From positions 1-38,212 of IMG/VR virus record IMGVR_UViG_3300047157_000131: a stretch of DNA of 38,212 nt, one strand, 5' to 3'. Below the pieces are notes generated by a model, which worked only from the letters and a program-made list of their open reading frames with translations, had not been told where the DNA came from and made no database searches. This document shows, piece after piece, positions 1 to 38,212 of the stretch. The DNA comes from a virus. Positions within the stretch are counted from its first letter, which is position 1; each line of letters opens with the position of its first letter. A program made the position numbers and the translations under genes.

Positions 1-1515
1 GTTGATGGCAGAGCTGCTGTAGCACCTCCTCCTGAAGATGCACTTGATGGATTTTTGATTTCGCTAACTGCTTTTGAAGCTTGTGCTATTGTAGAAGCTA
101 TGGATATACCTGCAGAAGCTGTGTTTATTCCAACAAATGGCTGTCCTGCTGTTATTGGAAATGCAGCTACAGCTTTTGCGTTTGCGATTGCAGTGTTAGA
201 AATTATTTGTGCTATTGCTCCAGCTTTTTCTATAATAACTCCTGCAACAGCCATATTTTTATTTTCACCAGCGACATCCTGTAATAGTTTTCCTACAGAA
301 GAAACAGCTCTTCCTATTTCTCTAATACTTCTTTGTCTTGCTTCAGATTCTTTGTCACCAACTTTAATTCTTTGATTAGCATAAAATTCTGTAATTCTTG
401 TTAAATCTTCCTCATAACCTATCCTATTGTCTAAGTCTTGATATAGTAAATCAAGTTCTTTTATAGCATTATCTTCAGCCAAGTTAATTCTATCAGTTGC
501 ACTTTGTATTTGAAATTGTTTTAAATACTCTGCTCTTTCATTAAATGCAATTTCTGCTGCATCTAAAAAAGGTATATTGCTAAAGTCAATATCTTCAGGA
601 ATACCAAGAAAATCCTCTAAGAATTTACCTTCATCAAAGTCTTCTTCTGTATCAGTAAAACCACTTGTGCTAAAATCAAATGTATCTGGTTTTTTTAACA
701 AATCGTTGAACTCAATTAACAAATCTCTACGTTTTATTATAGCAGCATTTTGTTTGTTATAAGCATCCAACAAGTTGTCAATTGCAGTTAAATTACTTGC
801 CGTTACACTGCTTATGTCACCAGCATCTTTCTCAACATTATATATTTTTTGAAGCCTGGTTTGTTCTTTAAGAAGCTCTGCCTGTGTTAATTGATTTCCA
901 GCAGTTACTTTTGCGTTTTCATTAAATATATCTTCTTGCTCTCTTAAGTTTAATTGTAAATTAACATAGTCCTGTGTTAGTTTGTTTATAGCTTCTTGAT
1001 CTCCTAATTGAGATTTAACTACCTCTGCAAACTTACTGTCAGTTGCAGTTAACAAATCTGTAACTTCTTGTCTTTTCTCTAAAGTGGTATTTACACCGTC
1101 TAATAAATCTTTATATCTCCTTAGTTCTTTAGTTGATTTTACAATAGAGTCATCGAAAGAGTTTATTGCTTGAGAGGCTCTTTCTCCTTGTATAGACATT
1201 CTTTCAAGTAAAGCAATAACAACATTTGCTACAACTAAAAAACCAATAGGACCTGTAAAAGCTTTCCTTAACTCTATAAAAGCGTTTTTAAAACCACCTG
1301 TAGTTCCAATTAAGGTAGTCATTAAAGTAGTTAATTGAGATAAGTTATTTGCTACACCTCTAAAACCATAGTTAGCATCTTGAACACCTCTACTAAATTC
1401 AACAAGAGTTGCAGAAGCTAACCCTGTCTTATCTGTTTGTTGCTGGGTAACTAAAGTTAGTTTTTTATATTCATCTTCTAATAAACGTATATCAGCCGTT
1501 TTTATTATCTGCCAT
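1..1515 (-). CDS. Tape measure protein, N-terminal and central part (partial at window edge)
   Basis: The long minus-strand frame is open from about 1520 to the window edge and reads as a roughly 500-residue tape measure fragment. It has a segment like LVEFSRGVQDANYGFRGVAN near the start, a hydrophobic stretch (GPIGFLVVANVVIALLERM), long charged helical regions, and an Ala/Ile/Ser-rich end with a Gly-Gly-Gly-Ala run at the edge. Such proteins set tail length and sit inside the tail tube. The matching C-terminal end is at 38042-38212. An ATG at 1515 gives MADNKN and then a stop after one more codon; the long frame is +1 from it, joined at an A5 run (1498-1502). A GTG at 1520 is the only in-frame alternative. 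Families of this type usually carry more N-terminal sequence, so a deletion is also possible. Confidence 0.8.
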
Positions 1516-1651
1516 ACCACCTACGTTTAATTACTTCTTTTGCTTCCTGTATTGTTAAAGGAGCTTTATACTTTCCTTTAGCAATGTCTATATAAGGATT
1601 AACTCCATAAAAATTATCTGTCTTTAATAGTTCTATTATTAATTTAATCAT
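1505..1651 (-). CDS. Small conserved-type tail-region protein (48 aa)
   Basis: This 48-residue reading frame starts MIKLIIELLKTDNFYG and ends IKRRWYGR. Its ATG overlaps the stop of the large upstream tail gene (TAATG) and its end overlaps the tape measure start region, which is good evidence for translational coupling. The sequence is charged, without membrane segments or cysteines. I do not recognise a domain. Its place just before the tape measure gene resembles that of small tail proteins in flavobacterial siphoviruses, but a role in tail assembly is inference from position only. Confidence 0.65.
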   Translation of the reverse strand: MIKLIIELLKTDNFYGVNPYIDIAKGKYKAPLTIQEAKEVIKRRWYGR

Positions 1652-4620
1652 TATTCATCTGTTTGGTCTGCTGTTATAATTCCACTATCTGCATATATGT
1701 CTGTTGCATCTACTGTTAACGTTCCTGTTACAGGAGGTGCTATTGGAGATGATTCAGCAACACAATCTGCATTATAAATTAAATTATCTTCACCTCCCAT
1801 ATATCCGTGATTGTAACATTCATAACTAATAGTTCCAAAGTCACTGCTAACAGTTACAGTTACAGTTCCGTAATAATATGTATATGTATTTCCGTCAAGT
1901 CCTGCTTTTGTTCCACCAGAATTAGTACCTGTGTAACTTATTCTATCTTCTTTACCAAAATTATGAAAAGCTATAGGATGTCCTATAGGAATATTCTGAA
2001 GTACATATGTTCCTTGTCCCATTTGATAAGCACCATATTTATTGTCAAAATAATATATGTTACCTGCTGATGTTGTTTCAACAGTAATATTAAATTCTCC
2101 TGATAAACAAGAGAAAGATTTAATAGAATAATATCTTTGTAATTCTAAATTAGATTTACCAGTCAATAAATCAACATCAATTTTGTTAATACTATATGTC
2201 TTTCCTGACACTCTGATTTTATCAGCTAAAGAAAATTTAGATAAAAAAGCATTTGTTAAATTAGCTTTTAAGTTTACTGTTCTTGACTTTATATCAAATA
2301 AGTGAGTTATGTAATTTTTGTAATATAAATTAAATAAGTTGTTTACATTACTTGTTTCTCCTGATTCATAAACTCTATACTCATCTGTTTCAAGACCAAA
2401 ATGATTTGATTGAGAAGTGTATATGTTTACTGAATTTAACGGTATAAAATAACTTGTTAGAGGGGTTACCGATTGACTTACAGTAGTTCCTGATGTATCT
2501 CTTGCTGTGTATGGTATTGATGTTCCACTTGTAATTAAGTGTGGATAAAATAAAACAGGTTTACCAATATGTGGATTGTATTTTTGTTCGTGAAAAGAAG
2601 ATGTTGTAGAGCCAACATTTTTATCACTACTTCCTTTTTTTATACTGTATCCAACCTGAATATCTGTTTCAGCCTGTCCTGTTTCTTTCAATCTTTCAAA
2701 CTTCATATGACCAAAAGGAACCTTTATTTCATATTTCTTTTCTGCTCTTGATTCTGGTGCGTTCCATCTTTCTCCTCCCCATTCTAAACCAAATTCGTTT
2801 TTATGTTGATTTGCAAGAATAGATTCAGTATCTTCATATTTAAACTCTATTTGACTGTATGGTAAAACTCTTTTTACTGATGAAGTAGAAGTGTCTATTT
2901 TGTCAGTTATATCAAGTTCTGCATTTGAAGAAGAATAATAAGCATCAAAAGTCATTACTCTAATTCTTTTTGTATTAGATTGACCGTTTGTATAACCTGT
3001 GTTTAAATCTCCCTCTACATAACAAACAAGATTAAACATTTTAAATAAACCTGATAAAAATTCTATAATAGTCATATCAGGCATATTTTTTGTAATAGAA
3101 AATTTACCAGTACCAGCTACTATTATTCCATTCATTTGTCCACCACCAATAAAAACATCTGTTATTTCATATCTATCTGAATCTGGTCTTGTCATAAATT
3201 GAACTGAAAAACCTCCATCAAAATCTATAGCAACACTATCATCTGTAATAATAACAAATTCGTATTCACCGTCTTGTTCTACACGAAAATCTAAATTTCT
3301 ACTTCCATTTCCACTACCAAATTTAGTGAATAGAACACCATCTTTTAATACATCAACTGAATATGAAGATGAAGTATTTGTTGTTGAAGTATAAAAAGTA
3401 CATTCAACATCATCTACAAAATCACTATTGATACCTTGTACTATTATTTTATCACCAACTGAACCAGAGGTTGAACCAGAAGAATTAGTCACCGTAATAT
3501 CATATACAGATGTAGATGTATTATAAGTGTTTCTATATGGATAATAGCTTCCCACAGTAAAAGTATTTACTTTTGTTCTTTTTGGTACTGAACTAAATAA
3601 ACTACTTTCTTCTACATCGGTATTTAACCACATATATAGATTGTAATAATCTAAATTTGCAGTATTAAAAAAGTCATTAGAAAACTCTATATTGACAGTT
3701 CCAGAAGAATCATTGTTAATTTCTTTTTCAATAGCTCTTATAATTTCGTGTACTCTTATAGCTGGTTTTAAATATTCATATTTAAGTCCGTTTGGTTTTG
3801 GATATGAACTTCCATTATAATATAAATTACCATCTGCAATTTGACCATAAAAATTAGTATTACTGCTATAATAAAGTCTTTCTGTTGTCGATATTAAAGG
3901 AACAACAACAGGCTGTTTATAAAACATTTTTGTTGTTAATGTACCAGAAGAAGGAGCTGATGTGAATGTGATTGTACCTGAAACACCATTATATGTATAA
4001 TCACTTGAATTTTGTAAAACATTTGAAAGATATACCTTGAATTCTGATGTGCTTCTTGGATATGGATTGTAGTCTAATAACTGAAATGTTTTTTTTACCC
4101 CATCAGCAGTACCTATTTCTATTGCAACAGGGTCTAAAAAGTCTTTGCTGTTTGTTAAATAATCATAAAAAGTTTCAGTGCTTGAAGCATCATATGCTTT
4201 ATTTAGAATCTCAAAGTTATCTAATGACGATAGTTTAGTTAGTTTTAAGTTATTAAACAGCTCTTTTAATGTTCTTAAATTTCCATAAAAAGTAACTTTA
4301 TATGCACTTGGTTTATTGAATTTAATATCTACACTATCAAGTGTTATGTAACCTTCTCTGAAAGGTCTATCATTAATTTCTATTCTTGCTTCTTTTGCAG
4401 ATCTTGCATCAAACCCTCCTTCAACTATATCGTAATCGTAAAAATGTTTAAATACTTTATTATTTCTTGATGATGCAGGAAGAGAGAAATTTCTACTAAA
4501 TTCAGTAAATATTTTATCAGGACTACGAAAATCCTTTATAGAACTTACTATGTTTATTGAACCATCTTGAAAAACATCAACCTGTTCATTTTCTATATAA
4601 AGCTGTATCTTTTGATTCAT
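1651..4620 (-). CDS. Large tail / baseplate-type protein (989 aa)
   Basis: A 989-residue protein starting MNQKIQLYIENEQVDVFQDG. The N-terminal part (about 1-120) is charged and describes a compact domain with FREGYITLDSV; the middle is rich in Ser, Thr, Tyr and Asn as in beta-structured tail proteins. Around residues 780-830 there is a segment with SKFSLADKIRVSGKTYSINK, of the kind seen in distal tail or baseplate hub proteins of Bacteroidota phages. The C-terminal 150 residues contain paired cysteines and Gly/Tyr-rich sequence. It starts at the stop of the 359-aa gene (TAATG) and is followed by the small gene before the tape measure. A role in the tail tip, possibly host contact, is inference. 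Confidence 0.75.
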   Translation of the reverse strand: MNQKIQLYIENEQVDVFQDGSINIVSSIKDFRSPDKIFTEFSRNFSLPASSRNNKVFKHFYDYDIVEGGFDARSAKEARIEINDRPFREGYITLDSVDIKFNKPSAYKVTFYGNLRTLKELFNNLKLTKLSSLDNFEILNKAYDASSTETFYDYLTNSKDFLDPVAIEIGTADGVKKTFQLLDYNPYPRSTSEFKVYLSNVLQNSSDYTYNGVSGTITFTSAPSSGTLTTKMFYKQPVVVPLISTTERLYYSSNTNFYGQIADGNLYYNGSSYPKPNGLKYEYLKPAIRVHEIIRAIEKEINNDSSGTVNIEFSNDFFNTANLDYYNLYMWLNTDVEESSLFSSVPKRTKVNTFTVGSYYPYRNTYNTSTSVYDITVTNSSGSTSGSVGDKIIVQGINSDFVDDVECTFYTSTTNTSSSYSVDVLKDGVLFTKFGSGNGSRNLDFRVEQDGEYEFVIITDDSVAIDFDGGFSVQFMTRPDSDRYEITDVFIGGGQMNGIIVAGTGKFSITKNMPDMTIIEFLSGLFKMFNLVCYVEGDLNTGYTNGQSNTKRIRVMTFDAYYSSSNAELDITDKIDTSTSSVKRVLPYSQIEFKYEDTESILANQHKNEFGLEWGGERWNAPESRAEKKYEIKVPFGHMKFERLKETGQAETDIQVGYSIKKGSSDKNVGSTTSSFHEQKYNPHIGKPVLFYPHLITSGTSIPYTARDTSGTTVSQSVTPLTSYFIPLNSVNIYTSQSNHFGLETDEYRVYESGETSNVNNLFNLYYKNYITHLFDIKSRTVNLKANLTNAFLSKFSLADKIRVSGKTYSINKIDVDLLTGKSNLELQRYYSIKSFSCLSGEFNITVETTSAGNIYYFDNKYGAYQMGQGTYVLQNIPIGHPIAFHNFGKEDRISYTGTNSGGTKAGLDGNTYTYYYGTVTVTVSSDFGTISYECYNHGYMGGEDNLIYNADCVAESSPIAPPVTGTLTVDATDIYADSGIITADQTDE

Positions 4621-5699
4621 TATCTAATATTGTTAATTCCATCAAATGCAAATTCAAATTTAACAGTATAGTTTACCAGTTTGTCGTTTAGGTGTGTTTT
4701 ATATGTAAAGTCACTATCTTTAATATTTACAGGAAGTGTTTTATTTTCGTCTCTAATCCATACATCCTCAGATTGAAACAATTGTCTCATTACTTCATTA
4801 AATTCTTCATTAAGAAACCCTGTGTTTAATGTAAGTGATTTTTTTGTACTTACATCTTGCACAATATTGGAAGGGTTGTATTGATTAAAAGAAACTCCTG
4901 TTGATGACGAAGTTATTGTGCTTGTAACAAAACTATCTCTCTTTACGCTTAATTCGTCAGTTCTTTTCTTATTAAAATACAAATCTTGTATAGCACCAAA
5001 CTTGTTTATAAACGATACTTTGTATTGTATGTATTTAGGTTCACAAGTAAATATAGGATATATAGTTTCCGTTGCCTTTTGTGTTAGGTTATTATATGTA
5101 GGCGAAGAAGTGTTTTGTGATATAATCTCTATTTTACTTGCCTGTATGCTTGATGCAATGTATTTAATGTATTTATTAGAGTCTTGTGATGTTGGTGCTT
5201 GTGTTATTGGACCCGCTGTTGATTCACTATTTGCCTCTGTTTCATTTCCTGAACTATCTTTAGTGTAAAATATAACATTACTAACACCTCCAGGACCAAT
5301 ATAAACAGGTATTGCATATTCAGTATTTTGAGGTATATACAACTTATTATTTGAAAATAATTTAGATGTTGTTAATGTCGAGTTTATACCGTCTTCAAAA
5401 TATGTGTATCCTTTTGTAGCTATACCATAACCTGTTCCTGGAACACTTGCTTCTATATCACTATATTCATTTGTCTTTGTGTATGACCACCAACAAGTTG
5501 ATTTTATATTTCCTTCTGAATAATCATTATTAAAAACAATATCAATATAATCTTCCACAAGTTCACCTATTTCAAATCTTATTACATTATTAGAATCAGG
5601 ATTTCTTTTAGTTATAGTATATTGTGGCTGAGTAGGTTTCTGATTAAATCTACCAGTCCAACAATATAAGTTTAAAGTGGAGCTTGTTAGTATTGGCAT
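4620..5699 (-). CDS. Tail protein, unknown role (359 aa)
   Basis: A 359-residue protein starting MPILTSSTLNLYCWTG. It is rich in Ser, Thr, Asn, Tyr and Ile, with no signal peptide or membrane segment, as expected for a beta-rich virion protein. Near the C-terminus a charged segment (EEFNEVMRQLFQSEDVWIRD) and NYTVKFEFAFDG suggest a folded end domain. It lies between the 1162-aa adhesin-like gene and the 989-aa gene, with a one-base overlap with the latter. The family looks typical of flavobacterial phage tail operons, but I cannot name it; baseplate or receptor-binding function is inferred from position. Confidence 0.7.
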   Translation of the reverse strand: MPILTSSTLNLYCWTGRFNQKPTQPQYTITKRNPDSNNVIRFEIGELVEDYIDIVFNNDYSEGNIKSTCWWSYTKTNEYSDIEASVPGTGYGIATKGYTYFEDGINSTLTTSKLFSNNKLYIPQNTEYAIPVYIGPGGVSNVIFYTKDSSGNETEANSESTAGPITQAPTSQDSNKYIKYIASSIQASKIEIISQNTSSPTYNNLTQKATETIYPIFTCEPKYIQYKVSFINKFGAIQDLYFNKKRTDELSVKRDSFVTSTITSSSTGVSFNQYNPSNIVQDVSTKKSLTLNTGFLNEEFNEVMRQLFQSEDVWIRDENKTLPVNIKDSDFTYKTHLNDKLVNYTVKFEFAFDGINNIR

Positions 5700-5740
5700 T
5701 TTTTCTTATTTATTATATAACTAAATAAAAAATATTAGTA

Positions 5741-8700
5741 TTACAAGATGTCTTGATATATCGGTGTTTGTTCACTTGAACAAAGAATTACATCATATAT
5801 TTGACCTTCTGGTGATGGGTCACCATAGCTACCAGCTCTTCCAATACTAAAAACAATACCTGTTTCTGTTTTATGAAAATTGTTTGAGCTTGTTGTTGTG
5901 TATAAAGTTGAAAGAGTATCGTCTCGATATAAATATGTTCCATCTTCAAAGTTACCTGTATAATAAATTATTTGACCAAAAGTATTTAACTCCATACAAG
6001 CATCTGTTTCAGTTGTTCTTGTATTTCGTGAAATTCTAATTGTTTTAATATCTACAGGAGTTGGATCTTCTTCAGGAGGTGGCGGATTTAATGCTACATC
6101 ACAAGTATCACAATCTCTATATACAGCTAAATCTTGTATATTTACAGTTGTAGTTGTACTTGTAGTTGCTGATTCTGTCCAACATTCACCATTATAAGCT
6201 ACAGTAGGAAATGTACTTGCAAAATCTGAAGCTGATATAGAATCAGGATGACCAAAAACAAATGTGATTGAACTATCAGTACATTTTTCGTATGTGTGAA
6301 ATGATTGAAGTCCAGTAGCTACTGGCTGACTTCCATCTTCAATACAGTCTTCACAATTATTAAATTCTTCCCAGTTTAAACCAGATAATAAAAGAGCGTC
6401 TGGATTATAAGCTGCTATTTGACCTTGTGAACCGTGCAACTCATAAACAATATGCCTACACTTTGTAGTATCTGTTCCTGGTCTTAAAACATTAGGTAAA
6501 TCTGAATCTGATACGACATATAAGAGTGTATCTCCTGTACTACCACATAATCTATATGCTCCATAATATTCTTCTTCGTCTATTATAATTTCTTCTTCAA
6601 CAACAACATTACCGACACAATCAGCACAGCTTCCATATGCTTGACCACTGTTTAATATATCTGTGGACTCTAACACAAAATATGGACTTGGGAGAGTAAA
6701 ATTATCATCATATATTGTTTGTACTGTATAACATCCCTCTCCTCCTTGCTGTCCTACATCTTTAATTCTTATAACTTTATTTTGATAGTATTCAAAATTG
6801 TTTAATTGAAAATATGATGTTGTATTTTCAGAATTTTGACCAGTACATCTTTTTGCAGCAATTTTTGACACATTTGTAATACTTTGTGCTGGTGGTCCTG
6901 AACACCCTCCATTTATACAACCTTGAGCAATACCATTAGCACCTGCTATATATCTAAAATTATTATTAGTTCCTGTTGTGGAATCACTATAAGTTCCTTG
7001 AGGAGCAGGTGTGGTTGCAGTAGGATCAGTATAAAAAATAACAATCTGATTGTCATTACAAAATGATGTTGCACCAGCTCTGTTTGTGTATATGGTAGTA
7101 TCTGTTCCACTCGTACAGGCATTGATATTTGCAGAACTACCACCTGATACATACCTTATGTTTGAGAATGAAGGTCTTGTCTCCCATATTATTGGTTTAT
7201 CTGTAGATGCTGTTATATTTGACACTCCAGTTCCACTAACCTTACAGTTGTAATAAATAGCATTAGGGTCTGTTGTTGTGGTTTGTGTTTCACCAGTTCC
7301 TCCATTTATAAGAAGTCTTTGTGATGTTTGCCCAGATATATCAGAAAGGCTTCCTTGTGTAGTTCCTTTTTGCCATTGATAAGTTGGATTGCTTATGTTT
7401 GTAGGTATTGCAAGTAATGACACTCTTTGAGATGCGTAAGCTCTTCCTTGATTATTACCATCTTCAGTTGCCATCTCTATTATAACACTTGGAGTTCCAG
7501 TACCTGCTCCAGTAGTTATATCATCATCTCCAGGATTAACACCACATTCAGTAATATTTGAAACATATCCAGGAGGTTCATTGTCAATGGTACCGTAGTG
7601 ACTAATTAAATCTCCATCGACATTAGGTATAACAATTTTATACCAATTACCAGTCCCTCCAAATGGATTTGATAGATTATCATTGGTGTCTCTGTTTTCA
7701 TATAATATAGTTCCTGAAGTTAATTGACCTTCATAATAAACAGTTTTATCAGCAGGTAAATTACATACATTACTACCTCCAGGACCTGGATTTGTTCTAT
7801 AACCTATATCCTCATTAGTACCTCCTGATATAAGTATAGCTTTTATAGTATCTTCTGGGTCAAATATTGTACCACCTGTATTACCTGTTTGACTTCCACA
7901 TTGTGCATAATTTGTAATTTTTCCACCACAAACAACACCTATCCTTGCATTATAATTACTTCCTATTTTATAGTATTTACCATCACTTTTATATGGTACT
8001 GTTAATCCTTGATTGCTAAATAAGAATACTCCATCACCAAAAGAATCTTGTCCTGGCAGTAATCTATAATATGCTTTTTCACTTGCTGTATCTTCACAAG
8101 CCTGGTTTGCTGTATCTCTTCCTATTGTAGATACGTTTATTTCATTTGCAGTACCTGATGTAATATTATCATATATATCTACAGAAACCTGTGATACATT
8201 TGGACTTGTATTGCTTATTCCTGTTAAAGAAAGTGTAAATGTTTCTTTAGGTTGCTCACTAACAGCATCACTAACAGCTTCAAATTCTATTTCACCAACA
8301 TTATCTTTTATTTGAAAAGCTCCTGACAAGTTACCTCTTTCTAAATCTTCTGCAGCAATTCCACTAATAGTGAAAGGTACAGATGAATTATCAGGAATGT
8401 TTGTTGTAGATAATGTTATAGTAAAAGGACATCCTTCTGTTGTGACATTTGTATTGGAACTTAAAATATAAGTAGCGTCTCTCACAACTGTTCCAGACAA
8501 TGTTGACGATAAGTCTACGTCTGCAGAAGCAAAAGTTCCACTAAAACTTGATGTAGAAACTGAAAGAGGAGAAGCGGTATCTGTAAATCCGTCTTTTTTT
8601 GTTAAAGTAATAGAAAAACTATAACTATCACCAGTTTCCCCAGTGACTTCTTTTATTATTTCTTTAGCTTTACCTAAAGTTCCATCGCTTGTTGACTGTG

Positions 8701-9229
8701 TAATTGCATTTTGATTTGTTGCATTGAAAGTTATAGATAAGTCATATCCAGGAGAGGAATATGAAGGTTCTATTTCATTATCTATTGTTAACTTTGCAAT
8801 ATATGATGTTATTGAAGAATCTCTCCAGTTTACATAAAAAGGAGGAGACGTTACTACATCACCATCAGACGTTTCTGCACTTACTGTATAAAAAAATTGT
8901 TTTTGTGTTACACTTGGTGTTATAGTGCTTATGTCTTCTGTAAATGTAGCATCTACACTTGTACCTAAAGATGTTCCGCTACTGGCAGTCCACGTATATA
9001 CATTGTTAGCTGGTGTAAAATTACCACTTGCTCTTAATGTTATGTTTTGTTCGGAAATACCTGAACCTAAAACATCATTAGTAGTACCGTCAGAATTTAC
9101 TTGTACTATCTTCAATGATAGCAATATGTTTTCATCTTCAATAACTACTTCTCCTGTTTCTGAACTTGTTACCGTACCTGATGATGTTATGAAATACGGA
9201 CTTCTTGCATTTAGTTTACGTGTTGCCAT
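5741..9229 (-). CDS. Very large Ig-like / cysteine-rich tail adhesin-like protein (1162 aa)
   Basis: A 1162-residue protein starting MATRKLNARSPYF. Residues 1-370 look like successive beta-sandwich (Ig or cadherin-like) domains, with phrases such as YTWTASSGTSLG and FFYTVSAETSDG. From about 370 the protein changes to repeated cysteine-containing units of about 60-90 residues, each opening with a YYRL or AYRLCG type start and containing Cys spaced far apart, Gly/Asp turns and GQ or GE pairs. Acidic linkers occur (EEEIIIDEEEYYG, then a Pro-rich NPPPPEEDPTP). This layout fits an extended surface-exposed tail fibre or adhesin. Its start overlaps the end of the 160-aa gene by 14 bases. Confidence 0.75.
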   Translation of the reverse strand: MATRKLNARSPYFITSSGTVTSSETGEVVIEDENILLSLKIVQVNSDGTTNDVLGSGISEQNITLRASGNFTPANNVYTWTASSGTSLGTSVDATFTEDISTITPSVTQKQFFYTVSAETSDGDVVTSPPFYVNWRDSSITSYIAKLTIDNEIEPSYSSPGYDLSITFNATNQNAITQSTSDGTLGKAKEIIKEVTGETGDSYSFSITLTKKDGFTDTASPLSVSTSSFSGTFASADVDLSSTLSGTVVRDATYILSSNTNVTTEGCPFTITLSTTNIPDNSSVPFTISGIAAEDLERGNLSGAFQIKDNVGEIEFEAVSDAVSEQPKETFTLSLTGISNTSPNVSQVSVDIYDNITSGTANEINVSTIGRDTANQACEDTASEKAYYRLLPGQDSFGDGVFLFSNQGLTVPYKSDGKYYKIGSNYNARIGVVCGGKITNYAQCGSQTGNTGGTIFDPEDTIKAILISGGTNEDIGYRTNPGPGGSNVCNLPADKTVYYEGQLTSGTILYENRDTNDNLSNPFGGTGNWYKIVIPNVDGDLISHYGTIDNEPPGYVSNITECGVNPGDDDITTGAGTGTPSVIIEMATEDGNNQGRAYASQRVSLLAIPTNISNPTYQWQKGTTQGSLSDISGQTSQRLLINGGTGETQTTTTDPNAIYYNCKVSGTGVSNITASTDKPIIWETRPSFSNIRYVSGGSSANINACTSGTDTTIYTNRAGATSFCNDNQIVIFYTDPTATTPAPQGTYSDSTTGTNNNFRYIAGANGIAQGCINGGCSGPPAQSITNVSKIAAKRCTGQNSENTTSYFQLNNFEYYQNKVIRIKDVGQQGGEGCYTVQTIYDDNFTLPSPYFVLESTDILNSGQAYGSCADCVGNVVVEEEIIIDEEEYYGAYRLCGSTGDTLLYVVSDSDLPNVLRPGTDTTKCRHIVYELHGSQGQIAAYNPDALLLSGLNWEEFNNCEDCIEDGSQPVATGLQSFHTYEKCTDSSITFVFGHPDSISASDFASTFPTVAYNGECWTESATTSTTTTVNIQDLAVYRDCDTCDVALNPPPPEEDPTPVDIKTIRISRNTRTTETDACMELNTFGQIIYYTGNFEDGTYLYRDDTLSTLYTTTSSNNFHKTETGIVFSIGRAGSYGDPSPEGQIYDVILCSSEQTPIYQDIL

Positions 9230-9692
9230 TTATGTTTATTTGTGATTCTAAATCTTTTAAGTAACCTTGTTTTATATCTTCTGTTATTTCATCTTTGTAT
9301 TTCTGATCTACATAATCTAATATATTTGCTCCTTTATAACCAAACCTTTTTATAGTACCTTTTGTAGCAATAGCATCTTGAATGGATTTAATCATCCTTA
9401 ATTTGCTATTTTGTTTATTCATTGGTTGCAATCCTTTAGCATATGCCCATTCTGCTATTTTATTATAAGGAGGTCTTTTTCCTGGTTTAGTTCCTTTGTC
9501 AACCGAATCAAAATATTCAGCAGCATAGATGTTTAGTGAGATACTTTTACTACTTGCAAATACAGTTCCGCTAACACTGTTTCTTAATCTCCTTGTTGCA
9601 TTTAAATTCTTTGCATCAAGCTGATTCTTTATTTCATCAGTTATTTTCTTACGTACTCTGTTTAATGCTTCTGCTGTAAAAGTATAGACCAT
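9216..9692 (-). CDS. HK97 gp10-like tail/neck protein (158 aa)
   Basis: The protein starts MVYTFTAEALNRVRKKI; the ATG at 9692 shares a base with the TAA of the 153-aa gene and is preferred over a start two codons upstream. An N-terminal basic helix is followed by RLRNSVSG, then YAAEYFDSVDKGTKPGKRPP, a pattern typical of the HK97-gp10 family (head-tail joining or tail completion) in which a variable loop with Gly-Thr-Lys-Pro occurs near the middle. Its place directly after the tail terminator-like gene and before the adhesin gene matches a role in tail or neck completion. Confidence 0.6.
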   Translation of the reverse strand: MVYTFTAEALNRVRKKITDEIKNQLDAKNLNATRRLRNSVSGTVFASSKSISLNIYAAEYFDSVDKGTKPGKRPPYNKIAEWAYAKGLQPMNKQNSKLRMIKSIQDAIATKGTIKRFGYKGANILDYVDQKYKDEITEDIKQGYLKDLESQININGNT

Positions 9693-10153
9693 TAGCAAAG
9701 AGATAATTCATTTGTTGGTACTTGTATATCTACAGTCATTCCCCATCCTGCTAATTGATTCTCATACTTATCTAAAAATGGTTCTGCAGTTACACTTGTT
9801 ATTACTTGAAAGTTATCAGAGAAAGCATCTCCTCTTCTTAAGTTTTGTTGTAAGTCGTTTATGACTTGTAGTTGTGTATTTAATACATCTTGCAAATTAT
9901 CATTACCATAGAAATTATCTTCAGTCTGCTTTTCTTTGTTTACATCTACTATGTCTAAACATAATACTTGCAAGGTAGCAGTCATTATTCTATCTGTAAA
10001 TGTTACATTACCGAAGATAATATGAGCAAGAGGATATATAGTGGTCTTATTTAGGTCAACTTCTAATATGTCACCGAAGGTGACGGTTTTTGTAGTTCCG
10101 TTATTTCTTAATATATCTTTTAATTTATCTAATACTGTATATACTTGTCTCAT
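9692..10153 (-). CDS. Tail terminator / tail completion-like protein (153 aa)
   Basis: A 153-residue protein starting MRQVYTVLDKLKDILRNN. It has an N-terminal helix, a strand region around VTFGDILEVDLNKTTIYPLAH, and a later segment LAGWGMTVDIQVPTN, which is the strand order common in small tail terminator proteins. The ATG overlaps the stop of the -1 frame of the tail chaperone (ATGA at 10150-10153), so translation is probably coupled to the frameshifted product. Assignment is by fold-like pattern and operon position; no catalytic motif is expected in this family. Confidence 0.55.
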   Translation of the reverse strand: MRQVYTVLDKLKDILRNNGTTKTVTFGDILEVDLNKTTIYPLAHIIFGNVTFTDRIMTATLQVLCLDIVDVNKEKQTEDNFYGNDNLQDVLNTQLQVINDLQQNLRRGDAFSDNFQVITSVTAEPFLDKYENQLAGWGMTVDIQVPTNELSLC

Positions 10154-10934
10154 CTTGTGTTTTGTTTTAACATTCTTCTTTCTAATTCATTCTTTTCCTT
10201 TTCAAACTCTAACCAGGTTAAGCATTGAAATAAGGAAAGTTTTGTAACGTCTTTAAATTTTGTTGGGTCGCCTCCAGCAAGTCCATAAATCGATTGATAC
10301 CAACCCCATTTTGCTCCAAAGTTTGCTGTAGATCCGAGTCCACCTTCAGCTGTTTCCCCAAAGAGTCCATCATATGCTGCGACAACTCTTTGCCTAAACG
10401 GTAAAAAAAAACCGTTGCACCTAAAGCTACATTAACAGGAGCATCTAACATTACATTTGCATACCTATCTGTACCTTCATAGTCTTCTATTAGGTATAAA
10501 TCCTTTTTCTCAAACACTACTGGTCTATATAGTACAGCTAATGCTTTGTGCATCTGTTGCCAATCTGATATATATTTATCTAAATCAATAAATTCTCCAA
10601 GAGATATGTCATCAAGTTTAGGTATGAAACCAAACTTTACCGTTTCTCCTGTAGGATCTGTCATTTCAAATGTTCTTTGAAGTGGTGTATCTTCTTTAAA
10701 CATCTCTGCAATGTGTCCTATAATCCCACTAAATTCTGTTAGAGGTAAATTATAAGCTTGTTTCATTGTAATACCACAAAAACATTCCAGTAACTTTAAA
10801 TTAGCAAAGTCTATCTGCTCCTTTGTAGGTTCTTTACCTTCTTCATACTTTACAGTACTTATATACTTCTGATACTGCTTTAAAGATATTCCCGATAACT
10901 CTTTTGGGATGCTTAGGGTGAATGTTTTACTCAT
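10150..10934 (-). CDS. Tail assembly chaperone, -1 frameshifted long form (about 261 aa)
   Basis: The 238-aa frame from 10934 contains a run of nine T on the minus strand (10403-10411). A -1 shift there enters a frame that stays open to 10150 and encodes FGAKWGWYQSIYGLAGGD, then a Trp/Leu/Glu-rich helical end with EFEKEKNELERRML. This frame has a stop just upstream of the T run and no ATG, so it can only be reached by frameshifting. Its stop overlaps the next gene's ATG. The G/G-T arrangement of tail chaperones in siphoviruses works this way: a minor long form binds the tape measure protein. The run could alternatively be a sequencing indel, but both frames look conserved, which argues for a real site. 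Confidence 0.75.
10218..10934 (-). CDS. Tail assembly chaperone, unshifted short form (238 aa)
   Basis: The protein starts MSKTFTLSIPKELSGISLKQ and is acidic and helical, with TMTDPTG-like and GFIPKLDDISLGEFIDLDKY segments typical of tail assembly chaperones in Bacteroidota phages. DWQQMHKALAVLYRPV and YEGTDRYANVMLDAPVNVALGA follow. After the T9 run the unshifted frame continues with GVGINRFMDLLEATQQNL and stops at 10218. It is the expected major product; the -1 form is listed separately. It lies just after the methyltransferase remnant and opens the core tail operon. Confidence 0.75.
   Translation of the reverse strand: MSKTFTLSIPKELSGISLKQYQKYISTVKYEEGKEPTKEQIDFANLKLLECFCGITMKQAYNLPLTEFSGIIGHIAEMFKEDTPLQRTFEMTDPTGETVKFGFIPKLDDISLGEFIDLDKYISDWQQMHKALAVLYRPVVFEKKDLYLIEDYEGTDRYANVMLDAPVNVALGATVFFYRLGKELSQHMMDSLGKQLKVDSDLQQTLEQNGVGINRFMDLLEATQQNLKTLQNFPYFNA
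10403..10411 (-). promoter_or_regulatory. Slippery sequence for -1 ribosomal frameshifting
   Basis: Nine consecutive T on the coding strand, read GTT TTT TTT TAC, contain the X XXY YYZ form T TTT TTT. The -1 frame continues for about 84 codons. No clear strong pseudoknot was identified by eye downstream; an ACGG/CCGT pair flanks the T run itself, so the run sits in the loop of a short possible hairpin. Confidence 0.7.
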
Positions 10935-10951
10935 ATCTATATAACTATCAA

Positions 10952-11311
10952 TTAGTTTATTGTATCCTTTAAGTTTTTGTATGGCTGTTTAACTTTATTA
11001 AAATCAGGTTTACATCCCCACCAGCTAATCAACCTACTCTGTTTAGCAGTATTACTATTATATATCCAACAAACTACTTGCTCACATTTTTCCTTTATAG
11101 CTTTAGGTAATAAATTAATCGTCTCTTCAGGATAATGAATGATTACACAAGGTGTCGGTATCTTGGATAGTAACTCTATATATTCTTCTTCAGACACTTT
11201 ATCTTTGTACTTGTTGTAAGAATACCCTTGATTGTATGGTGGGTCAGTTATGGTTAATCCTTTAGGTATAATACAATCTCTAAAGTCTTTATTTATTATT
11301 TCTGTTTCCAT
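10952..11311 (-). pseudogene. Truncated DNA adenine methyltransferase (N-terminal half only)
   Basis: About 119 residues from METEIINKDFRD; an alternative start lies six codons upstream. The catalytic motif DPPYNQGYSYNKY and the following SRLISWWGCKPDF match the N-terminal half of N6-adenine (or N4-cytosine) methyltransferases of the type in which DPPY comes first. The second half of that family, which should carry the S-adenosylmethionine motif (DPFxGxGT) after a segment starting KNPTDKR, is missing: the frame stops soon after QPYKNLKD, just before the tail chaperone gene. Family length is about 200-230 residues. It is probably non-functional unless it works with another subunit. Confidence 0.6.
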
Positions 11312-11639
11312 ACCACCAATATACAACAAAATTAAAAAACATAGTTAATACTATATAGGTTATTTATTTAGACAGAATTTTATATATTTGACTTCATATA
11401 TAGAGATTCACCAAAATTATATCTATACTCAGCTACGGCAGAATGCAAAACACGTTAATTTTTCTTAACTGCTCTACTAAGGAGTAATTAATTCCTTTTT
11501 ACGTTTACTATCTAAGTTTAGTTATTCAGTTCAATGTAAAGGATATTTTACATTTGGTTAATGGTAGAAATTAAAAGAGTTTTTTACCCCCAGGATCAAA
11601 CAATATTTATTTATCAATCAGTTATAAAATAATTGAAAT
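11312..11639. other. Intergenic control region between early small genes and tail operon
   Basis: About 330 bases with no credible gene on either strand. It follows the strong terminator of the early genes and precedes the tail operon, so it should hold the late tail promoter, although I see no full TTG-N19-21-TAnnTTTG on the minus strand; TAATTTTG occurs twice on that strand without a matching TTG. It contains a perfect inverted repeat AATGTAAA-N6-TTTACATT (11533-11554), and nested short complementary segments near 11435-11485. TATATTTG and TACATTTG occur on the plus strand. Confidence 0.5.
11533..11554. repeat. Perfect inverted repeat AATGTAAA-N6-TTTACATT
   Basis: Two 8-base arms with a six-base spacer. 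The right arm overlaps a TACATTTG on the plus strand, which fits the Bacteroidota -7 element by sequence. There is no T tract close enough for a terminator, so an operator-like protein site is the more likely reading. Its target would be the divergent or tail-side transcripts. Confidence 0.45.
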
Positions 11640-11668
11640 AAAAAAAACCTGCCGATTAAAGCAGGTTT
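11640..11668 (-). terminator. Rho-independent terminator of the small-gene operon
   Basis: On the minus strand AAACCTGC pairs perfectly with GCAGGTTT around an eight-base loop and is followed by a run of T. It lies 55 bases after the last early small gene and separates that operon from the tail operon. Confidence 0.85.
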
Positions 11669-11723
11669 CTCAAACTAATTAACCTAATTATTAACTAATG
11701 AAAAAAGGTCTTTTAAATGCTGT

Positions 11724-11870
11724 TTAAATGATGTTTATTTGGAAAGGCAAACAATATTTTTCTTGATCTTTCAAACCATAGTTTAAAATAATTTGAGCTG
11801 AAAAATAAGAATTACCGAAAGTTTTATCAAACCATTCTTTTGCTGTTATGTCTATCGTTTTTACTTTCAT
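11724..11870 (-). CDS. Small conserved-type protein (48 aa), possibly shortened
   Basis: The frame reads MKVKTIDITAKEWFDKTFGN, then SYFSAQIILNYGL, and ends PFQINII. The opening is of a kind common in Bacteroidota phages, where homologues usually run on past a PFQYGYG-like segment for some dozens of residues; here the frame stops just after PFQ, so it may be a shortened allele. It is the last gene before the terminator at 11640-11668. Function unknown. Confidence 0.6.
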   Translation of the reverse strand: MKVKTIDITAKEWFDKTFGNSYFSAQIILNYGLKDQEKYCLPFQINII

Positions 11871-11871
11871 A

Positions 11872-11919
11872 TTAATATGCATTTCTGTTTGATGTTTTTA
11901 TTTGTGTTTTTGTTTCCAT
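11872..11919 (-). CDS. Possible 15-aa leader peptide
   Basis: METKTQIKTSNRNAY followed by a stop one base before the ATG of the next gene. It is short enough to occur by chance. Its stop-start spacing to the 48-aa gene would allow coupled translation. Confidence 0.25.
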   Translation of the reverse strand: METKTQIKTSNRNAY

Positions 11920-11934
11920 TTTTTTTGTTTTTAG

Positions 11935-12033
11935 TTAAGGTAAATAATAAGTTAATGTTCCTAAGATAATCAAAGCTATAAATATTAATAGATAACTTAA
12001 TATAGCCCATTTAATAAAGTTTAATGTTTTCAT
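11935..12033 (-). CDS. Tiny single-pass membrane protein (32 aa)
   Basis: MKTLNFIKWA followed by one hydrophobic helix (about residues 10-29, ILSYLLIFIALIILGTLTYY) and a Leu-Pro end. It starts five bases after the stop of the 80-aa gene, so it is likely in the same transcript. A membrane role early in infection is possible; no family recognised. Confidence 0.5.
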   Translation of the reverse strand: MKTLNFIKWAILSYLLIFIALIILGTLTYYLP

Positions 12034-12037
12034 AGTG

Positions 12038-12280
12038 TTAGTTAATAGTTATTTGATCTCTGAATGCAAATTCATCACCTTTATTAATTATAAATTTATT
12101 AATTAGGCTTTGTCTGATTGCATCTTCTAAATTCAATATTAATTGGTTTGCTTCATCGCTTCCAGGTTTAATATTTAAATCTGAAAGATTGCAAACTTCT
12201 ATTAAATGTTTAAAGGCTTTTTGGTTATGATTGCTAAAAGCATCAATAACATTTTCTATTTTATCGTTTGTATTTATCAT
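12038..12280 (-). CDS. Unrecognised small acidic protein (80 aa)
   Basis: The protein starts MINTNDKIENVIDAFSNHN and is helical and acidic, without cysteines or membrane segments. It has its own consensus Bacteroidota promoter at 12304-12333, which places the start about 15 bases after the expected transcription start. It leads a short transcript that also contains the 32-aa and 48-aa genes and ends at the terminator near 11650. Unknown function; probably an early host-takeover gene. Confidence 0.7.
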   Translation of the reverse strand: MINTNDKIENVIDAFSNHNQKAFKHLIEVCNLSDLNIKPGSDEANQLILNLEDAIRQSLINKFIINKGDEFAFRDQITIN

Positions 12281-12303
12281 AATAATTAATTTAATTGTTT
12301 ATA

Positions 12304-12333
12304 CAAATATAAGAATATTATTTTAATTAACAA
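12304..12333 (-). promoter_or_regulatory. Bacteroidota-type promoter (TTG-N19-TATATTTG)
   Basis: On the minus strand TTG is followed after 19 bases by TATATTTG, an exact fit to the TAnnTTTG -7 element. It lies 24 bases before the ATG of the 80-aa gene. Confidence 0.75.
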
Positions 12334-12472
12334 ACAATATTAATAAAATATAATTATTTTTTTTATGTTTGTATTGGCTAATAATATAAAATTGATGCTG
12401 TACAAAAATAAATTAAGAAAGACAAATATTATGATAATTTATAATTATTCTAAATAGTGAAAAAATACCTAT

Positions 12473-12507
12473 ACCTACTATGTTTAATAACCTACTATGT
12501 TTAAGAG
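12473..12507. repeat. 17-bp motif, two tandem copies
   Basis: Two copies of CCTACTATGTTTAA with starts exactly 17 bases apart (12474 and 12491). They belong to the family also found at 12568, 14540, 14573, 14707, 14724 and 14745. Confidence 0.85.
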
Positions 12508-12567
12508 TAATAAAAAAGGAAGATCAATCTCACTAAAGTAATAACTTATTATTGATATTGACTGACC

Positions 12568-12586
12568 AACCTATTATGTTTAAGAG
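12568..12586. repeat. 17-bp motif, single copy after a stop codon
   Basis: AACCTATTATGTTTAAGAG directly abuts the TAA of the 54-aa gene on the minus strand. It differs from the tandem pair by one transition in the core. Confidence 0.8.
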
Positions 12587-12751
12587 TTACTTTATACTAA
12601 GTATTTTATTTATAGTTATAACAGATAGATAAATAAAAACATAGTAACCAAAAGAATTACCTGATTGTATTAAATCTACTATCCCAAGTGTTAAGCAAGT
12701 TAAAGCTAACACTATATTGATACTACTAAATATCTTGTTTATTTGTTTCAT
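12587..12751 (-). CDS. Small two-helix membrane protein (54 aa)
   Basis: MKQINKIFSS is followed by two hydrophobic segments (about 11-28 with INIVLALTCLTLGIVDLI, and 35-48 with GYYVFIYLSVITIN) separated by a short polar turn. The ATG follows a weak copy of the 17-bp motif that overlaps the end of the 41-aa gene. The stop is followed at once by another copy of that motif. No family recognised; likely inserted in the host membrane. Confidence 0.6.
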   Translation of the reverse strand: MKQINKIFSSINIVLALTCLTLGIVDLIQSGNSFGYYVFIYLSVITINKILSIK

Positions 12752-12762
12752 AGTTATTGTGT

Positions 12763-12888
12763 TTAAGAAAGTTGTTTTATTATTGACTCTAAAGATTTTA
12801 TTTTATCTTGCAATCTTTGTATTCTATACTCATAAACCTCTAATAGTTGGTTTTGAGTTTCTTTACTCATATTAAATTTTGTATCCAT
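12763..12888 (-). CDS. Small coiled-coil protein (41 aa)
   Basis: MDTKFNMSKETQNQLLEVYE followed by RIQRLQDKIKSLESIIKQL, a heptad pattern with Leu/Ile in a and d positions that predicts a short coiled coil over residues 15-40. It begins one base after the stop of the 74-aa gene, which supports real translation in an operon. Unknown function. Confidence 0.6.
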   Translation of the reverse strand: MDTKFNMSKETQNQLLEVYEYRIQRLQDKIKSLESIIKQLS

Positions 12889-12889
12889 A

Positions 12890-13114
12890 TTATATTTGTT
12901 TTAATAATTCTTTTATATTATCAGTAAATTCTTTTTTTATATCTTCTTTAGATCTGTCGCTTAATATTAAATCGGTTAACCATTCTATTTCTTCGCCAAT
13001 TGAATCGCAATCATTTATTATCCATAATGTATATTTATCAATATCTTCCATTGTTGGTTTATTGATTTTTATTTCATAATTCTTTAATATTTTTCTTATT
13101 CCTTTTAGTTCCAT
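12890..13114 (-). CDS. Unrecognised small protein (74 aa)
   Basis: The protein starts MELKGIRKILKNYEIKINKP and continues with a charged helical region (DIDKYTLWIINDCDSIGEEI). Cys, Trp and acidic residues are scattered without a metal-binding pattern. It starts four bases after the stop of the 44-aa gene and is followed at once by the 41-aa gene. Part of the early small-gene operon; function unknown. Confidence 0.65.
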   Translation of the reverse strand: MELKGIRKILKNYEIKINKPTMEDIDKYTLWIINDCDSIGEEIEWLTDLILSDRSKEDIKKEFTDNIKELLKQI

Positions 13115-13118
13115 AATT

Positions 13119-13253
13119 TTAGTTGTTTTTATTTAGTTGATGGTAACTTTTTTCTGTTATCCTTTTCATAAACTTCTGTTGATCTGTTATAAAATACTTA
13201 TCATCTTCCTCGATAGTATATAACATTTTAGTAATTTGTGTTGTTATCTTCAT
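13119..13253 (-). CDS. Unrecognised small basic protein (44 aa)
   Basis: MKITTQITKMLYTIEEDDKY, then a Lys/Arg-rich helix with QQKFMKRITEK. It lies four bases after the stop of the 75-aa gene and five before the next start. Amphipathic beta-helix pattern; no family recognised. Spacing in the operon is the main support. Confidence 0.55.
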   Translation of the reverse strand: MKITTQITKMLYTIEEDDKYFITDQQKFMKRITEKSYHQLNKNN

Positions 13254-13257
13254 ATTA

Positions 13258-13485
13258 TTATTTTTTTTGTTTTACTCCTAAAAAATCTGCCCAACCTTTA
13301 AAGTCATCTTTATATGCTCTATGTGGTTTCAAAGGTATAAAACCTTCTTTTGTTTCTTTTACTTCTATCTCGTCTCCTTCTTTCCAGGAGTCAATGATAG
13401 GTTTCTCAAGTGTATAATCTATATAAAAGATAACATCTTCTATTTTTATATAAGCACACCTTTTGTTTATTTGTTTTATATCCAT
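13258..13485 (-). CDS. Unrecognised small protein, SH3-like pattern (75 aa)
   Basis: The protein starts MDIKQINKRCAYIKIEDVIF and contains SWKEGDEIEVKETKEGFIPL, a beta-strand pattern with Gly-Asp-Glu turn that resembles small SH3-like barrels. The C-terminal part has FKGWADFLGVKQKK. No catalytic motif is visible. It lies in the early small-gene operon, two bases from the upstream gene's stop. Function unknown. Confidence 0.65.
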   Translation of the reverse strand: MDIKQINKRCAYIKIEDVIFYIDYTLEKPIIDSWKEGDEIEVKETKEGFIPLKPHRAYKDDFKGWADFLGVKQKK

Positions 13486-13487
13486 AA

Positions 13488-13721
13488 TTAATGTATTATT
13501 GTTTGACTTATTAAATTCATAAGTTTATACTTCCTTGTATATTCCGTATGGTTTGGGTTTATGTATAATTTATATAACCATATATATTGACTTGTTTGTT
13601 TTTCTTTGTGTCTTTTTAAATAATTATATAATTTTTGATATTGTTTAATGGTTTCTTTATCCAAATTATAATAAGTGTATCTATTAGCTTTTACTTCTTT
13701 TAATAATTCTTTTACTTTCAT
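13488..13721 (-). CDS. Unrecognised small basic protein (77 aa)
   Basis: The protein starts MKVKELLKEVKANRYTYYNL and is rich in Lys, Tyr and Leu, with QYQKLYNYLKRHKEKQTSQ in the middle. It may be a small helical nucleic-acid-binding protein, but no domain is recognised. Spacing of two bases on either side places it firmly in the operon. Function unknown. Confidence 0.65.
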   Translation of the reverse strand: MKVKELLKEVKANRYTYYNLDKETIKQYQKLYNYLKRHKEKQTSQYIWLYKLYINPNHTEYTRKYKLMNLISQTIIH

Positions 13722-13723
13722 AA

Positions 13724-13858
13724 TTAAAATATTAATCTTTCTAATCTTTGCATTTGTTTATTAAGTTCAATCCTTTTAGTAGGATCTTTTTCTAAAGCAT
13801 ATGTTAATTTCATATTACTTAGTTTAGTATATAGTATATGTCTGTTAATGTTTTTCAT
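13724..13858 (-). CDS. Unrecognised small helical protein (44 aa)
   Basis: MKNINRHILYTKLSNMKLTY followed by ALEKDPTKRIELNKQMQRL, basic and helical. The frame ends two bases before the next ATG and begins five bases after the stop of the zinc-ribbon gene. Too short for family assignment; the tight packing is the evidence that it is real. Confidence 0.55.
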   Translation of the reverse strand: MKNINRHILYTKLSNMKLTYALEKDPTKRIELNKQMQRLERLIF

Positions 13859-13862
13859 AATG

Positions 13863-14015
13863 TTATTGTTTATTTGTTATGTTAGGTAAACCATTAAAGG
13901 TTTGGTATTCAATGTCTAAATCTAAAGGGACACCGCAATCATAACCTTCACACCTTATATTATTAATGTGATTTAAGTGTCCACAAAAGCTACATTCTAT
14001 TTGTTTGTTATTCAT
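13863..14015 (-). CDS. Small zinc-ribbon-like protein (50 aa)
   Basis: The sequence has a CSFCGH motif at residues 8-13, then CEGYDCG at 22-28, giving a CxxC...CxxxxC arrangement consistent with a single zinc ribbon. The rest (VPLDLDIEYQTFNG) is acidic. Such small zinc-binding proteins are common among early phage genes and may bind nucleic acid or host proteins; that is inference. It starts two bases after the stop of the upstream 103-aa gene. Confidence 0.6.
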   Translation of the reverse strand: MNNKQIECSFCGHLNHINNIRCEGYDCGVPLDLDIEYQTFNGLPNITNKQ

Positions 14016-14017
14016 AA

Positions 14018-14329
14018 TTAATCTTTTATAGTTATAAATACTACTTCATCAAGGTATCTTTTCATATAGTTAATAGTAGCAATGTAATCTCCTCTAAATG
14101 TTTTTTCAAGTACATATATGCAGTCATCTAATCTTGCAACCTTAGTTAATAGTTGTGCCATATTAGTTAATTCAAAAGTTGTATGATCATTAACATATAT
14201 GGTTTTACCTAAATGTTGTATAAATTCACTTGTTAAGTCATTTATAAAATGTGTTTGATCGCTTTCTTTTGCACTACTTGTATTAATAAAAGCAATTCTT
14301 CTTCTTATTATATCTTTTGTTTTTGTCAT
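14018..14329 (-). CDS. Unrecognised protein, first gene of the early operon (103 aa)
   Basis: The start at 14329 (MTKTKDIIRRRIAFINTS) is chosen because a longer frame from 14353 would begin inside the promoter at 14351-14382; the chosen ATG lies about 15 bases after the expected transcript start. The protein is helical with a basic N-terminus and LEKTFRGDYIATINYMKRYL near the C-terminus. No family recognised. It leads the run of about nine small genes down to 12587, which suggests an early, host-directed role. Confidence 0.65.
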   Translation of the reverse strand: MTKTKDIIRRRIAFINTSSAKESDQTHFINDLTSEFIQHLGKTIYVNDHTTFELTNMAQLLTKVARLDDCIYVLEKTFRGDYIATINYMKRYLDEVVFITIKD

Positions 14330-14350
14330 AATATTTGTTTTAATGTTATA

Positions 14351-14382
14351 CAAATATAAAGCATAAATAATTTAATAAACAA
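14351..14382 (-). promoter_or_regulatory. Bacteroidota-type promoter (TTG-N21-TATATTTG)
   Basis: On the minus strand TTG, 21 bases, then TATATTTG, 22 bases before the ATG of the 103-aa gene. The same -7 octamer is used at 12304. Confidence 0.75.
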
Positions 14383-14495
14383 ATAATTAACAATAAATCT
14401 TTACAATAATATTTTTTATAATCAAAGTGTAAAATAAAATAATATATAAAAGATCATTAAAATATTAGCAGTATGAAAACAAAAAAGAAAATCAT

Positions 14496-14705
14496 ATGCA
14501 ACAAAATTTTATATGGTGGGCAAGGTGGTTTGTAAATAACCTACTGCGTTTAATGATTAGATCGTCAAAGAACCTACTGCGTTTAATGACTAACTATCCA
14601 AACAGAATGTATTTTGAATCTATCGGACTTGGAATCCTTTTTACTTTCTCAAGTTTCTTTTTCGTTTATATGTTCACTTTGGTATATGTAGCAATCAAAT
14701 TCTAA
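14496..14705 (+). CDS. Possible plus-strand small membrane protein (69 aa)
   Basis: The frame begins MQQNFIWWARWFVNNLLRLM and ends with a hydrophobic stretch of about 25 residues (IGLGILFTFSSFFFVYMFTL onwards) then AIKF. It would be the only plus-strand gene. Two of the 17-bp motifs lie inside it and encode the same peptide, NLLRLM, so its coding look may be partly a by-product of the repeat. A tiny frame of 20 codons (14473 onwards) overlaps its start. No plus-strand promoter of the TTG/TAnnTTTG type is visible. Confidence 0.3.
   Translation: MQQNFIWWARWFVNNLLRLMIRSSKNLLRLMTNYPNRMYFESIGLGILFTFSSFFFVYMFTLVYVAIKF
14538..14590. repeat. 17-bp motif, two copies 33 bases apart
   Basis: AACCTACTGCGTTTAATGA occurs at 14538 and, nearly identical, AACCTACTGCGTTTAATGAC at 14571. 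These carry the GC variant in the core where others have AT. Confidence 0.85.
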
Positions 14706-14761
14706 ACCTACTGCGTTTAAGAACCTACTGCGTTTAAGAATGTACCTACTATGTTTAAGAA
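14704..14761. repeat. 17-bp motif, three near-tandem copies at terminase 3' end
   Basis: CCTACT starts at 14707, 14724 and 14745. The first two have the GCG core, the third the ATG core. The array lies between the stop of the plus-strand frame and the stop of the large terminase on the minus strand, touching both. Confidence 0.85.
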
Positions 14762-15976
14762 TTATCTGATAACATAAACACCTTTGTTGGCGTTAGCTAA
14801 GAAGTATTGAATACAATAACGAAGTGAATCTAATTGGTGATTCCATTTATCTACTGGTCTTGTATTTCTTTCGTGCCATACATAATTGTTAAGCTCTTTA
14901 ACAAGCTCTGTACTATCTGGATCTATTATTAAATCAAAGTCCTGGATAAGAGCTATCCCTGTTAGTATAGACCCACTGCGTTTAATAGTTGGTTTTATGT
15001 TACAATATTCTTTCAGCTCTGATATAAGTCTTGGCTCTGCTGAATCACATATGATTAAATCTTCTCCTGCATATCTTCTGTTATTCTCTCCTATCTCTTT
15101 TGTTGACATACCTGCTTTAGCATACATTGTCTTAACCCATATCTTTTTACTTTCTTTATGTATTGCAGCTTTTATAAGAACAGTAGGATCTACAGAGAAA
15201 CCAAAGTCTTGACCATATATAGATTCAGCACCAGTATTAAATAAACCTGTGGACCAATTACTAAAGATAACACCTTCTGCTTTATCCATCCATCCACCAA
15301 GTATCTGGTGATTATATCTATCTGGTCTTCTGCGTCTAATATCTTCCAGCTGCAATAGAAATGAATCTGATAAGTTTTCTATGTTATCTTTAAATGTAGT
15401 ATGTATATAAGTTACATTATCTACAAAGTCATTAGTACCAGGATTAACTCCTTTACCTGCAAAGAATCTTTGATATATCCAATGCTCTTTTGTTGTAGGG
15501 TTTAGTATCATCATAACCCTATTAGGTTTAGACTTACTTCTAACTGACTGATCTATCTTATCAAAGTCTTCCTCCTTAATTAATTCTTCTGCTTCATCAA
15601 GCACCCAAGTAGTTATCCCACTAATCGACTTTAGTGCAGCAGTTTGATTCCCTGCTGATGTACGGATACCTTTAAATAGTATTGAGCTTCCAGTACTTAT
15701 GTTTAAGATTTCATCTTTAGTAATACGAAAATGTTCCATAATACCATAGAGTTCTAACTTCTCAAGGAACTCTGGAATAATTGAGTTAGCAGCACTTATC
15801 ATAGTATAACGAGTGAATAGTATCTTATGACCCTGTTCAAACGTTAGAAAGGCTAAAAAGGTGGTTATAGCGAATGACTTACCACTTCCTCTACCTCCTG
15901 TTATAACAAAGTATCTTGAGTCGTTACCTAATGAATTGTATTTATTATTGAGTACTGGCTTCTTCATCATTATCAA
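14762..15976 (-). CDS. terL: Terminase large subunit (404 aa)
   Basis: The packaging ATPase-nuclease. Walker A is GGRGSGKS at residues 27-34 and Walker B with catalytic acids is VLDEAEE at 125-131; the coupling segment follows as MMILNPTTKEHW. The nuclease domain shows YGQDFGFSVDPT near 235-246 and an ICDSAEP segment near 305, the acidic metal-binding positions of the RNase H-like fold. Length is normal for the smaller TerL proteins. The start overlaps the small terminase gene by about 30 bases; MMKKP or MKKP two to three codons in are alternative starts. Its last bases are followed directly by the 17-bp motif array, and a 14-of-15 match to that motif lies inside the gene (14970-14987). Confidence 0.95.
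   Translation of the reverse strand: MIMMKKPVLNNKYNSLGNDSRYFVITGGRGSGKSFAITTFLAFLTFEQGHKILFTRYTMISAANSIIPEFLEKLELYGIMEHFRITKDEILNISTGSSILFKGIRTSAGNQTAALKSISGITTWVLDEAEELIKEEDFDKIDQSVRSKSKPNRVMMILNPTTKEHWIYQRFFAGKGVNPGTNDFVDNVTYIHTTFKDNIENLSDSFLLQLEDIRRRRPDRYNHQILGGWMDKAEGVIFSNWSTGLFNTGAESIYGQDFGFSVDPTVLIKAAIHKESKKIWVKTMYAKAGMSTKEIGENNRRYAGEDLIICDSAEPRLISELKEYCNIKPTIKRSGSILTGIALIQDFDLIIDPDSTELVKELNNYVWHERNTRPVDKWNHQLDSLRYCIQYFLANANKGVYVIR
14970..14987. repeat. Near match to the 17-bp motif inside the terminase gene
   Basis: CCCACTGCGTTTAATAG differs from the common GC form at one position of the first 14. In the gene it encodes IKRSG, so it may be coincidental coding sequence. Confidence 0.4.
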
Positions 15977-16343
15977 GTTCTATTGTATTATCTTCTTCTT
16001 GACTGCCAGTAAATAGATTCTTAATATTGATATTTACCTTCTGTTGTTTCTCTTCAGGTTTATCAAGTGGCTTACCATATTTATATTCAAAGAGTAATTT
16101 AAGATGTGGAAATGATTGTTTAGCTTGTTCGGCTAATGATTCCCAAGCTTCTTCTTCTGATCCGAATACTTTAGCCATTGCGTTAAGTGCATAGATTCCG
16201 ACCCGTTTTCGTTTGGCATCATTAAGAGCAGCAGAAGATGTGGGTCGTACAACAGGCACGTTTCTAACTCCTGGTTTTCGTCCATTGTTTCTTCGTCCAT
16301 CATTATCTTTGACATACTTATACTGTTTTGGTTTTCTCCCCAT
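15945..16343 (-). CDS. Terminase small subunit-like protein (132 aa)
   Basis: The preferred start gives MGRKPKQYKYVKDNDGRRNN; the frame is open 29 codons further upstream but that part overlaps the neighbouring gene. A basic N-terminal third is followed by a helical part with LNAMAKVFGSEEEAWESLA and then HLKLLFEYKYGKPLDKPEE, a signature often seen in small terminase and related DNA-binding proteins of Bacteroidota phages, and an acidic tail. It immediately precedes and overlaps the large subunit, which strongly supports the role of recognising the packaging site. Confidence 0.7.
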   Translation of the reverse strand: MGRKPKQYKYVKDNDGRRNNGRKPGVRNVPVVRPTSSAALNDAKRKRVGIYALNAMAKVFGSEEEAWESLAEQAKQSFPHLKLLFEYKYGKPLDKPEEKQQKVNINIKNLFTGSQEEDNTIELDNDEEASTQ

Positions 16344-16620
16344 TTTTTTCGTATAAAAACTTATATATATTCCAAATTGCATCTGACCATTCTTTGTCAG
16401 AATATATCTTTGTGCCTCTCTTCTTGACACCTTTAAAATCTACCACAAGATTAAACTTAACACACCGACCAATACAACCAGGAAGAGGTTCAGGATAAAT
16501 CTTATATCCTTTTTCCAAACACCATCTTGCAGCTGCTTGGTTATATAATCCACCATAAGGTGGTAAACTCCATTTCTTGTTGTGTGCATCAATTTCTTCT
16601 TTAGACCTCTTGCGTTTCAT
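16318..16620 (-). CDS. Unrecognised protein between DnaA-like and terminase genes (100 aa)
   Basis: The sequence starts MKRKRSKEEIDAHNKKWSLP and contains PLPGCIGRCVKFNLVVDFKG with two cysteines, then a Trp-rich helical end (EWSDAIWNIYKFLYEKNG). The basic N-terminus could contact nucleic acid. Its start overlaps the DnaA-like gene by 20 bases and its end overlaps the small terminase gene. No family recognised. Confidence 0.7.
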   Translation of the reverse strand: MKRKRSKEEIDAHNKKWSLPPYGGLYNQAAARWCLEKGYKIYPEPLPGCIGRCVKFNLVVDFKGVKKRGTKIYSDKEWSDAIWNIYKFLYEKNGEKTKTV

Positions 16621-17017
16621 TTATTAAATCATATTTTCTTTGTAACTCTTGGTATTCTTCTACGAGTTTGTTATACTTAATTTTATAATAGTTTTCATCA
16701 TTAAACTTCTTTAGATCATTTTCATTCTCTTCCAGTAGTTTGTTTCTTATTCTTGTATATACGTTTAAGACTGTATCTTTATGTAAAGCCATTACATCAA
16801 AAACAAAGAGTCCGTGTAATACTGATGCGTGATCTCTACCAACAGACTTACCTATACTTAACAGTGTTGAATGAGAAAACTCTCTACATAGTTTAAAGTA
16901 AATAGCTCTACCATAAACAAACTCTCTCTTTCTTGTATTTCTTGATATGTTAATACCAAGTTCTTTAGTTACTGCTAACTCAATTTGCGATATACTAATA
17001 TTCGATTTTTGTGTCAT
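16601..17017 (-). CDS. DnaA domain IV-like DNA-binding protein (138 aa)
   Basis: Residues 10-90 match the C-terminal DNA-binding domain of DnaA: ISQIELAVTKELGI, then VYGRAIYFKLCREFSHSTL and the signature GRDHASVLHG at 60-69, in which DnaA has GRDHxxVxHA. There is no AAA+ ATPase domain, so this is a stand-alone helix-turn-helix module with a helical, charged C-terminus (LLEENENDLKKFNDENYYK). Such proteins occur in Bacteroidota phages and mobile elements. It may bind the phage origin, compete with host DnaA, or act as a transcription factor; its site is unknown. The 17-bp repeats nearby are a candidate by inference only. Confidence 0.8.
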   Translation of the reverse strand: MTQKSNISISQIELAVTKELGINISRNTRKREFVYGRAIYFKLCREFSHSTLLSIGKSVGRDHASVLHGLFVFDVMALHKDTVLNVYTRIRNKLLEENENDLKKFNDENYYKIKYNKLVEEYQELQRKYDLINETQEV

Positions 17018-17237
17018 TATCTTCTAATTCTATTTTTATTTCACTATATGTTTTTTCTTCTGCATAGAGAAGAGCTTTCTTAATTCCTGCACAGAGTTCA
17101 TACATTTCTTTTCTTTCAAACTCATACATATCTTCAATTAGCTCTTCATAAGTTACACCCATTATTAAATCCCTTAATGTTAAGTAATAACTTTTCTCTA
17201 TCTTTTTTTTATATATATCCTTTTCTAACGTACTCAT
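16995..17237 (-). CDS. Unrecognised acidic helical protein (80 aa)
   Basis: MSTLEKDIYKKKIEKSYYLT is followed by MGVTYEELIEDMYEFERKEM, giving a helical, strongly charged protein without motifs. Both ends overlap their neighbours (28 bases with the nuclease gene, 23 with the DnaA-like gene), as expected in this compact operon. Function unknown. Confidence 0.65.
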   Translation of the reverse strand: MSTLEKDIYKKKIEKSYYLTLRDLIMGVTYEELIEDMYEFERKEMYELCAGIKKALLYAEEKTYSEIKIELEDNDTKIEY

Positions 17238-17985
17238 TTACATTCTTAGTCTTATCATAAAAATAATTTCTATAATTATTACAAGCGATCTCAACTTTCT
17301 TCTTACCTCTTTCTAACGCCTCCTCACTACATTCATATATCCCAATCTCACCGCTTCCCTTATCTATAACTAAAAATGTAAAGTTTTGTACATTAAAGAG
17401 TTCCATATATATATAGGCTTGTACGTCATAATGCCATTTGTTTCTTGCTGTATATACCCAAGACCCAATATCATTTGTAGTCTTTACATCTACAATTCTA
17501 TCTGTTGTTAAATAGTCAGCTTTACCACGAAAGGGAAAATCATTTATCTCTCCTATACCAGGAAGTTCTGCTGTACCACCACGAAGTAATTCACTTGCTT
17601 CATAGTTAGACTCTAAACACTTTACAAGATATTGAAAGTATGTAAACTCTTTCTTCAGCATTATCTCCATACCTGGATTCTCTGCTTTAGCATCTTTATA
17701 CTTGTTAGTGTTTCTTGAACTTGCATCTACAAATATATATCTCTCTGGTATCTTCTCGTATTCTAATACCAAAGTATGAAATAGTCTGCCCTCTCTCAGT
17801 GCAGGAACATTACTATTGTCTTTAGCTAAATAGCTTTTATATTTAACAGGAGATTCATATAAACTTTTTATACTACTTGAAGATAAAGCTGCTTCACCAA
17901 GATAACCATAGTAAAAACTATCGTCATCCATTCTGTCTAACAACTCTTTCTTTTCCCATTCCTTACCGTCTAATAATCTAATCAT
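17209..17985 (-). CDS. PD-(D/E)XK phage exonuclease-like protein (258 aa)
   Basis: The motif order of the DUF3799-like, RecB-type exonucleases is visible: SSSSIKSLYESP near 36-46, GRLFHTLVLE at 66-75, FRGKADYL at 152-159 and IVDVKTT at 164-170, where the Asp of RGKAD, the Asp of VDVK and its Lys form the metal site; WHYDVQAYIYMELF follows, the usual QxxxY helix. Such enzymes resect double-stranded ends to give single strands for an annealing protein, here the ERF protein at 21342-21890. The N-terminus is charged and the end is Asn/Lys-rich. Confidence 0.85.
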   Translation of the reverse strand: MIRLLDGKEWEKKELLDRMDDDSFYYGYLGEAALSSSSIKSLYESPVKYKSYLAKDNSNVPALREGRLFHTLVLEYEKIPERYIFVDASSRNTNKYKDAKAENPGMEIMLKKEFTYFQYLVKCLESNYEASELLRGGTAELPGIGEINDFPFRGKADYLTTDRIVDVKTTNDIGSWVYTARNKWHYDVQAYIYMELFNVQNFTFLVIDKGSGEIGIYECSEEALERGKKKVEIACNNYRNYFYDKTKNVNEYVRKGYI

Positions 17986-17986
17986 A

Positions 17987-18280
17987 TTATTTACTATTTT
18001 CTATATAATCCTCTAATGCAGCTAAAGCTCTCCAAGCTACTTTTCCCAGATGCAGTAATCCATCATCGTCTATTTTATCAGCATCAATTAGATGTCTTGT
18101 TAGTGCGTCTAAATGATCTTTACTCTTACTCTTATCCCAATGCAGTGGCTTATCAGGATGATGTTGGTCATTGCCTGCTAAACTAACTTTACTTACATAC
18201 TTAAGTGCATTAGGAAAATACTTTAATACTCCAGTATAAACTGGCATACTTTTTCTTTGTGTGTGTTTATCTTTACTCAT
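17987..18280 (-). CDS. dATP/dGTP diphosphohydrolase-like protein (97 aa)
   Basis: The core reads MPVYTGVLKYFPNALKYVSK, then GNDQHHPDKPLHWDKSKS, DHLDALTRHLIDADK and GLLHLGKVAWRALAALEDY. This matches the all-alpha small nucleotide hydrolase group (DUF5664 type), in which the His/Asp/Glu set binds metal and dATP or dGTP is cleaved. In phages it adjusts the nucleotide pool. No second gene of a modified-base pathway was found here, so a link to base replacement is not supported. Its start overlaps the preceding gene by four bases. Confidence 0.7.
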   Translation of the reverse strand: MSKDKHTQRKSMPVYTGVLKYFPNALKYVSKVSLAGNDQHHPDKPLHWDKSKSKDHLDALTRHLIDADKIDDDGLLHLGKVAWRALAALEDYIENSK

Positions 18281-18657
18281 AATACTTCTGCACCAAAAAC
18301 AGGTAGCATTGCTATTTCTTTGGTTATTTTATTTGTGTTAGAGAAATCTGTTGTTTTAGGTAAATACTTTTTAAACCAATGAGGATTCTGAAAGAATAGG
18401 TTCCATCTATAAACACCCTTTGGTGTTGAATTGATATACATAGGAACATCAAAGTTATCTATTGCCTTATCAAGTAATGCTGCGAACTTAGCCTTCTCAA
18501 CTATTAACTCGTCATAATGAGTCTTTCTACATTTAAGTTCTATCCTATGCTGTTTAACAGGACTATAACAATCCCATCTACTAATAGGATTTGTACTCAT
18601 TACAAGGTCAGGATAAACTCTTTCCTTCAAGTACTCAAAGAGATCTTTCTCAACCAT
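18277..18657 (-). CDS. PD-(D/E)XK-type nuclease-like protein (126 aa)
   Basis: The start MVEKDLFEYLKERVYPDLVM is chosen because it overlaps the stop of the previous gene; a start three codons upstream is also possible. SRWDCYSPVKQHRIELKCRK holds an Asp followed by an E-x-K set (IELK), as in PD-(D/E)XK nucleases, and DELIVEKAKFAALLDKAI gives the following helix. The second half, YRWNLFFQNPHWFKKYLPKT, is aromatic-rich. A role as resolvase or endonuclease in recombination or packaging is possible; the exact family is uncertain. Confidence 0.55.
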   Translation of the reverse strand: MVEKDLFEYLKERVYPDLVMSTNPISRWDCYSPVKQHRIELKCRKTHYDELIVEKAKFAALLDKAIDNFDVPMYINSTPKGVYRWNLFFQNPHWFKKYLPKTTDFSNTNKITKEIAMLPVFGAEVL

Positions 18658-19081
18658 TATACTCATCAAACAAAGATTTAAGTTTATTAAGTTTACCAGC
18701 AAAACAACTACTACAACTTGTCATCTTATCATTGTAATTAAAAACTCTGTTGTATATAGTTAAAAGCTCTCTTTGCTCTTCTCCTGTAATTTTTGTTTTA
18801 TTAGCATCATAAAAATCAGTAAGAAAAGAATGTTCTTCTTGTGTTAAACAATTAGGTTTGTTATAGGGAAACATTTTATTTAATGTCTTTTTTCTCTTAT
18901 CACAGCCACAGTCTTTTCCAAGTGCATCAAACACTCCGTCAACTGCAGCTTTAATTCCTGTAGCTTTAGTAATCTTTTCTACAGTATCACCAACACCAGA
19001 AGATTGCTTCTCGTATTTAGCAACCCACTGTTTGTAATTCTTGGTTCTTTTATCGTTTGGTTTGGGTGGTATTTTATTCAT
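18650..19081 (-). CDS. Conserved-type phage protein with paired cysteines (143 aa)
   Basis: The protein starts MNKIPPKPNDKRTKNYKQW and contains GVGDTVEKITKATGIKAAVD, then DCGCDKRKKTLNKMFPYNK and, near the C-terminus, TSCSSCFAGKLNKL. The CGC and CSSC pairs could bind one zinc between them. The combination of GDTVEKIT and DCGCDKRK is characteristic of a widespread Bacteroidota phage protein of unknown function. It overlaps the sigma-like gene's end by eight bases. Confidence 0.7.
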   Translation of the reverse strand: MNKIPPKPNDKRTKNYKQWVAKYEKQSSGVGDTVEKITKATGIKAAVDGVFDALGKDCGCDKRKKTLNKMFPYNKPNCLTQEEHSFLTDFYDANKTKITGEEQRELLTIYNRVFNYNDKMTSCSSCFAGKLNKLKSLFDEYNG

Positions 19082-19655
19082 CTTTATCTTTTTTAATTAA
19101 ATGAAAATCTCCATTGATGTAGTCCTGGAAATCTTCTACAAATTTTGTATTAAGGATTTGTTTGTAGTTCTTACAACTATTAAAAATAGATGTAACACTT
19201 ATATTAGTATCCTTAGACAACTTTCTCATACTAATATCAGTTTCGTAATAGACTTTAAATAGTTTTTTATCGTACCAACTATCCCAACTCCCAACCTCAT
19301 CTTGTATTAAATCTATTAATCTTTCTTCAGCTCTCTGCTTTTCTATTTCAGATTTTCTTTGTGCTTCAGGAGTTGGCTCTACAATTTCATAAGTAACCTC
19401 AATATCATCAAGCCTAACCATATGATGTTTATTTCTTTCCTTTAAGTAATCATTATATAGATTCTTGATAGTTATATATACATAAAACTTATTTATATCT
19501 GTCTCATTATACATTATCTTTTTAGGTTCCTTAACATACTTATTTAATCGAAGATACATTTCTTGAACAAAGTCTTCAACTATATGTGATGGAATACCCA
19601 TAGAAAGTCCCATTGAAATCCACAACTTATGATATTTAGATAATAACTCAATCAT
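19074..19655 (-). CDS. RNA polymerase sigma-70-like factor (193 aa)
   Basis: The layout is that of small sigma-70 family proteins. The region 2-like part (about 15-75) contains SHIVEDFVQEMYLRLNKYVK and DINKFYVYITIKNLYNDYLK, matching the -10 recognition helices. A charged linker follows, and a region 4-like helix-turn-helix (about 145-172) reads DISMRKLSKDTNISVTSIFN. If active it would redirect host RNA polymerase to phage promoters, perhaps the late ones that lack a TAnnTTTG element. It starts with an ATGA overlap with the 48-aa gene. Confidence 0.75.
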   Translation of the reverse strand: MIELLSKYHKLWISMGLSMGIPSHIVEDFVQEMYLRLNKYVKEPKKIMYNETDINKFYVYITIKNLYNDYLKERNKHHMVRLDDIEVTYEIVEPTPEAQRKSEIEKQRAEERLIDLIQDEVGSWDSWYDKKLFKVYYETDISMRKLSKDTNISVTSIFNSCKNYKQILNTKFVEDFQDYINGDFHLIKKDKDE

Positions 19656-19798
19656 TTAATAAAAAAGAAATGTATGAATATGAAGCCAACACAAACTCTT
19701 AACAGATCTGCAGTAGTATCGTATTCAGGTATCTCTATATCTTCGACATAATCTATGCCAAGTAAAAAACCTTTAACAAACTCTAATTGTACATTCAT
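19652..19798 (-). CDS. Small protein with C-terminal hydrophobic segment (48 aa)
   Basis: The frame reads MNVQLEFVKGFLLGIDYVED, an acidic IEIPEYDTTADL, then a hydrophobic end (VGFIFIHFFFIK) that could be a membrane anchor. Its stop overlaps the ATG of the sigma-like gene (ATGA), and it starts three bases after the stop of the resolvase gene. No family recognised; position and overlap support translation. Confidence 0.6.
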   Translation of the reverse strand: MNVQLEFVKGFLLGIDYVEDIEIPEYDTTADLLRVCVGFIFIHFFFIK

Positions 19799-19801
19799 AA
19801 T

Positions 19802-20209
19802 TTAATATTCAAATTCTACTCTTACCTTATCAGTTTCTCCATAAAACTTACTCATTGCGTTTATTTCTACAATATTTTGATCCTGTTCATATACAAGACC
19901 TTCTAAAGCATCAAAGAAAGCTTTATTTAAGTTATCCTGTAAATCAGGTTTTGTTGTCTTAAATGTTTTAACTCTCTTCTTCTTTGAGAAACTCTTTGGA
20001 TAAGCATAGATATATTCTATATAATTAACTTTAATTTCTGATCCTGCTGTAATTATAGAGAATTGTTTAGGTAATTGTTCAGTAACTAATCTTTGTAGAT
20101 AAGACTGATAATCCTTTACCTTTTTAGGTTTATACTTAATACCACCTCTACCAATCTTAAAAGACTGGTGAGCAAGTGGTCTTATGTTTAATTCAAAGTT
20201 TAATTTCAC
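19802..20209 (-). CDS. rusA: RusA-family Holliday junction resolvase (135 aa)
   Basis: The RusA motif KPDLQDNLNKAFFDALEGLV begins at residue 87, with D89 and D92, and the downstream D110 in EQDQNI, matching the acidic residues that bind metal; IVEINAMSKFYG follows as in the family. RusA dimers cut four-way junctions formed in recombination or replication. The length is typical. It overlaps the ATPase gene by four bases and sits in the same operon as ERF and the exonuclease. Confidence 0.85.
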   Translation of the reverse strand: MKLNFELNIRPLAHQSFKIGRGGIKYKPKKVKDYQSYLQRLVTEQLPKQFSIITAGSEIKVNYIEYIYAYPKSFSKKKRVKTFKTTKPDLQDNLNKAFFDALEGLVYEQDQNIVEINAMSKFYGETDKVRVEFEY

Positions 20210-21030
20210 GAATGTATAAATTGGTTAATTCCGCTTGGCATCTTACATACTTGCGGTAATCCTTTCTTGACTTCAAATGAAAATGCTTCAAATGAATAAC
20301 CCCTACTTCTTTTACAGTCAACAACAACTATATTAGGATTGTCGTCTGTAGGAGATACAGTTATTTGTGTTTCTGTTTTCTTCTCAAGAAATGAACCTAA
20401 ATGTCCTGTTGCTTTAGAATTATAGAAGTTAGAATGTATAACTGTAATGATATGTATATTGTAATCTTGTGTCCACTTCATCAAGTAATGTATTACTTTA
20501 TTAGATTTCTCAAGATCATTAATGTCGTTTAGTAGGTCAGCTACTCCGTCAATAATTACAAGACCTATGTTTTTTGTTTCAGCTAAATGCCAATCTATAA
20601 AATCTAATCTATCTTCTGGACTAAATTGTCTTAAAGCATACGTTTCATAATCACTCGCATCTTTAGCCATTCTATGTACTCTTTTAAATGTCTTTTGTGC
20701 GTGATAACGACTTTGTTCTGTATCATAGTGTATTACCTTTCTGTCTCCTTTAAAGCCCTTTAAATCGCCTACAAATACATCGTGTGAACCTAAATAAGCT
20801 GAAGCAAGTAGTGATACTAAAAATGTCTTTTTACTCTTTGGTCCTGCAGATATAAAACTAAAATTACCATATGTTCCCATAGGTATATGTTCTCCGTTGC
20901 TTAACTGTCCTTTTGATATTGCAACAGGTGGTTCTTTTATTTCTTCCTTAGCATCAACATAACTATCTTTCAAGATCTTCTCAAATCTTAGATGTTGTTG
21001 TAGTTTTTCTTGTGTCATTAATGTACCCAT
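20206..21030 (-). CDS. RecA-like AAA_25-type ATPase / replicative helicase-like protein (274 aa)
   Basis: The P-loop is AGPKSKKTF at residues 62-70, a Gly-poor variant of the Walker A, and Walker B is LVIIDGVADLL at about 157-167; VITVIHSN and GHLGSFLEKKTE follow as in RepA/RecA-like ATPases of mobile elements. The N-terminal 50 residues are charged. Such proteins act as hexameric helicases or as recombination mediators. A strong terminator separates it from the SSB-like gene, so it may have an internal start of transcription. The ATG at 21030 lies 11 bases after the terminator. Confidence 0.8.
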   Translation of the reverse strand: MGTLMTQEKLQQHLRFEKILKDSYVDAKEEIKEPPVAISKGQLSNGEHIPMGTYGNFSFISAGPKSKKTFLVSLLASAYLGSHDVFVGDLKGFKGDRKVIHYDTEQSRYHAQKTFKRVHRMAKDASDYETYALRQFSPEDRLDFIDWHLAETKNIGLVIIDGVADLLNDINDLEKSNKVIHYLMKWTQDYNIHIITVIHSNFYNSKATGHLGSFLEKKTETQITVSPTDDNPNIVVVDCKRSRGYSFEAFSFEVKKGLPQVCKMPSGINQFIHS

Positions 21031-21040
21031 TATAAAATAA

Positions 21041-21060
21041 AAAAGGGAGCCGAAGCTCCC
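21041..21060 (-). terminator. Rho-independent terminator after SSB-like gene
   Basis: Minus-strand GGGAGC-TTCG-GCTCCC with a perfect six-base stem, a stable TTCG tetraloop and a T6 tail. It lies seven bases after the stop of the SSB-like gene. Confidence 0.85.
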
Positions 21061-21066
21061 TGTAAC

Positions 21067-21330
21067 TTAGAATGGTAAGTCATCCGTAGCATCCCCAGAG
21101 CCAACTTGCTCTGTTTGTTTTTCTGCTACTTTACACTCGCCATTAGTCCATACAATTCTACCGTTTCCCATATACACTCTTGGTTTCTTAGCTTCTCTGT
21201 CTTCTTTAGACTGCTCTTCCCAAATTGCTATGTTTTGTCCATACTGGTTAGTATCATCGTTTAATCCAATAGTAAAGTTTTTATATGTACCTTTACTATC
21301 TTTAATTCCAATTGTTCCAATTGCTGCCAT
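21067..21330 (-). CDS. Single-stranded DNA-binding-like protein with DDLPF tail (87 aa)
   Basis: The core reads MAAIGTIGIKDSKGTYKNFT and NQYGQNIAIWEEQSKEDREA, a small OB-fold-like pattern, then GNGRIVWTNGECKVAEKQ. The end is acidic and closes with ATDDLPF, the hydrophobic-tipped tail by which bacterial SSB recruits partner proteins (usual form DDIPF). It lies directly between the ERF annealing gene and the ATPase gene. Only the tail and context support the SSB role; the body is shorter than bacterial SSB. Confidence 0.65.
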   Translation of the reverse strand: MAAIGTIGIKDSKGTYKNFTIGLNDDTNQYGQNIAIWEEQSKEDREAKKPRVYMGNGRIVWTNGECKVAEKQTEQVGSGDATDDLPF

Positions 21331-21341
21331 AGTATTTATTT

Positions 21342-21890
21342 TTATGCCGTTAAGGCTTTTTCTATTTGTTTAGTTAGACGATATTTCTTTTCTATATCTG
21401 TCATTTTCCCACCATCTTTTATAAACTTAGCTGCCTTAATAAAAGCTACACTATCTTTTTGTAAAAGTGGTTTTTGATCGACTACGGATGTACCGTGAGT
21501 ATTTGTTGCATCAGCATCTTTAGTATCATCAATTAATAATAAGTTACCGATAGCATACTTTTTAGCATAAGAAGATGCAGCTCCAGTTCTTTGTGGGTCT
21601 TGCATACCTTTTGCACCAAAATCAACAATTGCTTGTGCAGTCGATTCTATTTGCATAGTAGGATCTGTACAATCAATCATCTTAGCTGTAGATTCAATAT
21701 ATGGTCTTCCAGCTATTTCTTTAAGTTCGTCATTTAATTTAAATACGACTTTGTGTTTCTTAGCAAGTGGTTTGACAGCCTCAAGGATGTCTTCTGCACT
21801 TCTATAGTTATAATTACCAAAACTATTCCTTTGGTTCTTAGGAGCTTTAAGCTCCGTCTGTATTAATAAAAGTTTATTTGTAATATTCAT
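21342..21890 (-). CDS. erf: ERF family single-strand annealing protein (182 aa)
   Basis: The sequence MNITNKLLLIQTELKAPKNQ, then NSFGNYNYRSAEDILEAVKP and the ERF signature RTGAASSYAKKYAIGNLLLI, identify the ERF (essential recombination function) family. These form rings and anneal complementary single strands in phage recombination. It is paired with the PD-(D/E)XK exonuclease and RusA resolvase. The C-terminal 50 residues are Lys-rich (FIKDGGKMTDIEKKYRLTK). Its start is preceded by a promoter-like TTG-N19-TAATTTTA. Confidence 0.9.
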   Translation of the reverse strand: MNITNKLLLIQTELKAPKNQRNSFGNYNYRSAEDILEAVKPLAKKHKVVFKLNDELKEIAGRPYIESTAKMIDCTDPTMQIESTAQAIVDFGAKGMQDPQRTGAASSYAKKYAIGNLLLIDDTKDADATNTHGTSVVDQKPLLQKDSVAFIKAAKFIKDGGKMTDIEKKYRLTKQIEKALTA

Positions 21891-21907
21891 AATTGTTTAA
21901 TTTAAGT

Positions 21908-21937
21908 TAAAATTAAGATAATATTTTTAATAAACAA
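21908..21937 (-). promoter_or_regulatory. Probable promoter of the recombination operon (TTG-N19-TAATTTTA)
   Basis: The -7 element differs from TAnnTTTG only in its last base. It is 18 bases before the ERF start codon and directly follows the endolysin terminator. Confidence 0.5.
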
Positions 21938-21947
21938 AATATATTAA

Positions 21948-21978
21948 TAAAAAAAGAGGAGTTAATTAAAACTCCCCT
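21948..21978 (-). terminator. Rho-independent terminator after endolysin gene
   Basis: Minus strand AGGGGAGTT and AACTCCTCT pair over nine bases with one G-T, around a short loop, followed by seven T. It separates the lysis cassette from the recombination operon. Confidence 0.8.
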
Positions 21979-22010
21979 TTACGAAACAAAAAAACAATTA
22001 ATTAGAAATA

Positions 22011-22370
22011 CTAATATAACCAGATTGCATTAGGCTTCTGATCGTCATTATCTACGTGTATAAAAGTTTTAGCTATACCAAATCTTTGAAATCCAACCAT
22101 AGACAATGCTTCAATTATCTTTAATCTTTTATTTGTATGAGTACAATGTATATCAGCAGCTCTACCAATTAAATGAGAACTTGCTGTTCCTCCTCCTACT
22201 TTTCTATTATGTTCAGGAGTTCTATAACCTGAATTAATCTTAAACTGTATGCCTGCAATATCTCTTGCTTCATCTAAACAATCAAGAAATTCTCGATCCA
22301 TATACTTCTCACCACTTCCTGGTGCATCAGGTGAATCAAATTCATCGAAAGTAAAATATCTTAACTCCAT
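22011..22370 (-). CDS. Peptidase M15 family endolysin (119 aa)
   Basis: A compact M15_3-type D,D- or L-Ala-D-Glu peptidase. SGYRTPEHNRKVGGG (47-61) opens the active site, SSHLIGRAADIH supplies the zinc ligands H66 and D73, and FIHVD supplies H105. It would cleave the peptide side chains of host peptidoglycan at lysis. No signal peptide is present, so it needs the holin. The length is at the short end but the family domain is complete. It lies in the lysis cassette downstream of the holin and before a strong terminator. Confidence 0.85.
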   Translation of the reverse strand: MELRYFTFDEFDSPDAPGSGEKYMDREFLDCLDEARDIAGIQFKINSGYRTPEHNRKVGGGTASSHLIGRAADIHCTHTNKRLKIIEALSMVGFQRFGIAKTFIHVDNDDQKPNAIWLY

Positions 22371-22535
22371 ATTATAAAATTATAAAATATTTTTTACATT
22401 TGCAAAACGTAGCTGTAAATCTACGATAAAAATTACTAAACTTCAATAGAGATATTGTTGGGTCAGATAGCACAAATCTTTTCTTTTTGTAGGCTTTTTC
22501 TTTTCTTTCTTTTTACTCTTTTTCTTTCTTTTCTT
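22371..22535. other. Purine-rich intergenic stretch in lysis cassette
   Basis: On the minus strand there is a long run of A and G (about 22480-22545) that would encode Lys-rich peptide but has no start codon. A short hairpin, CGTAG with CTACG, lies at 22408-22425. A plus-strand TACATTTG lies at 22394. I see no convincing gene. Confidence 0.4.
22375..22405 (-). promoter_or_regulatory. Weak promoter-like sequence before endolysin (TTG-N20-TAATTTTA)
   Basis: It has the same -7 variant as the ERF promoter, but the expected transcript start falls at the ATG itself, so it would give a leaderless message. Possibly fortuitous in AT-rich DNA. Confidence 0.3.
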
Positions 22536-22667
22536 TTAATATATATTCTGTTTAATACTTCTATGTCCTTTCTTTCTTCTTTTAACTCTTTGTTTAGTTT
22601 TATAAAATATTAATTGATCTTCATCAATTGGTATATATCTTATTTTATCTTTTTTTACCTTGTCCAC
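22536..22667 (-). CDS. Possible small basic protein, GTG start (43 aa)
   Basis: The frame from a GTG overlaps the end of the 44-aa gene and reads VDKVKKDKIRYIPIDEDQLI, then a Lys/Arg-rich end (KQRVKRRKKGHRSIKQ). The sequence is protein-like and the overlap fits the operon style, but no ATG start is available, so this is uncertain. Confidence 0.35.
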   Translation of the reverse strand: MDKVKKDKIRYIPIDEDQLIFYKTKQRVKRRKKGHRSIKQNIY

Positions 22668-22779
22668 GATATTTCTTTTTATAACCTGTTTGACTTTTAG
22701 ATGCGTTTTTAGAATGCACTCCTGGTCTCTTCTTCTTTTTAGGAGGAATGTATATAGATACTTTAGCTTTCTTTGGCAT
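22645..22779 (-). CDS. Small very basic protein (44 aa)
   Basis: MPKKAKVSIYIPPKKKKRPG and VHSKNASKSQTGYKKKYRGQ, with about 40 percent Lys or Arg. Proteins of this type (PPKKKKRPGVHSK) are common next to lysis or packaging genes in flavobacterial phages and probably bind nucleic acid, but the role is unknown. Its ATG shares a base with the stop of a ten-codon Cys-rich frame. Confidence 0.65.
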   Translation of the reverse strand: MPKKAKVSIYIPPKKKKRPGVHSKNASKSQTGYKKKYRGQGKKR

Positions 22780-22811
22780 TATTTACAAATGCAGATTTCG
22801 CAGTTACACAT
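22779..22811 (-). CDS. Possible ten-residue Cys-rich peptide
   Basis: MCNCEICICK, then a TAA that overlaps the next ATG. It starts two bases before the stop codon of the holin gene. Four of ten residues are Cys in a CxCxxCxC pattern. It is too short to be sure. Confidence 0.25.
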   Translation of the reverse strand: MCNCEICICK

Positions 22812-22812
22812 A

Positions 22813-23187
22813 TTAATTACTTTTATCTTTAAATTTCTCAAAGGTACGCATACCACCTAACCCTAACATACCAATTAAAACAGTCATAAGATGCTCCATT
22901 TGAAGAGCTGGAGGTACTTGTTCAGGTCCCACAAACCATATCAATAAATCTCTTAATACAAAGTTGTAGGCTAATGCTACTCCACATACCCAACCAATAA
23001 AAGGTCTCCAACCAGCAACGAATATCGTTCTATGTTGAGCTTCTACTTTATTTATCTCTGATTGTAATTCAATTAACTTTTGTGGATCTATCTCTTTACC
23101 TTTTAGTAGTTCTCTTATTTCTAACCCTAAACCACTAATATCTTCTTTTTTACCGACTCCTAATATTTTAAGTAATGCTTTTAACAT
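22813..23187 (-). CDS. Holin of the 3-transmembrane, gene-transfer-agent type (124 aa)
   Basis: An N-terminal charged helical part (MLKALLKILGVGKKEDISGL and IDPQKLIELQSEINKVEAQH) is followed by RPFIGWVCGVALAYNFVLRD and further hydrophobic segments near 80-95 and 100-115 (LMTVLIGMLGLGGMRTFEK). The RPFIGW and GMRTFEK phrases are hallmarks of the Holin_3TM family. It opens the host membrane at lysis so the M15 enzyme reaches the cell wall. A copy of the 17-bp motif lies directly at the start codon (23185-23200). Confidence 0.85.
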   Translation of the reverse strand: MLKALLKILGVGKKEDISGLGLEIRELLKGKEIDPQKLIELQSEINKVEAQHRTIFVAGWRPFIGWVCGVALAYNFVLRDLLIWFVGPEQVPPALQMEHLMTVLIGMLGLGGMRTFEKFKDKSN

Positions 23188-23200
23188 ACTATGTTTAATT
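23185..23200. repeat. 17-bp motif at the holin start codon
   Basis: CATACTATGTTTAATT; on the minus strand the motif follows the stop of the 36-aa gene and its last bases form the ATG of the holin. Confidence 0.6.
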
Positions 23201-23309
23201 ATAGTCCGTTTTTAAATAGTAATTTCTTAATGATGTTATTCCAGTTTGTTACAAACCAGCTATTGAAGTTTCTAAATTGTTGTGCTAACCACTCAAATAT
23301 TCTTACCAT
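23199..23309 (-). CDS. Small amphipathic protein upstream of holin (36 aa)
   Basis: MVRIFEWLAQQFRNFNSWFV then TNWNNIIKKLLFKNGL, rich in Trp and Phe. It starts four bases after the stop of the 51-aa membrane gene. An amphipathic helix associating with the membrane is plausible; a lysis accessory role is inference from position. Confidence 0.55.
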   Translation of the reverse strand: MVRIFEWLAQQFRNFNSWFVTNWNNIIKKLLFKNGL

Positions 23310-23312
23310 AAT

Positions 23313-23468
23313 TTATTTTTTATCGTATTTATCTAAAAGTTGTATTGTCTTGATAACTGTATAAACCAACGTTGCTATTATTAAGAGTGCTTGTAGTGCT
23401 TCATTTATTTGTGTCATACTTACTATATAAACTCCTAATCCTATTATTGTTGGTTTAAACCCTTCCAT
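23313..23468 (-). CDS. Small membrane protein in lysis cassette (51 aa)
   Basis: MEGFKPTIIGLGVYIVSMTQ has a first hydrophobic stretch and ALQALLIIATLVYTVIKTIQ a second, followed by LLDKYDKK. Two short membrane-spanning segments and a charged end are typical of small holin-like or antiholin-like proteins. It starts two bases before the end of the fibre gene. Unknown but probably lysis-linked. Confidence 0.6.
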   Translation of the reverse strand: MEGFKPTIIGLGVYIVSMTQINEALQALLIIATLVYTVIKTIQLLDKYDKK

Positions 23469-23469
23469 T

Positions 23470-26087
23470 TTAATTTATTTTAAATGCCATATATATATAA
23501 TCATTGCCATTTCCATTTGTTTGACCTAATCCAGGTCCACTACCAATTAACTTAAACCCTGTAGATATAAATTCTACATTTGTTCCTGATTCAGTTGCTT
23601 CTGCTGCAAAATCGTTAGGTTTTATATTTTTACTACCACCACGAACACTATCTAATATAACCCAGTTATCAACTCCATCTGTTACTTTTATTAATACAAA
23701 GTCAGGTTGGAATCCTGTTGTTATGGTTTTAGTTGTCGTACCATCTCCAGTATAACTTCCAAACTTACTATATCCTGTTACATCGTGGAAACAGTACATT
23801 ATATAATCATCTCCACTTCCATTTCCTAAAGAACTTGTGCCTAAAGTCACAGTCGTTGCAGTTGGTGCAGTATCATTCCAAGCAGTTGTTGCTGTATCTT
23901 CAGCTCTTGTGTCATTTAATTCTAAATATTTAGTAAATCCTATAGAAGTATGACCAACCATCCAATTTTGAGCTGAATTAAGTCTTTTAGCTATTATAAA
24001 AGTTGGTGCAGAACTTAATCCGTGTGGAATTTTTTGAACAGAACCAGTCCCATCATATTTTACTATACTAAATCCTGCATTAGCATTTGCACTAACTAAT
24101 GAAGCAAGTGAGCCATTTGGTAATCCATCAGGAAATTCAACTGTATCATTATCTGAAGCTGATTCGTTATATAAAGCAGTAATTTGAGTTGATGATAAAC
24201 CTACGCTATACACCCTTAATTGGTCTAATCTTCCCGCATAGTGATTCCAACCTGCATAAGGTGGGTCAAATAATTTTAAATTACCTGCTGACATACCTGT
24301 AAGTGTTGTTATAGTTTCTGCTAAAGAACCATTAAGGTATGTTTTAAGGCTTGTTCCATCATAAGTTGCAGCATAATGATACCAAGTATTTGCAGAAATA
24401 GATGTTCCACTACCTCTATTTGAACCACCAGTAAATATATATATTTTACTCATTTCTGTTCCTATTGCAAAACCTGTTCCTGTTTGTAATATTACACGAA
24501 TATCGGTTCCTGATAAATCTGTTGCATAAAACCAAAAAGAAAAAGTCCAAGCAGTTGTCATTGGTGGTGTTTGAGAAAGAGACACTTCGCTGTTTGTTCC
24601 ATTACTTACTACTGCTTTATTAAATTTACCACTTGAAGTATAAGCTATATCAACTCCATTAGCACCATTATTATTACCTGCTACATCATTAACATTATCT
24701 TCAAATTTATAGACACCTGTTACAGAGCTATTAAAGAAAGCAGTCGGTTCGTTATCGTCGGCTTTCCACGCCCAAGCAACGTAGGTTGAAGCACTATCAT
24801 TAATTTCATTATCAAGTCCTAATGTAAATCCATCTGCATCAAAAGAAGTAAGTGTTGCTCCACCTGTACTTTCTGCATTTGTATTATTTGATTGTATAAA
24901 TTTTGTTGCTCCTCTTAAGGTGTCAAATAAGTTATGATTTTCAGCACTCGGTCCTCTTTCTTTTATCCAAACTAAATTTGGACTAAAATCTAAACCTGTA
25001 ATGCTTTGTGTACCACTATTACCTGTATAAGTTTTTACTGCAAAACTATCTGCAAGTGTTGGTGCTTCTGTGTCAGGGTCTGAAGCAAATGCCATATAGA
25101 TATATGTAGCTCCTGAACCATTTATATCACTATTTGAAATTTGAGGTTCAAATCCATTAGAATAAAAATATACAAATTTACTTGTGCTTCCAACAACTTC
25201 GGCATCAGCATTATTTGCTTCTAATCTATTGTTTCTTGGATTTGTTAAATTTCTTTTGTTATCAAACATTAACCAACTTGCTGCAGCATCTGTTCTTTTT
25301 ATCATTATAAATGCAGGTTCAAATCCTGTTTCTATTAAGTTACCTGCCGCACCTGTACCTGTGTATGAGCCAATCTTTGAAAAGCCATCAATTGAAGCAA
25401 AAGCATAAGCTATATAATCACTTCCACTTCCGTTTACATCACTACCTGATGTAAGTGTAAAAACTGAACTTGTTGGTGCAGTATCTTGCCAAACATTTGC
25501 AGTTCTAAATGCAGGAGTACCATTTAACTCTAAATATTTTGTCCACTCTAAAGCACCTACTACCCAATCTGAACTTCCTGATGTCTTCTTGATAAATATT
25601 ATTTCTGGTGCAACTCCTAAATTATGACCAATTGATGCATTACTTCCAGTCCCGTATATTTAATTATTGAAAATCCTGCATCTGTATTTGCTTGTACTGT
25701 ACTTGTAATATCCCCATCAGTATTGCTGCTCGTAGTTCCTCCGTTTGCTTTCCAACACCAAGCTACATATTCTCTACCATTAACATTAGGATTGCCCTTA
25801 ACATTAAAACCATTTGTTTCAATTACTGCGTGTGAGGAATTACAATCTTCAGCATTAGTCAGGTTTGTATATAGTAAACAACCTGCAGTTCTTGATGAAT
25901 CTATTGTTTTATGTTCACTACTTGCATTTCTGCCTTTTATCCAAACAAAATCAGGAGTAAAACCAACTTCAATAAATTTTGATGAGGTACCATCTCCAGT
26001 AAAAGTAACCACCTTAAAGTTTTCACTTGGAGTTAATGCACCACTTGCAGTAGCACCTGCACCAATTAATCTTTTATTTAAACCCAT
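23470..26087 (-). pseudogene. Tail fibre-like protein with LamG domain, split by a frameshift (about 872 aa)
   Basis: Two frames make one gene. The first (26087-25617, MGLNKRLIGAGATASGALTP) is broken near 25650, where one missing base makes it run out with LEVMHQLVII; the second continues from the same point in the next frame to 23470. Repeated units of about 90-150 residues carry DFVWIKGRNASSEH or LVWIKERGPSAENH and YVAWCWKA or YVAWAWKA, four copies or more, as in DUF7483-type fibre repeats. A LamG/concanavalin-like jellyroll of about 200 residues (TAWTFSFWFYATDL, NTWYHYAATYDGTSLKTYLN) is inserted, probably sugar-binding. If the break is an assembly error, it is one functional protein. Confidence 0.75.
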
Positions 26088-26090
26088 TTA

Positions 26091-26570
26091 TTAAATGTTT
26101 GGGAAATCGTATGTAATAACTTTTGCTTTAGTAGTTAGTGCATTTATTTCCGATTCAACTGTATCTGATAATTCTCTTAAAGCTACTCTTGCATCAACTA
26201 TATCTTCTGGTACATCAGCTCCATTATCCATTTCTCTAATTATATACCAATCTGTTTTTGCAAGTTCACCACCAATTCTACTTTTAAAGTTGCTAATAGC
26301 CTGTTCTTTTAATTCGCTTACTGTTTTATCAAATGACTTATTAGATTTGTCTTTTCTAAATACAGTTGCTCCTGTGTCCCAATATATTTCACCTAAATCG
26401 TGTATTCTTGAATCATAACCATCATCTATGATTACATCAAAAAGACCATTGTCTTTCATTTCGTTATCACTCCACCCTTTTACGTTTAAATGCAGTCCTG
26501 TTGATGACCTAAATGAATTAGGTAATGATTGATAAAAAGTTATTACACCTGCGTTATTTACTGCTTTCAT
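26091..26570 (-). CDS. Tail fibre accessory / chaperone-like protein (159 aa)
   Basis: The protein starts MKAVNNAGVITFYQSLPNSF and has a beta-rich first half with IYWDTGATVFRKDKSNKSFD and a helical second half ending RELSDTVESEINALTTKAKV. The combination, with a short fibre-like N-terminal part, a helical SELKEQAISNFKSRIG segment and its place between fibre genes, resembles tail fibre assembly proteins. No exact family is recognised. Confidence 0.55.
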   Translation of the reverse strand: MKAVNNAGVITFYQSLPNSFRSSTGLHLNVKGWSDNEMKDNGLFDVIIDDGYDSRIHDLGEIYWDTGATVFRKDKSNKSFDKTVSELKEQAISNFKSRIGGELAKTDWYIIREMDNGADVPEDIVDARVALRELSDTVESEINALTTKAKVITYDFPNI

Positions 26571-26571
26571 A

Positions 26572-27135
26572 TTATGCTACTTTATTTATTGTTGCGAATT
26601 GTTCTGTGTTTCCATTTGTAGAAACTATACTAATTAAATTTTCTCCACTTCCATCATACGTTGAAGCATTTGTAAGTTCTTTTACACTTGTAGGTAAAGT
26701 TAAAGTGTAGTTACCACTTATAACTAAATTGATTTGCATACCTGTTGATACATTTGCAAATGTTAATGTTGTATTACTCCCTAATGTTTTAGTAAATGTT
26801 GTAGCAGTTGCCCAATCTACAGATGTACCACTTAATGCTGCTGCAGTAGTAAACTCTGCACCTAATTTAGCATAACTTACTGCGTCTGCTGCTATTTTAG
26901 CTGTAGTAATGTTTAAATCAGCAATATGAACTGTATCAACTGCTCCATCAGCTATTTTATCTGAATCTACAGCATCTGCTGCTAATTTTGCTGTAGTAAC
27001 TGCTCCATCAGCAACACCACCAGCACCATTATATAACTCTGTAAAGTTATCATTTGTCTTATCCATAGCACTTCTTAATGGGTCACCTGTCCCATCATTC
27101 GCTGAAGTACCTATATTTATTGTTTGTTTTGCCAT
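26572..27135 (-). CDS. Tail fibre / virion protein with collagen-like short repeats (187 aa)
   Basis: MAKQTINIGTSANDGTGDPL is a widespread opening of phage virion and fibre proteins. Residues 40-95 contain short repeats of the type AVTTAKLAADAV, DSDKIADGAV, DTVHIADLNI and TTAKIAADAV, a trimeric beta-helix-like pattern. The C-terminal part (SKTLGSNTTLTFANVS-like) ends in a small beta domain. It probably forms a slender trimeric fibre or whisker. It begins 12 bases after the stop of the 55-aa gene. Confidence 0.7.
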   Translation of the reverse strand: MAKQTINIGTSANDGTGDPLRSAMDKTNDNFTELYNGAGGVADGAVTTAKLAADAVDSDKIADGAVDTVHIADLNITTAKIAADAVSYAKLGAEFTTAAALSGTSVDWATATTFTKTLGSNTTLTFANVSTGMQINLVISGNYTLTLPTSVKELTNASTYDGSGENLISIVSTNGNTEQFATINKVA

Positions 27136-27146
27136 TTTATTTTATT

Positions 27147-27314
27147 TTAATATACTGTTGCGTCTGCTGTTAAAGTTGTGCTATCTGCACTAAATAATGT
27201 CGTATCTACTGTTAAATAAGAGCCATCTGCATCAAAAGGATATACTATACCCCATCCATTCGCTTCATTAACGCTCCCAAACCAACTTACACTATATACG
27301 CTTCCAAACGACAT
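27147..27314 (-). CDS. Small virion-region protein with SWFG/NGWG motif (55 aa)
   Basis: MSFGSVYSVSWFGSVNEANG, then WGIVYPFDADGS and an acidic/Thr-rich end ADSTTLTADATVY. The first 25 residues form a short unit with SWFG and NGWG that is repeated in a broken relative at 31168-31249 and in a chimeric frame at 31059-31163. It overlaps the small basic gene by 23 bases. Function unknown; probably a minor virion protein. The left edge of the large duplication falls inside this gene. Confidence 0.6.
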   Translation of the reverse strand: MSFGSVYSVSWFGSVNEANGWGIVYPFDADGSYLTVDTTLFSADSTTLTADATVY

Positions 27315-27399
27315 CTTTTATCTTTTCTATATAACTCTTTAATTTTATTTCGTTTTCTTTCTTTGGTTTATATGTTTTTTTCTTCTTTATAATACCCAT
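27292..27399 (-). CDS. Small Lys-rich protein, long allele (35 aa)
   Basis: MGIIKKKKTYKPKKENEIKL then KSYIEKIKDVVWKRI. The ATG lies inside the last codons of the connector gene. In the second copy of the duplication a one-base difference shortens the same frame to 18 residues. Overlaps at both ends support translation, but the low complexity makes it uncertain. Confidence 0.4.
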   Translation of the reverse strand: MGIIKKKKTYKPKKENEIKLKSYIEKIKDVVWKRI

Positions 27400-27884
27400 C
27401 CTGTCATATTTTGATCTCTTTCTGGATACATACCTCCATCTTGTGAGCCTATATATTCTGGATACAATTCACTATTTGAATCCATATAGTCAATAAACCT
27501 TTGTGTATAGAAGTCTGCAGTAGATTTAGCTTGATGTACCAGATTGTTTATTTCTTCTAATGATGCTGAATCACTGTTTTCTGATCTATGTTTAAATACA
27601 CCTCCATTGCTAATTTGAAAAGCTGCATATTTCATATATTCTGATTGGCTAAACCAAATAAGCATTGGCTTTAAATATGTATTTACAAGAGTTGAATAAT
27701 CTCCAGATAAAGAACTGTTAACTACATCTGATTGTAATTTATTATATAAAGCTGTACCTAATTGCGTTTGTATATAAGTATCTTGTGCTACTTCAACAAA
27801 CTGTATTAGTTTATCAGTATCTACATTTCCATCTATTATAGACTTTCTTTTTAACTCTTCTAATGTTATAAATAATGCTTTCAT
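27387..27884 (-). CDS. Head-tail connector protein, DUF6712-like, copy 1 (165 aa)
   Basis: MKALFITLEELKRKSIIDGN, then DTYIQTQLGTALYNKLQSDV and LKPMLIWFSQSEYMKYAAFQ. This all-alpha pattern, with YIQ..LG..LY, is that of gp6-like connectors of Bacteroidota phages, which bind the portal ring. The ATG overlaps the portal stop (ATGA). It is identical in protein sequence to the copy at 31323-31820. Confidence 0.75.
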   Translation of the reverse strand: MKALFITLEELKRKSIIDGNVDTDKLIQFVEVAQDTYIQTQLGTALYNKLQSDVVNSSLSGDYSTLVNTYLKPMLIWFSQSEYMKYAAFQISNGGVFKHRSENSDSASLEEINNLVHQAKSTADFYTQRFIDYMDSNSELYPEYIGSQDGGMYPERDQNMTGWVL

Positions 27885-29614
27885 TTCTTATAGTTTGGAT
27901 GATGTCCGTTATTAGGCATATTTTTAGGTGCAACTGATACCTCTGAAGGGTTTTTAGGCTCTTTTAAGCCATCTTTTATTGCTTCTGACTCACTAACAAG
28001 GTTATTATCATTAACTCTTCTCTTATACACCTTCATTTCCCAATAGTGATGACAATTTACACCTCCTTTAAACTTAAATAATGAATAATTCTGTCCTTTA
28101 TGACCTAATTCTTTATTTATACCTCTAAAAGACATCATATTTATATCTTCTTTTCTAAATACTAAATTTTGACCTGTTAACAGTTCCATTCTTTGACAAA
28201 AACGTCTGCTGTTAGCAGAATTTCTTACAGGACCATAAGAGTAGCGAACCTTATATGTTGAATTGTCTTGTGAAGACTTCTTATTAGGTTTAGCATCATC
28301 TTTTGATACTTCTGCAAGTTTAGTAAAGTCAAATTCTGCTTCTGTGTCTTCTACTTTTTCTGTATGAACAAGTTCCCAGTCACTGTCATCAATCTTTTCC
28401 CCTAAAGACTCTAATTGTGATAAGATGTCATCACCTTCTTCATCTGTAAAGTCTTCTTTTTCTTGACTTGATAGTTTTTCACCAGTCTCTTCTTCTCTTT
28501 TAATCTTTGTTTCAATATTATCAAGTTCTGTAAACTCAATTGGTTGTAGAGTAACAAAGTAAAGATTAAGGTTTATACCATTAAACGATAACAGCTCATT
28601 AAATGAGTTGATTAGTTGGGTCTGAAATGGTCTAATAACAATGTTATCCATTAAAACACTTGCAGTTCTTAATTCTTCTGCATTATTACCAAAACCAGTA
28701 TTATCTTTAATACCAAGTAATATTGGAGATACAACACCGTGACCAATCATTATCTTCTCTCTTGACTCTTTAGCTAAAAAGTCATATTGTGCGTGAGCAT
28801 CTGGTAGATGAATAGGTTCAACAGTTGATTGGTTTTCTGCATTATCATTAAATGCTAATATAAATCTACCTGCATTACTACTTCCGCTAAACTTTTCATA
28901 TATCTTTCTTTCTATAATCTCTTGTGCTTCATCACCTGGAATACCATTGTTAAAGTTTAATAGTAAAGAAGGCTGCAGTCCATTCTGTATATTATTAATA
29001 TGATAATTAGATACTTCTTCCTCTAAATTACAATACTGTAAACATCCTTGATAATCAACTGGAGAATAATAATAGAAACCTGCTCTATAAGGCTTTATAC
29101 AGTATATCTCTACGTTTTCACTTTTTTTACCAAACTTAAATGCTGGTATTCTTTTAGGCTTATCAGAAGGCTTTATTTCACTCCATTTAGGATGATAGTA
29201 ATATGCTTTTATTTTACCGTCTTTTGCTTTCTCTGCTCTTAATGTTTCAGTAGGAAAATGCTTTAACTGCATTATCTTTGTTTTCCTTTTATTATATACA
29301 ACTTGTATAGATGCTTGACCTAAAAGTTTTAAGTCTCCTGTAATTCTTCTTACATCTACATCTTTTAGTATTTGTTGCATTTGACCAAACTGAACAGAAT
29401 TATCTTCTGAATCTGTTGCGTCTAATCCTCTACCATAAATTAAATCTGTGATACCATTAATACATCTTGAGTTTGTTGGACTCCCAGTATATCTATCTAT
29501 AATGTCTCCAAAATAGTTATTATTGTCACCATATTCAACCCAATCATATCTGGTTGATTCTTTTATGCTTGGCACCTCGTACCCTGATAGGTTTATTACT
29601 TTTACTTTGCTCAT
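27881..29614 (-). CDS. Portal protein, copy 1 (577 aa)
   Basis: Residues 1-340 follow the portal family of Bacteroidota siphoviruses: YDWVEYGDNNNYFGDIIDRY, NSRCINGITDLIYGRGLD, an HFPTETLRAEKAKDGKIKAY wing part, YHINNIQNGLQPSLLLNFNN and a stem/clip region EKIMIGHGVVSPILLGIKDN. An acidic linker follows, and then an extra domain (about 455-550) with GPVRNSANSRRFCQRMELLTG and FKGGVNCHHYWEMKVYK, of the type also found attached to other head genes. The portal forms the dodecameric DNA gate. It overlaps the 121-aa gene and connector by four bases each. The protein is identical to copy 2. Confidence 0.85.
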   Translation of the reverse strand: MSKVKVINLSGYEVPSIKESTRYDWVEYGDNNNYFGDIIDRYTGSPTNSRCINGITDLIYGRGLDATDSEDNSVQFGQMQQILKDVDVRRITGDLKLLGQASIQVVYNKRKTKIMQLKHFPTETLRAEKAKDGKIKAYYYHPKWSEIKPSDKPKRIPAFKFGKKSENVEIYCIKPYRAGFYYYSPVDYQGCLQYCNLEEEVSNYHINNIQNGLQPSLLLNFNNGIPGDEAQEIIERKIYEKFSGSSNAGRFILAFNDNAENQSTVEPIHLPDAHAQYDFLAKESREKIMIGHGVVSPILLGIKDNTGFGNNAEELRTASVLMDNIVIRPFQTQLINSFNELLSFNGINLNLYFVTLQPIEFTELDNIETKIKREEETGEKLSSQEKEDFTDEEGDDILSQLESLGEKIDDSDWELVHTEKVEDTEAEFDFTKLAEVSKDDAKPNKKSSQDNSTYKVRYSYGPVRNSANSRRFCQRMELLTGQNLVFRKEDINMMSFRGINKELGHKGQNYSLFKFKGGVNCHHYWEMKVYKRRVNDNNLVSESEAIKDGLKEPKNPSEVSVAPKNMPNNGHHPNYKK

Positions 29615-29976
29615 ATTACGATATATTTTTGGCTATCTGTATCTGTCCCTGTATATTGGTCATACTTATTACTATTTAATGTATGATCTGTTGTATTATC
29701 TGTTTGAGAAGTACAATAACCTTTACCTCTATAGAGTAATGTACTTCCTTGTTTTAACTCAAAAGAATAGCTGTTTTCAGCTGTTAAAATACTAAAAGCC
29801 ACAGACATCTGCAAGTAATTACCATCTGATGAAAGACTTGAAGTAATATCTGTTATAGTTTGAGTTTTTCTTGTACCGTCTTCTATAATAACCATAGATA
29901 AGTCACTCGCAACAGTGTAAGCTCTTGGAATTATGCTAATTGTTTGAGATGAAGTTGTTGGTGATAATCTTATCAT
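29611..29976 (-). CDS. Unrecognised virion-type protein, copy 1 (121 aa)
   Basis: MIRLSPTTSSQTISIIPRAY, with beta-rich Ser/Thr sequence, AENSYSFELKQGSTLLYRGK and a Thr/Asp end. Its stop overlaps the portal start (ATGA). The pattern suggests a small Ig-like or decoration protein; no family is recognised. The same gene is present at 33547-33912 with identical protein sequence. Confidence 0.65.
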   Translation of the reverse strand: MIRLSPTTSSQTISIIPRAYTVASDLSMVIIEDGTRKTQTITDITSSLSSDGNYLQMSVAFSILTAENSYSFELKQGSTLLYRGKGYCTSQTDNTTDHTLNSNKYDQYTGTDTDSQKYIVI

Positions 29977-30008
29977 ACCTATATAACTTATAAAGCTTAA
30001 TGTTGTTC

Positions 30009-30037
30009 AAAAAAAAAGAGGACTATTAAAGTCCCCT
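30009..30037 (-). terminator. Terminator after tail-tube gene, copy 1
   Basis: Minus strand GGGGACT-TTAAT-AGTCCTC (one G-T) followed by nine T. It lies between the tail-tube gene and the 121-aa gene. Confidence 0.75.
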
Positions 30038-30052
30038 TTCTGTGTTTAAGAA

Positions 30053-30073
30053 AATCCTCTATGTTTAAGAGTT
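30053..30073. repeat. 17-bp motif after tail-tube gene, copy 1
   Basis: CCTCTATGTTTAAGAGTTAG; on the minus strand it begins just after the TAA of the tail-tube gene, as at the 54-aa gene and terminase. A weaker copy CTGTGTTTAAG lies 13 bases further on. Confidence 0.6.
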
Positions 30074-30638
30074 AGCTACCTACTGTAATAGTAGCTGCAG
30101 GAGTTCCTGTTAATCCAGCAAATTCACTGAATGGGAATAACGCATCAGTAGAATCTACAGTCATAAAGTTAGCTGGAGTTGTTTCCATACCAGTTAATGT
30201 TAATGTATATCCACTTAAGTCTCCCATTGCAGCACCAGTTACAATTGTACCACCTGACACATCTGCACCGTGTTCAAGACCAACCATCATACAATTACCG
30301 TTATAATCTTCAACAACAACGTGAGGTCTTCCATAAGCTAATAACTTTAATTCTTTGTTATCTTCTTTAGATAATTTCTTAAGAGTTAAATTTAATGTTT
30401 GCTCATAAAAAGTAGTTCCGTTTTCTCTTGAAGCGTTTACTGTTTGTTCTAATGAAGAATTACCTTTTAACTCGTATTTGTAGCAAACTACAGTACTTGA
30501 ATTAGTTAAATTGGTAATTTCGTCATTTGTTAATGTAACAGAACCTAAATCTCCGTAGTCAACGAAATAAACATTTTTTATTCCACCAACGACATCTTTA
30601 CAAGGTTCTTTTCTTCCTAATGATAAATCACAAGCCAT
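30072..30638 (-). CDS. Probable tail tube protein, copy 1 (188 aa)
   Basis: MACDLSLGRKEPCKDVVGGI then VYFVDYGDLGSVTLTNDEIT, beta-rich central part with YEQTLNLTLKKLSKEDNKEL and MMVGLEHGADVSGGTIVTGA. The last part, YTLTLTGMETTPANFM, resembles tail tube or capsid-decoration proteins of Bacteroidota phages. It follows the capsid gene and has its own terminators on both sides, as expected for an abundant product. Identical in protein sequence to copy 2. Tail tube versus head decoration cannot be settled here. Confidence 0.6.
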   Translation of the reverse strand: MACDLSLGRKEPCKDVVGGIKNVYFVDYGDLGSVTLTNDEITNLTNSSTVVCYKYELKGNSSLEQTVNASRENGTTFYEQTLNLTLKKLSKEDNKELKLLAYGRPHVVVEDYNGNCMMVGLEHGADVSGGTIVTGAAMGDLSGYTLTLTGMETTPANFMTVDSTDALFPFSEFAGLTGTPAATITVGS

Positions 30639-30656
30639 AATTTTTATTTTTTATAT

Positions 30657-30694
30657 AAAAAAAGGGTGGTAGGCTCAAGGCTTACCTACCCTTT
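30657..30694 (-). terminator. Terminator after capsid gene fragment, copy 1
   Basis: Minus strand GGGTAGGTAAGCC-TTGA-GCCTACCACCC, an imperfect long stem followed by seven T. The same structure follows the full capsid gene (34593-34630). Confidence 0.75.
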
Positions 30695-30715
30695 CTTAAG
30701 TTAAACAGTTATTTA

Positions 30716-31129
30716 TTATGATGTAGCGTATAATACTACTTCATCTCCAATTCCGTGCTGAATACCAGCAGTAAATCTCATAACAACTCTCACATTTTGA
30801 GAACCATCAAGATCAGCCATATCAATTACTTTTACTTCGTTTTGGTCAGACATTAGACCTGTTCCAAAGAATAAGTTTGATTTTTGTGCTGCTACAGCAT
30901 CGTTATCAGATAATCCTGGAGCTAATGCAATTTGAATACCATCAAACTGAAGACCAGCACCATTGTTATACCACTGTGTACCTTGATTGTTTGTACCTGC
31001 TGCTCCTAATCCTGAAGCTCCAAATCCACCTAATGCTCTAATGTAGTTTCTATACATATTAGAAGGTAAGTAGATAGTCATATCTTCTGAACCATATACC
31101 CCATCCATTCGCTTCATTAACGCTCCCAA
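30716..31129 (-). pseudogene. Capsid gene fragment, C-terminal part only (copy 1 of duplication)
   Basis: From about 31096 down, the sequence matches residues 185-311 of the full capsid protein (YGSEDMTIYLPSNMYRNYI onward), with one visible amino-acid change (GLMSDQ for GLLSDQ). Upstream of the junction at TATAC (31095-31099) it runs into a fragment of the small SWFG gene. A TTG at 31129 would open a 137-codon frame, but no real start or N-terminal capsid domain remains. It is the cut-off edge of the duplication and probably not made. Confidence 0.85.
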
Positions 31130-31163
31130 ACCAACTTACACTATATACTGAACCAAATCCCAT
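31059..31163 (-). CDS. Chimeric small frame across the duplication junction (34 aa)
   Basis: MGFGSVYSVSWFGSVNEANG, WGI, then unrelated WFRRYDYLLTF read from capsid DNA in another frame. The first 23 residues equal the 55-aa gene at 27147-27314 except for residue 2. The 3' end has been lost at the junction. Probably a by-product of the duplication. Confidence 0.45.
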   Translation of the reverse strand: MGFGSVYSVSWFGSVNEANGWGIWFRRYDYLLTF

Positions 31164-31167
31164 TTTC

Positions 31168-31249
31168 TTATACTGAATAAATTATTCCCCAATTATTAGA
31201 TTCACTATCATTTCCCCACCAACTTTCATCATATATTTCCGAATGACAT
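31168..31249 (-). pseudogene. Broken small SWWG/NNWG protein gene (about 27 aa)
   Basis: An ATG at 31249 gives MSFGNI and then TGA. One frame over, DESWWGNDSESNNWGIIYSV follows to a stop at 31168; it parallels the 55-aa protein (SWFG...NGWGIVY). Adding one AT pair in the ATATAT run would join them into a 27-residue protein. Either a real frameshift in an AT repeat or an indel error. Confidence 0.5.
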
Positions 31250-31278
31250 TTTTTATCTTTTCTATATAACTCTTTAAT

Positions 31279-31335
31279 TTAATTTCGTTTTCTTTCTTTA
31301 GGTTTATATGTTTTTTTCTTCTTTATAATACCCAT
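31279..31335 (-). CDS. Small Lys-rich protein, short allele (18 aa)
   Basis: MGIIKKKKTYKPKERKRN, the counterpart of the 35-residue frame at 27292-27399. A one-base difference in the A/T run changes the frame and stops it early. Uncertain as a gene. Confidence 0.3.
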   Translation of the reverse strand: MGIIKKKKTYKPKERKRN

Positions 31336-31820
31336 CCTGTCATATTTTGATCTCTTTCTGGATACATACCTCCATCTTGTGAGCCTATATATTCTGGATA
31401 CAATTCACTATTTGAATCCATATAGTCAATAAACCTTTGTGTATAGAAGTCTGCAGTAGATTTAGCTTGATGTACCAGATTGTTTATTTCTTCTAATGAT
31501 GCTGAATCACTGTTTTCTGATCTATGTTTAAATACACCTCCATTGCTAATTTGAAAAGCTGCATATTTCATATATTCTGATTGGCTAAACCAAATAAGCA
31601 TTGGCTTTAAATATGTATTTACAAGAGTTGAATAATCTCCAGATAAAGAACTGTTAACTACATCTGATTGTAATTTATTATATAAAGCTGTACCTAATTG
31701 CGTTTGTATATAAGTATCTTGTGCTACTTCAACAAACTGTATTAGTTTATCAGTATCTACATTTCCATCTATTATAGACTTTCTTTTTAATTCTTCTAAT
31801 GTTATAAATAATGCTTTCAT
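31323..31820 (-). CDS. Head-tail connector protein, DUF6712-like, copy 2 (165 aa)
   Basis: Protein sequence identical to the copy at 27387-27884, with a single silent base difference noted near the start (31791). The motifs are the same: YIQTQLGTALYNKL and KPMLIWFSQSEYMKYAAF. The stop-start overlap with the portal is preserved. In this copy the operon reads on from the intact capsid gene, so this is the copy most likely to be the native arrangement. Confidence 0.75.
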   Translation of the reverse strand: MKALFITLEELKRKSIIDGNVDTDKLIQFVEVAQDTYIQTQLGTALYNKLQSDVVNSSLSGDYSTLVNTYLKPMLIWFSQSEYMKYAAFQISNGGVFKHRSENSDSASLEEINNLVHQAKSTADFYTQRFIDYMDSNSELYPEYIGSQDGGMYPERDQNMTGWVL

Positions 31821-33550
31821 TTCTTATAATTTGGATGATGTCCGTTATTAGGCATATTTTTAGGTGCAACTGATACCTCTGAAGGGTTTTTAGGCTCTTT
31901 TAAGCCATCTTTTATTGCTTCTGACTCACTAACAAGGTTATTATCATTAACTCTTCTCTTATACACCTTCATTTCCCAATAGTGATGACAATTTACACCT
32001 CCTTTAAACTTAAATAATGAATAATTCTGTCCTTTATGACCTAATTCTTTATTTATACCTCTAAAAGACATCATATTTATATCTTCTTTTCTAAATACTA
32101 AATTTTGACCTGTTAACAGTTCCATTCTTTGACAAAAACGTCTGCTGTTAGCAGAATTTCTTACAGGACCATAAGAGTAGCGAACCTTATATGTTGAATT
32201 GTCTTGTGAAGACTTCTTATTAGGTTTAGCATCATCTTTTGATACTTCTGCAAGTTTAGTAAAGTCAAATTCTGCTTCTGTGTCTTCTACTTTTTCTGTA
32301 TGAACAAGTTCCCAGTCACTGTCATCAATCTTTTCCCCTAAAGACTCTAATTGTGATAAGATGTCATCACCTTCTTCATCTGTAAAGTCTTCTTTTTCTT
32401 GACTTGACAACTTTTCACCAGTCTCTTCTTCTCTTTTAATCTTTGTTTCAATATTATCAAGTTCTGTAAACTCAATTGGTTGTAGAGTAACAAAGTAAAG
32501 ATTAAGGTTTATACCATTAAACGATAACAGCTCATTAAATGAGTTGATTAGTTGGGTCTGAAATGGTCTAATAACAATGTTATCCATTAAAACACTTGCA
32601 GTTCTTAATTCTTCTGCATTATTACCAAAACCAGTATTATCTTTAATACCAAGTAATATTGGAGATACAACACCGTGACCAATCATTATCTTCTCTCTTG
32701 ATTCTTTAGCTAAAAAGTCATATTGTGCGTGAGCATCTGGTAGATGAATAGGTTCAACAGTTGATTGGTTTTCTGCATTATCATTAAAGGCTAATATAAA
32801 TCTACCTGCATTACTACTTCCGCTAAACTTTTCATATATCTTTCTTTCTATAATCTCTTGTGCTTCATCACCTGGAATACCATTGTTAAAGTTTAACAGT
32901 AAAGAAGGCTGCAGTCCATTCTGTATATTATTAATATGATAATTAGATACTTCTTCCTCTAAATTACAATACTGTAAACATCCTTGATAATCAACTGGAG
33001 AATAATAATAGAAACCTGCTCTATAAGGCTTTATACAGTATATCTCTACGTTTTCACTTTTTTTACCAAACTTAAATGCTGGTATTCTTTTAGGCTTATC
33101 AGAAGGCTTTATTTCACTCCATTTAGGATGATAGTAATATGCTTTTATTTTACCGTCTTTTGCTTTCTCTGCTCTTAATGTTTCAGTAGGAAAATGCTTT
33201 AACTGCATTATCTTTGTTTTCCTTTTATTATATACAACTTGTATAGATGCTTGACCTAAAAGTTTTAAGTCTCCTGTAATTCTTCTTACATCTACATCTT
33301 TTAGTATTTGTTGCATTTGACCAAACTGAACAGAATTATCTTCTGAATCTGTTGCGTCTAATCCTCTACCATAAATTAAATCTGTGATACCATTAATACA
33401 TCTTGAGTTTGTTGGACTCCCAGTGTATCTATCTATAATGTCTCCAAAATAGTTATTATTGTCACCATATTCAACCCAATCATATCTGGTTGATTCTTTT
33501 ATGCTTGGCACCTCGTACCCTGATAGGTTTATTACTTTTACTTTGCTCAT
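31817..33550 (-). CDS. Portal protein, copy 2 (577 aa)
   Basis: Identical at protein level to the portal at 27881-29614; the DNA differs at several third-codon positions, for example near 32405, 32700, 32789, 32897 and 33424. The same three parts are seen: the portal body, an acidic linker (EEGDDILSQLESLGEKIDDS) and the C-terminal domain with RRFCQRM and GGVNCHHYW. Two complete portal genes in one siphovirus genome would be unusual. Silent-only change over 577 codons means either strong selection or two sampled strains. Confidence 0.85.
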   Translation of the reverse strand: MSKVKVINLSGYEVPSIKESTRYDWVEYGDNNNYFGDIIDRYTGSPTNSRCINGITDLIYGRGLDATDSEDNSVQFGQMQQILKDVDVRRITGDLKLLGQASIQVVYNKRKTKIMQLKHFPTETLRAEKAKDGKIKAYYYHPKWSEIKPSDKPKRIPAFKFGKKSENVEIYCIKPYRAGFYYYSPVDYQGCLQYCNLEEEVSNYHINNIQNGLQPSLLLNFNNGIPGDEAQEIIERKIYEKFSGSSNAGRFILAFNDNAENQSTVEPIHLPDAHAQYDFLAKESREKIMIGHGVVSPILLGIKDNTGFGNNAEELRTASVLMDNIVIRPFQTQLINSFNELLSFNGINLNLYFVTLQPIEFTELDNIETKIKREEETGEKLSSQEKEDFTDEEGDDILSQLESLGEKIDDSDWELVHTEKVEDTEAEFDFTKLAEVSKDDAKPNKKSSQDNSTYKVRYSYGPVRNSANSRRFCQRMELLTGQNLVFRKEDINMMSFRGINKELGHKGQNYSLFKFKGGVNCHHYWEMKVYKRRVNDNNLVSESEAIKDGLKEPKNPSEVSVAPKNMPNNGHHPNYKK

Positions 33551-33912
33551 ATTACGATATATTTTTGGCTATCTGTATCTGTCCCTGTATATTGGTCATA
33601 CTTATTACTATTTAATGTATGATCTGTTGTATTATCTGTTTGAGAAGTACAATAACCTTTACCTCTATAGAGTAATGTACTTCCTTGTTTTAACTCAAAA
33701 GAATAGCTGTTTTCAGCTGTTAAAATACTAAAAGCCACAGACATCTGCAAGTAATTACCATCTGATGAAAGACTTGAAGTAATATCTGTTATAGTTTGAG
33801 TTTTTCTTGTACCGTCTTCTATAATAACCATAGATAAGTCACTCGCAACAGTGTAAGCTCTTGGAATTATGCTAATTGTTTGAGATGAAGTTGTTGGTGA
33901 TAATCTTATCAT
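33547..33912 (-). CDS. Unrecognised virion-type protein, copy 2 (121 aa)
   Basis: Identical to the protein at 29611-29976. The DNA of the two copies looks identical by eye in this gene. It is followed by the portal with an ATGA overlap and preceded by the terminator at 33945-33973. A small beta-rich protein; possible decoration or tail completion role is inference. Confidence 0.65.
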   Translation of the reverse strand: MIRLSPTTSSQTISIIPRAYTVASDLSMVIIEDGTRKTQTITDITSSLSSDGNYLQMSVAFSILTAENSYSFELKQGSTLLYRGKGYCTSQTDNTTDHTLNSNKYDQYTGTDTDSQKYIVI

Positions 33913-33944
33913 ACCTATATAACTTATAAAGCTTAATGTTGTTC

Positions 33945-33973
33945 AAAAAAAAAGAGGACTATTAAAGTCCCCT
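33945..33973 (-). terminator. Terminator after tail-tube gene, copy 2
   Basis: Same hairpin and T run as 30009-30037, displaced by 3936 bases. Confidence 0.75.
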
Positions 33974-33988
33974 TTCTGTGTTTAAGAA

Positions 33989-34009
33989 AATCCTCTATGT
34001 TTAAGAGTT
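33989..34009. repeat. 17-bp motif after tail-tube gene, copy 2
   Basis: Duplicate of the motif at 30053-30073, again directly after the stop codon of the tail-tube gene. Confidence 0.6.
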
Positions 34010-34574
34010 AGCTACCTACTGTAATAGTAGCTGCAGGAGTTCCTGTTAATCCAGCAAATTCACTGAATGGGAATAACGCATCAGTAGAATCTACAGTCAT
34101 AAAGTTAGCTGGAGTTGTTTCCATACCAGTTAATGTTAATGTATATCCACTTAAGTCTCCCATTGCAGCACCAGTTACAATTGTACCGCCTGACACATCT
34201 GCACCGTGTTCAAGACCAACCATCATACAATTACCGTTATAATCTTCAACAACAACGTGAGGTCTTCCATAAGCTAATAACTTTAATTCTTTGTTATCTT
34301 CTTTAGATAATTTCTTAAGAGTTAAATTTAATGTTTGCTCATAAAAAGTAGTTCCGTTTTCTCTTGAAGCGTTTACTGTTTGTTCTAATGAAGAATTACC
34401 TTTTAACTCGTATTTGTAGCAAACTACAGTACTTGAATTAGTTAAATTGGTAATTTCGTCATTTGTTAATGTAACAGAACCTAAATCTCCGTAGTCAACG
34501 AAATAAACATTTTTTATTCCACCAACGACATCTTTACAAGGTTCTTTTCTTCCTAATGATAAATCACAAGCCAT
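34008..34574 (-). CDS. Probable tail tube protein, copy 2 (188 aa)
   Basis: Identical protein to 30072-30638, with at least one silent base difference (near 34188). It is separated by about 80 bases and a terminator from the complete capsid gene. No membrane or signal segment; two cysteines near the N-terminus and two in the middle. Tail tube is the best guess from beta-rich pattern and place; head decoration is the alternative. Confidence 0.6.
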   Translation of the reverse strand: MACDLSLGRKEPCKDVVGGIKNVYFVDYGDLGSVTLTNDEITNLTNSSTVVCYKYELKGNSSLEQTVNASRENGTTFYEQTLNLTLKKLSKEDNKELKLLAYGRPHVVVEDYNGNCMMVGLEHGADVSGGTIVTGAAMGDLSGYTLTLTGMETTPANFMTVDSTDALFPFSEFAGLTGTPAATITVGS

Positions 34575-34592
34575 AATTTTTATTTTTTATAT

Positions 34593-34630
34593 AAAAAAAG
34601 GGTGGTAGGCTCAAGGCTTACCTACCCTTT
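34593..34630 (-). terminator. Terminator after major capsid gene
   Basis: Same long imperfect stem and T7 run as at 30657-30694. It lies 20 bases after the capsid stop codon and would isolate the abundant capsid message. Confidence 0.75.
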
Positions 34631-34651
34631 CTTAAGTTAAACAGTTATTTA

Positions 34652-35587
34652 TTATGATGTAGCGTATAATACTACTTCATCTCCAATTCCGTGCTGAATA
34701 CCAGCAGTAAATCTCATAACAACTCTCACATTTTGAGAACCATCAAGATCAGCCATATCAATTACTTTAACTTCGTTTTGGTCAGATAATAGACCTGTTC
34801 CAAAGAATAAGTTTGATTTTTGTGCTGCTACAGCATCGTTATCAGATAATCCTGGAGCTAATGCAATTTGAATACCATCAAACTGAAGACCAGCACCATT
34901 GTTATACCACTGTGTACCTTGATTGTTTGTACCTGCTGCTCCTAATCCTGAAGCTCCAAATCCACCTAATGCTCTAATGTAGTTTCTATACATATTAGAA
35001 GGTAAGTAGATAGTCATATCTTCTGAACCATATACTGTAGATGGAATTGCGTCAGCAATTTTACCAAGCTCTGTAATAATGTTAGCTGCAGTTGAAGCTG
35101 TACCTGTTACGTCATTAACGTCACCATCAGCACCTAATGTAGTAATGAAACCATCGAACTGACCAGCAGTTGCGTTAGTACCTGTCCAGATGTTAGTTTC
35201 CATTCTTTGAGCTACTTTATCTGCTACGTGAGCAATTAAAAAGTCAGAGAAGTTAGATGGTAAGTTGTCAAATGCAGAATATCCCATTTGTACTGCTTCC
35301 CAGTCGTCTCTAAAATTTTCCTTACATAACTGAAGATTCACTTGAAACTCCTCTGGTTGTAAGATTCTTTCAGTAAGAGTAAGTGTTGATGTTGGGTCAA
35401 AATCACAAACTGCATTTTTTACGATGCCATCTGTTGCCACTTTCTTCATTACTTGTTTATATTTAACATTAGGTACTACTGTAATATTACCTTCTGCTAA
35501 AGTTTTACCTGATAATAAAGCTGCAGAAATATATTTTCCAGCGAATTCACCAGCGTAACTTGAACTTATATTAGTTGTTGTTGCCAT
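34652..35587 (-). CDS. Major capsid protein (311 aa)
   Basis: MATTTNISSSYAGEFAGKYI is the typical opening of the major capsid proteins of flavobacterial siphoviruses, followed by AALLSGKTLAEGNITVVPNV and DFDPTSTLTLTERILQPEEF. FDNLPSNFSDFLIAHVADKV and NTNIWTG-like sequence make the middle domain; YLPSNMYRNYIRALGGFGAS and VVMRFTAGIQHGIGDEVVLY close the protein. No N-terminal delta domain is present, in keeping with a separate scaffold gene just upstream. The fold is presumably HK97-like. The right edge of the duplication cuts this gene at 35035. Confidence 0.85.
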   Translation of the reverse strand: MATTTNISSSYAGEFAGKYISAALLSGKTLAEGNITVVPNVKYKQVMKKVATDGIVKNAVCDFDPTSTLTLTERILQPEEFQVNLQLCKENFRDDWEAVQMGYSAFDNLPSNFSDFLIAHVADKVAQRMETNIWTGTNATAGQFDGFITTLGADGDVNDVTGTASTAANIITELGKIADAIPSTVYGSEDMTIYLPSNMYRNYIRALGGFGASGLGAAGTNNQGTQWYNNGAGLQFDGIQIALAPGLSDNDAVAAQKSNLFFGTGLLSDQNEVKVIDMADLDGSQNVRVVMRFTAGIQHGIGDEVVLYATS

Positions 35588-35605
35588 TTTAAATTAATTT
35601 AATTA

Positions 35606-36103
35606 TTATTTACTTATTGCGTTTAATACTCTATTGTAAGTAGTGTTTCTATTTGCGTTTGGAGCAAACCTAACACCAATCTTTCCACTTACTTCGTTTT
35701 CTGGTGAATGATTAATTGCTTCAGCAGGCTCGTCAGCAGATAGTTCTTGTGGAACTTCTTCTTTAGCTTCTTCTTTAGCTTCAATCATACCTCTTAATTT
35801 CTCTACCATAGACTTAAGTTCTGACACTTCGTCTTTAGTAGCATACTCTACAGCAGGAGCTTCTTCTACTGGATTCTCCTCGTAGTTTTCCTCTTGTAGT
35901 TCGTCAGCTGATTCTTCTGCAGAGTAGGATACTTGTCTAACTTCTGCTTTAGGAGCTTCCTCTTTAATCTCCTTCTTAGCTTCTTTCTTTTTAGCTTTAG
36001 GAGCTTCTTCTTTTAATTCAACTTCAGGAGTAGTTACTTCTTCCTCTGTATTAGTTGATAAAAGAACATCTTTGATTTTAGTTACAATTTCACTTGCTTT
36101 CAT
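35606..36103 (-). CDS. Scaffold-like protein, Glu/Lys/Ala-rich (165 aa)
   Basis: A low-complexity, highly charged helical protein: MKASEIVTKIKDVLLSTNTE, then runs such as EEAPKAKKKEAKKEIKEEAP, a coiled-coil part VSELKSMVEKLRGMIEAKEE and a C-terminal GKIGVRFAPNANRNTTYNRV. Charged helical composition, a conserved C-terminal end that could touch the capsid protein, and its place 18 bases before the capsid gene fit a scaffolding protein. The protease upstream would remove it. Confidence 0.65.
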   Translation of the reverse strand: MKASEIVTKIKDVLLSTNTEEEVTTPEVELKEEAPKAKKKEAKKEIKEEAPKAEVRQVSYSAEESADELQEENYEENPVEEAPAVEYATKDEVSELKSMVEKLRGMIEAKEEAKEEVPQELSADEPAEAINHSPENEVSGKIGVRFAPNANRNTTYNRVLNAISK

Positions 36104-36152
36104 AAGATTCTTATTTATAGTTATTACTGATTTTAAATACTTTGTTGTATTT

Positions 36153-36629
36153 TTATGCTTTCTGTTGTACTACAAACCATTCTGTTCCATTACACCAAAC
36201 CATAATCCCCTCATAAGCTTTGTTGATTCTGTAAGCACTTGAACTACCATCTAAATTTTGTCCTGATACAGGAGTTAAATCTGCGTGTGTTGAAGTAGTA
36301 AATGTAGAATCAGATATAATTCTAATTACTCTATTTAAATTTTTAGTTGCTGTTGCATCAGGTAAAGTGAGTTCTATAGTTCCATTTGAACCAGACCAAG
36401 AAAGTACAATAAGCTCTGCTTCATCATAAGTAGAAGCATCTAAATCAATAGTTCCTCCTGCTACGCTTACTGTAACTGATGTAGGTTCTAAATGATTTAC
36501 AATATAACGTTGAAGTTCTAAAGCAGTTATTTTTTTTGTTTCAGATGAATCTACTATTGGTAATACTTCTGTCCCATCTATATTAGATGCAGTTACTGCG
36601 TTTAATTCGGATATTTTTTTATCTGCCAT
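36153..36629 (-). CDS. Virion protein, fibre- or head-fibre-like (158 aa)
   Basis: MADKKISELNAVTASNIDGT and EVLPIVDSSETKKITALELQ form an N-terminal unit seen at the start of many phage fibre and decoration proteins (ISEL, then D..P.VD....KK). The second half is beta-rich and ends YEGIMVWCNGTEWFVVQQKA, a typical closing strand motif of such domains. It begins with a TAATG overlap with the 77-aa gene. A head fibre or spike is likely because it is embedded in the head module. Confidence 0.65.
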   Translation of the reverse strand: MADKKISELNAVTASNIDGTEVLPIVDSSETKKITALELQRYIVNHLEPTSVTVSVAGGTIDLDASTYDEAELIVLSWSGSNGTIELTLPDATATKNLNRVIRIISDSTFTTSTHADLTPVSGQNLDGSSSAYRINKAYEGIMVWCNGTEWFVVQQKA

Positions 36630-36844
36630 TATAATTTTATTTTACTGTTGTCTTCTTGTAATATGAAATCTATATTTTCTTGTAATAAATAATTAGTTGT
36701 CCTATGTATGCTTCCTATTCCTTGTGCTTCTAATGTTCCATCACAGCATTTTATTGAATATGTTCTACCATCAGGACACAAACAAGCTCTTGATGAACTT
36801 CTTGGAGAAGAATAACTTAATGTTGCATTTTTTCTTCTTTTCAT
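36629..36844 (-). CDS. Small Cys/Arg-rich protein after protease (71 aa)
   Basis: The ATG at 36844 overlaps the protease stop (ATGA) and is preferred to one six codons upstream. MKRRKNATLSYSSPRSSSRA is followed by CLCPDGRTYSIKCCDGTLEA with a CxC and CC arrangement, and a helical end QENIDFILQEDNSKIKL. The Cys set may bind zinc or form disulphides. This sequence type recurs next to head genes of Bacteroidota phages; its role is unknown. Confidence 0.65.
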   Translation of the reverse strand: MKRRKNATLSYSSPRSSSRACLCPDGRTYSIKCCDGTLEAQGIGSIHRTTNYLLQENIDFILQEDNSKIKL

Positions 36845-38007
36845 CTTTTTATTGGAACACAATTAGGAACCTTTCTACCATCTTTATCTTTCATTCCTAT
36901 TTGCTCATATCCTTCTGTGCAAGGAAGCTTTAGATTGTGTTCCTCACAAGGCATATACCATACATCTCCTTCGTACTCGTGTGTATGATACCCTGAACAA
37001 CCTATATCTTCAGCAGCTTTTTCTGCTTCTTCTTGTGTTGAATAGGCAGCTCTTCCATCTATAATTGTTGAAGATGCTTCTATAGCATCAAGTCCTTTTA
37101 GTTTAGATGTTGTCCAGTTAAGCATTGATTTACCACCCCATAATAAATATGAAATAGTACCACAAGCTTCATTGTTACCTGGATCATAATAAGCAGCTGC
37201 TCTTGATAAATAAGAATATATTCTTTTTAATGTAGGTAGAGTAAATTTCTCTCCTTTCTCAAGCTGTCTTGCTCTAACCTTACCAACTTGAGTTGCACAT
37301 TTATTGTTTACTTTTTCGTTTAAAGCAATACCTCTTTTAGCATTGTTCTTTGCAGACTGTGGATAACCTCCATAAGATTCAAGCTCTACTTCTTCAGTTA
37401 AGCTTGCTAATACTTCTGCAAGATCAAACTCTGCATTAAGTTCACTTAAACATTCAGAGCAAGCATTTTCTTCTACGCTTTCTTTTGGTCTTTCAAGTCC
37501 ATCAGCAAAATATCCTTCTATAGAAAATCCTTTTACTTCTCCTTCTTTTACTGCTTTCCATACATCATCATTTAATACTTTCATTGATACCATCCAAGTT
37601 CCTTTTGGTAGGTCAAAACCATAAGCTGATGCTTTATCATTTTTAGGGTCTTCTATTAGCCAAGATTCTACAACTGACATATCAGATAATTCAAATGAAT
37701 GTTCAAATGTAGAGTTTTGATGTTTACTTTTTATAAAGAATAATTCAGATGCTTTTCTAACTGTATCTTCAGAGAAGTATATGTAGTAATCATCTTCTTC
37801 TCCTTTTCTAAATATCTTCTTGTTAGGTATAAGTGCAGGACCCATAAGAATCCTTTGTTCTGCATCTACTTCTGCAAGTTTAATATCTTTATGCTCTTTT
37901 AGTGCAATAAAGTCTTCTTCTATTGCTGGATTTTCAACGACAGAGATAGCTTCAATACCACTAATCTCATTTTCTTCGTCTATAATAAGTTCTATTATCT
38001 TTTCCAT
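36841..38007 (-). CDS. XkdF-like prohead serine protease with C-terminal extension (388 aa)
   Basis: Residues 50-170 match the XkdF (Peptidase_S78_2) group: RILMGPALIPNKKIFRKGEE, DDYYIYFSEDTVRKASELFF, QNSTFEHSFELSDMSVVESW, FDLPKGTWMVSMKVLNDDVW and VKGFSIEGYF. The His of the FEH and the Ser of the FSIEG are the likely catalytic residues. A second domain (about 215-310) has YPQSAKNNAKRGIALNEKVN and SYLLWGGKSMLNWTTSKLKG, a module often attached to phage head proteins, and a Cys-containing end follows. It cuts scaffold and matures the head. It starts 34 bases after the tape measure stop. Confidence 0.85.
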   Translation of the reverse strand: MEKIIELIIDEENEISGIEAISVVENPAIEEDFIALKEHKDIKLAEVDAEQRILMGPALIPNKKIFRKGEEDDYYIYFSEDTVRKASELFFIKSKHQNSTFEHSFELSDMSVVESWLIEDPKNDKASAYGFDLPKGTWMVSMKVLNDDVWKAVKEGEVKGFSIEGYFADGLERPKESVEENACSECLSELNAEFDLAEVLASLTEEVELESYGGYPQSAKNNAKRGIALNEKVNNKCATQVGKVRARQLEKGEKFTLPTLKRIYSYLSRAAAYYDPGNNEACGTISYLLWGGKSMLNWTTSKLKGLDAIEASSTIIDGRAAYSTQEEAEKAAEDIGCSGYHTHEYEGDVWYMPCEEHNLKLPCTEGYEQIGMKDKDGRKVPNCVPIKR

Positions 38008-38041
38008 ATCTAAATAACCATATTAAGTTTATTTTGTTTTA

Positions 38042-38212
38042 TTATCCTATAGAAGCTCCTTCTATCGTACTACGTTCAAGTTCCTGTGCTGTTGATACAT
38101 CAGATGCTACAACGAAAGCTTTTATTGGCTGTTGTTCGGCTTGTGATATTGTTTGAGCCAATTGACTTTCTTGTGTTGCACCTACTACATTAAATGCAGG
38201 AGCTTGTATTTG
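38042..38212 (-). CDS. Tape measure protein, C-terminal end (partial at window edge)
   Basis: An open frame of 56 codons ending at 38042. It reads QIQAPAFNVVGATQESQLAQ, TISQAEQQPIKAFVVASDVS, TAQELERSTIEGASIG, a sequence highly typical of tape measure C-termini in Bacteroidota phages. The rest of the gene is at 1-1515. Joining the window ends directly is out of frame by one base, so a short piece (length 1 mod 3) is missing. Confidence 0.85.
   Translation of the reverse strand, partial: QIQAPAFNVVGATQESQLAQTISQAEQQPIKAFVVASDVSTAQELERSTIEGASIG

Follow-up and report, generated by a model that had tools for sequence, protein, structure and literature searches.

Two selected C-terminal tails share about 160 nt downstream of a probable −1 frameshift site in a long-tailed phage gene

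One gene of a long-tailed phage most likely gives rise to two proteins by a programmed −1 frameshift, and comparison with its relatives points to tandem slippage of the ribosome on T_TTT_TTT as the cause. The gene lies in a stretch of 38,212 nucleotides, here called the window, which is positions 1 to 38,212 of the IMG/VR virus record IMGVR_UViG_3300047157_000131. The majority of ribosomes would keep the frame and yield a product of 238 aa. In a minority of cases, a backward slip by one base after F177 would give a product of 261 aa, which joins the shared residues 1-177 to a different helical domain of 84 aa. Aligned relatives indicate that both C-terminal tails are under selection, with about 160 nt coded in two frames. 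Most long-tailed phages are known to have frameshifted tail genes, in which the unshifted frame normally ends soon after the slip. The slip itself is a well-known phage trick, but the long doubly used stretch is not.

The features of the gene are collected in Table 1. Frame 0 translates through the T9 run as ...ATVFFYRLG..., and downstream of the run the −1 frame encodes ...KWGWYQSIYGLAGGDPTKF.... The −1 frame is open from position 10431, is preceded by TAA, and has no ATG, GTG or TTG until an ATG near its end. It had been proposed from the window alone that the T9 run leads by a −1 shift into a frame with an upstream stop and no start codon, and that this frame closes on a stop overlapping the next ATG; the frames of the window and of 263 relatives strongly support the former, and the window's coordinates confirm the latter. 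The ATGA junction with the next gene recurs in 104 of the 253 complete loci. The G+C content of the overlap is 0.42, compared with 0.31 in the window.

Table 1. Features of the frameshift gene and its downstream neighbour (positions in the window)
Feature	Position	Strand	Description and evidence
Frame-0 gene	10934-10218	minus	238-aa unshifted product, shared residues 1-177 plus own tail 178-238; ORF list and homologues in 263 loci
T9 run	10411-10403	minus	read in frame as GTT TTT TTT TAC
Slippery heptamer T_TTT_TTT	10404-10410	minus	in phase; present in all T-type relatives, A_AAT_TTT instead in 8
−1 frame domain	10153-10404	minus	84 aa, LPFRQRVV...KWGWYQSIYGLAGG...KQNTR; always in the −1 frame among relatives
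Two-frame overlap	10221-10403	minus	both frames constrained over about the first 160 nt; silent-site ratios and profile, resampling nulls
Frame-0 stop TAA	10220-10218	minus	183 nt beyond the heptamer
−1 stop TGA	10152-10150	minus	overlaps the ATG (10153-10151) of the next gene
Next gene	9692-10153	minus	153 aa, phrog_30964, function not known; ATG overlaps the −1 stop as ATGA

The arrangement is conserved without exception. The first scan gave 52 loci with 32-93% identity. Further scans, seeded with an alignment and with four divergent members, and the cultured phages P12024S and P12024L raised the total to 263 distinct loci with both parts, and one scan alone returned at least 591 stretches encoding a relative. 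All 263 loci place the second domain in the −1 frame with respect to the first, and none fuses the two domains in frame. A single uninterrupted frame with eight or ten T, which the earlier note had named as the sign of a sequencing error, was found in no relative; the sites with ten T keep the −1 arrangement. A stop ends the +1 frame after a median of 6 nt. The frame-0 tail ranges from 63 to 264 nt across the loci. In a distinct phage clade (L140 and L143-L222), the frame-0 tail of the gene is shorter, in most cases 25 or 39 codons long. This clade was first met in a MAG labelled Euryarchaeota, and the archaeal label may reflect binning contamination.

The slip site is equally well kept. At all 262 assigned sites a heptamer of the form X_XXY_YYZ stands in phase inside the two-frame overlap; the remaining locus (L224) is interrupted upstream, and no site was assigned to it. 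The heptamer is T_TTT_TTT in 254 loci, within a run of nine T in 244 and of ten in 10, never of seven or eight. In the other 8 loci, which belong to two lineages, it is A_AAT_TTT; these lack a long run but retain the −1 domain, and in two of them (L040 and L071) no internal start precedes the WGWY core. A homopolymer of at least nine is therefore not universal, being present in 254 loci and absent from 8. Both heptamers fall in the class H_HH.U_UU.Y, which is among the most shift-prone in E. coli (PMC4066793). A search for hairpins as stimulators downstream of the site found none, with a mean z of −0.28 at +5 nt, equal to the controls.

The slip could instead occur during transcription. RNA polymerase would then add one U at the T9 run in some transcripts, and the U10 mRNA would encode the fusion, either by this route alone or together with ribosomal slippage. 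We regard this as unlikely, although it is the strongest competitor. The T run is at least nine at all 254 T-type sites, which is more than the heptamer alone needs and counts against a purely ribosomal slip. In addition, the run is still nine T in L138 and in the L164 group, where the codon phase has moved. In bacteria, slippage is efficient on nine consecutive A or T, the length at which the bacterial polymerase has been shown to slip well, and Thermus dnaX uses nine T (PMC5009743). However, the eight A_AAT_TTT loci offer the polymerase no long run and still keep the −1 domain, and from this we infer that the ribosome is the more probable agent. The floor of nine T is a hint towards the polymerase at most, because nine T in most loci follows from the residues V/L/I-F-F-Y/W plus the heptamer. 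The word "ribosomal" in the earlier note is thus favoured by the A_AAT_TTT relatives, but the floor leaves room for slippage by the polymerase.

The frame-0 sequence beyond the slip might be a mere shadow of the −1 frame, with selection acting on the −1 domain alone. Two observations would fit such a shadow. The length of the frame-0 tail varies widely, as given above, and the conspicuous motif GVGIN is largely the shadow of KWGWYQ, because its equivalent NGAGI in P12024S sits behind the frame-0 stop. The silent sites speak against it. In close pairs of the long-tail clade, the −1 fourfold sites, which are frame-0 second positions, diverge by 0.043 in the overlap. The corresponding values are 0.173 for the part of this frame that lies beyond the overlap and 0.220 for the gene upstream. 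The −1 fourfold-site ratio between the overlap and the single-coding upstream gene is 0.20 (bootstrap CI 0.13-0.27) and the frame-0 fourfold-site ratio in the overlap is 0.33 (0.24-0.44) in these pairs, no two of which have a sequence in common, although the tree still leaves them partly dependent on one another. Following the constraint profile, the overlap was taken to end 24 nt short of the frame-0 stop. Across the long-tail clade, the rate at −1 silent sites is 0.20-0.23 of that in single-coding sequence. The short-tail clade shows clear suppression in close pairs and weaker suppression in more distant pairs.

In both clades the suppression ends near the frame-0 stop. Constraint stops about 24 nt ahead of it, both where the stop lies 138-201 nt downstream (about 185) and where it lies at most 120 nt downstream (about 100). 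The end of the suppression moves with the stop, which argues against a fixed RNA element as its cause. Resampling agrees with this picture and places the length of the doubly open stretch well outside what chance would give. When the −1 protein of the window was held fixed and its codons were resampled, frame 0 stayed open for a mean of 33 nt as against the 183 nt observed, and 0 of 300 resamplings reached 183 nt; in the reverse resampling, the −1 frame stayed open in 0.3%. A BLOSUM test of the chemical mildness of frame-0 changes gave a positive result not only in the overlap but in one of the control regions as well, and was set aside. We therefore reject the shadow on the silent-site and open-length tests, and give it very little credence.

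Selection on both tails is accordingly our reading of the overlap, and the alignment of both frames with relatives that the earlier note had suggested does reveal constraint in each. Its extent needs correction. The last 24 nt or so are unconstrained in frame 0, so that about 160 nt rather than the proposed 165-185 are dual-coded. Similarly, frame 0 is constrained past the slip, as its conserved look had suggested, but the motif GVGIN owes that look mostly to KWGWYQ.

The −1 domain could also be a separate gene, translated from an internal start or by ribosomes that reinitiate once frame 0 has ended, as the annotation of P12024S implies. In P12024S and P12024L, a TAATG junction supplies an ATG, from which the second gene of P12024S is annotated, and in 12 of the 253 complete loci an ATG falls in the interval from the slip to the WGWY core. 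Such starts are exceptions: 234 of the 253 loci have no ATG, GTG or TTG in this interval. In addition, the residues from the slip to the core are conserved, beginning directly after the slip with L-x-F-R-x-R, and the long-tail loci have their frame-0 stop far past the core. We consider a separate gene highly improbable. Lastly, nine-base homopolymers are error-prone in general, but an indel from sequencing or assembly in a truly single frame is refuted for this gene family by the agreement of 263 distinct loci, cultured P12024S and P12024L included, by 8 loci without such a homopolymer, and by a direct scan of IMG/VR in which the exact T8 version of the site had no match, compared with at least 120 matches for T9.

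Structure prediction models the shared core with confidence as alpha/beta (pLDDT mostly 83-96), with a long helix (residues 167-198) that spans the slip site. The unshifted tail is modelled as helical with low confidence (pLDDT about 48-58), and the −1 domain as helical with high confidence (mean pLDDT 88). Neither domain has a relevant Pfam family, a named PHROG, or a PDB match by sequence or fold. Searches for homology to known chaperones gave sub-threshold matches in BFVD and nothing notable in Pfam, PHROG, PDB sequence or PDB fold, and tblastn of the −1 domain in phages returned matches at chance level. A Foldseek link to Flavobacterium phage 6H was too weak to be retained (E 0.006, low TM).

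The window comes from a Bacteroidota-type phage related to Inhaviruses. Its gene set includes a terminase (14762-15976), a portal, a head protease and a tape-measure-like gene (3-1520) that runs off the window. A position directly upstream of the tape-measure gene is a trait of the λ G/GT pair. In the window, five genes of 153, 160, 1162, 359 and 989 aa lie between the frameshift gene and the tape-measure-like ORF. P12024S has comparable genes, and its tape-measure-like gp49 is downstream of gp38/gp39, likewise not adjacent; gp49 looks like an unannotated tape-measure protein. The tape-measure-like ORF of the window starts at GTG, and just upstream a plausible ATG (MADNKNG, then a stop) lies in another frame (1490-1660, minus strand), a hint of an indel or of another frame change at the start of this ORF. 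Elsewhere in the window, about 3.7 kb including the portal gene occur twice in tandem (27353-31100 and 31289-35040, 98-100% identity, offset 3936), as either a recent duplication or an assembly artefact. The neighbouring ORFs 23470-25305 and 25617-26087 match the same tail-fibre-like PHROGs (phrog_19943 and phrog_24898), as if a fibre gene had been split or partly duplicated.

The earlier note had called the gene a tail chaperone. The frameshift anatomy and the tail-cluster setting fit this name; the absence of detected homology and the distance to the tape-measure gene do not. For these two reasons, we describe the gene as working like the λ G/GT tail-chaperone frameshift, rather than as an established member of that group. 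By analogy with λ G and GT, the short form would probably be a tail-assembly chaperone, and the long form, made at a set low ratio, would use its extra domain to recruit another tail component. A more far-reaching proposal is that at least nine T are kept since ribosome and polymerase both slip there, and that the gene is a tail-chaperone-like switch with two alternative C-terminal tails, each selected separately and both encoded by one stretch of about 160 nt. The majority form would then have evolved a tail of its own, and a large unannotated group of aquatic phages would conserve the switch. Taken as a whole, we find this proposal doubtful.

Hundreds of related phages keep about 160 nt selected in two frames. 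Therefore, the majority product very likely has a functional tail of its own, and the role of the unshifted tail becomes testable. The natural mixture of T9, T10 and A_AAT_TTT within one gene family also lets ribosomal and polymerase slippage be told apart. The frameshift of this family is not annotated in the records of P12024S and P12024L, and no report of it was found in the open literature searched. Annotators also gain a plain rule for treating this family, which the record of Nonlabens phage P12024S lists as a pair of unrelated 'hypothetical proteins'. The pairs gp38/gp39 of P12024S (L054, 3007-3701) and gp40/gp41 of P12024L (L055, 2995-3689) are both entered as independent hypothetical genes.

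Among known systems, the closest likeness is to the frameshift of the λ G/GT tail assembly chaperone (Levin 1993; Xu, Hendrix and Duda 2004, as summarised in PMC5009743). In both, a tail-cluster gene is shifted by −1 close to its end and thereby acquires a second domain that has no start of its own, in a long-tailed phage with a tape-measure gene. In contrast to λ, the slip and the frame-0 stop are 183 nt apart here instead of a few codons, both tails are constrained, the tape-measure gene is not adjacent and homology is not detectable. In the SEA-PHAGES collection, the slip averages 26 nt ahead of the in-frame stop (PMC10885494). The transcriptional slippage of Thermus thermophilus dnaX (PMC5009743) resembles our gene in having nine identical A/T in a coding region and two C-termini, but eight relatives here have a ribosomal heptamer in place of a long run. 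The gp38/gp39 pair of the Inhavirus P12024S is homologous, with the T9 run and the −1 domain; it differs in its annotation as two separate proteins, in a frame-0 tail of 25 codons and in the ATG in its −1 frame. Eukaryotic RNA viruses also make frameshift products that overlap another coding frame, such as cardiovirus 2B* and arterivirus nsp2TF. Our case differs from these in being a DNA phage tail-cluster gene with unrelated proteins and no known stimulator, and resembles them in that the shift enters a frame overlapping a coding frame for a long stretch.

Follow-up and report, generated by a model that had tools for sequence, protein, structure and literature searches.

A head segment present twice in a marine phage contig, probably as an artefact of a strain-mixed sample

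A marine phage contig (virus record G000) of 38,212 bases, analysed over its full length and referred to here as the window, carries a head segment of ~3.9 kb twice, as a direct repeat, head to tail. Taken at face value, the contig describes a phage that has two portals and whose genome is inflated, which raises the question whether such a phage exists or whether two versions of a single segment were strung together. Judged from the window and its relatives, the duplication is most likely an artefact: in a strain-mixed sample, the assembly would have passed through the head block twice, each time with different alleles, and the real phage probably has a genome of about 34.5 kb with a single portal. 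If the duplication were true, a natural heterozygous head-gene duplication would have been caught in a wild phage.

The repeated segment and its genes

Almost every long gene of the window lies on the minus strand. The repeated segment consists of the portal gene, the genes for proteins of 165, 121 and 188 aa, and the last part of the gene for a 311-aa protein. A terminase is also encoded in the window, as are an exonuclease (17209-17985) and an Erf-like annealing protein (21342-21890); scans of the window for tRNAs and against Rfam gave no matches. The features are listed below, with L numbers denoting loci of relatives.

25640..25666, minus strand: tail-fibre gene frameshift, at the end of the 99.8% match to L006
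27147..27314, minus strand: 55-aa small gene, intact (one-gene haplotype), spanning copy 1 into the left flank
27246..31099: repeated head segment, copy 1, with mostly L006-like alleles and a few private or L005-like ones
27387..27884, minus strand: 165-aa gene, copy 1 (phrog_35048, unknown function)
27881..29614, minus strand: portal gene, copy 1, its protein identical to that of copy 2
29611..29976, minus strand: 121-aa gene, copy 1
30072..30638, minus strand: 188-aa gene, copy 1 (protein possibly tail-tube-like)
30716..31129, minus strand: capsid gene of copy 1, 5'-truncated, open through the junction from TTG
31095..31099: junction, shared 5-base TATAC, found with the junction probes in no other viral contig
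31095..35035: repeated head segment, copy 2
31095..31330, minus strand: left end of copy 2, where the small-gene module is a mosaic that combines two natural haplotypes and carries private indels
31323..31820, minus strand: 165-aa gene, copy 2
31817..33550, minus strand: portal gene, copy 2
33547..33912, minus strand: 121-aa gene, copy 2
34008..34574, minus strand: 188-aa gene, copy 2
34652..35587, minus strand: capsid gene, full-length, 311 aa, predicted HK97-type fold

The portal label of an earlier note on this DNA is borne out by phrog_33693 (E 4.5e-98). The capsid label also agrees with the predicted structure of the 311-aa protein, which resembles HK97-type capsids at a mean model confidence of only 51.5 (best Foldseek E 5.5e-8; VIA Z 13.8 and rmsd 5.0 over 232 residues to the capsid of phage phiRSA1). 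A sequence search of the PDB with the capsid profile returned two weak matches, one of them a capsid protein (E 0.72). The name "tail tube" for the 188-aa protein was too firm: its best structural match to a phage tail (Foldseek E 1.6e-3, pLDDT 65) suggests at most a tail-tube-like protein.

Self-BLAST aligned 31218-35035 with 27281-31099 at 99.37% identity (3820 columns, 21 mismatches, 2 gaps), and 31095-31148 with 27246-27299 at 100% over 54 bases. The copies had been described as nearly identical at an offset of 3936, with about a dozen differences, almost all silent. This description fits the body, where 13 of 3690 aligned columns differ and 12 of the differences are silent, the other being M/L; it does not fit the left ~200 bases (27246-27392 / 31095-31328). 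At the left end, 87 extra bases in copy 2 reduce the offset to 3849. The portal gene accounts for eight of the silent differences and the 165-aa and 188-aa genes for one each, the 121-aa gene has none, and the shared capsid part contains three differing sites, one of them M/L. The longest stretch identical between the copies measures 762 bases. A separate repeat pair in the window, 12254-12347 / 14302-14397 (98 columns, 79.6% identity), lies in an AT-rich, gene-poor stretch of 22-27% GC.

At the junction the interior of the capsid gene is fused to the interior of the 55-aa small gene and the edges share TATAC, as had been read from the sequence at the outset. By chance, an overlap of at least five bases arose in 0.99% of 200,000 simulated random joins within the window (P 0.01). 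An ordinary k-mer join by an assembler would need a longer overlap than this; five shared bases suggest a microhomology event, possibly a biological one.

Copy number and alleles among relatives

The relatives comprised the best 80 loci with the portal, plus loci carrying two other proteins of the window and the small gene. None of the 179 portal-bearing loci has two portals, and a direct repeat of more than 300 bases was found in none of the 317 loci over the DNA covered (loci of one contig can overlap, and split contigs were checked across their halves separately). Among the 59 distinct whole records searched, one portal was present in 58 and none in the remaining one. The relatives L004 (99.7% identity to parts of the window) and L006 (99.8%) both show the unduplicated arrangement. 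Probes across the junction, 38 and 19 bases long, gave no match in viral_contigs, a collection from which records near the window were possibly left out. A portal search of genome_contigs yielded 164 stretches that fit the pattern, none of which was confirmed.

The differences between the copies proved to be largely those that segregate among the relatives. For ten of the 13 differing sites in the body, both alleles are present among eight aligned relatives; at the other three, the allele of copy 1 is private with respect to these eight. Only 140 of the 3690 columns are polymorphic among the aligned relatives, which gives the coincidence a probability of roughly 1.6e-12, or roughly 7.5e-8 if only a third of the sites can change. 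Since ten of the 13 differences are alleles of other contigs, the copies represent two population versions, both drawn from one polymorphic population. The same alleles occur separately, in single-copy relatives, as do both haplotypes of the left end.

Twelve sites in the body distinguish L004 from L006. Copy 1 carries the L006 allele at 11 of them and copy 2 at eight, the others being L004 alleles, and both copies are therefore mosaics. The plain assignment of copy 2 to strain L004 and of copy 1 to strain L006 is thereby weakened, as the body of copy 2 has four differences from L006 and eight from L004.

The greater divergence of the left ends is explained by copy 2, whose small-gene module combines two natural haplotypes. 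This module lies after the 165-aa gene and has two natural forms, which change between close lineages: among 83 distinct relative contexts, the 55-aa gene stands alone in 59 and is preceded by a 27-aa paralogue, an intact mini-gene, in 24. Copy 1 lacks the mini-gene at its left end, as do L006, L008 and L094. The left end of copy 2 starts in this one-gene form and continues as the two-gene form, switching from haplotype II to I and back to II inside about 250 bases. Just before the junction, copy 2 has an allele that is common to copy 1 and L006 and absent from the two-gene relatives L004, L084, L114, L005 and L007. Two private indels, an insertion of one base at 31300 and a deletion of two at about 31236, both disrupt small genes of copy 2; these forms were seen in none of the 317 loci, and the undeleted form in 23.

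Near-identical alignments of the window to L155, L200, L084, L006 and L004 (about 24 kb) contain a single indel, at 31300-31302. The tail-fibre gene (23470-26087, minus strand), which encodes 873 aa and is whole in L084, is split near 25650 in the window; this frameshift marks the start of a hypervariable cassette, and both an error and phase variation are possible there. With private indels next to the junction and also at a second switch point, the local consensus may be poor.

Beyond both edges of the repeat, L006 and L004 remain near-identical to the window (to 36153 and about 26942). A join at a fork where strains diverge is thus unsupported, as the strains diverge only beyond the edges of the duplication. 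At 36154-36718, with a 158-aa gene, L006 differs strongly from the window and L004 is near-identical, which we read as a local strain swap amid otherwise conserved head genes. In two of the ten long relatives' contigs, the ends overlap at less than full identity, namely at 80% in G050 (L224, L225) and at 93% in G030 (L238, L239), which suggests that the assembly passed from one strain to another within the contig.

Origin of the duplication

An old tandem duplication within one lineage, the copies of which have since diverged by mutation, would account for the predominance of silent differences, as under purifying selection. No relative shares such a duplication, the left ends represent distinct natural haplotypes, and by either of the estimates given above the body differences are alleles that segregate in other contigs; as the copy differences coincide with population alleles, this origin is rejected as very improbable. 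A recent event is harder to dismiss. Two co-infecting strains may have recombined out of register at TATAC, which we hold to be unlikely, and the earlier note was correct in that a real tandem duplication would leave an identical junction. The virion would then derive from a genome with two portal genes, two each of the 188-aa, 121-aa and 165-aa genes, and one whole and one truncated capsid gene, an outcome that seems improbable to a similar degree. It is likewise doubtful that two nearly complete, slightly different portal-to-connector modules, brought together from two strains, stand in tandem in a genome of about 38.4 kb that is still packaged. What speaks for such an event is the microhomology itself, rare among random joins, together with repeat edges that are unrelated to strain divergence and genes that are intact in both copies, apart from the truncated capsid gene and the small genes of copy 2, with changes that are almost only silent. 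The Erf-like annealing protein and the exonuclease of the phage itself could help. Size poses no obstacle either: L007 spans both ends of the window and places the missing piece at about 0.1-0.3 kb, giving a genome of about 38.3-38.5 kb with the repeat and about 34.4-34.6 kb without it, and the three relatives with exact end repeats measure 37.46, 36.01 and 35.97 kb. Since the genome with the repeat would be only slightly larger than the largest complete relative, packaging does not forbid the duplication, and a packaging limit was discarded as an argument against it, as size does not decide. Against a real duplication stand the absence of the junction from the viral collection, the single portal in every relative that has one, and the private indels at switch points with the poor consensus that they suggest. 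In addition, recombination should quickly remove a direct repeat of 3.9 kb from a phage that encodes its own annealing system.

An artefact of a strain-mixed sample is favoured because the arrangement is unique, because a long direct repeat would be unstable alongside an annealing protein, and because the only indels lie at haplotype switches. The contig would stem from a mix of close strains of a single marine phage, itself a relative of the genus Inhavirus. We infer that a false connection at the 5-base microhomology led from within the capsid gene back to where the head segment ends, and that the assembly then ran through the 3.9 kb twice, taking different population alleles on each pass. 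The connection itself may have come from a chimeric molecule, formed in amplification or library preparation, or from a faulty join by the assembler; one of these is needed, since the edges are not divergence points, the copies are mosaics and the overlap is only five bases. The earlier proposal that an assembler joined two allelic versions thus stands with respect to the alleles and the two left-end haplotypes, not as a simple joining where strains diverge. Several observations count against an artefact: the junction is crossed with no N gap, the edges of the duplication are not points of strain divergence, the overlap looks like the product of microhomology, and MDA chimeras are mostly inverted. 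The 762-base identical run would be hard to phase with short read pairs, so that the separation of the two copies may imply long reads or a real molecule, and since natural recombination in the population also yields mosaics, mosaic copies alone are no proof of an artefact. Copies that differ by population alleles, combined with a clustering of indels where strains switch, may nevertheless serve as a warning sign for chimeric virus contigs that requires no reads.

Likeness to known artefacts and phages

Each ingredient of this reading appears in work on false allelic duplications, metagenome curation and amplification chimeras (PMC9516828, PMC7111523, PMC1855051, PMC4595205). False heterotype duplication, described for diploid vertebrate assemblies and marked there by a gap and half read depth, also places two allelic versions side by side in one scaffold, where they are read as gene gain (PMC9516828). 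In the window there is no gap (no N in 38,212 bases, a gap being not strictly required in that description), the join has a 5-base overlap and the copies are mosaics; as the gap is lacking, the case was likened to this class and not filed as a member of it. In MDA chimeras the overlap mostly measures 5-8 bases (PMC4595205); of those in PMC1855051, 85% were inverted, and only 11 of 475 were direct with less than 10 kb between the joined parts. The present junction would resemble them in its short microhomology (five bases, versus a peak of six), and is unlike most of them in being direct. Artificial repeats in metagenome phage contigs, as reported in PMC7111523, are identical, sometimes hundreds of bases long, and have been noted in deposited phage sequences. 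They share with the window a falsely repeated sequence inside a metagenome assembly, whereas here the repeat is 3.9 kb long and its copies differ by alleles.

The only relatives found in the phages collection are the Nonlabens phages P12024S and P12024L (genus Inhavirus), to which the portal shows 33.8% identity over 99%. Megablast of 27000-35600 against that collection gave no match, and the phage was therefore not placed in the genus Inhavirus, only considered related to it. In P12024S the homologues of the protease, the capsid, the 188-aa protein, the portal and the 165-aa protein occur in conserved order, and Erf and exonuclease are annotated; unlike in the window, the head block is single. 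Finally, P12024S (L321) contains two distant homologues of the 188-aa protein, at 2149-2661 and 5968-6459 (36% and 28%), which lie before and after the portal.
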